A DNA stretch of 64,000 nucleotides, from assembly GCA_030425385.1 (NCBI GenBank), contig JAUIAH010000002.1, positions 1 through 64,000 on the forward strand, read 5' to 3'. The number at the start of each line of letters is the position of its first letter. The first letter of the stretch is position 1. Position numbers and translations under genes: made by a program. The stretch comes from Verrucomicrobiia bacterium (GTDB lineage Bacteria > Verrucomicrobiota > Verrucomicrobiia > Verrucomicrobiales > DEV007). The notes beneath the pieces are model-generated. The model made no database searches. It saw only the letters and a list, made by a program, of their open reading frames with translations, and was not told the origin of the DNA. Shown here piece by piece: positions 1 through 64,000 of this stretch.

Positions 1-540
1 GCCAGGGTCAGCAACAGGGTCAGGGTCAAGGCCAACAACAGGGACAGGGTCAAGGCCAGCTAGCTCAGAACAACCAACAGGGTCAGGGCGAAGGCCAGGG
101 TCAGCAACAGGGTCAGGGTCAAGGCCAGCTAGCTCAGAACAACCAACAGGGTCAGGGCGAAGGCCAGGGTCAGGGCGAAGGCCAGGGTCAGCAACAGGGT
201 CAGGGTCAAGGTCAGCAACAGGGTCAGGGTCAAGGCCAACAACAGGGACAGGGTCAAGGCCAGCTAGCTCAGAACAACCAACAGGGTCAGGGCGAAGGTC
301 AGGGTCAAGGCCAGCAACAGGGCCAAGGCCTGGGTCAGGGTCAGGGTCAGGGTCAGGGTCAGGGTCAAGGCCAAGGCCAGTTGGCAGAGGCCAGCCAGCA
401 GCAGCAACAAGGCCAACAGTCGCCGTCACAAGGGCAAGGGGCGCAAGGGCAGGGACAAGGCCAAGGCCAAGGCCAAGGCCAGGGCCAGGGCGGCGGGAGC
501 GGCAATCAGATTGGGAGCAGCTTTGGCGGCGGTGGCCAGA
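1..540 (+). repeat. In-frame Gln/Gly-coding minisatellite
   Basis: Degenerate short repeats of the type GGTCAG/GGCCAA fill this stretch. A longer module starting CAGCTAGCTCAGAACAACC recurs at about 57, 126 and 261. The spacings are 69 and 135 bases, both multiples of three, so expansion or loss of units keeps the reading frame. It continues past the left window edge. Confidence 0.9.
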
Positions 541-887
541 ACTACGAAGGCGATATCTTCATGGACGGGTATCGCGATTTCGCAGAGCAACTCGCAGATG
601 TCGAAGGCATCCTGGATGACCCCGCTCTCCGTGACCAAGCCAGCCGCGTACGTGGTGCAGCCCGCGAGATCCGTGGAGACCTCAAGCAAGACGGGAAACC
701 TCCGACATGGGATCTCGTCCAGCAGAATGTGTTAGGGCCGCTCGTCCAATTGGATAGCGATCTCTCCGAGGAGATCTCTCGTTTGCAAGACGATGAATCT
801 CTCGCCCCCATCGACCGCGATCCTGTGCCAGATGCCTTCACCGAGTTGGTCCAACAGTATTACGAAAAGCTAGGTAAAGGAGAATAA
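3..887 (+). CDS. Gln/Gly-repeat protein, C-terminal part (5' end outside window)
   Basis: The frame is open from the left edge to TAA at 885-887, so the gene starts outside the window; a TTG at 381 lies inside the repeat and is not a believable start. About the first 170 visible residues are low complexity, built of QG, QGQ and QQQ blocks with recurring LAQNNQQGQGEG modules. The last 110 residues are an ordinary acidic, mostly helical domain beginning near NYEGDIF and ending in ELVQQYYEKLG. Such a tail is familiar from large membrane proteins at the end of MoxR/DUF58/VWA-type clusters in Verrucomicrobia and Planctomycetes (possibly DUF4175-like), but that assignment is recall, not proof. The next gene starts 3 bases after the stop, so they are probably co-transcribed. 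Function unknown; an envelope role is inferred from the neighbours. Confidence 0.75.
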   Translation, partial: QGQQQGQGQGQQQGQGQGQLAQNNQQGQGEGQGQQQGQGQGQLAQNNQQGQGEGQGQGEGQGQQQGQGQGQQQGQGQGQQQGQGQGQLAQNNQQGQGEGQGQGQQQGQGLGQGQGQGQGQGQGQGQLAEASQQQQQGQQSPSQGQGAQGQGQGQGQGQGQGQGGGSGNQIGSSFGGGGQNYEGDIFMDGYRDFAEQLADVEGILDDPALRDQASRVRGAAREIRGDLKQDGKPPTWDLVQQNVLGPLVQLDSDLSEEISRLQDDESLAPIDRDPVPDAFTELVQQYYEKLGKGE

Positions 888-890
888 GAT

Positions 891-3278
891 TTGAGTGATC
901 TCTTGATGGCTGCATCCCTCATCTTCCAACAGCAGGACAAGCTCGTCTGGGCCGCCGCTTTAGCGGCATTGGCCATCATCGCGGTCATTGTCACCTACTG
1001 GCGCTTTCCCCAACGAGGTGCATGGAAATGGGGCGCCGCGGCGTTGAAGATTCTTGGCATTCTTCTCTTATTGTTCTGTGTGTTAGAGCCGCTCCTCGCT
1101 CAGAAGAAACCTAAGAAAGGGGCCAATATCTTCCTTGTCCTGGGCGACAATAGCGAGAGTCTCCAGATCAAGGACGCCGGAGCCGAAGAACCACGTGGCG
1201 AGACGTATCGGGATGACCTTCTCAATGCAGAGGAATCTGGTTGGATGAAGGTGCTGAGCGAAGAGTTCAAGACCCATCGCTTCGCCTTTGGCGAACGCTT
1301 GCAGCGCGTCAATCACTTCGAAGGCCTCAACTTTAGTGACCGCTCCTCCGCTCTCTTTGGAGCGCTCGACGATGTGAGTCAACGCTATGAAGATCGCCCT
1401 CTCGCCGGAATCTTCATCTTTACCGATGGCAACGTCAACGATCTTGAAGGCCGACTATCAGCATTACCAACTGGCGACATTCCGATCTATCCGGTCAATG
1501 TCGCCAGTGAGTCTGCCACCCGCGACACGTCTATCCGCCAAGTCACTCTCAATCAATCCGCCTTCGAAGATGCGCCCCTCACCGTCAATGCCGAAGTCGT
1601 CCTAAACGAGGTGGCAGGCGAACCTGTTGAAGTGGCCGTCTACGATGAGGATGAGAACAAAGTCGATAGCACCATCGTGCGCACAGACGAGGAAAGCGCC
1701 ACAGAAACCGTGAGTTTCCAATTAAAGCCTGACAAGGATGAGCCGCTCGCATTCTATGAGGTGCGCGTGCGCCAAGCGAGCGATCAGGGCACCTCGGACG
1801 ACAACGAATCGGATAGGTCTGCACCTGAAGAAGCCACGCTCAAGAACAATGTTCAGAGTGTCTCCGCCGTGATGCCGCACGGCCCTTACTCGGTCCTCTA
1901 CATCGGAGGACGTCCCGATCCCTCTTACAAATTCTTCAAACGCGCCCTCGCCGAGGACCCCGAGATGCAGCTCGCCGCCCTCATCCGCATCGCCAAGCGA
2001 GAACCCAAATTTCAATACAAAGGGCGCGAAGGCGAGGAGACCAATCCTCTCTTCCGCGGATTCAAAGGAGAGCAAGACGCCGAAGACTACGACAAGCCGG
2101 TTCTCATTGCGATGAAGCCCAACGAGGCGTTTGAGATGACTAACGAATTCCCGAAGACAAACGACCTGCTATTCAAATACTCGGCGGTCATCATCGACAA
2201 GCTGGAGGCTGAATTCTTCACCTTTGATCAACAGGAACGCCTCCAACAGTTCGTCTCTCGACGTGGCGGTGGCGTCATGATGTTCGGAGGACGCGAGTCC
2301 TTTGCCAAAGGCGCCTACGCCAAGACGCCCATCGGCGAAATGCTTCCCGTCTATCTGGACAGAGCCCCCGCCAATCGTGAAATCGGTCGCGGTGAGGTTC
2401 AGTTAGGCCGCGAAGGGTGGTTGCAACCGTGGGCACGCCTTCGTGCGGATCGCGCTACGGAGGAGGCTCGCCTCCTGGACATCCCCACGCTCTCTACCGT
2501 CAACCCCGTCGGCGAAGGCAAGCCCGGCTCTAGCTTGATTTCGTATTTCCGTCAGGACGGCAAGGACTATCCCCTTCTCGTCACCCAGAGCTTTGGCAGA
2601 GGCAAGACAGTGGCGCTCACTGCGGGTGATCTCTGGCGATGGGGCTTTAGCAATCCAGATCGCCCAGAGTTCATGGAAGATCTCAACAAGTTCTACCGCC
2701 AGCTCATGCGCTGGATCGTGACCGATGTCCCGCAACGCGTGAAGGTGAAGTCCGAAACCGATAATTCTCGATTCCCTCCTAAAGTGCACCTTTCTGTGGA
2801 GGTGAACGACGATGCCTTCTTCCCCGACAGCACCGCCGACGTGGCGTTGGAAGTCACGGATCCTAGCGGAACCACGAGTGAGATTCGCGCCACCCTTTCC
2901 GCACAGGAACCAGGCGTCTACACGGCGGCCTACACCACCGTCGAGGAAGGCTTCTATCGGGCCAAGGCCATCGTCCTAGATGAGGAGAAAGAACCCGTCG
3001 GTGAGGCTCTCACCGGGTGGACCGTCAACAGCGGGCTAGAGGAGTTTCAGAATCTATCAGGCAACGATGCGCTGCTTGAGAAGCTCGCGGCGAGCAGTGG
3101 CGGCGAAGTGGTGGAAATGAGCGCCCTCCCAGCGTTTGTGGAGAAATTGAAAGACGAACCCCTGCCAGTGATGGAAACGCGAACCAGCCCGCTCTGGCAT
3201 TTGCCTATCTTCTTCATCCTAGCACTCATGTGTTTCGCTGGTGAATGGGGACTGAAACGATGGAAAGGATTGCCCTAA
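891..3278 (+). CDS. Membrane VWA / glutamine-amidotransferase-like protein
   Basis: A 795-residue protein. Two membrane segments lie near residues 19-37 and 50-69, and one near the C-terminus (about 770-788). Between them is a VWA-like region with a MIDAS-type DNSES at 86-90 and a later FIFTDGN strand, then a class-I-amidotransferase-like Rossmann region (VLYIGGRPD around 330; RRGGGVMMFGG around 455), then beta-rich sequence. This architecture is common in PVC bacteria near MoxR ATPase and DUF58 genes and is thought to act at the membrane; no enzymatic activity is established. The TTG start at 891 is chosen because GGAG at 879-882 is well spaced and the preceding stop is 3 bases away; ATG at 906 is an alternative. 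The stop overlaps the next start (TAATG). Confidence 0.7.
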   Translation: MSDLLMAASLIFQQQDKLVWAAALAALAIIAVIVTYWRFPQRGAWKWGAAALKILGILLLLFCVLEPLLAQKKPKKGANIFLVLGDNSESLQIKDAGAEEPRGETYRDDLLNAEESGWMKVLSEEFKTHRFAFGERLQRVNHFEGLNFSDRSSALFGALDDVSQRYEDRPLAGIFIFTDGNVNDLEGRLSALPTGDIPIYPVNVASESATRDTSIRQVTLNQSAFEDAPLTVNAEVVLNEVAGEPVEVAVYDEDENKVDSTIVRTDEESATETVSFQLKPDKDEPLAFYEVRVRQASDQGTSDDNESDRSAPEEATLKNNVQSVSAVMPHGPYSVLYIGGRPDPSYKFFKRALAEDPEMQLAALIRIAKREPKFQYKGREGEETNPLFRGFKGEQDAEDYDKPVLIAMKPNEAFEMTNEFPKTNDLLFKYSAVIIDKLEAEFFTFDQQERLQQFVSRRGGGVMMFGGRESFAKGAYAKTPIGEMLPVYLDRAPANREIGRGEVQLGREGWLQPWARLRADRATEEARLLDIPTLSTVNPVGEGKPGSSLISYFRQDGKDYPLLVTQSFGRGKTVALTAGDLWRWGFSNPDRPEFMEDLNKFYRQLMRWIVTDVPQRVKVKSETDNSRFPPKVHLSVEVNDDAFFPDSTADVALEVTDPSGTTSEIRATLSAQEPGVYTAAYTTVEEGFYRAKAIVLDEEKEPVGEALTGWTVNSGLEEFQNLSGNDALLEKLAASSGGEVVEMSALPAFVEKLKDEPLPVMETRTSPLWHLPIFFILALMCFAGEWGLKRWKGLP

Positions 3279-4363
3279 TGCACATGAAACGATTGGCAAT
3301 GGTAGCACTAGCTGCGGCGTGGACCGCCTGGCACGCACGTGCTCAGGACCTCATCACGCCCGAGATTCCCTTAAACGAACTGCTCCTAGTCGTGGGCGCG
3401 GAAGGCGCGGAAGAATACGGAGAGACCTTCGCCACCAACGCGGCGCTTTGGCAAGAAGCCGCCAGCCAAGGCAATGTGAAACAGACCATCATTGACGCAG
3501 ACGGATCCCAAGCCCTTGAGCGCATCGAAACCTTCTTCGAGGACGCCTCAAAAGACCAGGCCGTCCCCTTGTGGATCGTCTTCATTGGTCATGGCACCTA
3601 CGATCGGCGCGAGGCACTCTTCAACCTGGCAGGTCCCGACCTCAAAGCATCCGTGCTCCACGAATGGCTCAAGCCCTTTCAACGCCCTCTCATTATCCTC
3701 AACACCTCTTCTAGCAGTGGAGCCTTCTTGCCTGTCCTAAGCGGCCCTAATCGGATCATCGTCACCGCCACCAAGAGCGGAACAGAAGTCAACTTCGCCT
3801 CGTTCGGCGGCTACCTCGCCAGTGGCCTCCTCGATGCCGAGGCCGATCTCAACAATGACGGGGAAAACTCCGTCTTCGAGCTCTTCCAATACGCCGCCAG
3901 CCAAACGGCAGACTACTACGAACGCGAAGGCCGCATCCAGACAGAGACACCTTTGCTCGATGACAACGGCGATGGACGTGGCACAAGCCTGAAAGCCTTC
4001 GCAGCCTTGGCGGAAGGCGGCACCTCCAGCCGCGAACCCGATGGGGACTTTTCCAAACGTTGGGCCTTGATCCTCAGCCCTGAGGAACAAGCCATCCCCC
4101 CAGAAATGCGGCAGAAACGGAATGTGTTAGAAAGCCAGATCGATGCTCTCAAACGGCAGAAAGCCTCCTTGGAAGAGGACACCTACTATGAGGAGCTCGA
4201 AGCCCTCGCGCTCCAGGTCGCCAACCTTTACGCCGATCACGAAGCTACCCTAGCAGAGCCAGATCCAGAGCCAATCGACGAGGAGACGGAAGAAGTTGGG
4301 GTGCCGTCAACATCGGTCACGCCAGATTTCGAAGACGCGGATGTCACAGAGGACGAGAGCTAA
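3278..4363 (+). CDS. Secreted caspase/legumain-fold protein lacking the catalytic Cys
   Basis: The ATG at 3278 overlaps the previous stop by one base and gives a clean signal peptide (KRLAMVALAAAWTAWHARAQ); the in-frame ATG at 3245 does not. The mature protein resembles clan CD (C13/C14-like) peptidases: a hydrophobic strand ending in a His-Gly pair (FIGHGTYD, His near 105), then a strand ending in a small-residue turn (ILNTSSSSG), then RIIVTATKSG and an acidic LDDNGDGRG loop. In active members the turn reads like DACxSG; here the Cys position is Ser (near residue 145), so proteolysis is unlikely. Residues about 270-330 are heptad-rich, probably coiled coil. Probably a binding partner or scaffold for the membrane VWA protein encoded just upstream. 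The fold assignment is by motif only. Confidence 0.6.
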   Translation: MHMKRLAMVALAAAWTAWHARAQDLITPEIPLNELLLVVGAEGAEEYGETFATNAALWQEAASQGNVKQTIIDADGSQALERIETFFEDASKDQAVPLWIVFIGHGTYDRREALFNLAGPDLKASVLHEWLKPFQRPLIILNTSSSSGAFLPVLSGPNRIIVTATKSGTEVNFASFGGYLASGLLDAEADLNNDGENSVFELFQYAASQTADYYEREGRIQTETPLLDDNGDGRGTSLKAFAALAEGGTSSREPDGDFSKRWALILSPEEQAIPPEMRQKRNVLESQIDALKRQKASLEEDTYYEELEALALQVANLYADHEATLAEPDPEPIDEETEEVGVPSTSVTPDFEDADVTEDES

Positions 4364-4379
4364 CGCAGAGGAACCGTCC

Positions 4380-4922
4380 TCATTGGGAAGCGACCGCATC
4401 CAACGCACGCTTCCAATGCTCCGGTAAGTCCTGCCGAAGCGTGTGCACACGATGTGGACTAAAGCGCCTCCCACCGATGTCGACAAACTTCTCAGTGACG
4501 ACTTCGTTAGACCCATCCTTCCGCATGGTCAGGAGATTTCGGATCTTGTGAGCCGAGTCGGGAGGATCTTCTAACATTCCCAAAGAGCGTGCGGTTTCCC
4601 CATCGATCAACGCCATCACTTTCGCTTTGTAAGCATCATAAAGCCGAAGACGTTCCTTGAGGTCATCAGGAATCTCCACCTGCACTTCCGAATCGGTTTC
4701 GTGAATGATCACTGCTTTCGCCGCTTGGTGCCGTAGGAATGCTTGCCGTCTCGTTTCCCTCGCCCGTTGAATTTCTTCCAATCGCTTGGCTTGTGTATCC
4801 GCAGAACGAAGCGGTGTATGCAATGTCGCTGCCTCTCCAATGGAATCATCCTTCGATTGATCCCAGAATACGAACGCTCCCGCGCCTAGCAGTAATGAGA
4901 GGATGAAGGGGTATAATCTCAA
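4380..4922 (-). CDS. Membrane-anchored or exported protein of unknown function
   Basis: A 180-residue protein with an N-terminal hydrophobic segment (LYPFILSLLLGAGAFVFW) that could be a signal anchor or an uncleaved signal. The rest is soluble, charged and mostly helical, with an Arg/Glu-rich stretch around residues 45-70. No family is recognised. It converges on the caspase-fold gene with a 16-base gap. Start chosen as the first ATG, which puts the hydrophobic segment at the N-terminus. Confidence 0.55.
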   Translation of the reverse strand: MRLYPFILSLLLGAGAFVFWDQSKDDSIGEAATLHTPLRSADTQAKRLEEIQRARETRRQAFLRHQAAKAVIIHETDSEVQVEIPDDLKERLRLYDAYKAKVMALIDGETARSLGMLEDPPDSAHKIRNLLTMRKDGSNEVVTEKFVDIGGRRFSPHRVHTLRQDLPEHWKRALDAVASQ

Positions 4923-5062
4923 GGCATCAACCGTTTCGGCAAGCTATCCGACGAACTTGCATTGCGCATCCGCTTTCCGTCAGACCAACGGAATGGAAGC
5001 CGATTTCCTATCATGGCTGACATTTCTCGCATATCCTCGCAGGCACCCCTGCACAAACGCAA

Positions 5063-5089
5063 ACAAGGCGGAGGAGACCTCCGCCTTGT
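5063..5089 (-). terminator. Strong rho-independent-type hairpin
   Basis: A perfect 12-bp stem (ACAAGGCGGAGG) with a 3-base loop. Read on the minus strand it is followed by a T-rich stretch (TTGTTTGCGTTTG). It lies 37 bases past the stop of the 5127-5738 gene and probably ends that transcript. The rest of 4923-5126 shows no coding or RNA signal. Confidence 0.8.
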
Positions 5090-5126
5090 CCTGTCGTTTG
5101 TTTGCTAGCAGGCTTCAACCAAAGCG

Positions 5127-5738
5127 TTAGAAGTTGCGGTAGCGACCATCCCGGTAGCCATTGTAGATGGACCCGTTTCGGATGCCGAACGTGATCCCTG
5201 GCGTGCGCCGCTCAACGCTTGAGCGTCGGCGAGGGGCCTCGTAGCGCCGCGGATAGCGACGTTCATCGTAGCGGGGGGCATAACCACGATCGCGCCGGTC
5301 GTCACCATAAGAGGCCCCACACGAGCCCGTGAGATGATGGGTGGCACGGGAAACATTCGCGACCAGACGCCGCACGTGTGTGGAGACCCGCGCATGCCTC
5401 ATGGCGTCTTCGGCTAGATGCACCTGGTGGTCAATCCGGTCCGCCACGCGCAGCAGCGCCTCGTAATTGGCACGCTTTCCATAGTATTTCTTAAGAGTGT
5501 CCCCGTAGTCCTCCATCCGGAAGATAGCCGAGTAAAGGGCGGAATACGCGCCACGGGGTTTCCAGAGTCCCCGATCGATCAGCTCGCGTTTGTAGTCGTT
5601 GAAGAGCGTGTCCGTCGCGCGCTCCACACCTTCGATGGCGTGGCCGACGCCGCCGCGCTGTGCTGACGCCGTTCCGAGCAGCAATCCGCCCGTGAGAGCG
5701 AGGATGGAAGCGGTTTTGAGGAAGTTGCGTTTGTTCAT
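5127..5738 (-). CDS. Small secreted Arg/Tyr-rich protein, unknown function
   Basis: A 203-residue protein. Residues 1-26 form a clear signal peptide (charged MNKRNFLK, hydrophobic core, TASA cleavage region). Residues 30-135 look helical (one mentions GYGDTLKKYYGK-like packing); the last 65 residues are very rich in Arg, Tyr and Asp (DDRRDRGYAPRYDERRYPRR), suggesting a disordered basic tail that might bind polyanions or the envelope. AAAGGAG at 5745-5751 (minus strand) precedes the ATG by 6 bases, which supports the start. Monocistronic, closed by the hairpin at 5063-5089. No homologous family recognised. Confidence 0.65.
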   Translation of the reverse strand: MNKRNFLKTASILALTGGLLLGTASAQRGGVGHAIEGVERATDTLFNDYKRELIDRGLWKPRGAYSALYSAIFRMEDYGDTLKKYYGKRANYEALLRVADRIDHQVHLAEDAMRHARVSTHVRRLVANVSRATHHLTGSCGASYGDDRRDRGYAPRYDERRYPRRYEAPRRRSSVERRTPGITFGIRNGSIYNGYRDGRYRNF

Positions 5739-5870
5739 AGTAGTCTCCTTTCACCTGTTCAGACGGCACCTGGCACGGGAATATTCACGAATCCTCCCTG
5801 GGAGGGAGCCGCAGCTGCGTTTTTATGATTGCGTCTCACGGGGAACCGGTTTTAGAGGCGGGAGAAAGTT

Positions 5871-7127
5871 ATGATGATGAGCGAACGTCGAGTAGTAGTC
5901 ACAGGCATCGGAGTGATTTCCCCCGTGGGAAATGATCTAGACACCTTCTGGAACCATCTGGTGGAAGGACGAAGTGGCATCGCTCCGATTGAGGCCTTTG
6001 ACACTTCAGAGTATAGCTGCCGATTCGGGGGCGAAGTGCGCGATTTCGACGTGGCGACCTATTTGAAGAATCCAAAGGATGGCAAGCGCATGGATCGCTA
6101 CACCCAACTGGCGATGGCGGCTGGCAAGATGGCCTTCGATGACTCTGGAGTAGATGTCTCAACAATGGATCCGTATCGCATCGGCGTGATCATGGGCAGT
6201 GGCATCGGTGGTCTCGGGACCTTGGAGAAACAGCACCAAACCCTCTTGGAACGCAACCCAAGCCGAGTCTCTCCCCTGACAATCCCGATGATGATCGCGA
6301 ATATTGCTAGTGGACAGTTTGCCATGGAGCACCATCTATGCGGGCCTAACATGAGCATTGTCACGGCCTGTGCCACGGCCAACAATAGCATCGGCGAAGC
6401 CTGGAGAATGATCAAATTTGGAGACGCGGACTGTTTCGTAGCAGGGGGCGCCGAGGCGTCCATTTGCCCTATGGGACTGGCGGGCTTCGGCAATATGAAA
6501 GCCTTGAGCAAGCGCAATGACGAACCGGAACGTGCCTCTCGTCCGTTCGATAAGGGGCGCGATGGTTTCGTCATGAGTGAAGGAGCCGGTGTCGTGGTGC
6601 TTGAAGAGTTGGAATTTGCTAAGAAACGCGGCGCGGAGATCTATGCGGAATTGGCGGGCTACGGCGTGTCTGCGGATGCCTATCATTTGACCTCTCCACA
6701 ACCCGAAGGACATGGCGCCAGCCGTTGCATGGACATGGCTCTGAAGCACGCGGGCATGAACCCGGAGGAGATCGACTATGTGAATGCACACGGAACCTCC
6801 ACGCCGGTAGGCGATGTCTGTGAGACTTTGGCGATCAAGCGCTCCTTCGGCGAACACGCGAAATCGAAGCTCATCGTCAGTTCGACGAAATCCATGACCG
6901 GACATTTGTTAGGTGCTGCTGGAGGCGTGGAATTTGCTGCGTCTATCATGGCAATCCGGCACGGCCTCGTTCCTCCGACGATCAATTTGGACGATCAGGA
7001 TCCCGAGTGCGATCTGGACTACACGCCTCACAAAGCTCGCGAGGCCAAAGTGAACGCCGTGGTGAGCAATTCCTTCGGTTTTGGAGGACACAATGCTTCC
7101 GTCCTCATCCGCCGGTTCGAAGGCTAG
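5871..7127 (+). CDS. fabF: Beta-ketoacyl-ACP synthase II
   Basis: A 418-residue thiolase-fold condensing enzyme of type II fatty-acid synthesis; it extends acyl-ACP with malonyl-ACP in the cytoplasm. The Cys-His-His triad is visible: Cys167 in VTACATANNS, His307 in NAHGTSTP and His345 in SMTGHLLGAAGG. The N-terminal VVVTGIGVISPVG and the C-terminal NSFGFGGHNAS are typical of FabF, and length is normal. Three ATGs stand in a row (5871, 5874, 5877) behind GGGAG at 5860-5864; any could be used. No acpP or other fab gene is adjacent. The last 23 bases overlap the convergent permease gene. Confidence 0.93.
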   Translation: MMMSERRVVVTGIGVISPVGNDLDTFWNHLVEGRSGIAPIEAFDTSEYSCRFGGEVRDFDVATYLKNPKDGKRMDRYTQLAMAAGKMAFDDSGVDVSTMDPYRIGVIMGSGIGGLGTLEKQHQTLLERNPSRVSPLTIPMMIANIASGQFAMEHHLCGPNMSIVTACATANNSIGEAWRMIKFGDADCFVAGGAEASICPMGLAGFGNMKALSKRNDEPERASRPFDKGRDGFVMSEGAGVVVLEELEFAKKRGAEIYAELAGYGVSADAYHLTSPQPEGHGASRCMDMALKHAGMNPEEIDYVNAHGTSTPVGDVCETLAIKRSFGEHAKSKLIVSSTKSMTGHLLGAAGGVEFAASIMAIRHGLVPPTINLDDQDPECDLDYTPHKAREAKVNAVVSNSFGFGGHNASVLIRRFEG

Positions 7128-9732
7128 CCGCCTGGCGACGACCGATCCCATAGCCGACCAGGCCACTCACCGCACAGACGCCGAGGGCAAGAATGAGAAA
7201 TTCCTGCCAAGGCAAGGTGAAGAGCAAGGTCCACCCAAAGGCTTGCCGGTTGATCACATACACGATCAGGTGTCCAAGGACCACGCTTAGAAGAAAGCCT
7301 GTAACCAGACCCGCGAGCGCGATGCCAAGACTTTCCCAAGCAGTCGCCCGTGCTGTCCGAGCAGGCGTCATCCCTAGCGCTCTAAGCGTGGCCAATTCGC
7401 GAGAGCGTTCTAACAGCATGCTCGCCAAGGCAAGCCCGAGCCCAGCGATCGCTACCAGAATGCCGATCCACTTGAGTCCGTGGGTGACGGCAAAGGTCTG
7501 GTGAAAGATGCGCACCGCCTCTTCTCTCAACTGCCGATTATTCGAAATCACCATGCCAGGGAAGGAACGGGCCCAGCGCTCCTGTGTTTCTGTCAGAGAT
7601 TCTCCTGATCGCAGATGAATGGCCATGCGAGCTGCCCGTGAGTCCTCAAACGCACGAGCCAAGGTTTCGCGCTCGATCGCGATGGTCCCGAATTCATTGC
7701 CATAGTCGGCATAGATGCCCACGAGTCGCACAGCAAGCACACCGGTCGGCGTCGGCACATCAATCATGTCCCCGACAGCATGATGAAAGCGATAGGCAAA
7801 CGGCTCGCTCATCACTCCCCAGATCTCATCCACACCCGGAGGCGGGTCCATGCTCTCGGGCTCCTCCAACCAGATGGGACCGGACTCCGGGGCCAGTGCC
7901 CCTTCAAAGCCCACCCCCGCGAGAATGACGGGCACGCCTTCATAGCGGATACGGTGAAACTGTGAGACTTCTGCATTTGCGACCGCCGCGTCCGCAATGA
8001 GGGCACGCCAAGTCTGCTCACTCAACCGATTCCGACTCGACGCGTTGCCGCTTCCCTGTGGCGCGATAAAGAGGTCCGCCTTCATCACCTGATCCAGCCA
8101 ACGCTGAACGGTCTGTTCAAAGCTCCCTACCAGAATACTCATCCCACCCGCCATCGCCACCGCCACGACGAGTCCCGCCGTTGCCAGGCGATGACGTCCC
8201 GTCGCCTGGAGCAACTGACTGGCGGCGTAGAAGAGTTCTGGCACTCGTTGGCCCAGCCTGCCACCGAGGCGCGCGATACATGGAAACCACAGCCCCGCCA
8301 GGATGCCCGCTCCTGCAACCCAGAAGAATGCCGCCACGTAGCCTCCCAAGGGCAACACCCCTCCTTGTGCCGTCCTCCAGGCCGGTGCCCCATGGGCCGC
8401 CAGCGCGAGCAATACAAAGACAATGCCGACCCACGGCTTGAGAAGCACCTTCAATCCATCCGCGCGCGTGCCCCTTTGAAGCATCTGCGCGGGTGGTGTC
8501 AGGGACGCATCCCGCGCCGGCAACCATCCCGCCACGCCACTCGCAAGAATGCCCAAGGCTGACGCAAGTGCCGCTTCGCCCCAGTGCCACGCCGCCGCTT
8601 CTGTGGTATTGCTATAGTAAAGGGTATTCACCGTCTGGGCAATTGCTCGCACCGTAAGCTGCGCCAACGCCCAACCTAACAAAAGCCCTATCACTGTCCC
8701 TAAGAGCCCGAGGATCAACGCTTCGAACTGCCAGGCTCTCCGAATCGCAAAGGGAGACACACCGAGCGCCCGCAGGGTGGCAATCTCTGGGCGGCGCCGT
8801 ACGACCGCTGCCTCCAGCGCTTGCAGAATCAGGTAGATGCCGACCAGAAGAGCCAAACAGGAAAGGATGCTAAGATTGAGCCGAAAGGCCTGGGTCATCA
8901 TGCGGCCCGATTCTCGACGCTGATCGGGTGTCTCCACGAGCCAACGCTCTTCGCTCCCTTTCTCAAGGCGCTCCCGAGCAACCCGACGCCATTCGCTCTC
9001 CCAATGCCCCGACGGGATGCGCAGCTCCACGCGATGAATCTCTTCAGTCTGGCCGGTGAGCTGTTGCAGCGCGGGCAGATCGATCACGATGAGGCGATCA
9101 GGGGCTTGGATTGAGAACTCACTACTGGGAAGGAAGCCAGCCACGTGCAAGGTATGGATCGAATCATCAATGGTGAGCTGGACATCCTCATTCTCTCGCC
9201 ACCTGTGCGCCTCGGCTGCCGCACGCGTGACGTAGATGGGAGGTCCTGATGCTGCGGTCACGGGAGACATGCGCACGTTGAGCGGCACTTCCGATCCACC
9301 TGACAAATAGACAATATTGGAAAGCGCCGCCAGGTCGACGCCGAGCATCTCAAAGGTCTGTTGACCATGGCCGGCCACCGTGTCCGACGGCAGCACCGCC
9401 GTGGATTCCAGGACGGGAAACAAACCAGCGGGAAGATCGCCTAACGCTTCGCGAATCTGAGGAAGCACGGTGACAGGAAGTTTCCCCGCAGGCGACGTGA
9501 TGACCAAGTCACTAGTACCCGTCACGTTCTCAGAGAAGAGTTGAAAGCCCGCTATGGCAGCACGATTGGCCAGACGGATGGAGAAGAAGACGGCCACTCC
9601 AAGCGCCAAGATCCCTATCAGAATCACAGTTCGCCACGGCGTGTGGCACCAGTGCCTCCACGTGAAGTGTGACCACAAATGACCTAGCACTCTGGGACGC
9701 AGGGGATCAGTCGGCATGATCCAACTGGCCAT
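7105..9732 (-). CDS. FtsX/MacB-type ABC transporter permease
   Basis: An 875-residue permease with the double-FtsX layout: a membrane helix near residues 35-55 (VILIGILALGVAVFFSIRLA), a long extracytoplasmic region, three helices around 290-420, a central pair of helices near 450-500, a second core with its own N-terminal helix and periplasmic domain, and three C-terminal helices. This is the arrangement of LolC/E-like and YbbP-like exporters that work by mechanotransmission on lipids or lipoproteins. The ATPase gene sits directly upstream and overlaps by 26 bases, so the two form one transporter. ATG at 9717 (MPTDPL) is an alternative start. The substrate cannot be told. Confidence 0.85.
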   Translation of the reverse strand: MASWIMPTDPLRPRVLGHLWSHFTWRHWCHTPWRTVILIGILALGVAVFFSIRLANRAAIAGFQLFSENVTGTSDLVITSPAGKLPVTVLPQIREALGDLPAGLFPVLESTAVLPSDTVAGHGQQTFEMLGVDLAALSNIVYLSGGSEVPLNVRMSPVTAASGPPIYVTRAAAEAHRWRENEDVQLTIDDSIHTLHVAGFLPSSEFSIQAPDRLIVIDLPALQQLTGQTEEIHRVELRIPSGHWESEWRRVARERLEKGSEERWLVETPDQRRESGRMMTQAFRLNLSILSCLALLVGIYLILQALEAAVVRRRPEIATLRALGVSPFAIRRAWQFEALILGLLGTVIGLLLGWALAQLTVRAIAQTVNTLYYSNTTEAAAWHWGEAALASALGILASGVAGWLPARDASLTPPAQMLQRGTRADGLKVLLKPWVGIVFVLLALAAHGAPAWRTAQGGVLPLGGYVAAFFWVAGAGILAGLWFPCIARLGGRLGQRVPELFYAASQLLQATGRHRLATAGLVVAVAMAGGMSILVGSFEQTVQRWLDQVMKADLFIAPQGSGNASSRNRLSEQTWRALIADAAVANAEVSQFHRIRYEGVPVILAGVGFEGALAPESGPIWLEEPESMDPPPGVDEIWGVMSEPFAYRFHHAVGDMIDVPTPTGVLAVRLVGIYADYGNEFGTIAIERETLARAFEDSRAARMAIHLRSGESLTETQERWARSFPGMVISNNRQLREEAVRIFHQTFAVTHGLKWIGILVAIAGLGLALASMLLERSRELATLRALGMTPARTARATAWESLGIALAGLVTGFLLSVVLGHLIVYVINRQAFGWTLLFTLPWQEFLILALGVCAVSGLVGYGIGRRQAASLRTGG

Positions 9733-10390
9733 CGCGCATCCGCAGGGTTCGGTGGCACACTCGCGTGGCTTCTCGACTGTGCGTCACTAACAACAGCGCT
9801 GTTTCGTAGGTTTCTGTAAGGGACTCGATCAAATCAAGGATCACATTTCCCGTGGTGCTATCGAGATTCCCCGTCGGCTCATCGGCGAGGATCATGGCCG
9901 GATGAATGATCAGGGCGCGGGCAATAGCCACGCGTTGCTGCTCGCCGCCGCTAAGTTCATGTGGAAACGCAGCGCGGCGACTGGTCAGCTTTGTCTGCTC
10001 TAACAATTCATTGACCCGACTCTCTCGGATCTGACGATCCAGTCCTAATAAGCGCAAGGGAAACGCAATGTTCTCTTCCGCCGTGAGCGTGGGCAAGAGA
10101 TGAAAGAACTGGAAGATAGAGCTCAGACGGCGCCGACGAAGATCGGCCAGCGCTTCGTCCGTCAACTCCGCGAAAGGTTGGCCATCAAAGGTCAACGATC
10201 CGCCATCAGGCCGTTCCAATCCTCCCAGACAATGCAGCAAGGTGCTCTTTCCCGATCCGGAAGGACCTATGAGTGCCACGCACTCGCCTCGCCCGATCTC
10301 CAAATCCACCGCACGCAAGACGGGTGTTCCCCCGAATGATTTGGTCAGTTGGGAGGCAACAAGGAGAGGAACTGCTTGGGTGGCGTCCAT
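9707..10390 (-). CDS. ABC transporter ATPase, LolD/MacB family
   Basis: A 227-residue cytoplasmic ATPase. Walker A is GPSGSGKST (about 42-50), the Q-loop is in FQFFHLLPTLTAEEN, the signature is LSGGEQQRVAIARAL, Walker B is MILADEPTGNLD, and the switch His is in LVTHSREAT. The ADEPTGNLD form and the length place it in the LolD/MacB/FtsE group that pairs with FtsX-type permeases, and the permease gene follows with overlap. GGAGGTGA on the minus strand at 10394-10401 gives one of the best ribosome binding sites in the window and fixes the start. Confidence 0.92.
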   Translation of the reverse strand: MDATQAVPLLVASQLTKSFGGTPVLRAVDLEIGRGECVALIGPSGSGKSTLLHCLGGLERPDGGSLTFDGQPFAELTDEALADLRRRRLSSIFQFFHLLPTLTAEENIAFPLRLLGLDRQIRESRVNELLEQTKLTSRRAAFPHELSGGEQQRVAIARALIIHPAMILADEPTGNLDSTTGNVILDLIESLTETYETALLLVTHSREATRVCHRTLRMRDGQLDHAD

Positions 10391-10456
10391 GAGTCACCTC
10401 CACCTAAGGGAGAAATCTGCCTCTGCCTACTCGATCTCGCCCCCAAATTCCCTGAA

Positions 10457-10798
10457 TCAGGACTGCGTCTTCGCCAACTGTTGGCGAAGCGTTTCAATCT
10501 GGGTCCGCTGCTGGGCGACGATTTCTCGAAGACGCATGTTCTCTTGAATCACTTCAGGATAGTCCATGCCCTCCTCCGCCTCCGGTGCCTCTTGCACGTC
10601 TTCCTGACCTGGCTTCGGCAATTGCGAAAGCGTGAAATTCTCAAGTTTACGCAGATCGACCCGCCAGCATTTCCCAATACGGATCCCTGGCAGAATGCCT
10701 TGTCGAAGCAAGCTATAGACATACGAGGGCGATACGCTCAGGAGTTTGGCCACTTCCTTGGCCGTCGCGAAAGGGCTTTGAGGAGATGAAGAAGACAT
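10457..10798 (-). CDS. Small HTH (excisionase-like) DNA-binding protein with coiled-coil tail
   Basis: A 113-residue protein. Residues about 10-55 match the winged-helix HTH_17/excisionase pattern: ATAKEVAKLLSVSPSYVYSL, then GILPGIRIGKCWRVDLRKLE, where the Trp-Arg-Val strand is the usual wing. Residues 75-113 form a short heptad-rich segment (ENMRLREIVAQQRTQIETLR), likely a dimerising coiled coil. No integrase or phage gene is nearby, so it is more likely a host regulator than a true excisionase. It lies 66 bases upstream of the ABC operon in the same direction and may regulate or share transcription with it. Bases 10799-10996 show no gene. Confidence 0.7.
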   Translation of the reverse strand: MSSSSPQSPFATAKEVAKLLSVSPSYVYSLLRQGILPGIRIGKCWRVDLRKLENFTLSQLPKPGQEDVQEAPEAEEGMDYPEVIQENMRLREIVAQQRTQIETLRQQLAKTQS

Positions 10799-10996
10799 AT
10801 GACATTCACGGGCGCACGCCCAAGCAGGTGAGAGATTATCATAGAATCCCTCACCCTACCCGCAACCCAGAAGTCGGTAAATTTACCAAACGAGATGGCA
10901 AATTATGCAAAGCTTCGCCAATATAGGCCAAATAGCGCCCTTCATATCGAAATGATACAACACTGAGTGCCGAGCCCTCGTCTCGACTTGGCTTGG

Positions 10997-11857
10997 TCAG
11001 TCCGCGCTTGCGCCCGCTCCTTGGCTGATGATCGCTTCGATCATTCGGGCGGCATGCACGTTGGGGCGCACGTCGTGGACACGAATGAGGCGCACGCCAA
11101 GCTCGATCGCGTAGGCGGTGAGCGCCACCGTGGGCCACTTGCGGGCCTCCAATTCAGGGGCATCCAGCACTGCACCCATGAACGATTTCCGGGATACCCC
11201 CAGCAAGACCGGGCAATTCCAAACCCGAAACTCTTCTAGGTGCTTCAGCAGTCGCAGGTTGTGCTCCACGGTCTTCCCAAAGCCAATGCCCGGATCGAAC
11301 ACCAAACACTCCTGCGCTACCCCAGCAGCGAGCGCTTGCTTACCCTGACATTCCAAGAAATCCCTTACTTCGCGCACCACATCTTCATAACGAGGCGCCT
11401 GCTGCATGGTGCGTGGTCGTCCTCGCATGTGCATGAGCACCAAGCCAGCCTCCGTTCGTGCCGCCAGACGCGCCATTTGGGAATCGCCTAGCAAACCAGT
11501 CACATCATTGATGATGGCGGCACCCGCATTGATCGCTGCTTCAGCGACCGCAGCCTTAGAGGTATCGATCGAAATCACCGTGTCTGGCATCTCGGCCATG
11601 ATCGCCTCAATGACAGGCAGCACACGCGCCCGCTCCTCCTCTGCCGAGACCTCCCCCGCTCCAGGTCGCGTGGACTCCCCGCCAATGTCGAGAATATCCG
11701 CCCCTTCCGCAAGCATGGTGCGGGCATGCGCAAGTGCTGCCTCGACCTGATCATACCGCCCCCCATCAGAGAAGGAATCCGGCGTGACGTTGAGGATTCC
11801 CATGACGAGAGTACGATGAGACAGGTCCCATTGATGATGCCGAGCGCGCCAACGCAT
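10997..11857 (-). CDS. folP: Dihydropteroate synthase
   Basis: A 286-residue TIM-barrel enzyme of folate synthesis that joins p-aminobenzoate to 6-hydroxymethyl-dihydropterin diphosphate. Characteristic motifs are MGILNVTPDSFSDGG near the N-terminus, DIGGESTRPGA, ISIDTSKA, NDVTGL, FDPGIGFGKT and GVSRKSFMG, and the C-terminal IRVHDV. All are intact and the length is normal. It diverges from the Aas-like gene over about 100 bases (11858-11955), which probably hold both promoters. Confidence 0.95.
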   Translation of the reverse strand: MRWRARHHQWDLSHRTLVMGILNVTPDSFSDGGRYDQVEAALAHARTMLAEGADILDIGGESTRPGAGEVSAEEERARVLPVIEAIMAEMPDTVISIDTSKAAVAEAAINAGAAIINDVTGLLGDSQMARLAARTEAGLVLMHMRGRPRTMQQAPRYEDVVREVRDFLECQGKQALAAGVAQECLVFDPGIGFGKTVEHNLRLLKHLEEFRVWNCPVLLGVSRKSFMGAVLDAPELEARKWPTVALTAYAIELGVRLIRVHDVRPNVHAARMIEAIISQGAGASAD

Positions 11858-11955
11858 AGAGAGCGATGCTTCCGTGCAATCGCTTGGAGATCAAGTTTCC
11901 TTGTGAAATTTGGGTTGGATCATTGGCTAGGGTGCCTCATGGTGGCGCACGACCT

Positions 11956-14100
11956 ATGGCGACAGAGAACGACCACATCCGCGGCGGCACACGCTTATCC
12001 GATCAAGGAGCCTTGCTCATTCCCAATCGACTCGCTTTCGATGAATTGCTAGTCTTAGAGAAGGAACTGCAATCCCGTGAAGTGGCCTACCTTGTCGAAG
12101 CGCACGCTGTCCTGGATGCCCCACTCCGCGGCTACTTGGAGAACGATGGGGTCACCACCTTGCAATTTGACGCACGCAAGGATTTGCCCATTGATCTTCA
12201 GAAGGCCCTGCATCAGGAAATAGCCAAGAATCGCCTCGTCATCTTCGTCCCTGGACGCAGCCGAACCTGTGCCGACCCTACCACAACCATCCCTAGCAAA
12301 CTCACTGAATTTCTGTTAGAGACTCGAGTTCGTGTGCATGGCATCTTCGTCGCAAGACCCTTCGAAGCGCGCTTTCCCTTTGAAGCCTTGGCTGAAGATC
12401 CTGGCCCCGTCTTCGTGATCACGGAGCCCTTGGAACGCGAGTCAGTGACCATGGCGAACTTCCAAGAGAAGCTCATGGAAGCTGGGGTGGAAGCCTTTCA
12501 AACGCGTTCCTTCCTGGGCTATCACCTGGGATTCGCCGTCTTGTCAGGATTGAAGCAGAGTGGTGCGACCGCCGGCATCATTGACGGGATCGACGACTCA
12601 GAAACTCCTTACGACAAGATTCTCGCCGCAAGTCTCGCCCTCGCCAAGGTCATTAAGAAGCGAACCTCCAAGAAACGTGTGGGCATCATCTTGCCTCCCA
12701 GCCGCGGAGGCTTTGTCGCTAATATCGCCGTTCTGTTAGCCAACAAAGTCCCGGTGAACCTTAACTTCACCGCGAGCACAGACGCCGTCGCCTCGGCCAT
12801 CCGCCAAGGGGACCTTGATCTGTTTCTTTCAGGCACCGCGTTCATGGAAAAGATGACGCGCTTCTCCTGGCCAGACTCGAAAGCGATGCTGTTGCTGGAC
12901 CAAGTGCTTCCCAAGATCAAATGGAAGATTGCCTGCTGGCTCGTGGTTTCCAGAATGCTCAGCGCCCGTCGTCTAGCGGCACTGATTGGCCTCCCCGAGA
13001 AGGGGGGCGATGAAGAAGCCGTTCTCCTCTTCACGAGTGGTAGTTCTGGAGAACCGAAAGGAGTCGTTCTCTCTCACGCGAATCTGCTTGCCAACGTCAA
13101 TCAATTCGCCTGTCGCCTCAACCTGAGTCAGACCGATAAAGTGCTAGGGTGCCTCCCCTTATTCCATAGCTTTGGATGTACGGTCACCATGTGGTACCCA
13201 TTTATCGAGGGCTACTCGGTAGTCTCTTATCCGAGCCCGGTCGAAACTAAGCGCTTGGCTGAATTGATCGAAACCTATCAAGTCAACCTTTTGTTAGGGA
13301 CGCCCACCTTTCTCCGAGGCTACCTCCGCAAAGGCACGCCAGAGCAATTTGCGAGCATCAAACTCGTGGTCTCCGGTGCCGAGAAACTGCCAGCCGCTGT
13401 TTCCGAAGCGTTCCGTGAGAAGCTTGGACTTGAGATTCTCGAGGGTTACGGACTCACTGAGACCTCCCCGGTAACCAATGCCAACCTCCCCGATCCCGAG
13501 CCCGATCCAGACCCTAACGTTCCGGTATTGCCCGGTCTGCGGCGAGGCTCAGTGGGCCATCTTCTACCTGGCATCGCCGCACGCATCACCGATCCCGATT
13601 CAGATCTTCCTCAGCCCCTTCATGAAACAGGGATGATCTGGCTCAAAGGGGCCAATATCTTTCAAGGTTATTTGAATGACCCTAAGCGCAGTCATGCGGT
13701 ACTCCAAGGAGGCTGGTTCAAGACAGGGGATATTGGAAGACTCGATGCGGACGGATTCCTCTTCATCGAGGGTCGACTCTCACGCTTTTCCAAGATTGGA
13801 GGAGAAATGGTACCCCACGAAACGGTTGAGACGTATCTCAATAACGCCCTTCAATTTGGATCGAGCGATGAACGCCGGCTTGCTATTGCCGGGATTCCTG
13901 ATCCATCGAAAGGCGAAGCTTTGGTACTTCTGTGTACGGATCCAGATCTGGATTTCGATTCCTTGCGGAAACACCTCATTGCCGAAGGCGTGCCTTCCCT
14001 CTGGGTGCCCAAGAAATGGAAGCACGTGGAGACCATCCCATGCCTCGCCTCAGGCAAACTCGACATCCGCGCCTGCCAGGAATTGGCCCTCGCCTCCTGA
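11956..14100 (+). CDS. Acyl-activating enzyme (AMP-binding), Aas-like
   Basis: The frame is open from 11866, but the first 30 residues look non-coding and would leave only 8 bases to folP, so ATG 11956 (714 aa) is preferred. The C-terminal two thirds is an adenylate-forming enzyme: LLFTSGSSGEPKGVVLSH, EGYGLTETSPV, KTGDIGRLD, GRLSRFSKIGGEMV and the final catalytic Lys in LASGKLDI. This set fits long-chain acyl-CoA or acyl-ACP synthetases, and FSKIGGEMV is typical of Aas. The N-terminal 250 residues begin GALLIPNRLAFDELLVLEK, which recalls the start of a PlsC acyltransferase (NHxxxxD) but lacks His and Asp. It may therefore keep only the acyl-activating activity. Seven bases separate it from the RDD gene. 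Confidence 0.8.
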   Translation: MATENDHIRGGTRLSDQGALLIPNRLAFDELLVLEKELQSREVAYLVEAHAVLDAPLRGYLENDGVTTLQFDARKDLPIDLQKALHQEIAKNRLVIFVPGRSRTCADPTTTIPSKLTEFLLETRVRVHGIFVARPFEARFPFEALAEDPGPVFVITEPLERESVTMANFQEKLMEAGVEAFQTRSFLGYHLGFAVLSGLKQSGATAGIIDGIDDSETPYDKILAASLALAKVIKKRTSKKRVGIILPPSRGGFVANIAVLLANKVPVNLNFTASTDAVASAIRQGDLDLFLSGTAFMEKMTRFSWPDSKAMLLLDQVLPKIKWKIACWLVVSRMLSARRLAALIGLPEKGGDEEAVLLFTSGSSGEPKGVVLSHANLLANVNQFACRLNLSQTDKVLGCLPLFHSFGCTVTMWYPFIEGYSVVSYPSPVETKRLAELIETYQVNLLLGTPTFLRGYLRKGTPEQFASIKLVVSGAEKLPAAVSEAFREKLGLEILEGYGLTETSPVTNANLPDPEPDPDPNVPVLPGLRRGSVGHLLPGIAARITDPDSDLPQPLHETGMIWLKGANIFQGYLNDPKRSHAVLQGGWFKTGDIGRLDADGFLFIEGRLSRFSKIGGEMVPHETVETYLNNALQFGSSDERRLAIAGIPDPSKGEALVLLCTDPDLDFDSLRKHLIAEGVPSLWVPKKWKHVETIPCLASGKLDIRACQELALAS

Positions 14101-14107
14101 GCCAGCG

Positions 14108-14734
14108 ATGAGCGAAGAAGCCTCGCAAGCCCCCCCACCACGGAAGCAACTGGCCCCTTCCGATCCCCGCTACGTCTACACAACCGTCATCGAGCGCATT
14201 GGCGGGACGATCGTCGACATGATCTTCCTCCATATCATTCTCATCCCCTTGCGGGTGCCCGCAGCTGATTGGTCGTTCCGCACGGGAACCATTGTCCCCG
14301 CGATCGCGTTTACCCTCGTCTACTTTGGAGTGCTCATTCTCTTACTCCGCTATCGCGGACTCACGCCGGGCGGGTTGCCCCTGCGTTATCGCGTTCGCGA
14401 TTTGGATATGCAGTTTCTATCATGGATGCGTTGCTGGAGACGCATAGCTCCTCACATTATCATACACGCCATTGGTCTATGGCGACTTCACGCCGTCATA
14501 CAAGGGTTTCAGGCGTCGGGAGAACCCTATGATTTCAAGGAAATTCCGGCTCTCATGAAGGAATACGGGGGCCTATGGAATGTGGCTGTGGCGGCGTTGA
14601 ACGGATTTATCATCGTTGACCTGCTCTTCGTGATACAAAGCCCAAGAAATCAGTCGCTAAGTGACCGACTCGCGGGAAGTTTTGTCGTCTCCCGCGCGGC
14701 ACACTCCCATGGCACATCAGACCCACATCGCTGA
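14108..14734 (+). CDS. RDD-family membrane protein
   Basis: The frame is open from 13676, but that part overlaps the synthetase; ATG 14108, 7 bases after the previous stop, gives a 208-residue protein. After a Pro-rich start comes VYTTVIERIGGTIVDMIFLH, which carries the Arg/Asp pattern that names the RDD family, followed by hydrophobic segments near residues 40-60, 65-90, 115-140 and 160-185. LSDRLAGSFVV near the end is the usual RDD closing motif (SLxDRLAGT). Some RDD proteins are linked to ion transport or envelope stress; the role here is unknown. The next gene starts inside its last 26 bases. Confidence 0.75.
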   Translation: MSEEASQAPPPRKQLAPSDPRYVYTTVIERIGGTIVDMIFLHIILIPLRVPAADWSFRTGTIVPAIAFTLVYFGVLILLLRYRGLTPGGLPLRYRVRDLDMQFLSWMRCWRRIAPHIIIHAIGLWRLHAVIQGFQASGEPYDFKEIPALMKEYGGLWNVAVAALNGFIIVDLLFVIQSPRNQSLSDRLAGSFVVSRAAHSHGTSDPHR

Positions 14735-15797
14735 TCTCTTTCTTGAGCACGACGGCATCATGTCGTTCGAGCGCTATATGAGGGAAGCGCTCTATCATCC
14801 GCGCTATGGCTACTACGCCAGCAATATCTCGTCTGTAGGCAAGCGGGGCGATTTCTCTACCAGCGCCACCATCAGTACCATGCTGGGCAAAGCGATTGGC
14901 CAATGGGCCTTGAAACAGCGCACGGAAGTGTTGGGCTTGGGATTTGGCAAACGATGGAATGTGATTGAAATCGGCGCGGGGGATGGCTCGCTGGCTCGCA
15001 GCTTTGTCGATGGGCTCGGCACCTTTCAGCGTCGTTTCGTCAACTATCATATTGTAGATGTTTCCGAGCCACTTCGACGCAAACAACAAGAGAAATTAGG
15101 CCGCCGTGCGCAGTGGCACGAGACCATGGAGGAGGCTCTTACCGCTTGCGAAGGTGAGGCGATCATCTTCTCCAATGAACTCATTGATGCCTTCCCCGCC
15201 ACCATCGTTCGTTGGAACAGTGCTAGCGGAACATGGCAAGAGTTGTATCTCCGCGATCAAGGAGTGCAAGGTTTCTCAGAAGAATACCGCCCACTCAGTG
15301 TCGAGAATGAAGCTGCCGGAAGCTCTGTATTTGGATCCTGGGACCACCCCGAGATTCCATTGAAGGATGGGCAGCGCTGCGAGATTCTCTTTAGTTATCG
15401 GAAATGGCTTCAACCGTGGCTGAGCAAATGGCAGCGCGGAACCATGCTCACGATCGACTATGGAGGTTCCTTTCCTGAGCTCTACCGCAAACGCCCTAAC
15501 GGAACCCTGCGTGGTTATTTCCAAGGAGTGCGATTGGAGGGAGACGAAGTGTTTGACCGCTTCGGGCATCAAGACCTCACGGTGGACGTGAATTTCACAG
15601 ATGTCTGTCAGTGGAGCACGGCCGAAGGTCTCGAAACAGTGCAAGAACGGAGTCAGCGGGAATTTCTCCTGGAGACCCTACCACAGTTAGAAGACTTTCG
15701 CATGCAGCAGCAAGACTCCGCCTTGGAATTTCTTCTTTCCACTTACGGAGCCGGCAATGCTTTTCGCGTATTGGAACAGCGAACGAAGTCCTCATGA
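14709..15797 (+). CDS. MidA/NDUFAF7-type SAM-dependent methyltransferase
   Basis: ATG 14709 (MAHQTHIADLF) is preferred over GTG 14661 and gives 362 residues, normal for the family. It opens with ISFxxYMREALYHPRYGYY-like sequence (here MSFERYMREALYHPRYGYY), then GDFSTSATIS, the SAM-binding VIEIGAGDGSLARSF, and later IIFSNELIDAFP, TMLTIDYGG and QDLTVDVNFTDV. The mitochondrial relative NDUFAF7 methylates an arginine of a complex I subunit; bacterial substrates are mostly unknown. It overlaps the RDD gene upstream and shares ATGA with the exosortase gene downstream, so translation is coupled. Confidence 0.85.
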   Translation: MAHQTHIADLFLEHDGIMSFERYMREALYHPRYGYYASNISSVGKRGDFSTSATISTMLGKAIGQWALKQRTEVLGLGFGKRWNVIEIGAGDGSLARSFVDGLGTFQRRFVNYHIVDVSEPLRRKQQEKLGRRAQWHETMEEALTACEGEAIIFSNELIDAFPATIVRWNSASGTWQELYLRDQGVQGFSEEYRPLSVENEAAGSSVFGSWDHPEIPLKDGQRCEILFSYRKWLQPWLSKWQRGTMLTIDYGGSFPELYRKRPNGTLRGYFQGVRLEGDEVFDRFGHQDLTVDVNFTDVCQWSTAEGLETVQERSQREFLLETLPQLEDFRMQQQDSALEFLLSTYGAGNAFRVLEQRTKSS

Positions 15798-16729
15798 ATT
15801 CTCCGGACACTGCATCGATCACACCGCAGCCGACACCCTGGTGGCGTCGTCTGAATCTCGCCGACGCGATGGGAGTGGCCCTATTTGTCATCTTGATAGG
15901 CCTAACGCTTTATTCTGGAGAATTGGATCACGCGATCATGTCCATGCTCTTCTTCGGCGGGGCGGTCATGATCAAGCGTCGCCAGGGAGCACTCCCTAAA
16001 GAAGTAGATCTGGAAGGTCGCCTCATCGGTGTGGGCATCCTCCTCAATGTGATCGCCTTCTCCGTCATGTACGAGCCCGCCAAAGCAGGGAGCCATGGTC
16101 TCGCCTCAGGAGCCAATCCATGGCTGCGCCTCTACCCCGTGTGCAGCGCCTTAGGCTGGGTCTTCACCTTCGGCGGCATTCGCGGATTCAAACGCTACTG
16201 GCAGGTTCCCTTTCTCTTCCTCTTTCTAGGCCTTCCTTGGATTCTCCTTCGCAAATTCTTCGACATGGCGCTCATTACCGCCACCGCGGTCGCCATGGTC
16301 CTGCGTCTCATTGGCTTTGATGCCTATCTGGAACAGCCTCTCTTCGTAGGCATTGGCGCTTCTCGAGTCAACGTCAACATCGGCTGCTCTGGCATGGAAG
16401 CCATGACCTACCTGTTAGGACTATCCGCCCTCGCACTGCTCGCATTCCGTCCACCTTCCTGGCTGTGGTATGTGCTCGTGCCGCCCATGGCCATTCTACT
16501 AGCCTTCGGCATTAATGTGATTCGTGTGACCTGTTTAAGCCTCTTCAACAATCACCAACGCCCCGACCTCTTCGACAGCTTCCATGTTGGCCTCGGCTCT
16601 CAGATCTTCTCTGGATCCAGCGTCGGAATCTTCTGCCTTAGCTATTACGTCATCCACTGGTGGTGTCACCGCGATCAATTCACGACACAAATACGCTCAG
16701 TAAAGGCGACACCTGTCGCCGAAGGCTAG
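15794..16729 (+). CDS. Exosortase/archaeosortase-family transpeptidase
   Basis: The upstream part of the open frame overlaps the methyltransferase; ATG 15794 overlaps its stop (ATGA) and gives 311 residues. At least eight membrane segments are visible. The three family-defining residues are present in order and spacing: Cys198 in NIGCSGMEAM, Arg244 in INVIRVTCLS and His264 in DSFHVGLGSQ. Exosortases cleave PEP-CTERM-type tails and pass exported proteins to extracellular polymer. No protein in the window ends in a recognisable PEP-CTERM tail, so its substrates lie elsewhere. The transposase on the other strand ends 29 bases downstream. The subfamily cannot be named from sequence alone. Confidence 0.8.
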   Translation: MNSPDTASITPQPTPWWRRLNLADAMGVALFVILIGLTLYSGELDHAIMSMLFFGGAVMIKRRQGALPKEVDLEGRLIGVGILLNVIAFSVMYEPAKAGSHGLASGANPWLRLYPVCSALGWVFTFGGIRGFKRYWQVPFLFLFLGLPWILLRKFFDMALITATAVAMVLRLIGFDAYLEQPLFVGIGASRVNVNIGCSGMEAMTYLLGLSALALLAFRPPSWLWYVLVPPMAILLAFGINVIRVTCLSLFNNHQRPDLFDSFHVGLGSQIFSGSSVGIFCLSYYVIHWWCHRDQFTTQIRSVKATPVAEG

Positions 16730-16758
16730 CCTGCATGACCTTCGATTCGATAGATGTG

Positions 16759-17823
16759 CTAATCGATCCCTATGGGTCCTAAGTAAGTAAGGCATGGCTT
16801 CACTGGGCGCCCCTCTCGCAGATCCACCAACCCGCGCCAACGCTCCATCCCAAGCGATTTCAACGGGCGCGCGCCCTGTTCACGCTTCACCCGCATCCCC
16901 TCTCGATGCCGCGCAAACACCTCCTCAATGAACGCCTCGCTCCCCAAGGCCAAGCCCTCACTGAAATAACGCACCCGCACACGCACCACCTGCGCCAGAC
17001 TCAACTGCCCTCCCTGGCGCGCCACCTTCTCCACTGATTCCTCCCGAATCCCTGCGCGCCCTTGGCCAGCAGCCTCGCCAGCCTCCGCTTCCCCAAACCC
17101 ATACAAATAAAGCCGATACTGCGCCTGACACGTTCGCCATTGCTGCGGACTCCCATGCTCCACCCCTAACACCCGCATCAAGCCTCGCCGCCGCGCCCGA
17201 TTCCCCGCCACGGCCTCCCCATACCCACTCCACCGATAATCCTTCGGATCTTCCACGATCCCCGCCCGCACCGGATTCAGGTCGATGTAAGCTGCCATCG
17301 TCAGCAACACCGTCTCGTCATTCTCTAACAACACACTTTTAAACCGATCCTCCCACAGCGGCCCCTTGCGCCGAACCTGTTTGTTATACCACTGGGTGAA
17401 CCGCTGCTTCAGTTCCTTCATGAACATCGACACATCCGCCATCCGGTTCAGAAAGCGCTGCCGATACTCGGGATACCCCTTCTCAGGACACTGCTCCTTC
17501 ATCCGTGCCAACATCTGCCGCACCCCAATCAACTGTTCCTCGGAGGTCGTCACCAACGCCAACCGCCGCAGCAGTTCCGCATCATCAATCGCCGCGCGAT
17601 GTTCCTCCGCATTCGGCACCTCGATCAGCAAATGGATGTGATTCGACATCAAGCAGAACGTGATCAACTCCACTCCAGCAAACCCGCACTGAATCTCCAA
17701 GAGTTCCCGAAATTTCTCCTTCACCGGCCCCTCCAGCACAAAGCGCCCCTCAATGATCCGGGACATCACATGGTAACAGTTCGAAGCCGCCCCAGGCTCC
17801 CCTTTGATTCGAATCGCTCTCAT
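16759..17823 (-). mobile_element. REP-associated Y1 transposase gene (RayT-1)
   Basis: A 354-residue IS200-related single-strand transposase. The HUH motif is in MSNHIHLLIEV, followed by QRFTQWYNKQVRRKGPLWED, RFKSVLLE and AAYIDLNPVRAGIVEDPKDY, the hallmark block of REP-associated transposases. Such enzymes handle single-stranded hairpins and are usually domesticated single-copy genes rather than mobile IS. The protein is longer than the classical 140-220 residues; the extra C-terminal part is shared with RayT-2 (VRYFSEGLALGSEAFIEEVF). ATG 17823 is preferred over GTG 17826. The upstream gap contains an AT-rich element (CCATAAATATATTGAC on the minus strand). No long hairpin like that before RayT-2 is seen here. 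Confidence 0.85.
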
Positions 17824-17955
17824 CACCCATCCCTACCCCCAACACCGCCACTCCGTCAATATATTTATGGTCCGACCCTTATTATGCATATTGGCGTGTG
17901 ATCAGGGCAACTTTGGACTGCTTGAGACGTTCAATTGAGCGAGATCCTACCCACC

Positions 17956-20900
17956 ATGCGTCTTTCTCACCTCTTCCTTCCCAGCCTGATTCTCGTCGCT
18001 TCGGCACACGCTGTGACCGCTGCCGATGGTCCTGAGTTTACTCGCAATATCCGGCCAGTTCTTGCGGATGCCTGTTTCCATTGCCATGGACCCGATCCGG
18101 AGTCGAGGAAGGCCGATCTCCGACTGGATACAGAAGATGGGCTTTTCTCTGGGGCAGACGCACCGATCGATCGCGAGAACCCTGAGCAGAGCCCCCTTCT
18201 TAGGCGGATTGTCTCGACTGATCCGGACGAAGTGATGCCGCCTCCGGAGAATCATCGCCAGCTAGAGCCTGAGGAGGTCGATCTTCTTAAGCAGTGGGTG
18301 CTTGAGGGCGCTCCCTGGGAGGCCCATTGGGCGTTCGAAGCGCCTCAGAAACCAGCGTTCCCGCAGTCGATGAATCAAGATTGGGCGCGAAACGGGATCG
18401 ATCACTTTGTTCTCGCAACCTTGGAGGCGAACGGACTCAATCCTGCGAAGGAAGCGGATCCTCGGACGCTGGTGCGGCGGCTTGCGTTGGACTTGACAGG
18501 ACTGCCTCCGGATCCTGCAGTCGTTGAACGCTTCGCTGCAGATCCTTCGGAAGATGCCTACCAGAAACTCATCGAGTCGATGCTTGGCACAGTTCAGTAT
18601 GCAGAGCACCGCGCGCGCTATTGGCTCGATGCCGCACGCTATGCAGACACCCATGGCATGCACTTTGATAACTACCGCGAAATGTGGCCCTACCGCGATT
18701 GGGTCGTGCAGGCCTTTCACCGCAACCAGCCCTTCGACACCTTTACCCTCGACCAAATCGCAGGCGATCTGTTGGAGAACCCGACGCGCGATCAATTAGT
18801 GGCGACCGGTTTCCAGAGATGCAACATCACGACCAATGAAGGCGGCACCATCCAAGAGGAGAACCTCGCCAACTACGCAGCCGATCGCGTGCAAACGGTT
18901 GGTTGGGTTTACATGGGATTGACCACCAATTGCGCGCAGTGCCACGATCACAAATTCGACCCGATCACCGCCAAGGACTACTACGCCATGGCGGCCTTCT
19001 TCCGCAACACCACGCAAGGAGCCATGGATGGCAATGTGAAGGATGGACGTGGCCCGGCCATCACTGTTCCGATGAAGGCCGATGCAGCCCGCTGGGATGC
19101 CCTGCCAGACCTAATCACCTCGGCCAAGAACGCGGTGACTGCACGACGGGAAAACGCTAGAGCCGACTTCGATCAATGGTTAGAGAACTTCTCCGTCGAG
19201 CAGTTAGATGAGCAGCTGCCACGCGACGCTGTTGCCCTCCCTGTTTCGACCGAGCCTGTGGTCATCCATGGGGATAACACGCCCAACTTGGGCGAAGCTG
19301 GCAACTTCAAGGCTGAGGCCCCCTTCACCGTCAGTCTCTGGGTCAAGCCTGGCAATGTCCGACAAAACGCCAGTATTCTGGCACGAATGGATGTCGCTCA
19401 GAAACATCGCGGTTGGGACGTCTGGCAGGAAGGGAAACGTGTCGGCGTCCATCTGATCCACGCCTGGCCGGAAGCCGGGATCAAGGCAATTAGCCAAGCA
19501 GAAGTGCTGAAGAAAGATTCCTGGACACACCTCACTCTACGATGGGAGGGAGGCAACGATGTCAAGGGATGGACGCTCCTTGTGGACGGTGTTTCCAAAC
19601 CGTTGCGCTCCCACAAGAACACGCTCAAGACCGAGCAATCCGTGCAAACACTGACGCCCCTGACATTGGGACGACGCAGTAAGGGAGCCGCCTATCAGGG
19701 CGTAGTGAAAGGGCTGCGGCTCTACACGCGCAGTCTAACCAAGGAAGAGGCTGCACTCTTGGCTCAAGAGGAAACATTTCGCACGCTGCTAGACCAGCCA
19801 GCAGATCAGCGTGATGCCAAAGCACTCCAGCCTTTGTTCGACTTCTACCTGCAGGCACACGACCACACCTTTGGGCAATTGCAGGGCGAGTTAGCCAGTC
19901 TCGAAAGCGAACGTGAAGCCATCCGCCAACGCAGCCCGATCACGCATGTCCAGGTGGAGAAAGAGACGCCCGCCATGGCTAACATTCTCATGCGTGGTCA
20001 ATACGACAAGGTGGGTGAAGAAGTGGCTGCGGACACGCCAGCCGCCTTTCCACCAATGCCTGAAGGAGCGCCGCGCAACCGATTGGGTCTGGCGCAATGG
20101 CTCATTTCTCCTGACAATCCCCTCACGGCGCGAGTGACCGTCAATCGGTTCTGGCAGGAAATCTTCGGTCAGGGATTGGTAGTAAGCGTCGAGGACTTCG
20201 GCATCATGGGTGCCCCTCCAAGCCACCCCGAATTACTCGATTGGCTTGCGGTCACTTTCCAGGAAACCGATTGGAACGTGAAAGAGTTCTTCCGTCTCAT
20301 GGTCAGTTCGAGCACTTATCGGCAGGCCGCCAAAGCGACTCCAGAAAAGCTGGAGAAGGACCCTCACAATGCACTCTTGAGTCGAGGTCCGCGCTTTCGA
20401 ATGGATGCCGAGATGGTCCGAGACTATGCTCTAGCCGCCAGCGGCACGCTCTCGCTCAACGTTGGCGGGCCGAGCACTCGGCCCTACCAACCGGAAGGCG
20501 TCTGGGATGTGGTGGGTTTGCCAGGTGGGGACACCCGCAACTACGTTCAGGATCAAGGCGAAGGGCTCTATCGTCGCACCCTCTACAACTTTTGGAAACG
20601 GATGGCACCCCCGCCCAACTTGGAAGCCTTCAACGCACCGAGCCGCGAGATGTGCACGGTGCGGCGCGAACGCACCAACACGCCTTTACAAGCGTTGGTG
20701 ACGATGAATGATCCACAGTTCGTGGAAGCTGCTCGTCGCCTCGCGGAGAAGGTCTTGTGCCAATCCTCTCAGGACGATGCGATGCTCGACCACCTAGGCG
20801 AACGCATCTTGATGCGAACGTGGAGCGACGAAGAAAGACACATCCTACACGCTAGTCTCAATGACTTGCGCGCCCACTACGAAGCGCACCCGGCTGATGC

Positions 20901-21021
20901 GAAGGCGCTCTTGGAGGTGGGCGACTCTCCCTCCGATGAATCCTTGCCAGCTTCCCAATTGGCTGCCTGGACAATGCTGGCCAATCAACTCTTCAACCTC
21001 GACGAAACACTCAACAAGTAA
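17956..21021 (+). CDS. Planctomycete-type cytochrome c / DUF1549 / LamG / DUF1553 protein
   Basis: ATG 17956 gives a signal peptide (MRLSHLFLPSLILVASAHA); the open frame begins at a less likely TTG 17935. The 1021-residue protein has a PSCyt1 domain with a c-type haem site Cys40-x2-Cys43-His44 (CFHCHGPD), a DUF1549 (PSCyt2) domain with a second CAQCH near 328, a LamG/concanavalin-like domain near 430-600 (FTVSLWVKPGN, LTLGRRSKG), and a DUF1553 (PSD1) domain near 705-990 with NPLTARVTVNRFWQEIFG and RRERTNTPLQALVTMNDP. These exported proteins are hallmarks of Planctomycetes and Verrucomicrobia and are often tied to polysaccharide use, but no reaction has been shown. The DUF1501 partner follows 5 bases later. 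Confidence 0.9.
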   Translation: MRLSHLFLPSLILVASAHAVTAADGPEFTRNIRPVLADACFHCHGPDPESRKADLRLDTEDGLFSGADAPIDRENPEQSPLLRRIVSTDPDEVMPPPENHRQLEPEEVDLLKQWVLEGAPWEAHWAFEAPQKPAFPQSMNQDWARNGIDHFVLATLEANGLNPAKEADPRTLVRRLALDLTGLPPDPAVVERFAADPSEDAYQKLIESMLGTVQYAEHRARYWLDAARYADTHGMHFDNYREMWPYRDWVVQAFHRNQPFDTFTLDQIAGDLLENPTRDQLVATGFQRCNITTNEGGTIQEENLANYAADRVQTVGWVYMGLTTNCAQCHDHKFDPITAKDYYAMAAFFRNTTQGAMDGNVKDGRGPAITVPMKADAARWDALPDLITSAKNAVTARRENARADFDQWLENFSVEQLDEQLPRDAVALPVSTEPVVIHGDNTPNLGEAGNFKAEAPFTVSLWVKPGNVRQNASILARMDVAQKHRGWDVWQEGKRVGVHLIHAWPEAGIKAISQAEVLKKDSWTHLTLRWEGGNDVKGWTLLVDGVSKPLRSHKNTLKTEQSVQTLTPLTLGRRSKGAAYQGVVKGLRLYTRSLTKEEAALLAQEETFRTLLDQPADQRDAKALQPLFDFYLQAHDHTFGQLQGELASLESEREAIRQRSPITHVQVEKETPAMANILMRGQYDKVGEEVAADTPAAFPPMPEGAPRNRLGLAQWLISPDNPLTARVTVNRFWQEIFGQGLVVSVEDFGIMGAPPSHPELLDWLAVTFQETDWNVKEFFRLMVSSSTYRQAAKATPEKLEKDPHNALLSRGPRFRMDAEMVRDYALAASGTLSLNVGGPSTRPYQPEGVWDVVGLPGGDTRNYVQDQGEGLYRRTLYNFWKRMAPPPNLEAFNAPSREMCTVRRERTNTPLQALVTMNDPQFVEAARRLAEKVLCQSSQDDAMLDHLGERILMRTWSDEERHILHASLNDLRAHYEAHPADAKALLEVGDSPSDESLPASQLAAWTMLANQLFNLDETLNK

Positions 21022-21026
21022 GTGCC

Positions 21027-22478
21027 ATGAATCCTATCAATCAGTTCAATTGGATGCAAAGCCGTCGGCACTTCCTCGCAAGTGGCAGTCATTTGTTAGG
21101 AGGTGCCGCTCTGACTTCATTGCTAGGCCAAGCGGCGCAACAGTCCGCTCTGGGGTCTGGTGATCTCGCCACTCACTTTCCGGCCAAGGCGAAGCGCGTG
21201 ATCTACCTGCACATGGTGGGAGGCCCCTCACAGATGGACCTATTCGATTATAAACCGGAGATGAAGAAATGGTATGACCAGGATCTCCCTGACAGTGTGC
21301 GACAAGGCCAGCGACTGACCACAATGACCAGCGGGCAATCACGTTTTCCCATCGCGCCGTCGAAATACCGATTTGGACGCAAAGGGGCCTGCGGCATGTG
21401 GATGAACGATGAGCTCTTGCCTCACCTCTCCAAGAGTGTGGACGATATCTGTTGGATGCGTAGCCTGCACACGGAAGCGATTAATCACGAACCTGCCATC
21501 ACCGCCATGCAAACGGGCAATCAAATCACAGGCCGCCCCTGCCTGGGTTCGTGGGCCAGCTATGGCTTGGGATCGATGAATGAGAATCTACCCACCTTCG
21601 TGGTCTTGGTCGCCACTCCCTCGAATCGCGAGCAGGAACAAGCCATTTCCGCACGTCTGTGGTCGAGTGGATTTCTGCCAGGAGAACACGCAGGCGTCTC
21701 CTTCCGCAGCAAGGGAGATCCTATTCTCTATATCAACAATCCCCCAGGCGTGCCCTCACAGATTCGTAAACGCACGCTGCAAGGAATCAACGCTCTGAAT
21801 GAAATCACTCATCGGGAATTGGGTGATCCAGAAACGCTCACGCGGATCCAGCAGTATGAGATGGCGTTCCGCATGCAAGCCAGCGTCCCCGAGCTCACCG
21901 ACATCGCCAATGAACCCGAGCACACCTACAAACTCTACGGCGAAGAAGCACGCAAGCCTGGCACATTTGCCAACACCGCGCTGATGGCTCGTCGCCTTGC
22001 GGAGCGTGGCGTTCGTTTTATCCAGGTCTATCACAACAATTGGGACCACCATGGCAATCTAGGCGGACGCATGCCAGATCAATGCAAGGATGTCGATCAA
22101 CCCTGCCACGCTTTGCTCACCGATCTCAAAGAGCGCGGCATGTTCGAGGACACGCTCGTCATTTGGGGCGGCGAGTTTGGACGCACCATCTACAGCCAAG
22201 GCGGCCTTAGCCCTGAGAATTACGGGCGCGATCACCACCCCCGCTGTTTCACCATGTGGATGGCAGGAGGAGGTGCCAAGGGCGGCTCGATCTACGGTGA
22301 GACAGACGAATTCAGCTACAATATCGTCAAAGATCCGCTCCACATCCGCGATTTCCATGCCACGATTCTACACCTGCTAGGCTATGACCACGATCGCTTC
22401 GCCGTGAAGCATCAAGGGCTAGATGCCAAGCTCACCGGTGTCGAGCCCGCCAAGGTTATTCCCGGCCTGATCGCATAA
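21027..22478 (+). CDS. DUF1501 protein, Tat-exported (copy 1)
   Basis: A 483-residue protein with an N-terminal Tat-type signal (SRRHFLASGSHLLGGAALTS). DUF1501 proteins share the alkaline-phosphatase/sulfatase fold; visible blocks are RVIYLHMVGGPSQMDLFDYK, HTEAINHEPA, RPCLGSWASYGLGS, TLVIWGGEFGRT, GRDHHPRCFTMWMAGG and a C-terminal [11 protein letters not shown]. The conserved Asp and His residues in these blocks could bind metal. DUF1501 genes nearly always sit beside a DUF1553 gene, as here, suggesting a joint exported function, perhaps removal of sulfate or other groups from glycans; this is inferred. Confidence 0.9.
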   Translation: MNPINQFNWMQSRRHFLASGSHLLGGAALTSLLGQAAQQSALGSGDLATHFPAKAKRVIYLHMVGGPSQMDLFDYKPEMKKWYDQDLPDSVRQGQRLTTMTSGQSRFPIAPSKYRFGRKGACGMWMNDELLPHLSKSVDDICWMRSLHTEAINHEPAITAMQTGNQITGRPCLGSWASYGLGSMNENLPTFVVLVATPSNREQEQAISARLWSSGFLPGEHAGVSFRSKGDPILYINNPPGVPSQIRKRTLQGINALNEITHRELGDPETLTRIQQYEMAFRMQASVPELTDIANEPEHTYKLYGEEARKPGTFANTALMARRLAERGVRFIQVYHNNWDHHGNLGGRMPDQCKDVDQPCHALLTDLKERGMFEDTLVIWGGEFGRTIYSQGGLSPENYGRDHHPRCFTMWMAGGGAKGGSIYGETDEFSYNIVKDPLHIRDFHATILHLLGYDHDRFAVKHQGLDAKLTGVEPAKVIPGLIA

Positions 22479-22506
22479 GAGGACTGATCCGCAAGCGGTC
22501 GAATAG

Positions 22507-22522
22507 CGTGATTTCGATCACG
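22507..22522. other. Short UUCG-loop hairpin
   Basis: CGTGAT-TTCG-ATCACG forms a 6-bp stem with the very stable UUCG tetraloop, 29 bases after the DUF1501 stop and 11 bases before the cystathionine gamma-synthase ATG. No T-tract follows, so it is not a standard terminator. It could protect a 3' end or affect initiation, or be chance. Confidence 0.3.
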
Positions 22523-22533
22523 GCCGTGGACAG

Positions 22534-24057
22534 ATGGCGAAACCGTCCTATGGCTTACGCCGCATGCGTGATCTGCTGACAAACCCGCTTTGGCAAGTGA
22601 CCGATCTCGGGCATCCCATTCCGGATGCCCCCCACGCGGTATCGGTCGCCATGCCGACGTGGCAAAGTGTGATTGGCTACGAAGAGGAAGATCCCGTGGT
22701 GCACCGCGCCTTACAATGCGGCTATCCGCGCTTCTTCTGTCATCCCACCGTTCGCCGCTTGTTTGATGAAGCGTCCTGCCGCTTTGCCAAACGGGGAGAG
22801 AGCGCTCTTGTCTTCGCAAGTGATGATGCCTGCCAGCGTGCAGCCGCCTTTCTTCGGAGTTCCTGTGGGAACTCTTCCTTGGCCACCCGCATGCACCCGT
22901 GGCCACACAGTCATGCTACTGTCCTCATCTTCCCTTCAGAACATCGACGGACCGCGCTGCGCTACTGGCGCTACACAGGAGAGATGGTGAGCAGTCGCCA
23001 CGCAGAGGCCCTCTTACAAGAGGCGCCCGATTCTCACGAGCCTCAGTCGGAGAGTCTATTGAAAGAACGACTCGCTTCTTGGTCCAATCAGCCCGCGGCG
23101 CACGGTCATCTTTACGCCAGCGGCATGGCCGCCGTTCATGCGGCCTATCGGGCGGCGCTCGCTGACCAGCCTCCAGGAGAATCGCTTCAGTTAGAATTTC
23201 CCTATGTGGACGTCTTCTGCATTCAGAAGCACCTTGGGTCGGGGGCACACCTACTGTTGGGCGACACTTTGTTAGATGACTTACAAAGTCACCTCGCTGG
23301 CGGCCGTATCCGTGCGGTCTTTGCCGAGATCCCTTGTAATCCTCTCACGCGGACTGTCGATCTCCCTGCGGTTTCCGAAGCCTGCCGAGCGGCCAGGGTC
23401 CCGCTCATCGTCGATGACACTGTCGGCACGATTCACAATGTCGATGTCTATCCCTATGCGGATCTGGTCACCACCAGCCTAACCAAGAATATTTCCGGCA
23501 AAGGCGACGTCATGGCGGGCTCCGTATGGGTCTCGAGCAGCAGTCCCTTCGCGAAGCGCCTACAAGCTTTCCTGGAAATGGACCGCAGTGCGCCTCTCTT
23601 TGCTGGCGACATCGACGCACTGCTAGAGAATAGCGCTCATTTCCCTGAACGCATGGAGATCATCAATCAGAACAGCTCGGCCCTTGCCGCTTGGCTGAGT
23701 TCCCACCCAGCGGTTGAGCGCTGCTACTATCCGAACAATGAGACCACAGATGCCTACGATCATGTGCGGCGCCCGCAAGGTGGCTATGGTGGCCTTCTCT
23801 CCATCGTTCTCAAAGAGGGCGAACCTGCTGCACAGGCTTTCTATGATGCCTTAAGAGTCAGCAAGGGACCTAGCTTGGGCACCAACTTCACTTTGGCTTG
23901 CCCTTACACGCTGCTCGCGCACTACGAAGAACTCGACTGGGCCGCCAAATGCGGCGTGCCTCGCCATCTCATCCGCGTCGCGGTGGGCATGGAGCCTGTT
24001 GACGATCTGCTAGAGCGATTTGAAGACGCGATGACAGTTTCCGTTTGCGTTCGTTAG
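22534..24057 (+). CDS. Cystathionine gamma-synthase-like PLP enzyme with STR2-type N-terminal domain
   Basis: A 507-residue fold-type-I PLP enzyme of the Cys/Met metabolism family. The PLP-binding Lys318 lies in [14 protein letters not shown]; further blocks are [23 protein letters not shown] and the C-terminal [19 protein letters not shown]. Unlike bacterial MetB (about 385 aa) it has an N-terminal domain of about 150 residues containing [20 protein letters not shown] and GYPRFFCHP, which resembles fungal cystathionine gamma-synthase (yeast STR2). Expected reaction: joining cysteine to an activated homoserine ester in transsulfuration; a related lyase cannot be excluded. It is the third co-directional gene after the DUF1553/DUF1501 pair. 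The stop overlaps the convergent isomerase gene by 4 bases. Confidence 0.75.
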
Positions 24058-25133
24058 GCCTTGCGCCCGATCTTCAAAGTCTCCTTACAGTAACGGATGC
24101 TGCGCTCCAATTCGGCTCTCTGATAGGCTTGTGTTGCTTTCTGACGATCTTCATCTGGCCCTGGCTGGAAAGCGGGGATGGCTTCACCTGTCTTGGCCAA
24201 TCTCAGAAAACTAGCAAATTCAGGGCTACGAATGTCTTCATAACCCTTCCAAAAGTCCTCCTTCAAATAAGGAAACTCACGCGCAAAGCCTGAGATGATC
24301 TCTAATTGCAAGGGAGCCTCCGGGCAGAGTTCGGCAAAGCGTTCCACATAGCGTTTGATGTCCACATTCCCCTCGCCCATGGCTGTCCATTGGACTTTGG
24401 CGCCATCCTCCGATTCCCAAACCATGGAATCACGAATACCTGACGAAACCACATAGGGAGCCAGTTCCTCTAAATTCATGAAAGGATCTTCCAAAGTCCA
24501 GGTTGCATTTCCCGAATCAATGGTCGCGCCCACATAGTCGGGGCCCGCCTCTTCAATCAACTGTCTCAATTGCCAGCCCTGCATGTCACCAGCATGGTTC
24601 TCGATGGCAATCTTCACGCCCACCTCTTTAGCGTAACCCTCCACGGCCTTGCAAACCCTCACAGTGTCCTTCATGCGCGCCGCCAATCCACCCTCAGATT
24701 GACGATCCTGGCCGAATCCCTGATAGCATCGCGCAGCTTTGGAGCCTAACGCATGCGCCACGCGCAATGTTAGCTTTAGATGTTCCTCTGCCGTGCCCCA
24801 CTTGTCAGAAAAGCGATGCGCACTCGGACAGATGCCTCCAGTCCCCGCTTGGATCTCGATTCCCAACGCATCTCCCTTCGCTTTCAGTTCTTTCAAATAC
24901 GACTCTTCGTGATTCTCATAGACATCGAGGTCAGAGAAGAGGATCGTGTCGACTTTCTGTTCCGCAGCGTAGTCGAGCAAGGCATCCGCCTTCCATCCCA
25001 GGGCACGAATGGAGAAATTATCGAACCCTAACTTGAGAGGCCTCGCTGCAGACTCCTCGGCAAAGGCCACAGGAGAGGCGGCCAATGCTGCCGTGGAGGC
25101 AGCAGTACGGGAAAGAAAGGATCGACGATTCAT
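24054..25133 (-). CDS. Tat-exported sugar phosphate isomerase/epimerase-like protein
   Basis: The frame is open from 25208, but ATG 25133 begins a good Tat signal ([20 protein letters not shown]), giving 359 residues. The mature part is a xylose-isomerase-like TIM barrel: [44 protein letters not shown] and [10 protein letters not shown]. The Glu, Asp and His in these blocks match the metal-binding set of the family. Exported members are common in PVC bacteria beside DUF1501/DUF1553 genes and may act on sugars or keto-sugars in the periplasm; the substrate is unknown. The gene lies 71 bases downstream of the second DUF1501 gene on the same strand, so it is probably in that operon. Confidence 0.8.
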
Positions 25134-25204
25134 GGCGTGGACCTTACGGAAGGCTCGGAAGGGGCTCAATGAAATTATGGCAGGAGATGCCTTTCCGAGT
25201 TGGG

Positions 25205-26641
25205 TCAACTCAGCACGCCTTTCACCACTTCCCCATGAACGTCCGTGAGACGGAAGTCTCGTCCTTGAAAGCGATAGGTGAGTTTCTCGTGGTCAAAGCC
25301 TAACAAATGCAAGATGGTCGCTTGGAAATCGTGCACATGCACCTTGTCGCGAGCCACTGAGAATCCCAAATCATCGGAAGCCCCGTGCGAATGTCCGCCC
25401 TTCACGCCCGCCCCCGCCATGACCATGGTGTAACAGTCCGGAAAGTGATCGCGACCTAACACATCCCCTTTGGCCGTACGCCCTTCGCGAAATGGTGTCC
25501 GTCCAAACTCTCCTCCTAGAATGATGAGGGTGTCATCGAGGAGCCCGCGCTGCCTCAAGTCCTTGATAAGCGCGGCGACCGGCTTCTCCATGGTCGCGCA
25601 TTTCTTGGTGAGCCCATCTCGGATGTCCTCGGCAGGATTGGTCCCATGAAAGTCCCACCCCCAATCAAACAATTGCACATATCGCACGCCCTGCTCCACC
25701 AAGCGCCGCGCTAACAAACAATTATTGCCAAAGCTTGAGGCTCCCGGCTGCGCTCCATACGCCTCCAAGGTCTTGGGCGACTCCTTGGAAATGTCCATCA
25801 CCTCTGGCACGGACATTTGCATGCGAAAGGCGAGCTCATACTGCGCGATCCGCGTAAGGGTCTCAGGATGCCCAAATTCTTTGGCCTGGAGCTCGTTTAA
25901 TTTCTTCAAGGCATCCAGACTGGAGCGCCGCAACTGGCGATCGAACCCGGCGGGGTCGGAGGCGTAGAGGACGGGATCACCCTTGGAACGGCATTGCACC
26001 CCTTGGTAGACAGAGGGCAGGAAACCACTCCCGAAAGAGTTCTTTCCGCCATTCGGCTGCACACCGCTTGAAATGAGCACGACAAACCCTGGCAGATTCG
26101 CATTCTCAGAACCCAATCCATAGGTCACCCACGATCCTAACGAAGGTCTCCCGGGCCGCGGCGAACCCGTGTATACGAAGAGTTCCGCGGGAGCATGATT
26201 AAATTGGTCGGTGTTCATCGACTTGATGACACAGAGTTCATCCGCCACTTCTTGGAGGTGGGGAAGCGCATCCGACATCCACAAGCCTTGTTTCCCATAC
26301 TGAGCAAACTGTCGCCGCGTGCCCAACAACGTCGGACGACCAGAAGTGAAGGCAAACTTCTTCCCTTGGTAGTATTCGTCAGGACACAGTTGCCCGTCAC
26401 GCTTCACGAGTTCCGGTTTGTAATCCCACAAATCAAGGTGGGGAGGTGATCCTGTGAGGTGCAGATAGATGACACGCTTTGCCTTGCCCTCAAAACGCGC
26501 CTCCTGAGGAATAAGCGGCTCGTCTATCGACCCCCTAGCATCATCCTGCAAGAGGGAAGCCAGGGCGATTCCGCCAATGCCTGCCGACGTTTCCCGGAGG
26601 AAATGGCGACGCGTGCGTGCTTGAAGAATATCCTGATACAT
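25205..26641 (-). CDS. DUF1501 protein, Tat-exported (copy 2)
   Basis: A 478-residue paralogue of the 21027-22478 protein. The Tat-type start is [20 protein letters not shown]. The same blocks recur: [62 protein letters not shown] and [11 protein letters not shown]. The two copies differ clearly in sequence, so this is not a recent duplication. It follows the DUF1553 gene at 26660-30046 with an 18-base gap on the same strand, giving a second complete pair in mirror orientation to the first. Confidence 0.9.
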
Positions 26642-26659
26642 GGCGAGACCGTAGAAATG

Positions 26660-29600
26660 TCAGAGTTTGAGAAAGAGTTCGTCAAGATTGAGGACCACAT
26701 TGGCCACCACCGCCCAGGCACCCACGCGGGCCGCGTCCATGCCCTGGGGAAGCGGCCCCAGCGGATCCGTCGCCAAGGCTGTCGCGCGCGCGGCATCGGC
26801 CTGCAGTTGACGGCGACTATGCAGAAAGAGTTCCGTCAGAGTATCCCGTTCTTCTCTCCGCGCCGCCCGTCCGAGGCATCGGCGGAAAGCCGCATCCACG
26901 GTCTCCTCAGGCGACTTGCCGAGCGCCTCTAACCAACGCGCCAATGCCTGTGCCGCCTCCATATAGACAGGGTCATTCAGAGTGACGAGTGCTTGCAGGG
27001 GCGTATTGGTCCGGTCGCGACGCACCATGCACACTTCACGGTTCGGTGCATCGAAAGTCGCCATGGAGGGATAGGGATTCGATCGCCGCCACAGGGTGTA
27101 GATTCCCCGCCGATACTGGTCCTCTCCTTTGCTCGTCTTCCAATCGATCTGCCCTCCGAAAGCGGCATTAAGGCCAATGTCAGGCTGACGCGGCTGCACA
27201 GGTGGTCCATACATTTTATCACTGAGCAGGCCACTGACGAAGAGAGCCTGATCACGAATCATTTCCGCACTGAGTCGGAAACGAGGACCACGCGCATAGA
27301 GGCGATTGTCAGGATCTCGTTCTAACATCTCGGGAGTGACCTTGGAAGACTGCCGATAGGTGGCCGAGGTCACCAACTCAGTGAGAAATCCCTTCACGTC
27401 CCATCCGCTCTCTACCAAGCTGATCGCGAGGTAATCTAGCAGTTCGGGGTGAGTGGGCGGATCTCCTTGCGAACCGAATTCCTCGCTGGTGCGCACAAGC
27501 CCAATGCCAAAGATGGCCTCCCAGAACCGATTCGCCGTGACGCGCGCAGTGAGCGGATTGTCAGGATCCATGAGCCAATCCGCCAGGTCCAGTCGGGAAG
27601 GATTCGTCACTCCCTCACGCAACGGATGCAAATCACTCGGGACCCCAGGAGCCACTTCATCCCCGAGACTGAGCCAATTGCCTCTCAGGTGCACATGAGT
27701 CTTGCGACGTTTGTCAGGTTCCATCTCACGCATCACGGGCACGGTGGTCGAGGCCTTCATTTCCGCAATCTCTTGGCGGAGACTCTCGATCATCTCACGC
27801 TGTTCCGCTAGCTTCGGATCCAACCTGGCAAAGTAATGATAGAGCGCCCGACGCTCTCGAGGCGACCGTCGGTCCGCCGATTGCTCCAGGGTCTTGCGAA
27901 TGGAATACGGCAGGACCATCGCGGCTTCGGAAGCGGTAACCGACAGTCGGAAATGCCTCAAGGCATGCTGGGGATAGTTTTGTGTGAGCGTGATCTTGAG
28001 TTGTCTTTCGGTGACCGGTTGGGCAAGGCGGAAGACGGCGACGTGAGGACGATCAATATCCGGTGCCAACGCCCAGCCCGAATCCTTCGAGGCATCCCCA
28101 TCGATTGCCTGAGAGACATCAAAGCGCGCTTGACTGTGGGTTGCACTCGGATCGCGCAAAGCCACTTGACGATTCCCGTCGAGGGGGATGGAAAGACTCA
28201 CCTGAGGCGCCTTCTCAACCTGTTCAGACCACACAGGACGGCGATCTGCATCCAGCACGCTCACGCGGAACCCGTCCAGACGCGAAGCGGTATCCCCATC
28301 AGTCCGATTCCACACCACGATGCGGTCTACCGCTTGCACTTTCCCTAAATCCACCTCCCACCAGGGATCGTTGCCGTTGGCTGCGGTATGCGCCACGCTT
28401 TCCTTGAAATAATCCCCAGCCGTATTCCCATCGATGGCCCGGCTTGCTCTGGCATTGGCATAACGACTCGACTGGCGTGCCTCACCGCTTCGCGCCACAT
28501 TCTCCGCGTGTCTAAATACCTCGACCTCTGCCAACTGGAGAATCCTGCCATCGCCAGGCAGGTCGATCCTCACAAATTGCCCATGCAGCGGCTTCGATTC
28601 CTCACCCACAACGCGGACACCGATCTCGTTGAGCACCACATTCTTGCCTTTAGGATCCACCTCCAAGCGCAACGCGGTGATGGGCTGGTCTTCCGAAATG
28701 TGCCCCACGAGCTCATAGTGATCCTTCTCGGCCTTCGACCTCTGGGCATGCACCCAGCCATCCTCGTGGATATCTAACACAGCACCACTCTTGGCTTCGA
28801 CATTTGTGAGACCAAGAGGCTGCCACTCGACCGAATCTTCCAACGCCGCCGACTGCCATTGTTCAAAAGCTTGCTGCGTTTCTTTGTCAGGATTCTCAAA
28901 CGCCTCCTCCAAACGGGCCAATGCGGTCTGCTTGTTCGTCTTCTTCTCGATAAATTCAGGTGTCGCCACATCCATGATCGGTGCTTCGTTCCGACGATCC
29001 GCATCCGCGGAGTTGTTGAAGATCGCAAAGGCTTCAAAGTATTCATGATGCGTGATGGGATCATACTTGTGGGTGTGGCACTGGGCGCAAGCCATCGTGG
29101 TGCCCATCCACACGGAGAAAGTGGTGTTGACGCGATCCACCACCGCCACATTGCGAAATTCTTCATCGCTCGTCCCCCCTTCATTGTTTGTCTGTGTGTT
29201 ACGATGGAAAGCCGTGGCGATGAGTTGATCCTGGCTTGGGTTTGGCAAGAGATCACCAGCGAGCTGTTCTCGTGTGAAGACATCGAAGGGTTTGTTAGCA
29301 TTGAACGAACGGATCACATAATCACGAAAAGCCCAGATGGTCCGAGGAGGGTCATCCGCGTAGCCAGCCGAATCCGCGTAGCGCGCAAGATCGAGCCAAT
29401 GACGTGCCCAGTGTTCTCCAAAGGCAGGCTTCTCTAACAACCTGGCGACATAGCTTTCGTAGGCGTCTGGATGTGGGTCTGAAAGAAAGGCCTCCATCTC
29501 CTCCATCGAGGGTGGGAGTCCCGTGAGATCCAGCGCCACACGCCGGGCCAAGATTTGCCGCGAAGCCTCTGTGGAAGGAACCAAGCCTTCACGTTCCAGA

Positions 29601-30046
29601 CGGTTCAAGACGAAGTGGTCGAACCCGCGTTTGGGCCAGGTCTCCAGGGCCACTTCAGGAAGATCCTTGGCTTCCGGTCTCACATAGGCCCAGTGACGGG
29701 CATAAGGAGCATCCTGCTCAATCCACTGACGCAGCGTCGCCACGTCTTCCTCACTGAGACGGTCTCCCAATTCAGGGGGCGGCATGAGGTCGCTGTGATC
29801 ATCGGTGGTGACCCGCTCGATCAGCAGACTTTGCTCCGGATGACCAGGCACGAGCGCCTTGAGGGCTCCCTCTCTCGTATCCAGCCGCAAGTCCCCTTTC
29901 CGCTCCTCGGCATCAGGGCCGTGACACGCAAAGCAACGGTTGGAGAGAATGGGACGAATGGCCTCATTGAAATCGATGGCCGACTCCGCCGCGACAATCG
30001 TTGGGAGCGACGCAAGGACAGTGAGAACGAGGAGGAATCGAGGCAT
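26660..30046 (-). CDS. Planctomycete-type cytochrome c / DUF1549 / discoidin / DUF1553 protein
   Basis: ATG 30046 gives a signal peptide (MPRFLLVLTVLASLPTIVAA); the open frame starts at 30133. The 1128-residue protein has a PSCyt1 haem site Cys38-x2-Cys41-His42 (CFACHGPD), a DUF1549 domain with CAQCHTHKYDP near 320, then in place of LamG a coagulation-factor-5/8-type (discoidin) domain near 500-630 (SSRYANARASRAIDGN, PWWEVDLGKVQAVDRIVVW), then DUF1553 (NPLTARVTANRFWEAIFG, RRDRTNTPLQALVTLNDP). The middle module is probably a carbohydrate-binding unit that sets the target. With the DUF1501 copy and the isomerase-like gene it forms a minus-strand operon. Confidence 0.9.
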   Translation of the reverse strand: MPRFLLVLTVLASLPTIVAAESAIDFNEAIRPILSNRCFACHGPDAEERKGDLRLDTREGALKALVPGHPEQSLLIERVTTDDHSDLMPPPELGDRLSEEDVATLRQWIEQDAPYARHWAYVRPEAKDLPEVALETWPKRGFDHFVLNRLEREGLVPSTEASRQILARRVALDLTGLPPSMEEMEAFLSDPHPDAYESYVARLLEKPAFGEHWARHWLDLARYADSAGYADDPPRTIWAFRDYVIRSFNANKPFDVFTREQLAGDLLPNPSQDQLIATAFHRNTQTNNEGGTSDEEFRNVAVVDRVNTTFSVWMGTTMACAQCHTHKYDPITHHEYFEAFAIFNNSADADRRNEAPIMDVATPEFIEKKTNKQTALARLEEAFENPDKETQQAFEQWQSAALEDSVEWQPLGLTNVEAKSGAVLDIHEDGWVHAQRSKAEKDHYELVGHISEDQPITALRLEVDPKGKNVVLNEIGVRVVGEESKPLHGQFVRIDLPGDGRILQLAEVEVFRHAENVARSGEARQSSRYANARASRAIDGNTAGDYFKESVAHTAANGNDPWWEVDLGKVQAVDRIVVWNRTDGDTASRLDGFRVSVLDADRRPVWSEQVEKAPQVSLSIPLDGNRQVALRDPSATHSQARFDVSQAIDGDASKDSGWALAPDIDRPHVAVFRLAQPVTERQLKITLTQNYPQHALRHFRLSVTASEAAMVLPYSIRKTLEQSADRRSPRERRALYHYFARLDPKLAEQREMIESLRQEIAEMKASTTVPVMREMEPDKRRKTHVHLRGNWLSLGDEVAPGVPSDLHPLREGVTNPSRLDLADWLMDPDNPLTARVTANRFWEAIFGIGLVRTSEEFGSQGDPPTHPELLDYLAISLVESGWDVKGFLTELVTSATYRQSSKVTPEMLERDPDNRLYARGPRFRLSAEMIRDQALFVSGLLSDKMYGPPVQPRQPDIGLNAAFGGQIDWKTSKGEDQYRRGIYTLWRRSNPYPSMATFDAPNREVCMVRRDRTNTPLQALVTLNDPVYMEAAQALARWLEALGKSPEETVDAAFRRCLGRAARREERDTLTELFLHSRRQLQADAARATALATDPLGPLPQGMDAARVGAWAVVANVVLNLDELFLKL

Positions 30047-30147
30047 TTCAGAGGGACTATAGGAAGATTCCACCCCGCGAGAAGGGCGGAGTTGCTGGAG
30101 TTGGAGACGCTTGAATCCCCTTGCACCCACCATCCGAAACGGTAACC

Positions 30148-30798
30148 ATGAGCGAAGTGAAGTCTTTCCACCCTTTGTCTCTCCTCTTGCTGGCTCTCGT
30201 CCCTCTTGTAGCCCAGGAAACTCCCGATGTCGACGGTTCCGCAGATGCGGAGAATCAGCCGAGCGTGACGGTGGAAGAAACGCCTGTGCCAGAAACGGCA
30301 GATGAAGAATCGCCAGCCACGGGGGACGCGGCGCGGTTTGACGTCCCGGAGGAAATGGCCCTCTTCGGCGGCCATGTGGGTCGTTGGGAAGGGATGACTA
30401 AGACGGCGGTGACTGAGAAAGGCGAGAAATCGACCACGAAGACCCGATCGCAATGGACGGGCGGGTATCTCCTGGGGGGACATGCCTTTGAGATCCGCGG
30501 GTATTCCTACGGTGAACTCGGCCGCACCCACTATCGCTGGCAGTATACTTACGATCGGCTGAAGGAACGATTCATGGGTGCCTACTACGACTCTCACGGG
30601 CGCACCCATTTCTGCGAAGGCAAGGTCAACGACCTCAAGAACAAGATCATCTGGCGGCTCATCGCCCCTCCCGGTGACATGGAATGGCACGCAGAGACAG
30701 ATCTCCAGCCGGAGAATGGCATCGAGACGAACGGCCACATCAAGAGTGCAACCTTCGACTACGATATGGTTTATACTTCGGTCTTCCGCCGTTCTTAA
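30148..30798 (+). CDS. Secreted DUF1579-like protein
   Basis: ATG 30148 gives a 216-residue protein with a signal peptide (SFHPLSLLLLALVPLVAQ) followed by an acidic, Pro/Glu-rich linker to about residue 65. The rest resembles the DUF1579-type beta-barrel: FGGHVGRWEGMTKTAV, WTGGYLLGGHAFEIRG, RWQYTYDRLKERFMG. Function unknown. The 101 bases to the divergent DUF1553 gene (30047-30147) probably hold both promoters. The peroxiredoxin gene follows after 23 bases. Confidence 0.6.
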   Translation: MSEVKSFHPLSLLLLALVPLVAQETPDVDGSADAENQPSVTVEETPVPETADEESPATGDAARFDVPEEMALFGGHVGRWEGMTKTAVTEKGEKSTTKTRSQWTGGYLLGGHAFEIRGYSYGELGRTHYRWQYTYDRLKERFMGAYYDSHGRTHFCEGKVNDLKNKIIWRLIAPPGDMEWHAETDLQPENGIETNGHIKSATFDYDMVYTSVFRRS

Positions 30799-30821
30799 CC
30801 TCCAACCCGATTTCGATCACC

Positions 30822-31355
30822 ATGAAACTCCCTTTAGGTCTTGCTTGTCTCTTCCTCATGATCGCCTCAAGTCCCGCTGCCGAGACACTCGCCGTGGGCG
30901 ATACCGCTCCCGATTTCTCTCTCCAAGGATCCGACGGGAAGACATATGCTCTCAAGGACTTCAAAGACAACCAAGTGGTGGTGGTCGCTTGGTTTCCGAA
31001 GGCCTTCACGGGTGGTTGCACCAAGCAATGTGAATCCCTCCGGGAAAGCAGCGCCCTTCTCAAAGGCTTCGACGTCGCCTACTTCACCGCCAGTTGTGAT
31101 CAGGCTGAGGACAATAAGAAATTCGCTGAGCAGCTCGGTCTCGATTACCCCATCCTCAGTGACCCTGAGAAAACCACGGCCAAGGCCTATGGAGTGGTCA
31201 CCGACGAGCGCCCCTATCCCCATCGCTGGACCTTCTACATCGGCAAAGATGGCAAGATCCTCTACATCGATCGCAAGGTTGACGTGAAGACTTATGGAGA
31301 AATCGTCGCCGAGAAATTGACCGAATTGAAGGTCGCTAAGAAGAAAGCAGACTAA
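30822..31355 (+). CDS. Exported peroxiredoxin (AhpC/TSA, BCP/PrxQ-like)
   Basis: ATG 30822 starts a 177-residue protein with a signal peptide (MKLPLGLACLFLMIASSPAA); the upstream open frame overlaps the preceding gene. The thioredoxin-fold peroxidase motif is AWFPKAFTGGCTKQC: Cys66 is the expected peroxidatic residue and Cys70 a close resolving residue, as in the BCP/PrxQ group. Further blocks are VAYFTASCDQAEDNKKFAEQ and YPILSDPEKTTAKAYGV. Expected role: reduction of peroxides in the periplasm with a thiol donor. A third Cys (about 93) is present. Confidence 0.88.
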   Translation: MKLPLGLACLFLMIASSPAAETLAVGDTAPDFSLQGSDGKTYALKDFKDNQVVVVAWFPKAFTGGCTKQCESLRESSALLKGFDVAYFTASCDQAEDNKKFAEQLGLDYPILSDPEKTTAKAYGVVTDERPYPHRWTFYIGKDGKILYIDRKVDVKTYGEIVAEKLTELKVAKKKAD

Positions 31356-31366
31356 GACCTACCTAC

Positions 31367-31840
31367 CTAGTCTTTCTTACGGCGCATCAGCGTGATGCGC
31401 TTCAGCTTCGCACTGTCGGGCGGACTCCAGCTCTGCACTACTGGGTCATCTTTGAAGGTCCCGTGCACGAGTCGTCGGTGATAGGAATTCATTGGCCAAA
31501 GTTTCACGGCACGGCCCGTGCGGCGCACCTTATCCGCCAGCTCTTGCACGCGGGCGATCATGGCATCCTCCTGCATGGAACGAAAGTGCTCCACGTCCAC
31601 TCGGATGCGCTTGGCTTTGGGATGGTGTTTGTGCACCACCCGATTGATCAGATACTGAATGTCCTCCAAGCGTTCGCCTCGTTTCCCGATGAGCGCCTCT
31701 GCTTCCTCCGTGTAGACCTGGAGGCCACCGGTCGGGTGTGAGGGATCTTCCCGCACCTCGACCATGAAGCCGAGATAACCTAGCATCGTGTCGAGCACCT
31801 CTTTGCCTATCGCCAATGGTTCTGAATGGGTGTCACTCAT
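31367..31840 (-). CDS. khpB: KH-R3H RNA-binding protein (Jag/KhpB)
   Basis: ATG 31840 is chosen: AAGGAG on the minus strand (31850-31855) precedes it by 9 bases, unlike the further-upstream ATG. The 157-residue protein has a KH domain with ALIGKRGERLEDIQYLINRV and an R3H domain ending in MNSYHRRLVHGTFKDDP. The N-terminal Jag domain of Firmicute homologues is missing, as in many Gram-negative versions. KhpB binds small RNAs and mRNAs and is linked to cell division and elongation. Its place next to yidC is the classic spoIIIJ-jag arrangement; 62 bases separate them. Confidence 0.88.
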   Translation of the reverse strand: MSDTHSEPLAIGKEVLDTMLGYLGFMVEVREDPSHPTGGLQVYTEEAEALIGKRGERLEDIQYLINRVVHKHHPKAKRIRVDVEHFRSMQEDAMIARVQELADKVRRTGRAVKLWPMNSYHRRLVHGTFKDDPVVQSWSPPDSAKLKRITLMRRKKD

Positions 31841-31902
31841 CGTCGTCGTCTCCTTGCGTTGCATCAAATCATCTCATCTTCCCGCGCGACCGACCAGGCA
31901 AA

Positions 31903-33750
31903 TCACCCACCTGTTCTCGGCTGCCGTTTCTTGGATTTCTTGTTGGAGCCTGCGCCGCCACCCTGACGGGCCTTCTGCAAATCTTCCAAGGTCATACGCG
32001 GCTTGGTAGGCCTCTTGACCAGCTCGGGCTCGGGACGGCGATTCATCCACCATGTCTGACCTATACTAAAGATATTCTGACCCGTCCAGTAAAGGGCTAA
32101 CGCAGAGGCGAAATTGTAGCAGATGAAGAGAAAGATGAGCGGCATGAAGAGAAAGATGCGTTGCTGCATCTTGTCACCCGCTTTGGGGCCAATCTTCATC
32201 TGCAAGATCATCGTCGCCGCCATGAGCAGCGGCATGAGATTGATGCTAGACACGCCGAAGAGGGAGAAATTCTCAAAGTGATAGATGGCATCCGGCATCG
32301 AGAGATCTTTCACCCACAAGAATTCCTTATCCCGAAGCTCCACCGCGGACTGCAGCATCTTATAAAAGCTCAGGAAGATCGGTAATTGGAGGAACACAGG
32401 AAGACACCCTCCCAACGGGTTCACACCATAATCTCGATACAGCTTCATCGTTTCTTGCTGCATCTTCTGAGGGTCATCCGCGTGTTTCTCCTTCAGCTCA
32501 TTCATCTTAGGAGCGAGCTTCGACATGCGTTTCATGGTCGCTGTGGACTTGGCATGAAGAGGCCAGATCACGATGCGGATCAGACAGGTGATGATAAGAA
32601 TGGCCACGCCCCAATTCTTCACAATGCCCGCCAACCAGATCATCAACTTCAAAAGAGAAGTCGCCAGCAACGGAATGAGTCCAAACATTCCCCCAAAGAT
32701 AGGCATGTCATCATAGTGCATCACCTTCTTCCAATCGTGCCCCAACCCGTCGAGCCGCTTCAACTCACGCGGTCCGGTGTAGAGCTGATAACGATAGGAA
32801 GCACTCTGCGCATTGGGCAGAATGACCTCTGGCATGGAAAGCGCTCCATAAAGCGCTTTGAATTCATTCTCCGGCGCATCGGGTGCATCCGCTAGGGTCA
32901 CTGGCGTCCGCTTGCTCCAAAAGCGCCCTGGCCCAACTTCCATGGGAGCGACAAGGCTGGTATAGAACTGATTAGATGCACCCGCCCACTGCATGGCTTC
33001 TCCTTGACCGTCCAGAGTCTCCCGCGGTGGCTTCTTGAAGATAAAGCCACCACCATCAAACCAATTCACGGCCTCTTTATCGGCATCGCCATCATCGCAC
33101 CAATTGTATGTGAGATAGAGTGGCATTTCGCGCTGATGCAGATAGGCCAACGCCCCTGTGTGCAGATAGTAGTCATTGCTAGAATGATTGACCCCGCTGT
33201 TATTGGTCAATTCCACCTGGAGATCGAGCGTATACGGATCCTCCGTCGGTGTGTACGTCTTGGTCACTTCGATACCGCCTTCGTTGGTCGCCTTGAAGAC
33301 CATGCCCCCTTCCGGTCCCGGGCTGAACGCAAACGTGAGAGGTTGCTCATTCAATTCGCTCCTGCTAGCAAAGGCACCAATAGGCGCCTCGCCATGCTCG
33401 TTGATCACCACCTGGCCATCAGGAAATGCTCGGTGATTCTTCAACGTCACGGTTGCGATCCCACCGCCAAGTTGGGTGAACTGGAAGATCGCCTCATCCG
33501 TTTCCAAGCGGAGAGTGTCTTCAGAAGCCACCGCCACGTTGGGATCGGGTTCAGGCGCCGTTTCCACCGCTTCTTCCTCCGTCTGTGAATCCGCCTCCCC
33601 ATCCCCTGTGGCCCTCTCCTCAATCACGCGATTCTTCTCTTGCTCGGCCAGAAACCGCTGACGCTTCTCCGCATCTTTGGCGCTCTGTTGAAAGAGCAGG
33701 ACAAGGCCAATGGTGCACAGGGTGACAACGATCCAGGCGGTTCTATCCAT
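31903..33750 (-). CDS. yidC: Membrane protein insertase YidC
   Basis: A 615-residue Gram-negative-type YidC: one N-terminal membrane helix (AWIVVTLCTIGLVLLF), an acidic linker, a large periplasmic beta-sandwich P1 domain (about 75-350), then the conserved insertase core with helices near 375, 400, 460, 510 and 555. Typical are GVAILIITCLIRIVIWPLHA, NPLGGCLPVFLQLPIFLSFY and the C-terminal QNIFSIGQTWWMNRR followed by a basic tail. The positively charged groove Arg lies in CLIRIVIWP. It inserts and folds inner-membrane proteins alone or with SecYEG. Part of the rpmH-rnpA-yidD-yidC-khpB block, 26 bases after yidD. Confidence 0.96.
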   Translation of the reverse strand: MDRTAWIVVTLCTIGLVLLFQQSAKDAEKRQRFLAEQEKNRVIEERATGDGEADSQTEEEAVETAPEPDPNVAVASEDTLRLETDEAIFQFTQLGGGIATVTLKNHRAFPDGQVVINEHGEAPIGAFASRSELNEQPLTFAFSPGPEGGMVFKATNEGGIEVTKTYTPTEDPYTLDLQVELTNNSGVNHSSNDYYLHTGALAYLHQREMPLYLTYNWCDDGDADKEAVNWFDGGGFIFKKPPRETLDGQGEAMQWAGASNQFYTSLVAPMEVGPGRFWSKRTPVTLADAPDAPENEFKALYGALSMPEVILPNAQSASYRYQLYTGPRELKRLDGLGHDWKKVMHYDDMPIFGGMFGLIPLLATSLLKLMIWLAGIVKNWGVAILIITCLIRIVIWPLHAKSTATMKRMSKLAPKMNELKEKHADDPQKMQQETMKLYRDYGVNPLGGCLPVFLQLPIFLSFYKMLQSAVELRDKEFLWVKDLSMPDAIYHFENFSLFGVSSINLMPLLMAATMILQMKIGPKAGDKMQQRIFLFMPLIFLFICYNFASALALYWTGQNIFSIGQTWWMNRRPEPELVKRPTKPRMTLEDLQKARQGGGAGSNKKSKKRQPRTGG

Positions 33751-33776
33751 GAGGTATCAAAGAGAAAGAGAGAAAG

Positions 33777-34046
33777 TTAGGGCGACGGAGACTTAGAGGA
33801 ATTGGCAAGCGGCGGGACTGGATCATACCCATGTCCGCCCCAAGGATGACAACGCGACAACCGCTTCAGGGTCAGCCACAGGCCGCGCCATGAGCCATGG
33901 CGTTTCACGGCCTCCTCACAATAGCACGAACACGTCGGTTGATACCGGCAAAGGGATCCCTGCGGACTTCCAGTGGCGATCCACTTCAAGATCGGTGATA
34001 AGCCTTGCCGATAAACCCACAAGCCAAGGAAGACGATCCGTTTCAT
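33777..34046 (-). CDS. yidD: Membrane protein insertion efficiency factor YidD
   Basis: An 89-residue protein with the complete YidD pattern: VYRQGLSPILKW, CRYQPTCSCYCEEAVKRHG, WLTLKRLSRCHPWGGHGYDPVP. The three conserved Cys-rich blocks are intact. YidD aids YidC-dependent insertion at the inner membrane. The ATG overlaps the rnpA stop by 4 bases (ATGA), so the two are translationally coupled. Confidence 0.95.
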   Translation of the reverse strand: MKRIVFLGLWVYRQGLSPILKWIATGSPQGSLCRYQPTCSCYCEEAVKRHGSWRGLWLTLKRLSRCHPWGGHGYDPVPPLANSSKSPSP

Positions 34047-34423
34047 GAGGTCGCCAGCGTGTGGGGTGGGGTTGCTCGCAACAGAATGCCCGCCCGTTTG
34101 GCCGTGCGTTCCCAGTCGGCGCGCAGGTCCCGGTACGAGGCTCGAGGCGCTCGGAAGCGGGCGATCACTACCAGCATGGTTCCCGGCACCAGTCGCGCAG
34201 CAAACTCATCGAGGATGGCGCGCAGGCGACGCCGGACGCGATTGCGCACCACCGCGATGCCAACTTTCTTAGACGTGATGAAACCAACCATGAATGGGCT
34301 CGCGTCTATTGACTCAGGCGCATTCAATGTCGAGATCACCACATATTTGCCAGCATGAGAACGACCATCACGACGCAGGCGCGCAAAGTCGCGACCGTGT
34401 TTCATGCGTTGGCACCGTTTCAT
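34043..34423 (-). CDS. rnpA: RNase P protein component
   Basis: A 126-residue basic protein that assists RNase P RNA in removing tRNA 5' leaders. The RNR box is VGIAVVRNRVRRRLRAI and the N-terminal KHGRDFARLRRDGR is typical. ATG 34405 (MKHGRDF) is an alternative to 34423. It overlaps yidD by 4 bases and follows rpmH by 72 bases, the usual order. The RNA partner rnpB was not seen in the window. Confidence 0.93.
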   Translation of the reverse strand: MKRCQRMKHGRDFARLRRDGRSHAGKYVVISTLNAPESIDASPFMVGFITSKKVGIAVVRNRVRRRLRAILDEFAARLVPGTMLVVIARFRAPRASYRDLRADWERTAKRAGILLRATPPHTLATS

Positions 34424-34495
34424 AAATGGCGAGATCCGACGCGAGCGCTTTCAGCCCTCGCCCATGATGAACCACGACCGGCAGGCGCGCGGCGA

Positions 34496-34678
34496 TTAAC
34501 GACCGTGCTGAACCGTGTGGCGCTTGTAATGGATCTCAGCACCTTTAGGAATGAGCCGCTTGCGTCCCTTCTGACGTCGGCGGCGAATGATATCCCGCCC
34601 AGCCTTGGTGCTCATCCGAGCGCGGAAGCCGTGCTGACGTTTGCGCGATCTCTTGGAGGGCTGGTAAGTCCGTTTCAT
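34496..34678 (-). CDS. rpmH: Ribosomal protein L34 with C-terminal extension
   Basis: A 60-residue highly basic protein. [20 protein letters not shown] and KGRKRLI are diagnostic for L34. Usual length is 44-47 residues; here about 15 more ([17 protein letters not shown]) follow. Start is clear. It is first in the block leading to rnpA. Unlike many genomes, dnaA is not upstream; a polyprenyl synthase gene lies there instead, and no DnaA-box cluster was seen, so this is probably not the replication origin. Confidence 0.95.
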
Positions 34679-34750
34679 AGTGATTAGAAATTCGTGGGAA
34701 GGTGGTCGTGCCGCCGAAGGACGGGAAGGCTATCGACGGGCCTACCCTTG

Positions 34751-35758
34751 TCAATAGGAAGATAGCTGACAACTTGCCACTAGAGAATCGACGTAATCGG
34801 CCACCTCACGCAAACCCGAATGGTAATCATTCTCCGGCAATGCCGCCAGCCCATCAACCGCCTCCTGGAGGAGCCCCCTCGCCTCCTGCAAGGACCGCTC
34901 AATGGCTCCCTCGTAGTCGGCAATCCCGGCAAGAATAGTCGTGTCAAGGGGCTCGCGATTGATGATCAGCTTGTTCAACTTCGTCTTCTGCGTCCTGGTC
35001 GCAGACTCCATCAAGTTGATCACCGGCAAGGTCAATTTCCCCTTTTCAAGGTCGGTGCCCAGCGTCTTGCCTGCGGACGATTCATCTCCCAGAAGATCCA
35101 AACTGTCATCATAGATCTGGTAGGCGGTCCCTAGCTTCAGACCGTAGGCGCGCAAATTGGCCGCCAACTCATGGTCGTCCGAAGACAGACGGCAGGCCGC
35201 TTCCGTCGCAGCGCCAAACAAGGCCCCCGTCTTCATTTCGATGATACGGAAATACTCGGCCTTCGTCAGATTCAGATCGTAGCGACGCTGCGTCTGAATG
35301 ATTTCCCCCGTGCATACATCCTTCGACGCCTGAGTCACGATCTTACTTACGCCATGGTCGTCGAAATCGGAGGTCAACTGCAGGGCGTGAGCGAAGAGCG
35401 CATCGCCCAGCAGGACGGCCAACGATTGTCCCCACTTCGCCGAAGCCGTGGGCATCTGGCGTCGCAAAGACGCGCCATCCATGATGTCATCGTGCACCAG
35501 GGTGGCGATGTGAATTAACTCAAGGATCAGCCCAAGTTTGTAATGATCTGCCGACGGCTCACCCGCCACCGCACCTCCGGCTAGGATGGCGAGGCTCGGA
35601 CGAATCCGCTTTCCCCCAGTATCCAGCAAATAAGCGATGTAACCCTCCACGGCAGGATCGAACGCGGAAGCTTGTTTCAGGATCTCCGACTCCACCCGGT
35701 CGAGATGGGGTCGAATCTTCTCTAAGCACTTCCGCTGGCTGTCGTTCTCGGCAATCAT
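34751..35758 (-). CDS. Long-chain polyprenyl diphosphate synthase
   Basis: A 335-residue trans-prenyltransferase that adds isopentenyl diphosphate units to an allylic primer, making quinone side chains or a similar lipid. The first Asp-rich motif is LVHDDIMDGASLRR (DDIMD at 90-94), the second is YQIYDDSLDLLGD; GGKRIRP near residue 49 and MKTGALFGAA are also typical. The residues before the first motif (LIHIATL) are small or medium, as in octaprenyl-type rather than farnesyl synthases. Upstream lies the RayT-2 hairpin region on the other side. Confidence 0.9.
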   Translation of the reverse strand: MIAENDSQRKCLEKIRPHLDRVESEILKQASAFDPAVEGYIAYLLDTGGKRIRPSLAILAGGAVAGEPSADHYKLGLILELIHIATLVHDDIMDGASLRRQMPTASAKWGQSLAVLLGDALFAHALQLTSDFDDHGVSKIVTQASKDVCTGEIIQTQRRYDLNLTKAEYFRIIEMKTGALFGAATEAACRLSSDDHELAANLRAYGLKLGTAYQIYDDSLDLLGDESSAGKTLGTDLEKGKLTLPVINLMESATRTQKTKLNKLIINREPLDTTILAGIADYEGAIERSLQEARGLLQEAVDGLAALPENDYHSGLREVADYVDSLVASCQLSSY

Positions 35759-35841
35759 GGTTGTGGCATAGCGCTTGTGAAACTTTTCACAAGCTCAGTG
35801 GCACCCCTAGCGACGGCCAGCCACCAATGCAACCGATTAAC

Positions 35842-35918
35842 GTCGCGCACCCGGTCAACAGCTATCTCTATAAAAGCAATGTGCTTTTATAGAGATAGCG
35901 GTTGACCGGGTGCGCGAC
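35842..35918. repeat. 77-base near-perfect inverted repeat (REP-like hairpin) before RayT-2
   Basis: Two 37-base arms (35842-35878 and 35882-35918) are reverse complements with a single mismatch, around a 3-base loop ATG. The outer half is GC-rich (GTCGCGCACCCGGTCAAC) and the inner half AT-rich (TCTATAAAAGCA). Weaker pairing continues outwards for about 13 more bases (GATTAAC against GTTAGCTGATTGC) with a bulge. It ends 19 bases before the RayT-2 ATG, so it lies within its leader. This is where a cognate palindrome of a REP-associated transposase would be expected; such palindromes are usually only 20-40 bases. Confidence 0.9.
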
Positions 35919-35937
35919 GGAGCGTTAGCTGATTGCG

Positions 35938-36927
35938 ATGAAGCCACGTCAGATGCAGATTTGGACCTCCGAGGGTTCGCGAGGGCAGTATTTCCATGTG
36001 ATCGCGCGTACCGCGAATCGCGTGTGGTGCCTGGATGATGAGGCGAAACGGATGTTTGTGCGGCTGATGCGCAAGACGGAGGCGTTCTCAGGGTGTGCGG
36101 TGGTGAGCCACTGCTTGATGGATAATCATTTCCACCTGGTCCTCTTTGTTCCGAATCGCGAGGGCTTGGAGAACGATCTGAGCGATGAGGCGTTCTGGGA
36201 TCGCTTGGCGGCACTCTACACGCGCGAGGAAATGGACGCGATCCGGATGCGGATGATGCTCTTTCATCGGTTGAATCCCGGTCCCGTAGGGTTGGCGCAA
36301 GAGGCGTCTTACCGGCAGACGTTCTTGAAGCGAATGTGGGACCTGAGCGAGTTCATGAAGACACTCCTGCAACGATTCTCGACATGGTTTAACAAGCGCC
36401 ATGACCGAGTGGGGCGGCTGTGGGAACAGCGTTTCAAGAGTTTGGTGATCGAAGGTCGGCAGGAGTCGTTGATGGCGGTGACTGCCTACGTGGATTTGAA
36501 TCCTGTGAGGGCGGGGATGGTGGAGGATCCGAAGGACTATCGGTGGTGTGGCTACGCAGAGGCGATGGCGGGGAAACGAGAGGCGCGCCGTGGTCTAGGG
36601 CACTTGATGCCAGAACCCGCCCCGATGGGAGATGAGCAGTCGCCTTTAAAAGAGGAACTCATCCTTCATGAATACGGAAGGCTCTTGACCGGAGAGACGT
36701 CACCGGCAGGTAATGAGGCCGCAGAGACGATGCCGCTCGCTGGGTTGTTACGAACGCGGGTTCGCTACTTCACGGACGGCGTGGCGATTGGCTCCAAGGC
36801 TTTCCTTGACGCGTTCTTCGAGGCGAAACGCGATTCCTTTGGTGCTCGGAGGAAAAGTGGCGGTCGGAAACTACGTGGTGGCGATTGGGGAGCTCTGAGG
36901 TCATTGCGCGACTTGCAGAATCCATGA
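35938..36927 (+). mobile_element. REP-associated Y1-like transposase gene (RayT-2)
   Basis: A 329-residue paralogue of RayT-1. It keeps HUH (MDNHFHLVLFV), GRLWEQRFKSLVIEG, TAYVDLNPVRAGMVEDPKDY and the C-terminal VRYFTDGVAIGSKAFLDAFF. The block that reads QWYNK in RayT-1 reads TWFNK here, so a Tyr next to the expected nucleophile site is Phe; which Tyr is catalytic in this subgroup is uncertain. The two proteins are related along their full length but clearly diverged, so they are not recent copies. The hairpin at 35842-35918 directly precedes it. Confidence 0.85.
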
Positions 36928-36970
36928 GAATTGGCCTGCAAAGCCCCCTGATTTCTGCCACCTTGCTGGC

Positions 36971-37729
36971 ATGCCATCATCCTTACCGCTGTCCTTGCTT
37001 GCTTGCGCCACCCTTACACTGGCGCTCATCTCTGACATTCATGCCGAAGAGCCCCCTTCAACGATTCCAGATGAGCCTCAGGAAATGCAGGCTCTGTTCA
37101 ACGGAAAAGATCTCACAGGATGGGATGGAGACCCGCGCCTGTGGTCGGTGAAAGATGGCGTGATCCGAGGGGAAACCACAGAAGACAAGAAGGCTCCAGG
37201 CAACACGTTCCTGATTTGGAAAGACGGGAACTTGAAGGACTTTGACCTCCGCCTTTCGTTCCGCGTTTCCAGTGAGAACAACTCCGGGATCCAATACCGT
37301 TCGAAACACATCACGGACGGTAAGGTGCGCAACCAGTGGGTCGTCCGCGGTTATCAGCATGAGATCCGGAACTCTAACCAACTACCGAACGTTGCCGGGT
37401 TTATCTATGAAGAGGGAGGCAAGCGCGGGCGGATGTGTCTCGTGGGCGAACAAGCCGTTTGGGATGAGAACGGTAAGAAAGCCGTGACAGGGTCTCTCAT
37501 TGATGCCGAAAGTTTCGCCAAGCTTTTCGAAGTGGACGCATGGAACGACGTCGCCATCATTGCCAAGGGCAACCGACTCCAACACTATCTCAATGGAAAG
37601 CTGATCCTCGATTGCACAGACAAGCATCCTGAACGCGCGCTCACAGAAGGGGTGCTCGCTCTCCAGCTTCACGGAGGCAAGCCCATGTGGTGCGAGTACA
37701 AGAACATTCGCTTGAAGCAGCTCGACTAG
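36971..37729 (+). CDS. Secreted DUF1080 (3-keto-disaccharide hydrolase) protein
   Basis: A 252-residue protein with a signal peptide (SSLPLSLLACATLTLALISD) and a DUF1080 concanavalin-like domain: ALFNGKDLTGWDGDPRLWSV, GVIRGETT, NTFLIWK, FDLRLSFRV, NNSGIQYRS, the near-end HYLNGKLILDCTD and LQLHGGKPMWCEYKNIRL. DUF1080 proteins are abundant in PVC bacteria and some hydrolyse 3-keto-glycosides in the periplasm. It stands alone on this strand between RayT-2 (43 bases upstream) and the convergent pilT-like gene, with a 4-base overlap. Confidence 0.88.
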   Translation: MPSSLPLSLLACATLTLALISDIHAEEPPSTIPDEPQEMQALFNGKDLTGWDGDPRLWSVKDGVIRGETTEDKKAPGNTFLIWKDGNLKDFDLRLSFRVSSENNSGIQYRSKHITDGKVRNQWVVRGYQHEIRNSNQLPNVAGFIYEEGGKRGRMCLVGEQAVWDENGKKAVTGSLIDAESFAKLFEVDAWNDVAIIAKGNRLQHYLNGKLILDCTDKHPERALTEGVLALQLHGGKPMWCEYKNIRLKQLD

Positions 37730-38808
37730 GCAGACCGCCGCGAGGTGGCAGGTGTCAAGCGAGCCTCCAAGACGTGCGGGTCACGCGCGTGACTCATCGC
37801 CTCCTCCAAGGTGATCTTCTCCTCAAGGACAAGGTCGGAGAGGCATTCGTCGAGTGTGTGCATGCCTTCGCCCGTTCCAATCTGCATGAGCCCCGGGATT
37901 TGCTCAAATTTCCGACTCCGGAGAACGGAGCGCACCGCGTGATTCATGACCATGATCTCGCTGGCCAGCACACGTCCTTTCGTCTCTTTGGCGTGAGGCA
38001 GCAAACGCTGCGATACCACCCCCTTCAGCGCGTTGGCAAGTTGAGCGATGATCTGCGGTTGCTGATCACCCGGAAAGACATCGATCATCCGGTCTAACGA
38101 TTTCGCCGCATCGATCGTGTGAAGCGTGCTGATGACCAGATGCCCCGTTTCGGCTGCGGTAACCGCAGTGCGAATGGTCTCAAGATCTCGCAGTTCGCTC
38201 ACGAGGATCACGTCAGGATCCTGACGAAGCGCCTGGCGCAGCGCCGCGCTGAAACTGTGCGTATCTACGCCCAATTCACGTTGCTTCACGATGGATCGCC
38301 CATGCTTGAAGATGTATTCGATGGGATCTTCAATCGAAATGATCACTCCCGAGCGGCGCCGACTGATGTATTCGACCATCGAAGCCAGCGTCGTGCTCTT
38401 GCCAGACCCCGTGATCCCCGTGACGAGAATCAGCCCCTCACGCATGTCGCAAAGGTTTTGTAAGAATGGACGGTGACCCAATTCCATCATGCTCGGCACT
38501 TCATCGGCAATGAGGCGGAAAGCCGCCTGAATAGTTCCACGATTGAAATGCGCATTGCCACGGAATCGCCCCACGCCCTCCACCGCCAGCGCGAAATCGA
38601 GTTCTAACGTCTTCTCCAATTCCGCTCGCTGTCGCTCGGTGAGAAGGCTGAGGATCGTCTCCCGACAGTCTTCCGCAGAAAGCGGCGCCATATCCAATTC
38701 GCGCAACTCGCCATCAATGCGAATAAGCGGTGCTTTCGCGACCGTGAGGTGAAGGTCCGACCCTTCCTGGTCTTTCACGGCACGCAGCCAGTCAATGACA
38801 TCATTCAT
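37726..38808 (-). CDS. PilT-like twitching ATPase
   Basis: A 360-residue hexameric secretion ATPase. N-terminal PAS-like part (GSDLHLTVAKAPLIRIDGEL), Walker A GITGSGKS at 131-138, Asp box ISIEDPIEYIF, Walker B DVILVSELRD (Ser where Gly is usual), His box AAETGHLVISTLHT and an AIRNLIRE-like AVRSVLRSRKFEQIPGLMQ. The last motif marks PilT, the motor that retracts type IV pili. The PilU-like gene lies 24 bases upstream. No PilB, PilC or PilQ gene is in the window. Confidence 0.88.
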   Translation of the reverse strand: MNDVIDWLRAVKDQEGSDLHLTVAKAPLIRIDGELRELDMAPLSAEDCRETILSLLTERQRAELEKTLELDFALAVEGVGRFRGNAHFNRGTIQAAFRLIADEVPSMMELGHRPFLQNLCDMREGLILVTGITGSGKSTTLASMVEYISRRRSGVIISIEDPIEYIFKHGRSIVKQRELGVDTHSFSAALRQALRQDPDVILVSELRDLETIRTAVTAAETGHLVISTLHTIDAAKSLDRMIDVFPGDQQPQIIAQLANALKGVVSQRLLPHAKETKGRVLASEIMVMNHAVRSVLRSRKFEQIPGLMQIGTGEGMHTLDECLSDLVLEEKITLEEAMSHARDPHVLEARLTPATSRRSA

Positions 38809-38832
38809 AGTGGAAACACAAATGGCTTTTCG

Positions 38833-39894
38833 TTAGGATAACCCTCTGAGGACACGCTCCATTTCTTTGGGGTTAGGACAACTGGCGAGCGCAGTCTCCC
38901 TACTGATCTTCTTCTCTCGCCAGGCCTTGGTCAGATCCGTGAGGAAATCTTGCGCAAAGGCAGACTTTTCACTCTGGATGAAGTCTTCCAACGCCGCATA
39001 GTCCATTTCCTGAATCCAATCGCGGGTGGCTCCCTCGTTCTGAAAGTATTCCGTGATGAGGTGGCGTCCCCCACCCTCTCGGGCCACCAATTTCTGAGTC
39101 AAGACGCCTACCAATTGGCTGGCGAGCAAGGCTAGTACTCCGCGGCGTTCATCGGCAGGCATCAGATTGGCCAACCGCTCCATCGTTTCCACCACGGTTG
39201 ACGTGTGCATCGTGGAAATGACCAAATGCCCCGTCTCCGCCGCTTGCACCGCAATCCTAGCCGAATCGAAATCCCGGATTTCTCCCATGAAGATCACATC
39301 GGGACTTTGCCGCAAGGCCGAACGGAGACCCGCTGCGTAGCTTGGGATGTCTTCGGGAATCTCCCGTTGCGTTACCAGGCTGGTCTTGGAACGAAAGAGG
39401 TACTCGATCGGCTCTTCGATGGTGATGACATGCCCCTCGAACCAGGTGTTCATGCGGTCTAACATCGAGGCGACCGTGGTCGACTTGCCACATCCCGTGG
39501 GCCCTGTGACAAGGATGAATCCATGCGGGCGACGCGACCACGATTCTAACAAAGGCACCGGAAGCCCAAGGCTCTCGAGCAGTGGAATCTCCGTCTGAAT
39601 GATGCGTAGAGATGCCCCCAGGGATCCCAGGTGACGGTGCACGTTCACACGATAGCGTCCCGTCTGCGTCTGCCAATGCGCGTCAAGGTCGCCAGAGGGC
39701 GATCCATTGGAACCCGCACACGCATCGCGAAGCGCTTCCAACTGCTCCCGAGTCGTCGGCTCGGCATCGGGAAAGACGCGCACCCGTCCATCCAAACGGT
39801 AACGAGGCACGGCACCTTCATTGAGAAAGACGTCACTCGCCTTCGCGTGAGACGCTTCCTCACACCAATGCTGAATTCGACTCAATGCTCCCAT
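38833..39894 (-). CDS. PilU/PilT-like ATPase paralogue
   Basis: A 353-residue relative of the downstream PilT-like protein. SDVFLNEGAVPRYRLDGRV, Walker A GPTGCGKS at 131-138, ITIEEPIEYLF, Walker B DVIFMGEIRD and AAETGHLVISTMHT are intact. The C-terminal part is diverged and has ACASCPNPKEMERVLR-like sequence rather than a full AIRNLIRE motif. In other bacteria PilU aids PilT under load; the tandem arrangement suggests the same. The small basic-protein gene lies 11 bases upstream on the same strand. Confidence 0.82.
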   Translation of the reverse strand: MGALSRIQHWCEEASHAKASDVFLNEGAVPRYRLDGRVRVFPDAEPTTREQLEALRDACAGSNGSPSGDLDAHWQTQTGRYRVNVHRHLGSLGASLRIIQTEIPLLESLGLPVPLLESWSRRPHGFILVTGPTGCGKSTTVASMLDRMNTWFEGHVITIEEPIEYLFRSKTSLVTQREIPEDIPSYAAGLRSALRQSPDVIFMGEIRDFDSARIAVQAAETGHLVISTMHTSTVVETMERLANLMPADERRGVLALLASQLVGVLTQKLVAREGGGRHLITEYFQNEGATRDWIQEMDYAALEDFIQSEKSAFAQDFLTDLTKAWREKKISRETALASCPNPKEMERVLRGLS

Positions 39895-39905
39895 ACGCTG
39901 CTTTC

Positions 39906-40211
39906 TTAACGCCCATCATAGTTGAACAGTTCGGCGAATTCGTAGCAAGCCGTTTCTGGGGCGCCTGCCATCTTTCCACGAACAGCCGCATTCAGCGCTT
40001 CCAACACTTTCATTTGCACCTTACGGGAGAGCCGACGCCCACGCCGCGCCTTGTTGATCATCTTGTGAGTCACCAGGGCACCTGCCGCGGCCACCACATC
40101 ATGATTGCTCAACCCATGGGTCTCCATCACGGCATTCAATGGCTGCGGCCCGTATTCACCCCCGGCCACGGCTCTTTCCTCGGGGAGACTCGATTTCTGC
40201 TTTCCAATCAT
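39906..40211 (-). CDS. Small basic protein, possible HTH, unknown function
   Basis: The frame is open from 40562 but that part lies antisense to the dehydrogenase; ATG 40211 gives 101 residues. The core is GPQPLNAVMETHGLSNHDVV, then THKMINKARRGRRLSRKVQM and KVLEALN, a helix-loop-basic-helix pattern that could bind nucleic acid. It recalls small conserved proteins of Verrucomicrobia, but I cannot name a family. It is first in a minus-strand run with the two PilT-like genes. Only 24 bases separate it from the divergent dehydrogenase gene, so promoters must overlap or lie within coding sequence. Confidence 0.6.
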   Translation of the reverse strand: MIGKQKSSLPEERAVAGGEYGPQPLNAVMETHGLSNHDVVAAAGALVTHKMINKARRGRRLSRKVQMKVLEALNAAVRGKMAGAPETACYEFAELFNYDGR

Positions 40212-40235
40212 GACGAATAGCCTAAGGCATGATGG

Positions 40236-41195
40236 ATGAAACGCATTCTTCTTTCCACCACTTCCTATCAAGACACGCCTGGCGATCATCACGCTCTGTT
40301 GGAAAGCCAAGGCTTCGACGTTGTGCGGGAACGCGGGCCATTGACAGAAGAACGGATGCTGGAATTGGCGGGAGACCTGGACGGCGCCCTCTGCGGTGAC
40401 GATGCCTTCACCCGCGACGTGATTGAGAAGATGCTGCCTCGGCTGAAAGTGATCAGCAAGTATGGCATCGGCCTCGATAAGATCGATTTGGATGCCTGCA
40501 ATGAGCACAAGCTTCCCGTCCTCTTCACCCCTGGGGTGAACCACACCACGGTGGCCGAACACGCTTTCTGCCTCCTCCTAGCGGGCGTTCGCAACCTCAT
40601 CCCTTCCGTCGATAGCACGCGTGAAGGCGGATGGAAACGCCTGACTGGCAATGAACTCTGGACCAAATCTATCGGCATCGTCGGCCTAGGCCGCATCGGA
40701 CAAGAAGTGGCGAAGCGTGCGCTCGGTTTTGAGATGGAAGTCCACGGATTCGATATCTATTGGCCTGACGCTTTCGCAAAAGAGCATCCTGTGACGAGAC
40801 ATGAAAGTGCGTTAGACGTCTTGAAAGTCGCGGATGTCGTGACTTTGCATACGAATTTAAATGAAGACACGCACCATTTGATCAATTCCGATTCCCTCGC
40901 CACCATGAAAGACGGGGCCTGGCTGATCAATACGTCCCGAGGCGAACTCGTGGATACAGACGCCGTGGTGGCCGCCTTGGACTCTGGCAAACTGGCAGGC
41001 TATGTGACGGATGTGCTGGACGAAGAACCGCCACGTGCGGATCACCCTCTGCTCAAGCACCCCAAAGCGATTGTGACCCCGCACATCGGCTCACGCACCT
41101 ACGAGAGCGTGCCTCGGCAAGCCATGCGGGCGACCACGAATCTGGTCAATTTCTTTGCGGGTGAAGGCGAGGTACTGCAGGCGAATAAATTCTAG
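40236..41195 (+). CDS. D-2-hydroxyacid dehydrogenase (SerA-like)
   Basis: A 319-residue NAD-dependent dehydrogenase. NAD-binding GIVGLGRIGQEVAKR, then the catalytic Arg in INTSRGELVD, Glu in DVLDEEPP and His in VTPHIGSRT. YGIGLDKIDL and the length fit phosphoglycerate dehydrogenases without the ACT domain, but related 2-hydroxyacid or sugar-acid dehydrogenases are equally possible. The pseudouridine synthase gene follows after 20 bases. Confidence 0.88.
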   Translation: MKRILLSTTSYQDTPGDHHALLESQGFDVVRERGPLTEERMLELAGDLDGALCGDDAFTRDVIEKMLPRLKVISKYGIGLDKIDLDACNEHKLPVLFTPGVNHTTVAEHAFCLLLAGVRNLIPSVDSTREGGWKRLTGNELWTKSIGIVGLGRIGQEVAKRALGFEMEVHGFDIYWPDAFAKEHPVTRHESALDVLKVADVVTLHTNLNEDTHHLINSDSLATMKDGAWLINTSRGELVDTDAVVAALDSGKLAGYVTDVLDEEPPRADHPLLKHPKAIVTPHIGSRTYESVPRQAMRATTNLVNFFAGEGEVLQANKF

Positions 41196-41215
41196 CACTG
41201 ACACTGACCAACGGC

Positions 41216-41782
41216 GTGGTCTTGGCGTTTCACAAGCCTTACGGCGTTCTATCACAGTTCACCTCTGACGGTTCCAACCACCGACCACTCAGCGCCTTTG
41301 ACTTTCCTAAAGGTGTCTATCCTGTGGGTCGACTGGATGCCGATTCCGAAGGTCTCCTCATTCTAACGGATGAGAAGCGCCTCGTCGATCGGCTTCTAAA
41401 TCCCAAGCGTCGCCATCCGCGCACCTACTGGGCGCAGATCGAGCGGATCCCCACGCCCGAGGCGTTGGCAAGACTCGCCGGAGGCGTGGAACTCAAAGGG
41501 AGACGCACCTTGCCGTGTAAGGTTCATTTGTTAGAACCCCAGCCTGAGATCGCTCCACGCATCCCACCAATCCGCGTGCGCAAGACCGTCCCTGATTGTT
41601 GGGTCGAAATCGCACTGATCGAAGGAAAGAATCGTCAGGTTCGACGGATGTTAGCAGCCATTGGCCACCCGGTCTTGCGTCTCTTGCGCGTGCAGATCGG
41701 GCGTTTTAAACTCGGCGAAATCCCTTGCGGCACATGGCGCGCCCTTTCTCAAGAAGCCTGCGAACAACTCCTTCGCCGATAG
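41216..41782 (+). CDS. rRNA pseudouridine synthase, RluE/RsuA family
   Basis: A 188-residue enzyme starting at GTG 41216, without an S4 domain, as in RluE. Motif I is LAFHKPYGVLSQFTSDG, the catalytic Asp lies in PVGRLDADSEGLLILT, and GKNRQVRRMLAAIGHPVLRL closes the active site. It converts uridine to pseudouridine in rRNA, probably 23S; the target site cannot be read from sequence. It converges on the small pilin-like ORF with a 16-base gap. Confidence 0.9.
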   Translation: MVLAFHKPYGVLSQFTSDGSNHRPLSAFDFPKGVYPVGRLDADSEGLLILTDEKRLVDRLLNPKRRHPRTYWAQIERIPTPEALARLAGGVELKGRRTLPCKVHLLEPQPEIAPRIPPIRVRKTVPDCWVEIALIEGKNRQVRRMLAAIGHPVLRLLRVQIGRFKLGEIPCGTWRALSQEACEQLLRR

Positions 41783-41798
41783 GGCGTCGGCTAAGATG

Positions 41799-42023
41799 CT
41801 AGTGGTTGCTCTTCGCCTCTGGCGCGAGAAACACTGGCTTGAAGAGTTCCTGGGCGCCACTGGCCGTCTGAGTTGCTTTCATCCGGGCCTCGTTGGAAAC
41901 GTCGGTAAAGTACGGTTGCCCATAATGGAAGGCGGCTCCGAGGACGATCAGAGCGAGCAGGAGCTGGTTGAGGCCAAACCCCCGTTCGCAGGCGATAGCG
42001 GATTTGAAAGGTACTAATTTCAT
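41799..42023 (-). CDS. Very small type IV pilin-like protein
   Basis: From ATG 42023 the product is 74 residues (GTG 42050 would add 9). Residues 14-38 read ERGFGLNQLLLALIVLGAAF, which matches a class III signal: a Gly-Phe cleavage site followed by a hydrophobic helix of prepilin type. The Glu usually at mature position 5 is Gln. After the helix come only about 40 residues. Minor pilins and pseudopilins start this way, and two PilT-like genes lie 2 kb away. No ribosome binding site is clear, so coding status is uncertain. Confidence 0.45.
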   Translation of the reverse strand: MKLVPFKSAIACERGFGLNQLLLALIVLGAAFHYGQPYFTDVSNEARMKATQTASGAQELFKPVFLAPEAKSNH

Positions 42024-42063
42024 AACTGCGAAAGGTATCAGTGTTGCCACCCCAAATTGCCCA

Positions 42064-42105
42064 GAATCACCGTTTAATCAATATATTTGATAATTATTGT
42101 CAAAT
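42064..42105. promoter_or_regulatory. AT-rich island, probable promoter region
   Basis: The run TTTAATCAATATATTTGATAATTATTGTCAAAT is strongly AT-rich in a GC-rich surrounding and contains an imperfect palindrome (TTGATAATTATTGTCAA). It lies between the divergent pilin-like ORF and the lipoprotein gene, so it may serve one or both. TCAATATATTT also occurs in the leader of RayT-1 near 17856. No exact -35/-10 pair is claimed. Confidence 0.35.
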
Positions 42106-42198
42106 CTGGTCGCGGATGTGAGAATCGCCCGATGGATCACCTCGCGCTTGCTATTCGTCTCACATGCGGGCTCTGTAGAGGTCCGCTTAGAAACCGAC

Positions 42199-42837
42199 AT
42201 GAAACTCCAGATTCTTCAATCCACCTTCGTCGCGGCCATTGCCGTCACCGCACTCAGCCTCGCTTCTTGCAATAAGGCTCCCGAAAGTTCTGACGGTTCT
42301 CCGTCCGCAGGCAGTGGTAGCCAAGATCCTGCCAAGGAGATGATCGGATACTGGGGTGCGGAGAAGGACTCGCTCACCAAGATGGTCGAGTCTGAAATGA
42401 GCGACGGTGACATGCCCCCCGCAGTCATGGAGAAATTGATGGGCCCAGTGGTCGAAGCGATGGCCGATATCTTTGCCTTCGAACTCACAAGCGACCGGGC
42501 TTTCTCCATATCGCCCGACGGCTACAAGGAAGAAGGCACCTACGAAATCGTCTCGACCGACGCCTCCACAGGAGACTTCGTAGTCAAGACCACCAACGTT
42601 GATGACGGCAAGGTTGAGGAGAACAAAGGGAACGTTCGCGGCGACACCATGACCTTGACGAAAGAGGGGATGACCATGGAGCTCAACCGCATCACTCAAG
42701 CCGAGTTTGAGGATCGGAAAGCGAAAGCCGCTGACTTTGACATGCAGGCACTGATGGCTCCGATCATGCAGGAACTCATGAAAGACTTGGGTGGCCAAGG
42801 CGCCGGTGGCGTGCCTCCTGGCATTCCTCAAGAATAG
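42199..42837 (+). CDS. Lipoprotein of unknown function
   Basis: ATG 42199 gives a 212-residue protein with a lipoprotein signal: basic start, hydrophobic core (FVAAIAVTALS) and lipobox LASC followed by Asn-Lys. The mature part starts with a Ser/Gly-rich linker, then an acidic alpha/beta domain (MIGYWGAEKDSL, TSDRAFSISPDGYKEEGTYE, GNVRGDTMTLTKEGMTMEL) that resembles small lipocalin-like sensor domains, and ends in a Gly/Pro-rich tail. No named family recognised. Nine bases separate its stop from the convergent PL14-like gene. Confidence 0.7.
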   Translation: MKLQILQSTFVAAIAVTALSLASCNKAPESSDGSPSAGSGSQDPAKEMIGYWGAEKDSLTKMVESEMSDGDMPPAVMEKLMGPVVEAMADIFAFELTSDRAFSISPDGYKEEGTYEIVSTDASTGDFVVKTTNVDDGKVEENKGNVRGDTMTLTKEGMTMELNRITQAEFEDRKAKAADFDMQALMAPIMQELMKDLGGQGAGGVPPGIPQE

Positions 42838-42845
42838 GAACCGTT

Positions 42846-43667
42846 TTATTCCCCCGCAGCCACCTGGCTCGCGGGCTTCTTGCGAATGACCCGTCCACGG
42901 TAGACGGCGACGTTGTCGAACCAGGCCTTCTCCACGGAGAATTGGCCGTCACGGTCCCTTGGAGCCCAGTCTGGGGAAGATCCCCCGAAGAAAGTGCTAA
43001 AGAGGACCCTCTCAATGAGGGCCTCGTTGCCGTCCGTTCCTCTCAGGCACAATTTGCGGTGCTCGATGAGCTTTCGCCCATCAAGGTAGACGGCCACGCG
43101 GCCATCGGCTTTGTCACCAGCCGAATTCACCGTCACTTGTAAGGTGACGGCCTGGTATGCCCCGCGCGCGAACTTCACTCGAGCGGCTGCTTTGCTATCG
43201 CCGTAACGGCCGGGCTGATCCTGGTGATACACATAGGAGATGATCTTGCCATCCTCGCGCCACATCAGTCGCGCGCTCCATCCATCCGCTCGCATAGGCT
43301 TCCCGCCCGTGACGGGTTTCTCGGGCCCCAAGCCCGGTAACTTTCCTCCCTTCGCGAAGTCGAAATCCGCAGCAAACTTCACGTCATAGCAAAGTGTGTA
43401 TTCGAGCGCAGCCCGGTCGCAGGGCACCGAGACCACGATGCGCTCGCTGCCCCTCTCATTGCCCTGGTAGGTCGCTTCGATCGCCTTGCTCGCCTGTGTC
43501 CCCGCCTTCCGCACGACTTCCAGGCGATCATGTTTACTCAGTGCTGCGGTGAAATCGCCTCGCGAGCGTTCAAAGGTGTCTGCCATGAGCGGTCGCTGCG
43601 CCCAGGTGCATGGTATTGATAGGGCGACGATGCCGCTTCCCATGAGGAGATGTTTCCACTCTGCCAT
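42846..43667 (-). CDS. Secreted polysaccharide lyase family 14-like protein
   Basis: A 273-residue protein with a signal peptide (LLMGSGIVALSIPCTWAQ). The jelly-roll pattern follows PL14-type alginate lyase-like domains: LEYTLCYDVKFAADFDFAKG, GKLPGLG, WSARLMWREDGKIISYVYHQ, then FSTFFGGSSPDWAPRDR and AWFDNVAVY. Families with this set degrade or bind uronic-acid polymers; activity here is not proven. It diverges from the protease gene over 87 bases. Confidence 0.75.
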   Translation of the reverse strand: MAEWKHLLMGSGIVALSIPCTWAQRPLMADTFERSRGDFTAALSKHDRLEVVRKAGTQASKAIEATYQGNERGSERIVVSVPCDRAALEYTLCYDVKFAADFDFAKGGKLPGLGPEKPVTGGKPMRADGWSARLMWREDGKIISYVYHQDQPGRYGDSKAAARVKFARGAYQAVTLQVTVNSAGDKADGRVAVYLDGRKLIEHRKLCLRGTDGNEALIERVLFSTFFGGSSPDWAPRDRDGQFSVEKAWFDNVAVYRGRVIRKKPASQVAAGE

Positions 43668-43754
43668 CCGGGACTTTAGATCTCGGTCGGCTTCATTACA
43701 AATCGGCCCTCAGGTTCCACTCGCATGGTCACGCGGTCCTGTTCATAGTGAGGC

Positions 43755-44552
43755 ATGAATCGGAAATGGCGACTCGGCACATGGTTCGGGATCGACGTGT
43801 ATATCCATTGGACCTTCTTTCTCCTCCTCGGGTGGGCTCTCCTCTTCGAAGGCGGGCTCGTCAGCGTGGTCTTTATCTCGGCCATCTTCGCCTGCGTGGT
43901 GGCCCACGAGTATGGGCACGTCCTGATGGCGCGACGATTCGGAATCGGTACACGCGACATCACCCTCTATCCCATTGGGGGCGTCGCCGCCCTGAGAGCG
44001 ATGCCGAAGCGGCCGCGTGAAGAAATGGCCGTGGCACTCGCCGGACCGGCGGTGAATATCATCATCGCCCTAATTCTCGGCGGCTTCCTGTGGCTGAGTG
44101 GACTCGCCACGGACAATTACACTAGCTTGGGAGGCTTCCTCACCGCCATCACGGTCACGAATGTCATCCTGGCATTGTTCAATCTTCTCCCTGCCTTTCC
44201 CATGGACGGTGGGAGAGTTCTACGCGCCTGGTTGGCTCGCAACCGCGACTACCTCGACGCCACTTGTCTGGCGGCCAAAGTCGGACGTGCTTTCGCTGCC
44301 GGTTTTGTAGTCATCGGTCTCTTCAAAGGCATGCCCATGCTGATTCTCTTGGCCGCCTTTGTCTATCTCGCGGCTGGCGCCGAATACCGCCAAGCGCAGA
44401 TTGAAAGACAGCGGCGGACCGGATTCGGCGGCGCTTTCTTTCAATTCCCATTCGACCAAGGCACCCCTCACACAACGCCACCTCCTCCTCCGCGCAACAA
44501 CGACGACGACGATGTGATCGACGTGGAGGTCGTTCCAATGGGTAAGCGCTAG
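43755..44552 (+). CDS. Site-2-type membrane metalloprotease (M50)
   Basis: A 265-residue membrane protein. The zinc site is HEYGH (His51, Glu52, His55) inside a membrane helix (VVAHEYGHVLMARRFGI), and the third ligand lies in ALFNLLPAFPMDGGRVLRAW. About six membrane helices are visible, followed by a soluble tail with a Pro run and a stretch of Asp. No CBS or PDZ domain is present. Site-2 proteases cut membrane-bound regulators; the target is unknown. The stop overlaps the convergent trkH-like gene by 4 bases. Confidence 0.88.
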   Translation: MNRKWRLGTWFGIDVYIHWTFFLLLGWALLFEGGLVSVVFISAIFACVVAHEYGHVLMARRFGIGTRDITLYPIGGVAALRAMPKRPREEMAVALAGPAVNIIIALILGGFLWLSGLATDNYTSLGGFLTAITVTNVILALFNLLPAFPMDGGRVLRAWLARNRDYLDATCLAAKVGRAFAAGFVVIGLFKGMPMLILLAAFVYLAAGAEYRQAQIERQRRTGFGGAFFQFPFDQGTPHTTPPPPPRNNDDDDVIDVEVVPMGKR

Positions 44553-46039
44553 TATCGCCTCCAGAGGTCTTTTGAGAAGAGCGCTAGAACAGCTAGATAT
44601 TCTAACCTCCCTACGATCATCAAGAGCGGGAGCAGGATCTTGCTCGTATTGGAAAGTGTTGAGAAATTCTGTGTCGGTCCAAACTCCTTGAAAGCTGGTC
44701 CAATATTCGTCAGACAAGAGATGACCGCAGAGAGACAGCCGTCTGCGCTGTGCCCCGGTTCGAAGGCCAGCATGAGGTAGCCACTCACGGCCATGATGGC
44801 TGCGCCCGCCGTGAGGATCACGAAGGTTTGCCCCCGCACCCCTGGCGGGACTGGGTGGCCATTCAACTTGAGGACAACCACCTGATTGGGGCGATAAATC
44901 CGGCTGACCTCCATGCGGAGGAGCCGTAGGCAAAGCAACATCCGGCTCACCTTCAAGCCGCCAGCGGTGGAGCCCGCACATCCACCGATGACCATGGCAA
45001 ACAGGAGCAATCCCTTGGCTGCTGGTGGCCACAAATTATAGTCACCTGTGGCGTAACCCGTCGTCGTCATGATAGAGACAATGTTAAAGACAGTGTCGAC
45101 CGATTCCTCAAACCAGGGCGCGGTGAAATTGTCAGACCAGAGCCGTTTGGCGATGGCTGCCACACAGAATACGAAAAGAATGGCTGTGTAGGCCCAGGTC
45201 TCCTCGTGCCGCTTGAGCAGATTCCAATTCCGCGTGCGAATGAGCGCGATGTAGAGCGGCAGGCTAATCCCACACAGAAACATAAACAGGATGGTCCAGA
45301 GCTTCAGGCTTACACCGAATCCCTCCGCACTGAAGCTCTCATTCTCCGTTCCAAATCCTCCCGTCGCCACCGTGGTCATGCTGTGGTTCAATGCCTGAAA
45401 TGGCGTCATTCCTAACAACCACATCCCTAGAGCACAGATGATGGTGAGGCTCACATAGAGCATCCACAACCACTGCGCCATCTGCTTCAAGCGCGTTCCT
45501 GCAAGGTCTTGACCGTGAGCAGAAGTCTCCGTCCGGAAAAGCGCCAAGCCACTGGCTCCCAAACTTCCAAGCACCACCACAAACATCGCCAGAATGCCCA
45601 TTCCGCCGAGCCACTGGGTCAATGATCGCCAAAGCAGGATGGTCTTCGACATGACGGTCAGATCATCAATCACGGTCGATCCCGTCGTGGTCAATCCTGA
45701 CACTCCTTCAAAGAACGCTGCCGGGAAGGGCAAGCGTGGCTCGCAGAATGCATAGGGAAGCGCCGCAAAGAAGCTACAGACAAACCAAGCCAAGCCGACA
45801 ATACCAATCGCGTCACGTCGCAACAGACGGCCTTGGCCCACCCCAGCGCCCGCAAAGAAGAGACCTGCTCCTGCCAGAATGGTCATTCCAATTGCCATCC
45901 CCCACCCGGCATACGCGGTGTGTTCATGGCGCGCATCGCCCGAAGGAAAGAGAGAACCCACCGCAAAGCACACCAGCATCGCGGCCGCCAACAGCAACAG
46001 CAAGATTCCCAAACTTCGGGCAACCAGGCGCTTGTTCAT
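44549..46039 (-). CDS. TrkH/KtrB-type potassium uptake channel subunit
   Basis: ATG 46039 gives 496 residues. The four pore-loop filters are visible: GLTTTGSTV, TTVATGGFGT, TTTGYATGDY and CLTNIGPAF, each with the essential Gly, and WLGGMGILAMFVVVL and GGCAGSTAGGLKV are typical TrkH sequences. The last block suggests TrkH (Na+- or H+-coupled K+ uptake). The regulatory partner TrkA/KtrA is not in the window. Sixteen bases separate it from the upstream aldolase-family gene on the same strand. Confidence 0.9.
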   Translation of the reverse strand: MNKRLVARSLGILLLLLAAAMLVCFAVGSLFPSGDARHEHTAYAGWGMAIGMTILAGAGLFFAGAGVGQGRLLRRDAIGIVGLAWFVCSFFAALPYAFCEPRLPFPAAFFEGVSGLTTTGSTVIDDLTVMSKTILLWRSLTQWLGGMGILAMFVVVLGSLGASGLALFRTETSAHGQDLAGTRLKQMAQWLWMLYVSLTIICALGMWLLGMTPFQALNHSMTTVATGGFGTENESFSAEGFGVSLKLWTILFMFLCGISLPLYIALIRTRNWNLLKRHEETWAYTAILFVFCVAAIAKRLWSDNFTAPWFEESVDTVFNIVSIMTTTGYATGDYNLWPPAAKGLLLFAMVIGGCAGSTAGGLKVSRMLLCLRLLRMEVSRIYRPNQVVVLKLNGHPVPPGVRGQTFVILTAGAAIMAVSGYLMLAFEPGHSADGCLSAVISCLTNIGPAFKEFGPTQNFSTLSNTSKILLPLLMIVGRLEYLAVLALFSKDLWRRY

Positions 46040-46055
46040 CCCAACAGCGCCCTCA

Positions 46056-46973
46056 CTAAGAGGCGTTCCATTCCAACAAGGCGCGCGCCGCCGTCCCAAT
46101 CTCCTTCACCCGATCCTCCTCTAGTGGCGAGAGATACGGCAACGGTGGCCCCGTCTCGGCAATGCCCGCTTCAGCCACCGCATGGTGCAAGACAGGAATG
46201 GGCCCATACCCGTTACGCAAATCTTCCAGAGGCTTGAAGCGCTCACGTATAGCCTCCGCCTCGCCTAGCTTGCCCGCTTTCAGCGCTTCTAACAGATTCA
46301 TGGATTGGCGCGGAGCCACGCAGACGCAGCCCGAGGTGAAGCCGATCACCTTGAACTGATCCACATGAACAATCGCCGGTTGTTCTCCGATACCACTCAC
46401 AATCATGTTAGGATCCACCTGGTCGGCTAACGCATCGAGATAGGGATCTTGTGAGGGATCGTCACGCACGAGGGCGTACTTCACCCACGCCACTAGGCCG
46501 TCATCCACGAGTTCCTTCACAGCTTCCGGAGTGATGTAGTGTGGATCCTTGATGTAGATCACGGCGCGCACTTCTGACGTTTCCACGAAATGGCGCACGG
46601 CCGTTTGAATGCCCGAAACCGTGGCAGGGAAGGTTGTGGGAAGGACCATGGCGGCGGGAAAGGCCCGCTCACGCAAGAGCGCTGCCTGATCCATCATGGT
46701 TCCATACATCGGTCCGACCGATGGGATCACGAGCGTGTCATCCCCTACCGAGGCCTCCAAGAAGTCTAACAACTGTCCATACTCAGAAACGGCGATATGA
46801 TAGAGATTAGCGTTGCCTCCGTAGAGCAGAATGCGCACGCCTCCTCCCTCAAGGTGACGGATCAGCCGCTCATTCTCTGCCTCCGCGAGGCGAAGATTCT
46901 CGTCTCGACAGAGGGGCGGGACGGCGATGATCGATCGAGCGAGGTCTGCAGAAGTGATTGGTGTCGTCTTCAT
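46056..46973 (-). CDS. Dihydrodipicolinate synthase-family lyase/dehydratase
   Basis: ATG 46973 starts one base after the previous stop and gives 305 residues. The DapA-family TIM barrel is recognised by GGVRILLYGGNANLYHIAVS near the N-terminus, VIPSVGPMYGTMMDQA and KVIGFTSGCVCVAPRQSM. The Schiff-base Lys is probably that of LVAWVKYALVRDD (near residue 168). It differs from lysine-pathway DapA and, being in the same operon as an IlvD-type sugar-acid dehydratase and a GntP permease, is probably a 2-keto-3-deoxy sugar acid dehydratase or aldolase. Confidence 0.82.
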   Translation of the reverse strand: MKTTPITSADLARSIIAVPPLCRDENLRLAEAENERLIRHLEGGGVRILLYGGNANLYHIAVSEYGQLLDFLEASVGDDTLVIPSVGPMYGTMMDQAALLRERAFPAAMVLPTTFPATVSGIQTAVRHFVETSEVRAVIYIKDPHYITPEAVKELVDDGLVAWVKYALVRDDPSQDPYLDALADQVDPNMIVSGIGEQPAIVHVDQFKVIGFTSGCVCVAPRQSMNLLEALKAGKLGEAEAIRERFKPLEDLRNGYGPIPVLHHAVAEAGIAETGPPLPYLSPLEEDRVKEIGTAARALLEWNAS

Positions 46974-46974
46974 G

Positions 46975-48711
46975 TTAGTGAATCTCAGGTTCAGGCACGG
47001 AAGCGGGCTTGCCGTGAAGGAAGTCAAAGTCACAGCCCTGTTCCGCCTGTGTCACGTGGTCGAGATAGAGCTTTCCATAGCCCCGTTCATAATGTGGCGG
47101 CGGCGCCTGCCAGGCGGCGCGACGCGCCTCGAACTCGGCCTCTGTCAGAGCCACCGAGAAGCTGCGTCCTGGGATATCCAAGGTGATCGCGTCTCCATCA
47201 CGCAGGAGCGCAAGCGGACCACCCACCGCAGACTCAGGGGAAACGTGCAGCACACAGGTGCCATAACTCGTCCCACTCATGCGCGCATCAGACACACGGA
47301 CCATGTCTCGCACTCCCTGCTCTAACAATTTCTTTGGAATGGGCAGCATCCCCCACTCCGGCATGCCCGGCGCTCCAATCGGCCCCGCGTTCTGCAGCAC
47401 AATGACAGAGTCCTTCGTCACCGGCAATTCTGGATCATCGATCCGCGCTGCCAAGTCGTTGTAATCCTTGAAGACCACTGCCGGACCCGTGTGCTGCCAG
47501 AATTGCGGGTCGGCTGCCGTTTGCTTGATGACGGCTCCATTAGGAGCCAGATTCCCCCGCAGGACGGCCGTGCCTCCCGCCTTGGAAACTGGCTTGTCCA
47601 ACGGACGAATGACTTCGCGATTGTGCACTTCCGCAGAAACAATGTTCTCGCCCAAGGTGCGACCATTCACGGTGAGACAATTCAGGTGGAGGTGTGGCTC
47701 TAGCTCTTTCAACAATGCACGCAACCCACCCGCATAGTAGAAGTCCTCCATGAGGAAGCGTCCGGACGGTCGCACATCAAGGATGAGGGGCACGCGCTGA
47801 GAGATGTCATCAAAGGTTTCCAAGGGAAGCGAGAGGCCTGCCCGTCCCGCCATGGCGACTAGGTGGACGATGGCATTGGTGGATCCGCCAATCGCCATGT
47901 CTGTGACAATGGCATTCTCAAAGGCTTCCTTCGTCGCAATCTGAGACGGCCGACGATCCTGCCACACAATCTCCACCGCCAAGCGCCCCGATTGCACCGC
48001 CATGCGAGTGTGATTCGAATCGCTCGCGGGTATGGAGGAAGCTCCAGGCAAGCTGAACCCGAGCGCCTCTGCCACTGCCGTCATCGTCGAGGCGGTACCC
48101 ATGGTCATGCAATGCCCCGGTGACCGCGCGATGCCATCTTCGATCTCCGACCAATCATCCTCCGTGATATTCCCCGCCCGTTTCTCGTCCCAATACTTCC
48201 ACACATCCGACCCACTTCCTAACACTTCCCCGCGCCAATTCCCACGCAGCATCGGTCCCCCTGGCACATACACCACGGGGATATCCATGGAGAATGCGCC
48301 CATCAGCAACGCCGGTGTCGTCTTGTCACATCCGCCTAACAAGACGGCGCCATCGACGGGGTGACAACGCAGGGTTTCCTCCGCCTCCATCGCGAGAAAG
48401 TTGCGATAGAGCATGCTCGTGGGTTTCGTATAGATTTCGCCCAGGGACATCACTGGCATTTCCACCGGCAACCCACCTGCCTGCAGCACGCCCTTCTTCA
48501 CCTGCTCCGCCACGATCCTGAAATGCGTGTGGCAGGTATTGAGATCTGACCAGGTATTGAGGATGGCGATGATCGGCTTCCCTTCCCAATCCTTGCTGTC
48601 CCAGCCCATCTGCTTGGCACGCGAACGGTGACCGAAAGAACGCAGATCGGCGGGGCCGAACCAGCGGCGCGAACGGAGATCATCGACAGATTTCATAGGG
48701 ATCTCACCCAT
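46975..48711 (-). CDS. IlvD/Edd-family sugar-acid dehydratase
   Basis: A 578-residue iron-sulfur dehydratase. The cluster Cys residues are Cys60 (NTWSDLNTCHTHF), Cys128 (LLGGCDKTTPA) and Cys201 (PGHCMTMGTASTM), the set of the 2Fe-2S group. Blocks AIGGSTNAIVHL and SDARMSGTSYGT are typical. RRWFGPADLRSFGHRSRAKQ near the start fits L-arabonate/D-xylonate-type dehydratases better than IlvD of branched-chain synthesis. It probably turns an aldonate into a 2-keto-3-deoxy acid for the next enzyme. It starts directly after the permease stop; ATG 48696, behind GGTGAG, is an alternative. Confidence 0.88.
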   Translation of the reverse strand: MGEIPMKSVDDLRSRRWFGPADLRSFGHRSRAKQMGWDSKDWEGKPIIAILNTWSDLNTCHTHFRIVAEQVKKGVLQAGGLPVEMPVMSLGEIYTKPTSMLYRNFLAMEAEETLRCHPVDGAVLLGGCDKTTPALLMGAFSMDIPVVYVPGGPMLRGNWRGEVLGSGSDVWKYWDEKRAGNITEDDWSEIEDGIARSPGHCMTMGTASTMTAVAEALGFSLPGASSIPASDSNHTRMAVQSGRLAVEIVWQDRRPSQIATKEAFENAIVTDMAIGGSTNAIVHLVAMAGRAGLSLPLETFDDISQRVPLILDVRPSGRFLMEDFYYAGGLRALLKELEPHLHLNCLTVNGRTLGENIVSAEVHNREVIRPLDKPVSKAGGTAVLRGNLAPNGAVIKQTAADPQFWQHTGPAVVFKDYNDLAARIDDPELPVTKDSVIVLQNAGPIGAPGMPEWGMLPIPKKLLEQGVRDMVRVSDARMSGTSYGTCVLHVSPESAVGGPLALLRDGDAITLDIPGRSFSVALTEAEFEARRAAWQAPPPHYERGYGKLYLDHVTQAEQGCDFDFLHGKPASVPEPEIH

Positions 48712-50136
48712 TCACACCATGGGGAAAAGCCAAGCACCAATCAACGTCACTCCCAATCCGACCACCCCCATCAGGGACATCATCGGCGTCACGTGCCGCA
48801 GCGTCTGCGTCTCGTGCATGCCACTGAGGCGCGTGACAATCCAGAATCCCGAATCATTCATCCAGGGAATGGGTTTGGACCCGCACCCAATGGCCATGGC
48901 GAGGTAGACCGGATGAAACGACACCTGAGAGAGAAACGCAGCCGCTACCGGCGCGGCGGTGATCATCGCGACCGTGGCCGACCCTTGCGCCGTGCGCACG
49001 ATGGCCGTCACGAGGAAGACGACCGGCAACGCGAGCCAGGCAGCCGATGACCCTAACAATGCCGCGATATCAGCACCGATCCCCGTTTGCTTCAGAACAG
49101 CACCGAAAGCTCCCCCCGCTGCCGTGATGAGAATGATCCCTGCCCCCGATTGCAAGGCCCCTTGGATCTTCTCCCGCCGAGCATCACTACTGAACCGTTT
49201 CCCGTATACCCCTAACATCACCAACGCCACGCCAGCACTCGCCATGAGGGCAAGATTCTTGTCCGTCAACAGATCCACCAGCAGCCCTGCTTTCCCACTT
49301 GCTTTTAGAATGCTTCCAACCGCCAACCAGACAATGGGTAGCAGCACTGGCAGAAAGGCGATGACGACCGGTGGAAGGCTGATATCGCCCGACTCCGATG
49401 CGGTCAGCGCCTCATCGCTTTCCTCGTGCTCTGGCAGTTCTACCACGTGATGGCGATTGCGCCAGCACGCCCAGAGGTATCCAAAGACCACTGCCGCACC
49501 CCCGACGACAAAGCCCACCCCCATCATGATCGGCAAATCCACCCCTAACGCATCAGCCACGAACATCGGCCCCGGTGTCGGGGGAATGAGCGAGTGCGCC
49601 ATGGTTCCCCCTGCCACAATGGCAAGAATGTAGAGAAGGTAATTCTTTCCCGTCTTTCGCCGCATCGCCTTGCCAATAGGCATGAGCAAGTAGAAGACCG
49701 TGTCAAAGAAGACAGGTATGGCTAACAAGAAACCTGAGAAAAGAAAGGCGAAATGCGCTCGCGCCACTCCGAAGATGGCAAGGATCGAACGGACGATCTG
49801 TTGAGCAGCCCCCGACTCAAGCAGGCAACTCCCAATCACCGCCGCCATGGCAATGAGAATACCCACTTTCCCACAGGTTTCCCCAAAGCCGTCCACGACA
49901 CGTTTCGTCGGCGTCTTGCTGATCAAGGCTTCCTGAGCCTGGCGGATCTCAAACTCCGACGTCGGCCCTTTCTGAAGGAAATCCGCCTCCACGTAGCGCT
50001 TTAAGGATGCTTCGGGCGTGAGGAAGGCGATCAACATCGCTCCTCCGATGAGCGCAAGGAAGGCGTGCAATCGGAGCCAGAGAATGGCCCCCAAGACCAC
50101 GACCATGCCGGTGAATAGCAGAAGAATGGAATGCAT
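48712..50136 (-). CDS. GntP-family gluconate/sugar-acid permease
   Basis: ATG 50136 gives 474 residues; the open frame begins at 50178. Some 12 membrane segments are visible. Typical GntP blocks are FSGFLLAIPVFFDTVFYLLMP, AHSLIPPTPGPMFVADALGVD, TAAGGAFGAVLKQTGIG, RTAQGSATVAMITAAP and GSKPIPWMNDSGFWIV. It carries gluconate or a related aldonate inward with protons. First gene of the sugar-acid cassette: uptake, dehydration, lyase step. No regulator is adjacent. Confidence 0.92.
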   Translation of the reverse strand: MHSILLLFTGMVVVLGAILWLRLHAFLALIGGAMLIAFLTPEASLKRYVEADFLQKGPTSEFEIRQAQEALISKTPTKRVVDGFGETCGKVGILIAMAAVIGSCLLESGAAQQIVRSILAIFGVARAHFAFLFSGFLLAIPVFFDTVFYLLMPIGKAMRRKTGKNYLLYILAIVAGGTMAHSLIPPTPGPMFVADALGVDLPIMMGVGFVVGGAAVVFGYLWACWRNRHHVVELPEHEESDEALTASESGDISLPPVVIAFLPVLLPIVWLAVGSILKASGKAGLLVDLLTDKNLALMASAGVALVMLGVYGKRFSSDARREKIQGALQSGAGIILITAAGGAFGAVLKQTGIGADIAALLGSSAAWLALPVVFLVTAIVRTAQGSATVAMITAAPVAAAFLSQVSFHPVYLAMAIGCGSKPIPWMNDSGFWIVTRLSGMHETQTLRHVTPMMSLMGVVGLGVTLIGAWLFPMV

Positions 50137-50282
50137 CGGATTTCGAGTCGTTCTAGAGAATCGACGCCACGGGGGCAAGACCCACCCGCAGGATTATCGA
50201 ATTCGAGAACAGCTCTCGCTTCCCCATGCTTTCCATTTGCCGCCCATGCCACTCGGATCGTCATGTTCGCCTAGTTCCCTCT

Positions 50283-50684
50283 ATGAAGCCCAAGCGCTAC
50301 TTCACTCCCGACGAGGCCAACCAGATGCTTCCTCTGGTCCGAGCCATCGTTCGGGACATTCTCGAGAGGGGCGATATCCTCCGCTCTCTCGGTTCGGAGG
50401 GGCGCGGGGTCTCTCCTCGCTTTCAGAAAGCCATGGATGACATTTCCGCGCTCACTCAGGAATTGGAAGACCTTGGCTGTCGCTATAAGGACGCGGGATT
50501 CTGTCTTGGCATGGTGGACTTTCCTGCCTGCATCAATGGCCAAGAAATCCTCCTCTGCTGGCAGAGTGACGAAGATTTGGTCTGTCATTATCACCGGAAA
50601 GACGAAGGCTACGCTGGGCGCCGACGCATCCCGCCCAACTGGTATGCTAACGGTCAGTTTCCGGTAGCCGCCACCGAAGTCTAA
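50283..50684 (+). CDS. DUF2203 protein
   Basis: ATG 50283 gives 133 residues. The DUF2203 pattern is clear: RYFTPDEANQMLPLVRAIVR, then LEDLGCRYKDAGFCLGMVDF, ILLCWQSDEDLVCHYHRKDE and GYAGRRRIPP. Small cytoplasmic proteins of this family occur widely but have no known function. Five bases separate it from the kinase-like gene. It diverges from gntP over about 145 bases (50137-50282), which probably hold both promoters. Confidence 0.85.
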   Translation: MKPKRYFTPDEANQMLPLVRAIVRDILERGDILRSLGSEGRGVSPRFQKAMDDISALTQELEDLGCRYKDAGFCLGMVDFPACINGQEILLCWQSDEDLVCHYHRKDEGYAGRRRIPPNWYANGQFPVAATEV

Positions 50685-50689
50685 CCACC

Positions 50690-51427
50690 ATGGCCATCGT
50701 CTGGACCCTGGCGCCAGCCATTGCCGAGACACCCAACGCTGAGGCAATTCTTACCGAGTTGCAATCGCTCGATCTCTCCCAAGGGGAAGAAGTCTATCGG
50801 ATTCGACATCGCTGTGTCTCCCGCATCTCACTAACCTCCTTGGGTGAGATCGCCGTGAAAGAAATCCGTCACCTTCGCTGGAAACAACGCTTTCGTTGGC
50901 GGCGTGGTGGTCAGTCCAAGGGAGAACGAGAGTTCACCACCTCCGTGGCGGCCCACGCCAAAGGCCTTCCCACTCCCCAGCCTCTCGCGCTCGGTTTGCG
51001 CCATGACAGGATCGGTCTGCAACGTGTCTATCAAGTCTACCAATGGCTCCCTCATGCTGAAACCCTCACTGACTGCGTGCGCCGTGGCGACGTCCCCTGG
51101 GAGAGCATCGCCTCCACCCTCTGGCATGGTGCCCAGTTAGGCCTTGTCCACGGCGGGCATAGTTCCGAGAATTTCCTCCGCAGCGAGGATCAATGGTGGG
51201 TCATCGATCTCGCCGAAGCACAGGTACACGACGACTATGTCAGAGAAGGTTTCGTCAGGGATATCGCTCGTATCGCACGCAAACTCCTTCGAGAGCAGGC
51301 CGCGGACCAAGCGGTCATCGATACCTTCATCCGCACCATCGCCCACGTCGCCCACGATGACCTCATGCAAGAAGACATCCCCAAGGCCATGGTACGCTTG
51401 TTAGATGAAGCCTCAAGGAAACGTTAG
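50690..51427 (+). CDS. Kdo/WaaP-like lipopolysaccharide kinase-fold protein
   Basis: A 245-residue protein with the small kinase fold used to phosphorylate lipopolysaccharide sugars. The ATP-binding Lys57 is in IAVKEIRH, the catalytic-loop region reads GLVHGGHSSENFLR (154-161 as HGGHSSEN) and the metal-binding region WWVIDLAEAQV. In active relatives the loop is HxDxxxxN; here a Gly stands where Asp is expected, with Asn161 kept. It may be a diverged or inactive enzyme, or use the nearby His/Glu. Paired with the DUF2203 gene. Confidence 0.7.
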   Translation: MAIVWTLAPAIAETPNAEAILTELQSLDLSQGEEVYRIRHRCVSRISLTSLGEIAVKEIRHLRWKQRFRWRRGGQSKGEREFTTSVAAHAKGLPTPQPLALGLRHDRIGLQRVYQVYQWLPHAETLTDCVRRGDVPWESIASTLWHGAQLGLVHGGHSSENFLRSEDQWWVIDLAEAQVHDDYVREGFVRDIARIARKLLREQAADQAVIDTFIRTIAHVAHDDLMQEDIPKAMVRLLDEASRKR

Positions 51428-51429
51428 GC

Positions 51430-52029
51430 TCACACCGAACTGGCCCAGATAATCGACGCAACGAGCAATATCAGAATCACACCCAGCACAATCCAATTCC
51501 ATAACGGAGTCCTATACTTCAAATGCGGTGTGAGCGCCATGGCGCGCTGATAGGGCTCACTAAAGACCTGTGCCCCCCCTTTCCCCACAAGGATTAAGAT
51601 GAAATAAAGACCGATCAGAGTGCCAATTGGAACCAATATCAGCAAGAGAACACTGAGTCCGATGGCCCCCGACCGTGCCCACCGCTTGAACCTCCGGAGA
51701 TGAGCCCCAATGAACACCTGGCAAACGACCACCGCTAGCACCACGATCGCGACACACAGAAACACCACCTCTCCCTGCCCATCATCTCTTGCAAAGGAGA
51801 ATCCGAATGAAGTCCCCGCTCCGACCGCTAAAGGGACTGCCCAAAGCAAGTTGACGAGCCCTCCTAAGAGAAACAAGAAGCCCATTCCTTTGATGGACGC
51901 TTCGTGCTTCAGATAGGGGCGCCGCATAGCTTCCGCTTGAGCGACGTCCCCCGTTTCTCTCAAAGGATCCCCTGAGGTCGGTGGTGCGTAAAGATTATCT
52001 TCCTGCGCCGTCCGTGATGTCGCACCCAT
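51430..52029 (-). CDS. Four-helix membrane protein, unknown function
   Basis: ATG 52029 (MGATSRTAQEDNLYAPP) gives 199 residues; the first 45 are polar. Then come four hydrophobic segments: near 52-75 (GMGFLFLLGGLVNLLWAVPL), 90-112, 122-145 and 172-197. A linker with YRAMALTPHLKYRTPLWNW precedes the last. The NxYAPP start followed by four helices recurs in PVC hypothetical proteins, but no function is known. It converges on the kinase-like gene with a 2-base gap. Confidence 0.65.
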   Translation of the reverse strand: MGATSRTAQEDNLYAPPTSGDPLRETGDVAQAEAMRRPYLKHEASIKGMGFLFLLGGLVNLLWAVPLAVGAGTSFGFSFARDDGQGEVVFLCVAIVVLAVVVCQVFIGAHLRRFKRWARSGAIGLSVLLLILVPIGTLIGLYFILILVGKGGAQVFSEPYQRAMALTPHLKYRTPLWNWIVLGVILILLVASIIWASSV

Positions 52030-52072
52030 AGCGCATGGTCTCACCACTCACCCGCAGGCGTCAAGAATCATC

Positions 52073-53998
52073 CTAACGGAGAATCAACGATTCCATCTGC
52101 GCTAAGACCTCCTCAAATGGCAATCGCTCAAGAAGGCCGAATTCATCTCTTCGCGTGAGGCGCGCGCGTGCTGCAGCAGGGCTGACCAATCCACAAAGAA
52201 ACCGCGTCAACTGACGCGGCGAACGCAATGCGGGATGCTTCTCACTCGCCAGTGCCATGATCATTTCCAGCTCTTCCTGAGTACAAGGCTCGACCCTTGC
52301 TGAGGGAACAGGCTGGGCAGCCTTCCCTTGGCACCTTGAGCAGTGGCCACACGCTTGCTCCGCATGTTCTCCGAAATACTCCAGCAAGGCATTGGTGAGA
52401 CAATGGGGCTCTTCTGAGAGGGCGACCACGCGCCTGAGCCGATCCAAATCATGCGCCTCCCGTGCCGCCATCTGCGCATGCAGGCGATCGGCCACCGCCC
52501 TGGGTGACACCTCCGACGTCAACAGCCGATACCCCTGACACTTTCGCTTCGGTTTCAAATAGAGATCACCAGCCGCTTCGAGCTCGTGAAAGGTCGTCGC
52601 CACCTCCTCCGCTGTGACCTCTAATTCCGTCGCAGCGGCGGAAACATCAACCACCTGCCAGCCCCACGCCTTCTCTCCTAGCGTGAGGAGGCGACGCAGT
52701 AAGGCGCGCTCTTCAGCTTCGCGCCCTCTCAGCACATGACTCAGATCTCTCACATAACGATACCCATATTGTTGATAAAATGGCCGCGTCGGCTCAAGCA
52801 TCCCTTCCAGTTCCAATGCCGCCATGATGGTCTCCACTACTAACAGACGAATGTCATGGGTGACAGAAAGATCGTAGAAGGACACCTCAACGGAGTCTCC
52901 CTGCCGCAAGACGTGATCGATCAATTGCCGTAAGGCCACTGGCGCTGGCGTGTCGGCATAGGCGAAATTCTCCAAAGTGATGAGGTCTCCCGCACAGGCA
53001 AACATCTCACAAACAGCCAACCCGCCATCCCTTCCTGCGCGCCCGATCTCTTGACTGTAGTTCTCCAAGCTTTTCGGGAGATTGTAATGATAGATCGCGC
53101 GAATGTCGGCTTTATCGATGCCCATCCCAAAGGCGATGGTCGCCACCATGACCGGCACATCTCCCGATAGAAACGCTTCCTGACAGCTTGCTCGCACCTC
53201 GTCTGGCAATCCCGCGTGATAAGCTCGGGCGCGAATGCCCTCACGTTGCAACATCGTAGCGACGGCTTCCGCCGTGAACTGGCGGGTGACGTAGATGATC
53301 ACCGATTCCACAGGGCGCCCACGCAGACGCTCAAGCAACCGGGCATCCCGATCACGGGGCAGGCAGGGAGTGACGCGCAACTCAAGATTGGATCGATGGA
53401 AACTGAGCTGGATATGATCCGCTTTCTGAATACCAAAGGCCTGACAAATATCCCGTGACACTTCCGGGGTGGCGGTGGCGGTCAACGCCAGCACGCGTGG
53501 AATCGACAATTCTGCCGCCATCCGCGCTAGTTTCAGATAGTCCGGGCGGAAATGATGTCCCCACTCCGAGATGCAATGGGCTTCATCGATAGCGAGTAAT
53601 GATAGAGTCGATGACTGCAACCGTTTGCGAAAGCGCTCATCCGCAAACCGCTCTGGAGCCACGTAGAGCAACTTGAGTTTCCCCGCGTCCCAATCGGCCT
53701 CAATCGCCTCCCAATCGTCCAAAGAGAGGCTTGAATCCAAGCGCGCAGCGGGCAATCCTCGCCGCTGCAAGGCATCCACTTGGTCCTTCATCAGCGCAAT
53801 TAGCGGCGACACCACGATGGTCAATCCGTCTAACATCATTGCTGGCAACTGATAACACAATGACTTCCCCCCGCCTGTCGGAAAAACCGCTAGAGCAGAA
53901 CGTCCCTCCAGGAGACAGCGCACGACCGCCTCTTGTCCAGGTCGAAAGGTATCAAACCCAAACCAGCGCTGAAGGGAGGACGAGAGAGCGGTTTCCAC
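52073..53998 (-). CDS. recQ: RecQ-type ATP-dependent DNA helicase
   Basis: The frame is open to 54142, but similarity starts only at LQRWFGFDTFRPGQEAVVR. GTG 53998, behind AGG, gives about 641 residues and leaves room for a promoter; ATG 54076 is possible but would overlap the divergent GTPase start. SF2 motifs: FPTGGGKSLCYQLPA, VVSPLIALMKDQV, LLAIDEAHCISEWGHHFRP, ALTATATP, AFGMGIDKADIRAIYHYNLP, QEIGRAGRDG. A zinc-binding Cys set follows (HCLTNALLEYFG, ACGHCSRC), then a winged-helix region. No HRDC domain is clear. It unwinds DNA 3' to 5' in recombination and repair. Confidence 0.92.
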   Translation of the reverse strand: METALSSSLQRWFGFDTFRPGQEAVVRCLLEGRSALAVFPTGGGKSLCYQLPAMMLDGLTIVVSPLIALMKDQVDALQRRGLPAARLDSSLSLDDWEAIEADWDAGKLKLLYVAPERFADERFRKRLQSSTLSLLAIDEAHCISEWGHHFRPDYLKLARMAAELSIPRVLALTATATPEVSRDICQAFGIQKADHIQLSFHRSNLELRVTPCLPRDRDARLLERLRGRPVESVIIYVTRQFTAEAVATMLQREGIRARAYHAGLPDEVRASCQEAFLSGDVPVMVATIAFGMGIDKADIRAIYHYNLPKSLENYSQEIGRAGRDGGLAVCEMFACAGDLITLENFAYADTPAPVALRQLIDHVLRQGDSVEVSFYDLSVTHDIRLLVVETIMAALELEGMLEPTRPFYQQYGYRYVRDLSHVLRGREAEERALLRRLLTLGEKAWGWQVVDVSAAATELEVTAEEVATTFHELEAAGDLYLKPKRKCQGYRLLTSEVSPRAVADRLHAQMAAREAHDLDRLRRVVALSEEPHCLTNALLEYFGEHAEQACGHCSRCQGKAAQPVPSARVEPCTQEELEMIMALASEKHPALRSPRQLTRFLCGLVSPAAARARLTRRDEFGLLERLPFEEVLAQMESLILR

Positions 53999-54074
53999 AC
54001 GCTGCCTATGCTGGTCTCTGCGCCATCCGTCAACGCACGGTTGATTCTTCCCGCCGCCGCCCGTAAGGACTGCC

Positions 54075-56063
54075 ATGGCGCAAGCCCTTGAAATCGCTGA
54101 GCAAACCCAGGTCATTGACGCCTGTTGGGAACGCTTGCGCACATTGGTCTTGGTGGATCAACAGTGGCCTCGGCCCGACGCCATTCCAGCACGTGAAGCC
54201 TTGCTCCGTTGGGCCCCCGAGATTCACGAACGGCTTCAGACGAAACACGCACTCATCCACCGCTTCGGTGTCATACCCATCGTTGCCGTCGTCGGTCTCC
54301 TCAACAGCGGCAAATCCTCGCTTACCGCCTCATTTCTTAGCGCGGCGAATCGCAAACGGGTCTTGCGAGGCGTGTCACAACGTCAGGGCAGCCAGCGTTT
54401 CACTCTTTGGGTCCCGCATAGCTGGAAAGAAGACACCCTCTTCTTTGAAAAGCTCTGTCAGATGCTCACGCGCGTCTTTGCGACAGAGCCCGAATTGCTT
54501 GCCGATGACGAAGCCGAGGCGCAGGCCCAACAGAATGCCGTAGAGAATCTGCATCGCCCCCTCATTGGCGTCGATGCTAGTCTTACAGAACATCATCTCG
54601 GGATCCTTGATTGCCCCGATATCCAACGTGCCCAACAGATCGATGATCGTAGTCGCTTGGAATTGGTGGAACGCGCCGCCGAGATCTGCGCGGCCGTGTT
54701 CGTCGTCTTTGCGAGGAGCCAGGTAGAGATCCGCACCTTGCAAGACATCCTCGATGCCATGCCTGGTGCCCGCCGCATCCATGCGATCAATTTGATCAAG
54801 GATGACCCGGCAGAGCGCGTCAGAGCCGAAGCTGCTTCCGTGCTCAATCTCGACGCCAATGATCCTGTCTACGGTGCCTACGACTTCCTTTCCGCCCACT
54901 ATCAGAATCGCACTCCTGCGTGGGATCCCAATCTCTCCCGCACGCCCGAAGAACGCATGGCCATGAGCGAGCCTTGCTTCTTTAAGATCCACCCCGACCC
55001 GGCTGCCAATTCCCCAAAGAGCATCGGGGAAGATCGATCGATGAAGGCATTGGCCGATGAGCTCACTCCGCACGCCGTCAAGAGCCGGCGCATGCAAGAA
55101 CTGATCCGAGAGTTCTATCAAGATCTTCAATCGGGAATCGATGCCGTTCAAGAGCGTCTCGACAGCTCTTGGGCGGGGCTCAATGAAGCTTCACGACGCC
55201 TTCGTGATCACTGTCAGGATCTTCTCACAGAAGGTGGTCATTTGCAGATCAAGATGAGCCCTGACATCGTGCAAAGCATGGAGCAAAGCCTCGCACGCAC
55301 CGCCAATGTCTACTATAAATGGCTACTCCTTCCCCAACGCAAGTTCCTCCAAGCCTGCACCAAGCTAGTCGAGAAAGGGCGCGACATCGCCCTCCCTGGC
55401 AAAGCGTTACGCGAGAAGAAGGATGCCTTAGAGTCCAAGTGGCGTGCCAGCGCCTCTCACAAAGTGAAGAAGGGCTCCGTGAAGCCCGAAGACGTCCAAC
55501 GCATGCTCAGTCTATGGAGCAGTGCTATTGGCCATTATCGGGAAGCGGCTGATTGGAAAGAGGAAAGTGAACGGGTCTTGCAGCGCTTTATCGACGAAGA
55601 CAAGACGAACCTGACCGATGCCGAATGGGATGCGCTCACGGGGCCCTTGTGGAAACAGATGCCGAAGAAAGCGCGCCTCCAACTCATCACATCCGCCTTC
55701 CTCATGTTCGGTGGCGTCCTACTCGCATTCTTCGATGGCGGCGTCTCTCTTGTGTCTCTCAAAGCCATGGATTTGTTAGGCGGCATCGGCGTGGTGGCTT
55801 CGTTAGGCGTCAATATGCAAGGTGCCAAGGACTTTGAGAAAGCCCTGGAAGAGAAACTCGGCCTCCAGCAGGTTGCCAATTTCCACGCCGTCGTCTGTGA
55901 CATTGTGGGTCTCCCCCGTGATCGTGAGGATAGAGGCCATTTGCCTGATCCAACGGTGCCTGTGAAGCTGAATCAAGACGCTTTCGGCATCCGCGCGCGA
56001 GGATGGACCCGACACCAGGTGAATGCCGAAGCTTTGAAAGAAATCCGTGCCTATGGTCTCTAA
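54075..56063 (+). CDS. Membrane-associated dynamin-like GTPase A
   Basis: A 662-residue protein. The P-loop is VVGLLNSGKSSL (GLLNSGKS at 74-81); the G3 position reads LGILDCPDIQ (D179-C-P-D, where DxPG is usual) and a G4-like NLIKDD lies at 239-244. Residues 330-535 are long helices, probably coiled (stalk-like). Residues about 535-580 are hydrophobic (LITSAFLMFGGVLLAFF and LLGGIGVVASLGV), fitting membrane insertion or a hairpin paddle. This matches bacterial dynamin-like GTPases in layout, not in close sequence. The next gene, another GTPase, overlaps by 11 bases. Divergent from recQ with 76 bases or less between. Confidence 0.65.
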   Translation: MAQALEIAEQTQVIDACWERLRTLVLVDQQWPRPDAIPAREALLRWAPEIHERLQTKHALIHRFGVIPIVAVVGLLNSGKSSLTASFLSAANRKRVLRGVSQRQGSQRFTLWVPHSWKEDTLFFEKLCQMLTRVFATEPELLADDEAEAQAQQNAVENLHRPLIGVDASLTEHHLGILDCPDIQRAQQIDDRSRLELVERAAEICAAVFVVFARSQVEIRTLQDILDAMPGARRIHAINLIKDDPAERVRAEAASVLNLDANDPVYGAYDFLSAHYQNRTPAWDPNLSRTPEERMAMSEPCFFKIHPDPAANSPKSIGEDRSMKALADELTPHAVKSRRMQELIREFYQDLQSGIDAVQERLDSSWAGLNEASRRLRDHCQDLLTEGGHLQIKMSPDIVQSMEQSLARTANVYYKWLLLPQRKFLQACTKLVEKGRDIALPGKALREKKDALESKWRASASHKVKKGSVKPEDVQRMLSLWSSAIGHYREAADWKEESERVLQRFIDEDKTNLTDAEWDALTGPLWKQMPKKARLQLITSAFLMFGGVLLAFFDGGVSLVSLKAMDLLGGIGVVASLGVNMQGAKDFEKALEEKLGLQQVANFHAVVCDIVGLPRDREDRGHLPDPTVPVKLNQDAFGIRARGWTRHQVNAEALKEIRAYGL

Positions 56064-57837
56064 CAATGCCACTCTAAACATTTGTCTCCAAGCGGCGGAC
56101 GACGTGGAAGCTGCTCTCAATAGTCTTGGAGACACGTCTCACTGGCCAGCCGATCACCAGCTGAGACAACAGTGTGCGCACTATCGGAGTGCATGCAGAG
56201 AGCTAGCCAATCAGAAAGGTCTCGGACAACTCGCCATCGCGTTCATCGGCCCCAAGAACGCGGGCAAGACGACCTTGCTATCCATGCTGGTACGTCTGGA
56301 CGCGCTTCGTGACCAGCTCAGCGCGGGCGAAGGTCTTGCCGGATCCACGGAACGCATTCGATGGATCAGCACCCATCCCATTGATGAATTGAATCGCGAC
56401 GTCGAGGAGAGTCTTCACGTGGATCCTACCGATTTGGTCAATCTTGGATGCGACTACACTTTGGTCGACGTCCCGGGAGCCAACGAGGCCAACCGCAGTC
56501 GCGCCGCAGCCGCCGAACGGGCTCTTCGCGCTGCCCATCTCAAGGTGCTCGTGGTGGAAGCCCGCACGATGGAAGATGCCACCCTGTTAGATTATGTGGC
56601 CAATGCCGACGGCGCCACCATTCTCCCCATCATCAATCAGATTCGTCCAGGGACGGAGGATCAAGAGATCGATGGATTCCTCGCGACGTTGAAGCACGCC
56701 CTACCGGCCTCCAACATTCTTTCACCCTTGCGTATTGGCGACTTTCAACTGGCAAGTGAAGCCAGCCCCGAGGGGGCACTCACAGACGCAGCCAAGCGTT
56801 TCCGAGCACGTCTGCAAGAGTTTGTGCATGCGGAGAAACTCGACGAATTGCTAGAGCCTCAGTTGCTGCGAATGAAGGCACGGTTTGAGGATGACATTCG
56901 GGCGACGCTCACCGATGCGCTGCCAGCCACGGCCGCCGCGGCTCAGGAGTTGCGGCAATTTGAGGACACCCTCGCCACGCAAGCACTCGAACGCCTCCTC
57001 GGCGCGGACGATCACAATCGCACGGTGCAGGCAGCGCTCCGACAGCAGCTCCGCGCGGTGTATCAACAACGGACCCCTGTACTCTTCTTCCCTTGGCGCA
57101 TGTTTGTCAGTCTCGCGAATGTGTTGCATGGCGCCCTAGAGAAAGTGCCGCTCCTCCTGGCGGGCAGCCTCCCTTCGCTCGTGAGTTCGGCCATGACCGC
57201 GGTGAAGAATGTGACCCGTGACCGTGAGTTCCAAACAGAGCGGAGTGAAGGATTGCGCAAGCACGCCGAATGGTTGGTGAAAGAGTCCCTCTTTCCCAAA
57301 GTCAGCCATTTGGAGGCCGCCCTGCGAAGTGACCTGCGTAATGAATCGCTTGTTAGTGAGCGCGATGGACTCCAGGTGGAGTTCGAGGGTCTCGAACTGC
57401 TACAAGCTCGCTCCAGCACGCTCTATCAGGAGACCCTGGATGCTAAGGCCCCCGGTCGAGCCGCCACCTGGGTGACCGGGCTCATCGGTCTAGCCATCTT
57501 CTGGGGCATCTTCATCTGGCCCTCGATCGCTCTCTACAAGGAGTACTTCGCCGCGGTGAACGCCTTCGTTGACGGGCAGGCTCAACCGGCATTTCCAAAG
57601 GACAGCTTTTCCGTGATTGGCACGAGCTTTCTGTTAGCCCTGTTTCCCATGTTGTTCTGGCTTCTGCTCGTCCTCAGTTGGGTCGCCACCCGCTCTCGGG
57701 CTCGAGAGTGTCTCCACATGTTGCGCCAAGGCCATCAGCAAATCATTGAGGATCTCCATGCCCAACGACTCCTTCGCGTGCATGCCCACCATCCTCATTT
57801 GGCGGCCTGTCTACGCCTCTTCTCCCTGAAGTCCTGA
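56053..57837 (+). CDS. Membrane-anchored dynamin-like GTPase B
   Basis: ATG 56053 (594 aa) overlaps the stop of GTPase A by 11 bases; GTG 56047 is an alternative. P-loop AFIGPKNAGKTTL (GPKNAGKT at 66-73), G3 TLVDVPGANEAN (D139-V-P-G142), and a weak G4 (INQIRPGTED). A long helical region (255-455) follows, then two clear membrane helices near 474-495 (VTGLIGLAIFWGIFIWPSIA) and 523-545 (LLALFPMLFWLLLVLSWV). Low similarity to GTPase A outside the P-loop. Tandem unequal GTPases of this kind form heteromers that tether or remodel membranes in other bacteria; here that is inferred. Confidence 0.65.
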   Translation: MVSNNATLNICLQAADDVEAALNSLGDTSHWPADHQLRQQCAHYRSACRELANQKGLGQLAIAFIGPKNAGKTTLLSMLVRLDALRDQLSAGEGLAGSTERIRWISTHPIDELNRDVEESLHVDPTDLVNLGCDYTLVDVPGANEANRSRAAAAERALRAAHLKVLVVEARTMEDATLLDYVANADGATILPIINQIRPGTEDQEIDGFLATLKHALPASNILSPLRIGDFQLASEASPEGALTDAAKRFRARLQEFVHAEKLDELLEPQLLRMKARFEDDIRATLTDALPATAAAAQELRQFEDTLATQALERLLGADDHNRTVQAALRQQLRAVYQQRTPVLFFPWRMFVSLANVLHGALEKVPLLLAGSLPSLVSSAMTAVKNVTRDREFQTERSEGLRKHAEWLVKESLFPKVSHLEAALRSDLRNESLVSERDGLQVEFEGLELLQARSSTLYQETLDAKAPGRAATWVTGLIGLAIFWGIFIWPSIALYKEYFAAVNAFVDGQAQPAFPKDSFSVIGTSFLLALFPMLFWLLLVLSWVATRSRARECLHMLRQGHQQIIEDLHAQRLLRVHAHHPHLAACLRLFSLKS

Positions 57838-57893
57838 CGCTCAAAGCCTGCGGATTTCCATGTCCCATGACGCTATGATAAGGTGAGCCTCCC

Positions 57894-60800
57894 ATGAAGC
57901 CGTCCACCGAACCCACCGCGCGCGAACTCTTCCTGGAGATTTCGGCCATGTCGTCTCCGGACGAGCGGACGAAGTTGATGGACGAGATCTGCGGTGATTT
58001 CCCTGACATTCGTCACGAGGTGGAGGCACTTCTCGCCGAGGAAGCCGCTATGGGTGATTTCTTGGAATCGGCAGCCATCGACCAGATTCCCCATGCGGAG
58101 GAACCCAAGGTCATCGGCCCTTACAAACTCCTTCAAGAGATCGGTGAGGGTGGCTGCGGCATGGTCTACTTGGCGGAACAAGAACGTCCTGTCCGGCGAC
58201 GCGTGGCCCTGAAGGTCATCAAGCTGGGGATGGACACCAAGAGCGTCATTGCCCGCTTCGAGTCCGAGCGGCAAGCGCTCGCCCTGATGGAGCACCCTAA
58301 CATCGCGACGGTGCTCGATGCCGGCACCACGGAAACGGGACGGCCATTCTTTGTGATGGAACTCGTGCGCGGCGTCCCCATCACGGACTACTGCGATCAG
58401 CACACCCTTTCCATCCAGGAGCGGCTGCAATTGTTCATCCAGGTCACTCAAGCGATCCAACACGCTCATCAGAAAGGCATCATTCATCGCGACATCAAAC
58501 CTTCTAACATTCTCGTTACCGAGAACGATGGCATCCCCGTCCCTAAGATCATCGATTTCGGCATCGCCAAAGCCACTGAGCAGCGCCTAACAGACAAGAC
58601 GCTCTTCACCGAGTTCCAATCGTTCATCGGCACGCCCGCCTACATGAGCCCTGAACAGGCGGAGATGAGCAGTCTCGACGTCGATACGCGGAGCGATATC
58701 TATTCGTTAGGGGTCTTGCTCTACGAGATGTTAGCAGGCACCACCCCATTCGACGCCCAAGCCCTTCGTGAAAGTGGAATCGATGCGTGTCGGCAGACCA
58801 TCCGGACAGAAGAGCCCGATCGCCCTTCACAGCGGGTGAGCACCCTCGCAGGAGATGCCCTTTCCCTCACAGCGCAACACCGCGGTCTGGAAGCTCCGCG
58901 TCTCGGGCATGCCCTCCGAGGTGATCTCGACTGGATCGTGATGAAGTGCCTGGAGAAAGATCGTCAAAGACGCTACGCCACGGCCAATGCGCTCACTCTA
59001 GATCTGGAGCGGTATTTGGAGGGGGAGCTCGTGCTCGCTCGCCCACCGAGCACTCTCTATCGCCTGCAGAAGAGTTTCCGGCGACACCGCGGAGTCGTCA
59101 TTGCCGGCGGGACCGTTGCTCTCACGCTCATTGGTGCCGTGGGCGTGTCGAGCTGGCTAGCCTGGCGCGCCATGAAGGCGGAGGCACAGGCATCCGCTGC
59201 ACAATCCGAGCAGGTCACGCTGCGGGAAATTGCCGAACGTGATCGCGAGCAGGCCGAGGCCAGCGCAGCCTCTGCGCGGCTGAGTCAATACGTCGCCGAG
59301 ATGAACCTGGCCTTTCAGGCACTCGGCGACGGCAACTTGGGCCGCGCCTTCCAACTCTTGCAGAAACACCAGGGAAATGAACCACCTGACTTCGTCTGGC
59401 GCTACCTGCGGAAACTCTGTGAGGGTGATCCTCACGAAGCCCTCATCGATCGTGGCCCGAGCATTCTTGACATCGCCTTTGACTCCAGTGGCGAACTCCT
59501 GGCCGTCGCCACCGTTGAGAGCATCGAGATCTGGGACCTCGCCTTGCGGTCTCGTATCATTCAACTTCCCGCCACTGTCCGCGCCCTGACATTCTCGCCC
59601 AATGGAGAAACCCTCTACACAGGGGACGAACGCGGCATCCGTTCCTGGAACACCACGAGCTGGCTGCCCCAAAGCGGCCCCGCTGATCGCACAGAGGCGC
59701 TAACAATCTCCCCAGATGGGAGGCGCCTTCTCACGGGGGATCACTCGCGCATCCGACTTTACGACACCGCGAGCTGGGTGCTCATTTGGGAGAAACGGGA
59801 ATCCACTTCTCCCATTGCGTTCTCTCCCAATGGCACGCACATCGCTTCCAATCATCGCGACGGTCTCCAGATCATTCTCGCTGCCAACGGGTCTCGCACT
59901 CACCTCCTGGAAGGATCTGATCTCCTCGCCACCCATAGCGTCTTGTTCCATCATCAGGGTCGGCAGGTCTTTGCCCCTCACAATGTGACCTCTACAGACG
60001 GCATCTATTCGGTCGGTCGATGGGATGCTGGCACGGGGCGAGAACTCACCCCCATTCCACCTGCCACAGATACCAACACACTCGCCCATACCAGCGCTAT
60101 CACGGACCTCGCGATCGATCCCCGCAGCCGGACACTCGCCACCGTGAGCCGTGACCATGCCGTGGGTATCTGGGATTTGGAAAGTGGCCGCCAGTTAGGC
60201 CTGCTTCGCGGTCATCACAATGAAGTCCTCACGGCAGCCTTTGCGCCTTCCGGCAACGCCCTTGTCACGGGCAGCGGCGACGGTGCCCTTCTCCTATGGC
60301 CTAACAAAGCCCCTGAGACTCTCGATGCCCCATCCACCACCGGCTTCGCTCTGAGTTTCTCGCCCGATGGGTCGCAGATCCTCGAGATCGATCCTGAACG
60401 GCAGGAGTGGCAGATTCGCCAACCGCAACGGGAACGGGCCTCCCGCTCCTGGCCCCTTGCAGCGGATGGGCCCTTGCAGCCGAGCACCTTCGCCGTGAGC
60501 CACGATTTCTCCACCGCCGTCCAGGTCGTGGGCAAGACCTTGCATCGCTGGGAACTCGCGACTGGCAAACACACTACTCACGAATGCTCACAAGCTCCCC
60601 AAGCTCTCCATCTTTCTCCCGATGGCCATCAATTGATCACTCGGGCACGCGATCACGCCACCTGGTGGACCTTGACCGAGGCTTCCCTAACGGAACACCT
60701 GGGCATGAACGGCGTGGAATGGGCTACCTTTAGCGATGACGGTCATTGCCTCATCACCTTCACCTCGCGAGGGTTCACTCAGGTGATCGACGCCAAGACA

Positions 60801-61205
60801 CGCGAGATCTCTCACACATTCGCCATCGGAACCGTCGGAAGAGGGCGCGCGCTTTCGATCGATGGCAGTTGGCTCGCCACTTCACGTAATCCTTCCGATT
60901 CCGACCATGGGATCGATCTCTGGGACACCGAGACCGGCGAGCGTTTGCAAGAGCTGATTGGGCACAAACAGCGCGTAGCTGCCCTGGCGTTCTCTCCAGA
61001 CAAGCGCATCCTCGCGTCTGCCAGTGACGATAGCACACTCAAATTCTGGCACCTTGAAAGCGGTCGGGAACTCCTCTCCCTGCGCGACTTTGGCCGCACC
61101 TTTCACGGGCTCCGCTTCTCGCCTGATGGCCAATGGCTCCTCGGCAACACGGGTGGCCTCGGGCGTGCTCGCGAAGTGCATCTCATCGAGGCCCCCATGC
61201 GCTAG
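57894..61205 (+). CDS. Ser/Thr protein kinase with C-terminal WD40-like propeller
   Basis: A 1103-residue membrane kinase. After a short helical start comes a Hanks-type domain (about 77-385): Gly loop GEGGCGMVYLAE, ATP Lys in VALKVIKLG, catalytic HRDIKPSN (about 199-206), DFGIAKA, and GTPAYMSPEQAE. One membrane helix lies near 402-422 (VVIAGGTVALTLIGAVG), then a coiled segment rich in Ala/Glu, then WD40-like repeats from about 520 to the end (LAVATVESIEIWDL, LATVSRDHAVGIWDLESG, LASASDDSTLKFWHLESG). This architecture is very common in Planctomycetes and Verrucomicrobia. The propeller is probably extracytoplasmic and senses an unknown ligand. It begins 56 bases after GTPase B. Confidence 0.92.
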   Translation: MKPSTEPTARELFLEISAMSSPDERTKLMDEICGDFPDIRHEVEALLAEEAAMGDFLESAAIDQIPHAEEPKVIGPYKLLQEIGEGGCGMVYLAEQERPVRRRVALKVIKLGMDTKSVIARFESERQALALMEHPNIATVLDAGTTETGRPFFVMELVRGVPITDYCDQHTLSIQERLQLFIQVTQAIQHAHQKGIIHRDIKPSNILVTENDGIPVPKIIDFGIAKATEQRLTDKTLFTEFQSFIGTPAYMSPEQAEMSSLDVDTRSDIYSLGVLLYEMLAGTTPFDAQALRESGIDACRQTIRTEEPDRPSQRVSTLAGDALSLTAQHRGLEAPRLGHALRGDLDWIVMKCLEKDRQRRYATANALTLDLERYLEGELVLARPPSTLYRLQKSFRRHRGVVIAGGTVALTLIGAVGVSSWLAWRAMKAEAQASAAQSEQVTLREIAERDREQAEASAASARLSQYVAEMNLAFQALGDGNLGRAFQLLQKHQGNEPPDFVWRYLRKLCEGDPHEALIDRGPSILDIAFDSSGELLAVATVESIEIWDLALRSRIIQLPATVRALTFSPNGETLYTGDERGIRSWNTTSWLPQSGPADRTEALTISPDGRRLLTGDHSRIRLYDTASWVLIWEKRESTSPIAFSPNGTHIASNHRDGLQIILAANGSRTHLLEGSDLLATHSVLFHHQGRQVFAPHNVTSTDGIYSVGRWDAGTGRELTPIPPATDTNTLAHTSAITDLAIDPRSRTLATVSRDHAVGIWDLESGRQLGLLRGHHNEVLTAAFAPSGNALVTGSGDGALLLWPNKAPETLDAPSTTGFALSFSPDGSQILEIDPERQEWQIRQPQRERASRSWPLAADGPLQPSTFAVSHDFSTAVQVVGKTLHRWELATGKHTTHECSQAPQALHLSPDGHQLITRARDHATWWTLTEASLTEHLGMNGVEWATFSDDGHCLITFTSRGFTQVIDAKTREISHTFAIGTVGRGRALSIDGSWLATSRNPSDSDHGIDLWDTETGERLQELIGHKQRVAALAFSPDKRILASASDDSTLKFWHLESGRELLSLRDFGRTFHGLRFSPDGQWLLGNTGGLGRAREVHLIEAPMR

Positions 61206-61268
61206 ACGGAAACTTTGCGGAATTCAGGTCCGCATGACGCCATCAGGGGTGAACCCCCTATACAATCG

Positions 61269-61430
61269 GTGACCACATCTCTTTCATCACAGACCCGCTG
61301 GCTTATCGCCGCTCTGGGAACCCTCGTCCTGACCGCCCACATCCTCGGGCTATTCGGGGCCGAATCTGAAACAGTGATGGTCCCTGCTGCGACGAAACCA
61401 CCGATTGCCTGGGAGCATCTTGCCTTCTAA
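61269..61430 (+). CDS. Possible 53-residue single-helix membrane peptide
   Basis: From GTG 61269 a peptide with one hydrophobic segment (WLIAALGTLVLTAHILGLFG) and a polar tail (ESETVMVPAATKPPIAWEHL) can be read; the frame is also open upstream to ATG 61215. There is no good ribosome binding site, and GGGGTGAACCCC just upstream may form a small hairpin. It fills most of the 250-base gap between the kinase and the repeat protein. Coding status is doubtful. Confidence 0.3.
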   Translation: MTTSLSSQTRWLIAALGTLVLTAHILGLFGAESETVMVPAATKPPIAWEHLAF

Positions 61431-61456
61431 CCTCGGGCCCGTGTCGGCCATCAAGC

Positions 61457-62800
61457 ATGTCCACGCCCCTCATCCCCTTCGCGACTATCGCGGCGACTGC
61501 GACCGCCGCCTTTGGGCTCGGGTGGATGGCCAAGCCAGCCACTTCCCACGACGCACGTCCCTCTCAGAGCACTTCAGCGATCTCAGTCACCGAGCGGAAT
61601 TCTACTAGCACTTCACCCAAAAGCACAAGGCCCTCCCCTATTGCCGCCTATCTTCCGGCTAGAGGCCCGATGGACGCTGCCAGCATGTCCAAGGCCATGA
61701 GTGCCATGGCCCGTGAGAATGACCCGCTCAAACGGGCGGCCATGTTTACCGCTCTGCTAGAGCAACTCGCACCAGCGAATGCCAAAGCTGCCTTTGCCGC
61801 ATGCCACGATTGCCAGCGCGGTCAACGGCACGGCCACGGGCTTGGAAATGAAATGCACCTATTGCTCAATGCCTGGGGACGTTTGGATGGGAAGACGGCC
61901 ATTGCCGAGCTCGCCTCCATGGCAAAAGCGCAAGGAGACAACTTCCGTGGAGTCACAACCGACGCCTTTCATATCTTCGCGGTACTATCTGGATGGGCGA
62001 TCGAAGATGCCGACGCAGCGATCGCCTATGTTCGTAGCATGGATCGGAATGTCGAACTCTTCACCGCTGGCATTGTGCAAGGATTGATGACCAAAGGCCT
62101 CGACGACGCCGTCGCCTTCATCGGCACGCTCCCAGAAAGTCAGCGCAAGATGCGGGCACACTATATGGTCGGCGTGGCAGATGAAATGTTAGAACAGGGA
62201 ACGAGGGCTGCTGCTGCATGGGCCGTGACTTTGGAGAATGCTAGCCTCAGGGAAGGGGCGATGAGCCGTGTGGCCATGACCTATGCTCATGAGAATCTCG
62301 ACGCAGCGGTCGCCTGGGTGAGTGACCATGCCGACCAACCCTATGCCAAGAAAGCACTCGCCGAAGTGGCGAAAGCATGGGCCGCCAAGGATCCGCAAGC
62401 CGTGATTGATTGGGCCACGGTTCTGCCAGAGGCCAATCAATCCGCCGTCTTCGAGGAGGCTTTTGACCAGTGGACCGAACAGGATCCTACCGGTGCGAGC
62501 GAGTACCTTGCCACGATGTCTGACTCCGCCATGAAGGATTCCGCCCTGCAAGGATTCGCCCAGAAGTTCGCCCGCAAAGATCCTGCGGCCGCGGCGTCTT
62601 GGGCCGAGATCATCCAGAGTGATCAACTCCGTATGGAGACGCTGACACGAATCGCTGATGATTGGCTGCGACACGATCGCGCCTCAGCAAAGGCCTGGCT
62701 CAGTCGCGACAGCGGCCTTCCCCTCGAAACGCAGCAATCGATTCTTGAAGCCAGCGAACGCAACCCGTGGGAGCGTTCCCAAGGCCCCCGCGATCGTTGA
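61457..62800 (+). CDS. Exported helical-repeat protein, unknown function
   Basis: A 447-residue protein with an N-terminal hydrophobic segment (LIPFATIAATATAAFGLGWM) acting as signal or anchor, then a Ser/Thr/Pro-rich linker to about residue 70. The rest is made of helical repeats of about 30-33 residues with recurring WxxxxDPxAAxxWxxxLP-type spacing: WAIEDADAAIAYVRSM, WAAKDPQAVIDWATVLP, WTEQDPTGASEYLATM, FARKDPAAAASWAEII. Similar repeat proteins are numerous in Verrucomicrobia; function is unknown, but such solenoids usually bind proteins. It lies 251 bases after the kinase in the same direction and may be its partner. Confidence 0.7.
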   Translation: MSTPLIPFATIAATATAAFGLGWMAKPATSHDARPSQSTSAISVTERNSTSTSPKSTRPSPIAAYLPARGPMDAASMSKAMSAMARENDPLKRAAMFTALLEQLAPANAKAAFAACHDCQRGQRHGHGLGNEMHLLLNAWGRLDGKTAIAELASMAKAQGDNFRGVTTDAFHIFAVLSGWAIEDADAAIAYVRSMDRNVELFTAGIVQGLMTKGLDDAVAFIGTLPESQRKMRAHYMVGVADEMLEQGTRAAAAWAVTLENASLREGAMSRVAMTYAHENLDAAVAWVSDHADQPYAKKALAEVAKAWAAKDPQAVIDWATVLPEANQSAVFEEAFDQWTEQDPTGASEYLATMSDSAMKDSALQGFAQKFARKDPAAAASWAEIIQSDQLRMETLTRIADDWLRHDRASAKAWLSRDSGLPLETQQSILEASERNPWERSQGPRDR

Positions 62801-62816
62801 GGATGCCGTAATGATG

Positions 62817-63527
62817 CTAGGATAAGGCACGCACCGCCGTTTCCAACTCAGCCGAAACGGCTCGCCATCCGTCACGGGTGTCGCGCTGATCGGCGAAGAA
62901 GCGCGGCGGCCCAAAGGTGATTCGAATCGGGGTCGGTCGGGGGCAGCGGGCTCGTGGTGGGAAAGCCCGATGCGCCCCCTCAAGATAGGCTGGCACGACC
63001 GGAATCGTCGTCCCAGCGACAAGGCGCCCGATCCCCGGCTTGAAACCTGCCATGCGCCCATCGCGGCTACGCGTGCCCTCGGGGAAGAGAATGAGGACAG
63101 AGTGTCCAGCCTCGACCCGATCTCGCAAATCGGTGAGGGCATGACCGCTGGCCCGCCGGCGCCACAATGGTAGCGCATTGAGACAGAGCGCTGCGAACCA
63201 AGCGGCGCTCGGTTTCTCAAAGAAGGTATCGCCCGCGGCGACCGGGAAAACATGGCCGTTCCAGCGCAACGGAAGCGCAGCGGCAAGGGACAGCGCGTCG
63301 AGGTGACTGGCGTGATTCGCCACGATGATGAAACGGGGATCGAGGGGCAAATGCTCGCGCCCGCAGACGTGCAGCCGATGCGCGAGGCGAAGATAGCCCC
63401 GAACGAGTATCCACCACGGAAGGCTGACTAACGCACCCACAAGGCCCGTCTCGCGACGCGTGCACATCGGTCGCTGCCCTGGAGCAACATCCCGATCCTT
63501 GGCACCCGTGTAGTCCCAACGCTCCAT
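62817..63527 (-). CDS. plsC: 1-acyl-glycerol-3-phosphate acyltransferase
   Basis: A 236-residue membrane acyltransferase making phosphatidic acid. The catalytic HX4D is in VANHASHLDALSLA, the phosphate-binding FPEGTRSRDG and the IPVVPAYLEG block are present, and a hydrophobic segment lies near residues 28-48. The CdsA gene directly upstream (3-base gap) uses its product, so the two form a phospholipid-synthesis unit. The ATG 63527 start follows the CdsA stop closely. It converges on the repeat-protein gene. Confidence 0.9.
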   Translation of the reverse strand: MERWDYTGAKDRDVAPGQRPMCTRRETGLVGALVSLPWWILVRGYLRLAHRLHVCGREHLPLDPRFIIVANHASHLDALSLAAALPLRWNGHVFPVAAGDTFFEKPSAAWFAALCLNALPLWRRRASGHALTDLRDRVEAGHSVLILFPEGTRSRDGRMAGFKPGIGRLVAGTTIPVVPAYLEGAHRAFPPRARCPRPTPIRITFGPPRFFADQRDTRDGWRAVSAELETAVRALS

Positions 63528-63530
63528 GCA

Positions 63531-64000
63531 CTACCCCGTGAAGATTCGCACAGGCTGATCCAACCCAAAGCCCCGGAAATACCCGACATAGTGAAAGTAA
63601 GCCGGAGCAGCCAGAAGGAGACTATCAAAGCGATCAAGCAGCCCTCCATGGCCCGGCAAAGTATTTCCAATGTCCTTGATCCCAAGATCGCGCTTGATGG
63701 ATGACAACATGAGATCGCCAAACTGGCCCGAAAGACTGATGACAAGCCCCAACCCTAACAAGGCGGGCATCTTTCCCAGCGCCGTGCCAGAGAAGACCCA
63801 TTGCCCTAGCATGACGACGAGGCCTGTCGTCATCACCATCGCGCCAAGAGCACCTCCCACCGTTTTCCCAGGACTTGTGCGCGGTGCCAGTTTGCGTCTT
63901 CCTATCAGTTTCCCACTAAGATAGGCAAAGATGTCATTCATCTCCACGGTGACTAGCAAGAGCAGGAGAATGGGCCGATAATCGCGATCATTGGCCAGAT
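63531..64000 (-). CDS. cdsA: Phosphatidate cytidylyltransferase, C-terminal part (5' end outside window)
   Basis: The frame is open to the right edge (upstream of an internal ATG at 63959), so only the last 155 or so residues are seen. The CdsA block is clear: EMNDIFAYLSGKLIG, APRTSPGKTVGGALGA, SLSGQFGDLMLSSIKRD and the signature DIGNTLPGHGGLLDRFDSLL. Several hydrophobic segments alternate. It makes CDP-diacylglycerol from phosphatidic acid and CTP in the inner membrane. Couples with plsC downstream. Confidence 0.92.
   Translation of the reverse strand, partial: LANDRDYRPILLLLLVTVEMNDIFAYLSGKLIGRRKLAPRTSPGKTVGGALGAMVMTTGLVVMLGQWVFSGTALGKMPALLGLGLVISLSGQFGDLMLSSIKRDLGIKDIGNTLPGHGGLLDRFDSLLLAAPAYFHYVGYFRGFGLDQPVRIFTG

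Follow-up and report, generated by a model that had tools for sequence, protein, structure and literature searches.

Why a bacterial dynamin-like protein should need two unequal subunits has, to our knowledge, been explained for very few systems, and the question arises again from two overlapping genes, here called A and B, of a Verrucomicrobiia bacterium. They lie in the first 64,000 nucleotides of contig JAUIAH010000002.1 (assembly GCA_030425385.1), the stretch of DNA that was analysed as a whole and is referred to as the window. Our analysis makes it probable (about 0.72) that A and B are subunits of an obligate heteromeric dynamin-like machine of the inner membrane, serving membrane maintenance or repair. 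The features concerned are the following.

54075–56063, + strand: gene A, predicted dynamin-like protein of 662 aa (ORF; AlphaFold, Foldseek and VIA)
56053–57837, + strand: gene B, predicted dynamin-like protein of 594 aa from the ATG at 56053 (ORF; AlphaFold, Foldseek and VIA)
56053–56063, + strand: overlap of A and B, 11 nt (ORF coordinates)
54294–54320, + strand: G1/P-loop of A, GLLNSGKSS, residues 74–82 (intact in 57/57 non-truncated A sequences)
54609–54620, + strand: non-canonical G3 of A, DCPD, residues 179–182 ([D/E]CPD in 58/58; aligned onto DVPG of B by hhalign)
55677–55805, + strand: putative hydrophobic, paddle-like segment of A, residues 535–577 (family-averaged hydropathy; low pLDDT at 563–579)
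56248–56274, + strand: G1/P-loop of B, GPKNAGKTT, residues 66–74 (intact in 57/59 B sequences)
56467–56478, + strand: G3 of B, DVPG, residues 139–142 (DxPG in 56/59)
57088–57180, + strand: highly conserved FPWR...GSLPSL stretch of B beyond the G domain, residues 346–376 (invariant columns)
57454–57687, + strand: predicted membrane hairpin of B, two hydrophobic helices within residues 468–545 (hydropathy 2.04 and 2.22; model helices 469–506 and 519–544)
52073–54142, − strand: flanking recQ-like helicase gene, divergent to A and outside the system (same in 4/4 genomes of the genus)
57894–61205, + strand: flanking Ser/Thr kinase gene with WD40 repeats, 56 nt 3′ of B (Pfam; association partly conserved)

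A preliminary description of this DNA had reported two adjacent GTPase-type genes overlapping by about 11 bases, with P-loops GLLNSGKS and GPKNAGKT, G3 motifs DCPD and DVPG, and a Ser/Thr kinase ORF starting 56 bases after the second gene, and all of this was confirmed from the translations and coordinates. The C-terminal hydrophobic segments that it mentioned are likewise seen in family-averaged hydropathy, which peaks at residues 535–553 and 559–577 of A and, strongly, at 476–494 and 523–541 of B (with a weaker peak at 365–383); these conserved segments are candidate membrane-binding paddles or transmembrane segments. The 346–376 stretch of B contains F346, P347, R349, G360, G371, and S372 of the 12 invariant columns in a 21-row alignment (A4), one row of which has no G domain. 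The listed start of the recQ-like gene overlaps A, and its true start probably lies lower.

AlphaFold models made from alignments of natural homologues (24 for A and 21 for B) have mean pLDDT values of 79.6 (A) and 79.1 (B). The best PDB matches in Foldseek are SynDLP (3.5e-6), BDLP (1.1e-5), and Cj-DLP (2.2e-5) for A, and BDLP (E 1.9e-9), Fzo1 (1.2e-7), and Cj-DLP (2.7e-7) for B. By VIA, A reaches a Z of 16.6 over ~300–330 residues to Fzo1/MFN2, compared with ~13.7 for a plain GTPase, and B reaches 19.4 over 270 residues to Fzo1, compared with ~16.3 for EF-Tu, so that the dynamin-family matches stand ~3 Z units above plain GTPases. Whole-chain TM-scores in Foldseek are low for both proteins (about 0.2–0.36), as hinged molecules can give, and homology of the trunk is therefore weaker than that of the G domain and neck. 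The modelled folds are dynamin-like over the G domain and neck helices, the trunk being only weakly tested.

Sequence profiles see only generic G domains in these proteins, which could be taken to mean that A and B are P-loop GTPases of the Era, Der, or DO-GTPase kind with long helical tails, having only the G domain in common with dynamins. Among curated profiles (Pfam-A and NCBIfam), A matches no family and B only the generic GTPase MMR_HSR1; neither passes the curated cut-off of Pfam Dynamin_N (A, E 0.24; B, 8e-5 and 23.2 bits against a cut-off of 27), and a search of the PDB by sequence gave nothing useful for either. That cut-off is a recognition threshold and no biological defining feature, and we give more weight to the folds. 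Many non-dynamin GTPases also match G domains structurally, but chains of the dynamin family top the Foldseek ranking for both proteins, and their VIA alignments are longer than those with plain GTPases and include helices at both chain ends; we regard a non-dynamin origin as very unlikely. The proposal of a tandem, unequal dynamin-like pair is thus upheld by two models that both match the dynamin family best, together with the near-exceptionless co-occurrence described below. A weak match to Virul_Fac (SrfC) was seen in one member of the B family.

The earlier statement that A and B resemble each other only around the P-loop holds for pairwise BLAST, which found no similarity, but not for the family profiles, which hhalign aligns across the whole G domain (164 columns, E 3e-12), placing DCPD of A on DVPG of B and ‘INLIK’ of A on ‘INQIR’ of B.

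The nucleotide-binding motifs bear on how the two subunits may divide their work. The P-loop, GxxxxGK[ST], is kept in all 57 non-truncated A sequences and in 57 of 59 B sequences. G3 departs from the canonical DxxG in A, where it reads [D/E]CPD without exception (58/58), and agrees with it in B (DxPG in 56/59). In G4 of A the Asn is kept in 48/49 sequences and the Asp of [N/T]KxD is replaced, mostly by R or K; B G4 also departs from [N/T]KxD and is as degenerate. Found alongside an intact P-loop, the DCPD of A is, judged by sequence conservation, a family signature. Because both proteins are without the NKxD Asp, and A without the G3 Gly, guanine specificity and canonical GTP hydrolysis are not assured; a dynamin-like ATPase exists (EHD, so named in the title of PDB 2qpt), and the term GTPase is thus applied to A and B presumptively.

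From the odd G3 it had been suggested that one subunit may be regulatory, which would make A catalytically dead and B the working GTPase. An Asp in place of Gly in G3 and a degenerate G4 would suit such a subunit, but the G4 of B is equally degenerate, and the P-loop and [D/E]CPD of A are conserved above the motifs of B. In two lineages (L069 and G807) it is B, not A, that has no G1, G3, or G4, and the partner A retains its motifs; loss of the A P-loop or DCPD occurs in no lineage examined. This pattern of loss, in B of two lineages and never in A, indicates that the nucleotide site of A is under the stronger selection. The suggestion of a regulatory A is not borne out by this comparison, and we consider it improbable, if somewhat less so than a non-dynamin origin. 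The B of G807, its nucleotide motifs gone, retains hydrophobic C-terminal stretches. In that genome (L173, contig G807:C2) the A–B pair is tandemly duplicated (5306–9153 and 12161–16008), with B devoid of any nucleotide-binding motif; the lineage whose B lost its P-loop while A retains one is represented by L069, 11857–13665.

A is found in 8 of 190 genomes of the window's order, and B, at full strength, in the same eight. An alignment-based search across phyla, with one genome per species, returned 24 loci, presumably from Verrucomicrobiota, Planctomycetota, and one gammaproteobacterial symbiont. The pair has a scattered occurrence in Verrucomicrobiota, in a single Planctomycetota family, and in the one gammaproteobacterial symbiont; its phyla are known for unusual membranes. 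B lies directly 3′ of A in nearly all 24 loci (at L054, A has no adjoining B, which is on another contig), and since relatives of both genes keep the same order across phyla, the arrangement is not due to chance. A phylum-wide scan with A1 gave, besides the window, only short N-terminal P-loop matches, and an A1 scan in the planctomycete phylum yielded the centre genome alone. Searches of the open-licence literature turned up no account of these proteins from either planctomycetes or verrucomicrobia.

Among 199 genomes of Pirellulaceae, the planctomycete family of L055, both genes are present in 90, A alone in one, and B alone in one, and both singletons are genes cut by contig ends; the Fisher p for co-occurrence is about 4e-55 before correction for relatedness and is inflated by shared ancestry. 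With these 90 genomes and all eight of the window's order, the homologues plainly occur together. The trees of A and B (45 pairs) are congruent as well (r = 0.965, a value inflated by shared ancestry; permutation maximum 0.27), with 18 of 19 well supported A splits recovered in the B tree.

A is followed directly by B in 69 of the 90 Pirellulaceae genomes. In the other 21 the genes are non-adjacent, either on one contig but apart (5 genomes; up to 5.5 Mb, in G872) or on different contigs (16 genomes, assembly breaks possibly among them). In G006, a genome of the window's order, A and B are ~180 kb apart and both are kept. This repeated unlinking without loss, in G006 and in several planctomycete lineages, argues for functional dependence of A and B and is more telling than p or r. 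ORFs of 402 aa with the same N-terminus lie near both A and B in G006 (L027, 3331–4539; L028, 11210–12418); they probably encode a transposase, which suggests that an insertion sequence mediated the separation.

The gene neighbourhood differs between lineages. In the window's genus, the recQ-like gene is divergent 5′ of A in all four genomes. The WD40 kinase is common only to the window and its closest relative, G148, where the apparent start of the gene comes after B, the contig then breaks, and the apparent remainder opens another contig. It was considered as a fixed partner of A–B and rejected: in G099 no such kinase follows B, the nearest relative being elsewhere beside a sigma-factor-like gene, and the kinase seems to move as a unit with the gene 3′ of it. 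In the window (57894–62800) this kinase and the next gene, of 447 aa, apparently move together in related genomes independently of A–B.

In 25 sampled Pirellulaceae regions, which are mutually related and hence not independent, the gene immediately 5′ of A encodes a dCache plus Ser/Thr kinase protein in 11, and B is followed directly, or nearly so, by a gene of the MotA/TolQ/ExbB family (PF01618, 1e-27) in 16; all four stand in a row (dCache receptor kinase, A, B, MotA/TolQ/ExbB) in eight (L147–L173 set). In G872 and G862, whose A and B genes are unlinked, the kinase gene accompanies A and the channel gene accompanies B. These neighbours suggest a signal-controlled machine for inner-membrane remodelling or repair. 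In another clade coaX lies 5′ of A, in four loci after obg. At L051 (5647–12156) the pair is followed by four same-strand genes, one of them encoding an 857-aa P-loop protein with no Pfam match.

The strongest competing view of the role is that A and B defend against phages as a Leo/Eleos-type system, whose dynamin-like proteins safeguard the membrane of an infected cell. B matches the PADLOC profiles LeoBC (1e-9) and LeoA (4e-9), with LeoBC matches in 11/21 and LeoA matches in 7/21 members of its family; the patchy distribution of the pair also agrees with defence, as does L029 (4189–14094), a possible defence-like neighbourhood where A–B adjoins a NERD/UvrD-like gene and a DUF4268 (PDC-S11) gene. 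A, however, matches no PADLOC model, and most neighbourhoods are unlike defence islands, with recQ-, obg–coaX-, primary sigma factor-, and citrate synthase-like genes (translations read by eye). The receptor kinase and MotA/TolQ/ExbB partners are at least as consistent with envelope signalling, and neither A nor B was found on any plasmid record searched. We therefore hold a defence role to be unlikely, though the least so of the alternatives weighed.

For the favoured reading, an obligate heteromeric inner-membrane machine, the computed results are the dynamin-like folds, co-occurrence, co-evolution, motif conservation, and gene order. The analogy with Cj-DLP1/2 points further to a physical complex with the following putative topology and nucleotide hydrolysis, and the same analogy together with gene context to its putative role. 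B would anchor the complex through its C-terminal two-helix membrane hairpin, in a mitofusin/Fzo1-like arrangement, and A would dock by means of a trunk that resembles that of BDLP and is hydrophobic at its tip. Nucleotide binding may then drive dimerisation of G domains, A with B or A with A, and the resulting movement of neck and trunk helices could tether, curve, or fuse membranes, most plausibly in membrane maintenance or repair during envelope stress. Labour would thus be divided between a membrane-anchored B and an A bearing the indispensable nucleotide site. In many planctomycetes the operon may add a Cache-domain receptor Ser/Thr kinase as regulator and a MotA/TolQ/ExbB-like channel protein as partner. 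It is tempting, if speculative, to suppose further that A defines a dynamin-like subfamily of its own, in which the invariant DCPD switch and the absent guanine Asp confer a nucleotide specificity or hydrolysis mechanism other than that of known dynamins, and that A, with B, the Cache kinase, and MotA/TolQ/ExbB, forms a new signal-controlled machine, possibly coupled to the proton-motive force.

With about 100 natural A–B pairs, the family offers a way to test how labour is divided in a heteromeric dynamin: in some lineages the nucleotide site of one subunit is gone, in others the genes are unlinked yet both kept, and the switch of one subunit is non-canonical and invariant. Its loci also bring a receptor kinase and a MotA/TolQ/ExbB-type channel protein into association with dynamin-like proteins.

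Among known systems, LeoA/LeoBC of ETEC (Eleos in defence catalogues) is also a neighbouring dynamin-like pair, and B matches both its profiles at ~1e-9; A, in contrast, matches neither, and the A–B context is mostly no defence or pathogenicity island. LeoA is not among the structural matches listed, which counts neither way. Nostoc BDLP1 (2j68) is the best Foldseek match of B and SynDLP (7zw6) that of A, but A and B belong to another sequence family, form an obligate pair, and include in B two hydrophobic helices near the C-terminus. Mitofusin/Fzo1 gives the highest VIA Z for both proteins and shares with B the order of G domain, helices, two hydrophobic helices, and C-terminal helix, whereas A and B are bacterial, comprise two unequal subunits, and have a non-canonical G3 in A. 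In Campylobacter, Cj-DLP1 and Cj-DLP2 (PDB 5owv and 5oxf) are side-by-side unequal dynamin-like genes whose products match A and B structurally; singly they are inactive, their tethering complex is a 2:2 tetramer, and the majority of bacterial dynamin-like proteins come in pairs (PMC6104087). Unlike them, A has a DCPD G3, no assembly domain was recognised in A or B, and no significant sequence relation to the Campylobacter pair was found. A and B share the traits of a heterotypic bacterial pair, being unequal, usually adjacent, and co-occurring, and constitute a new family pair inside a known dynamin-like kind, surprising in its invariant non-canonical G3 and its kinase and channel neighbourhood.
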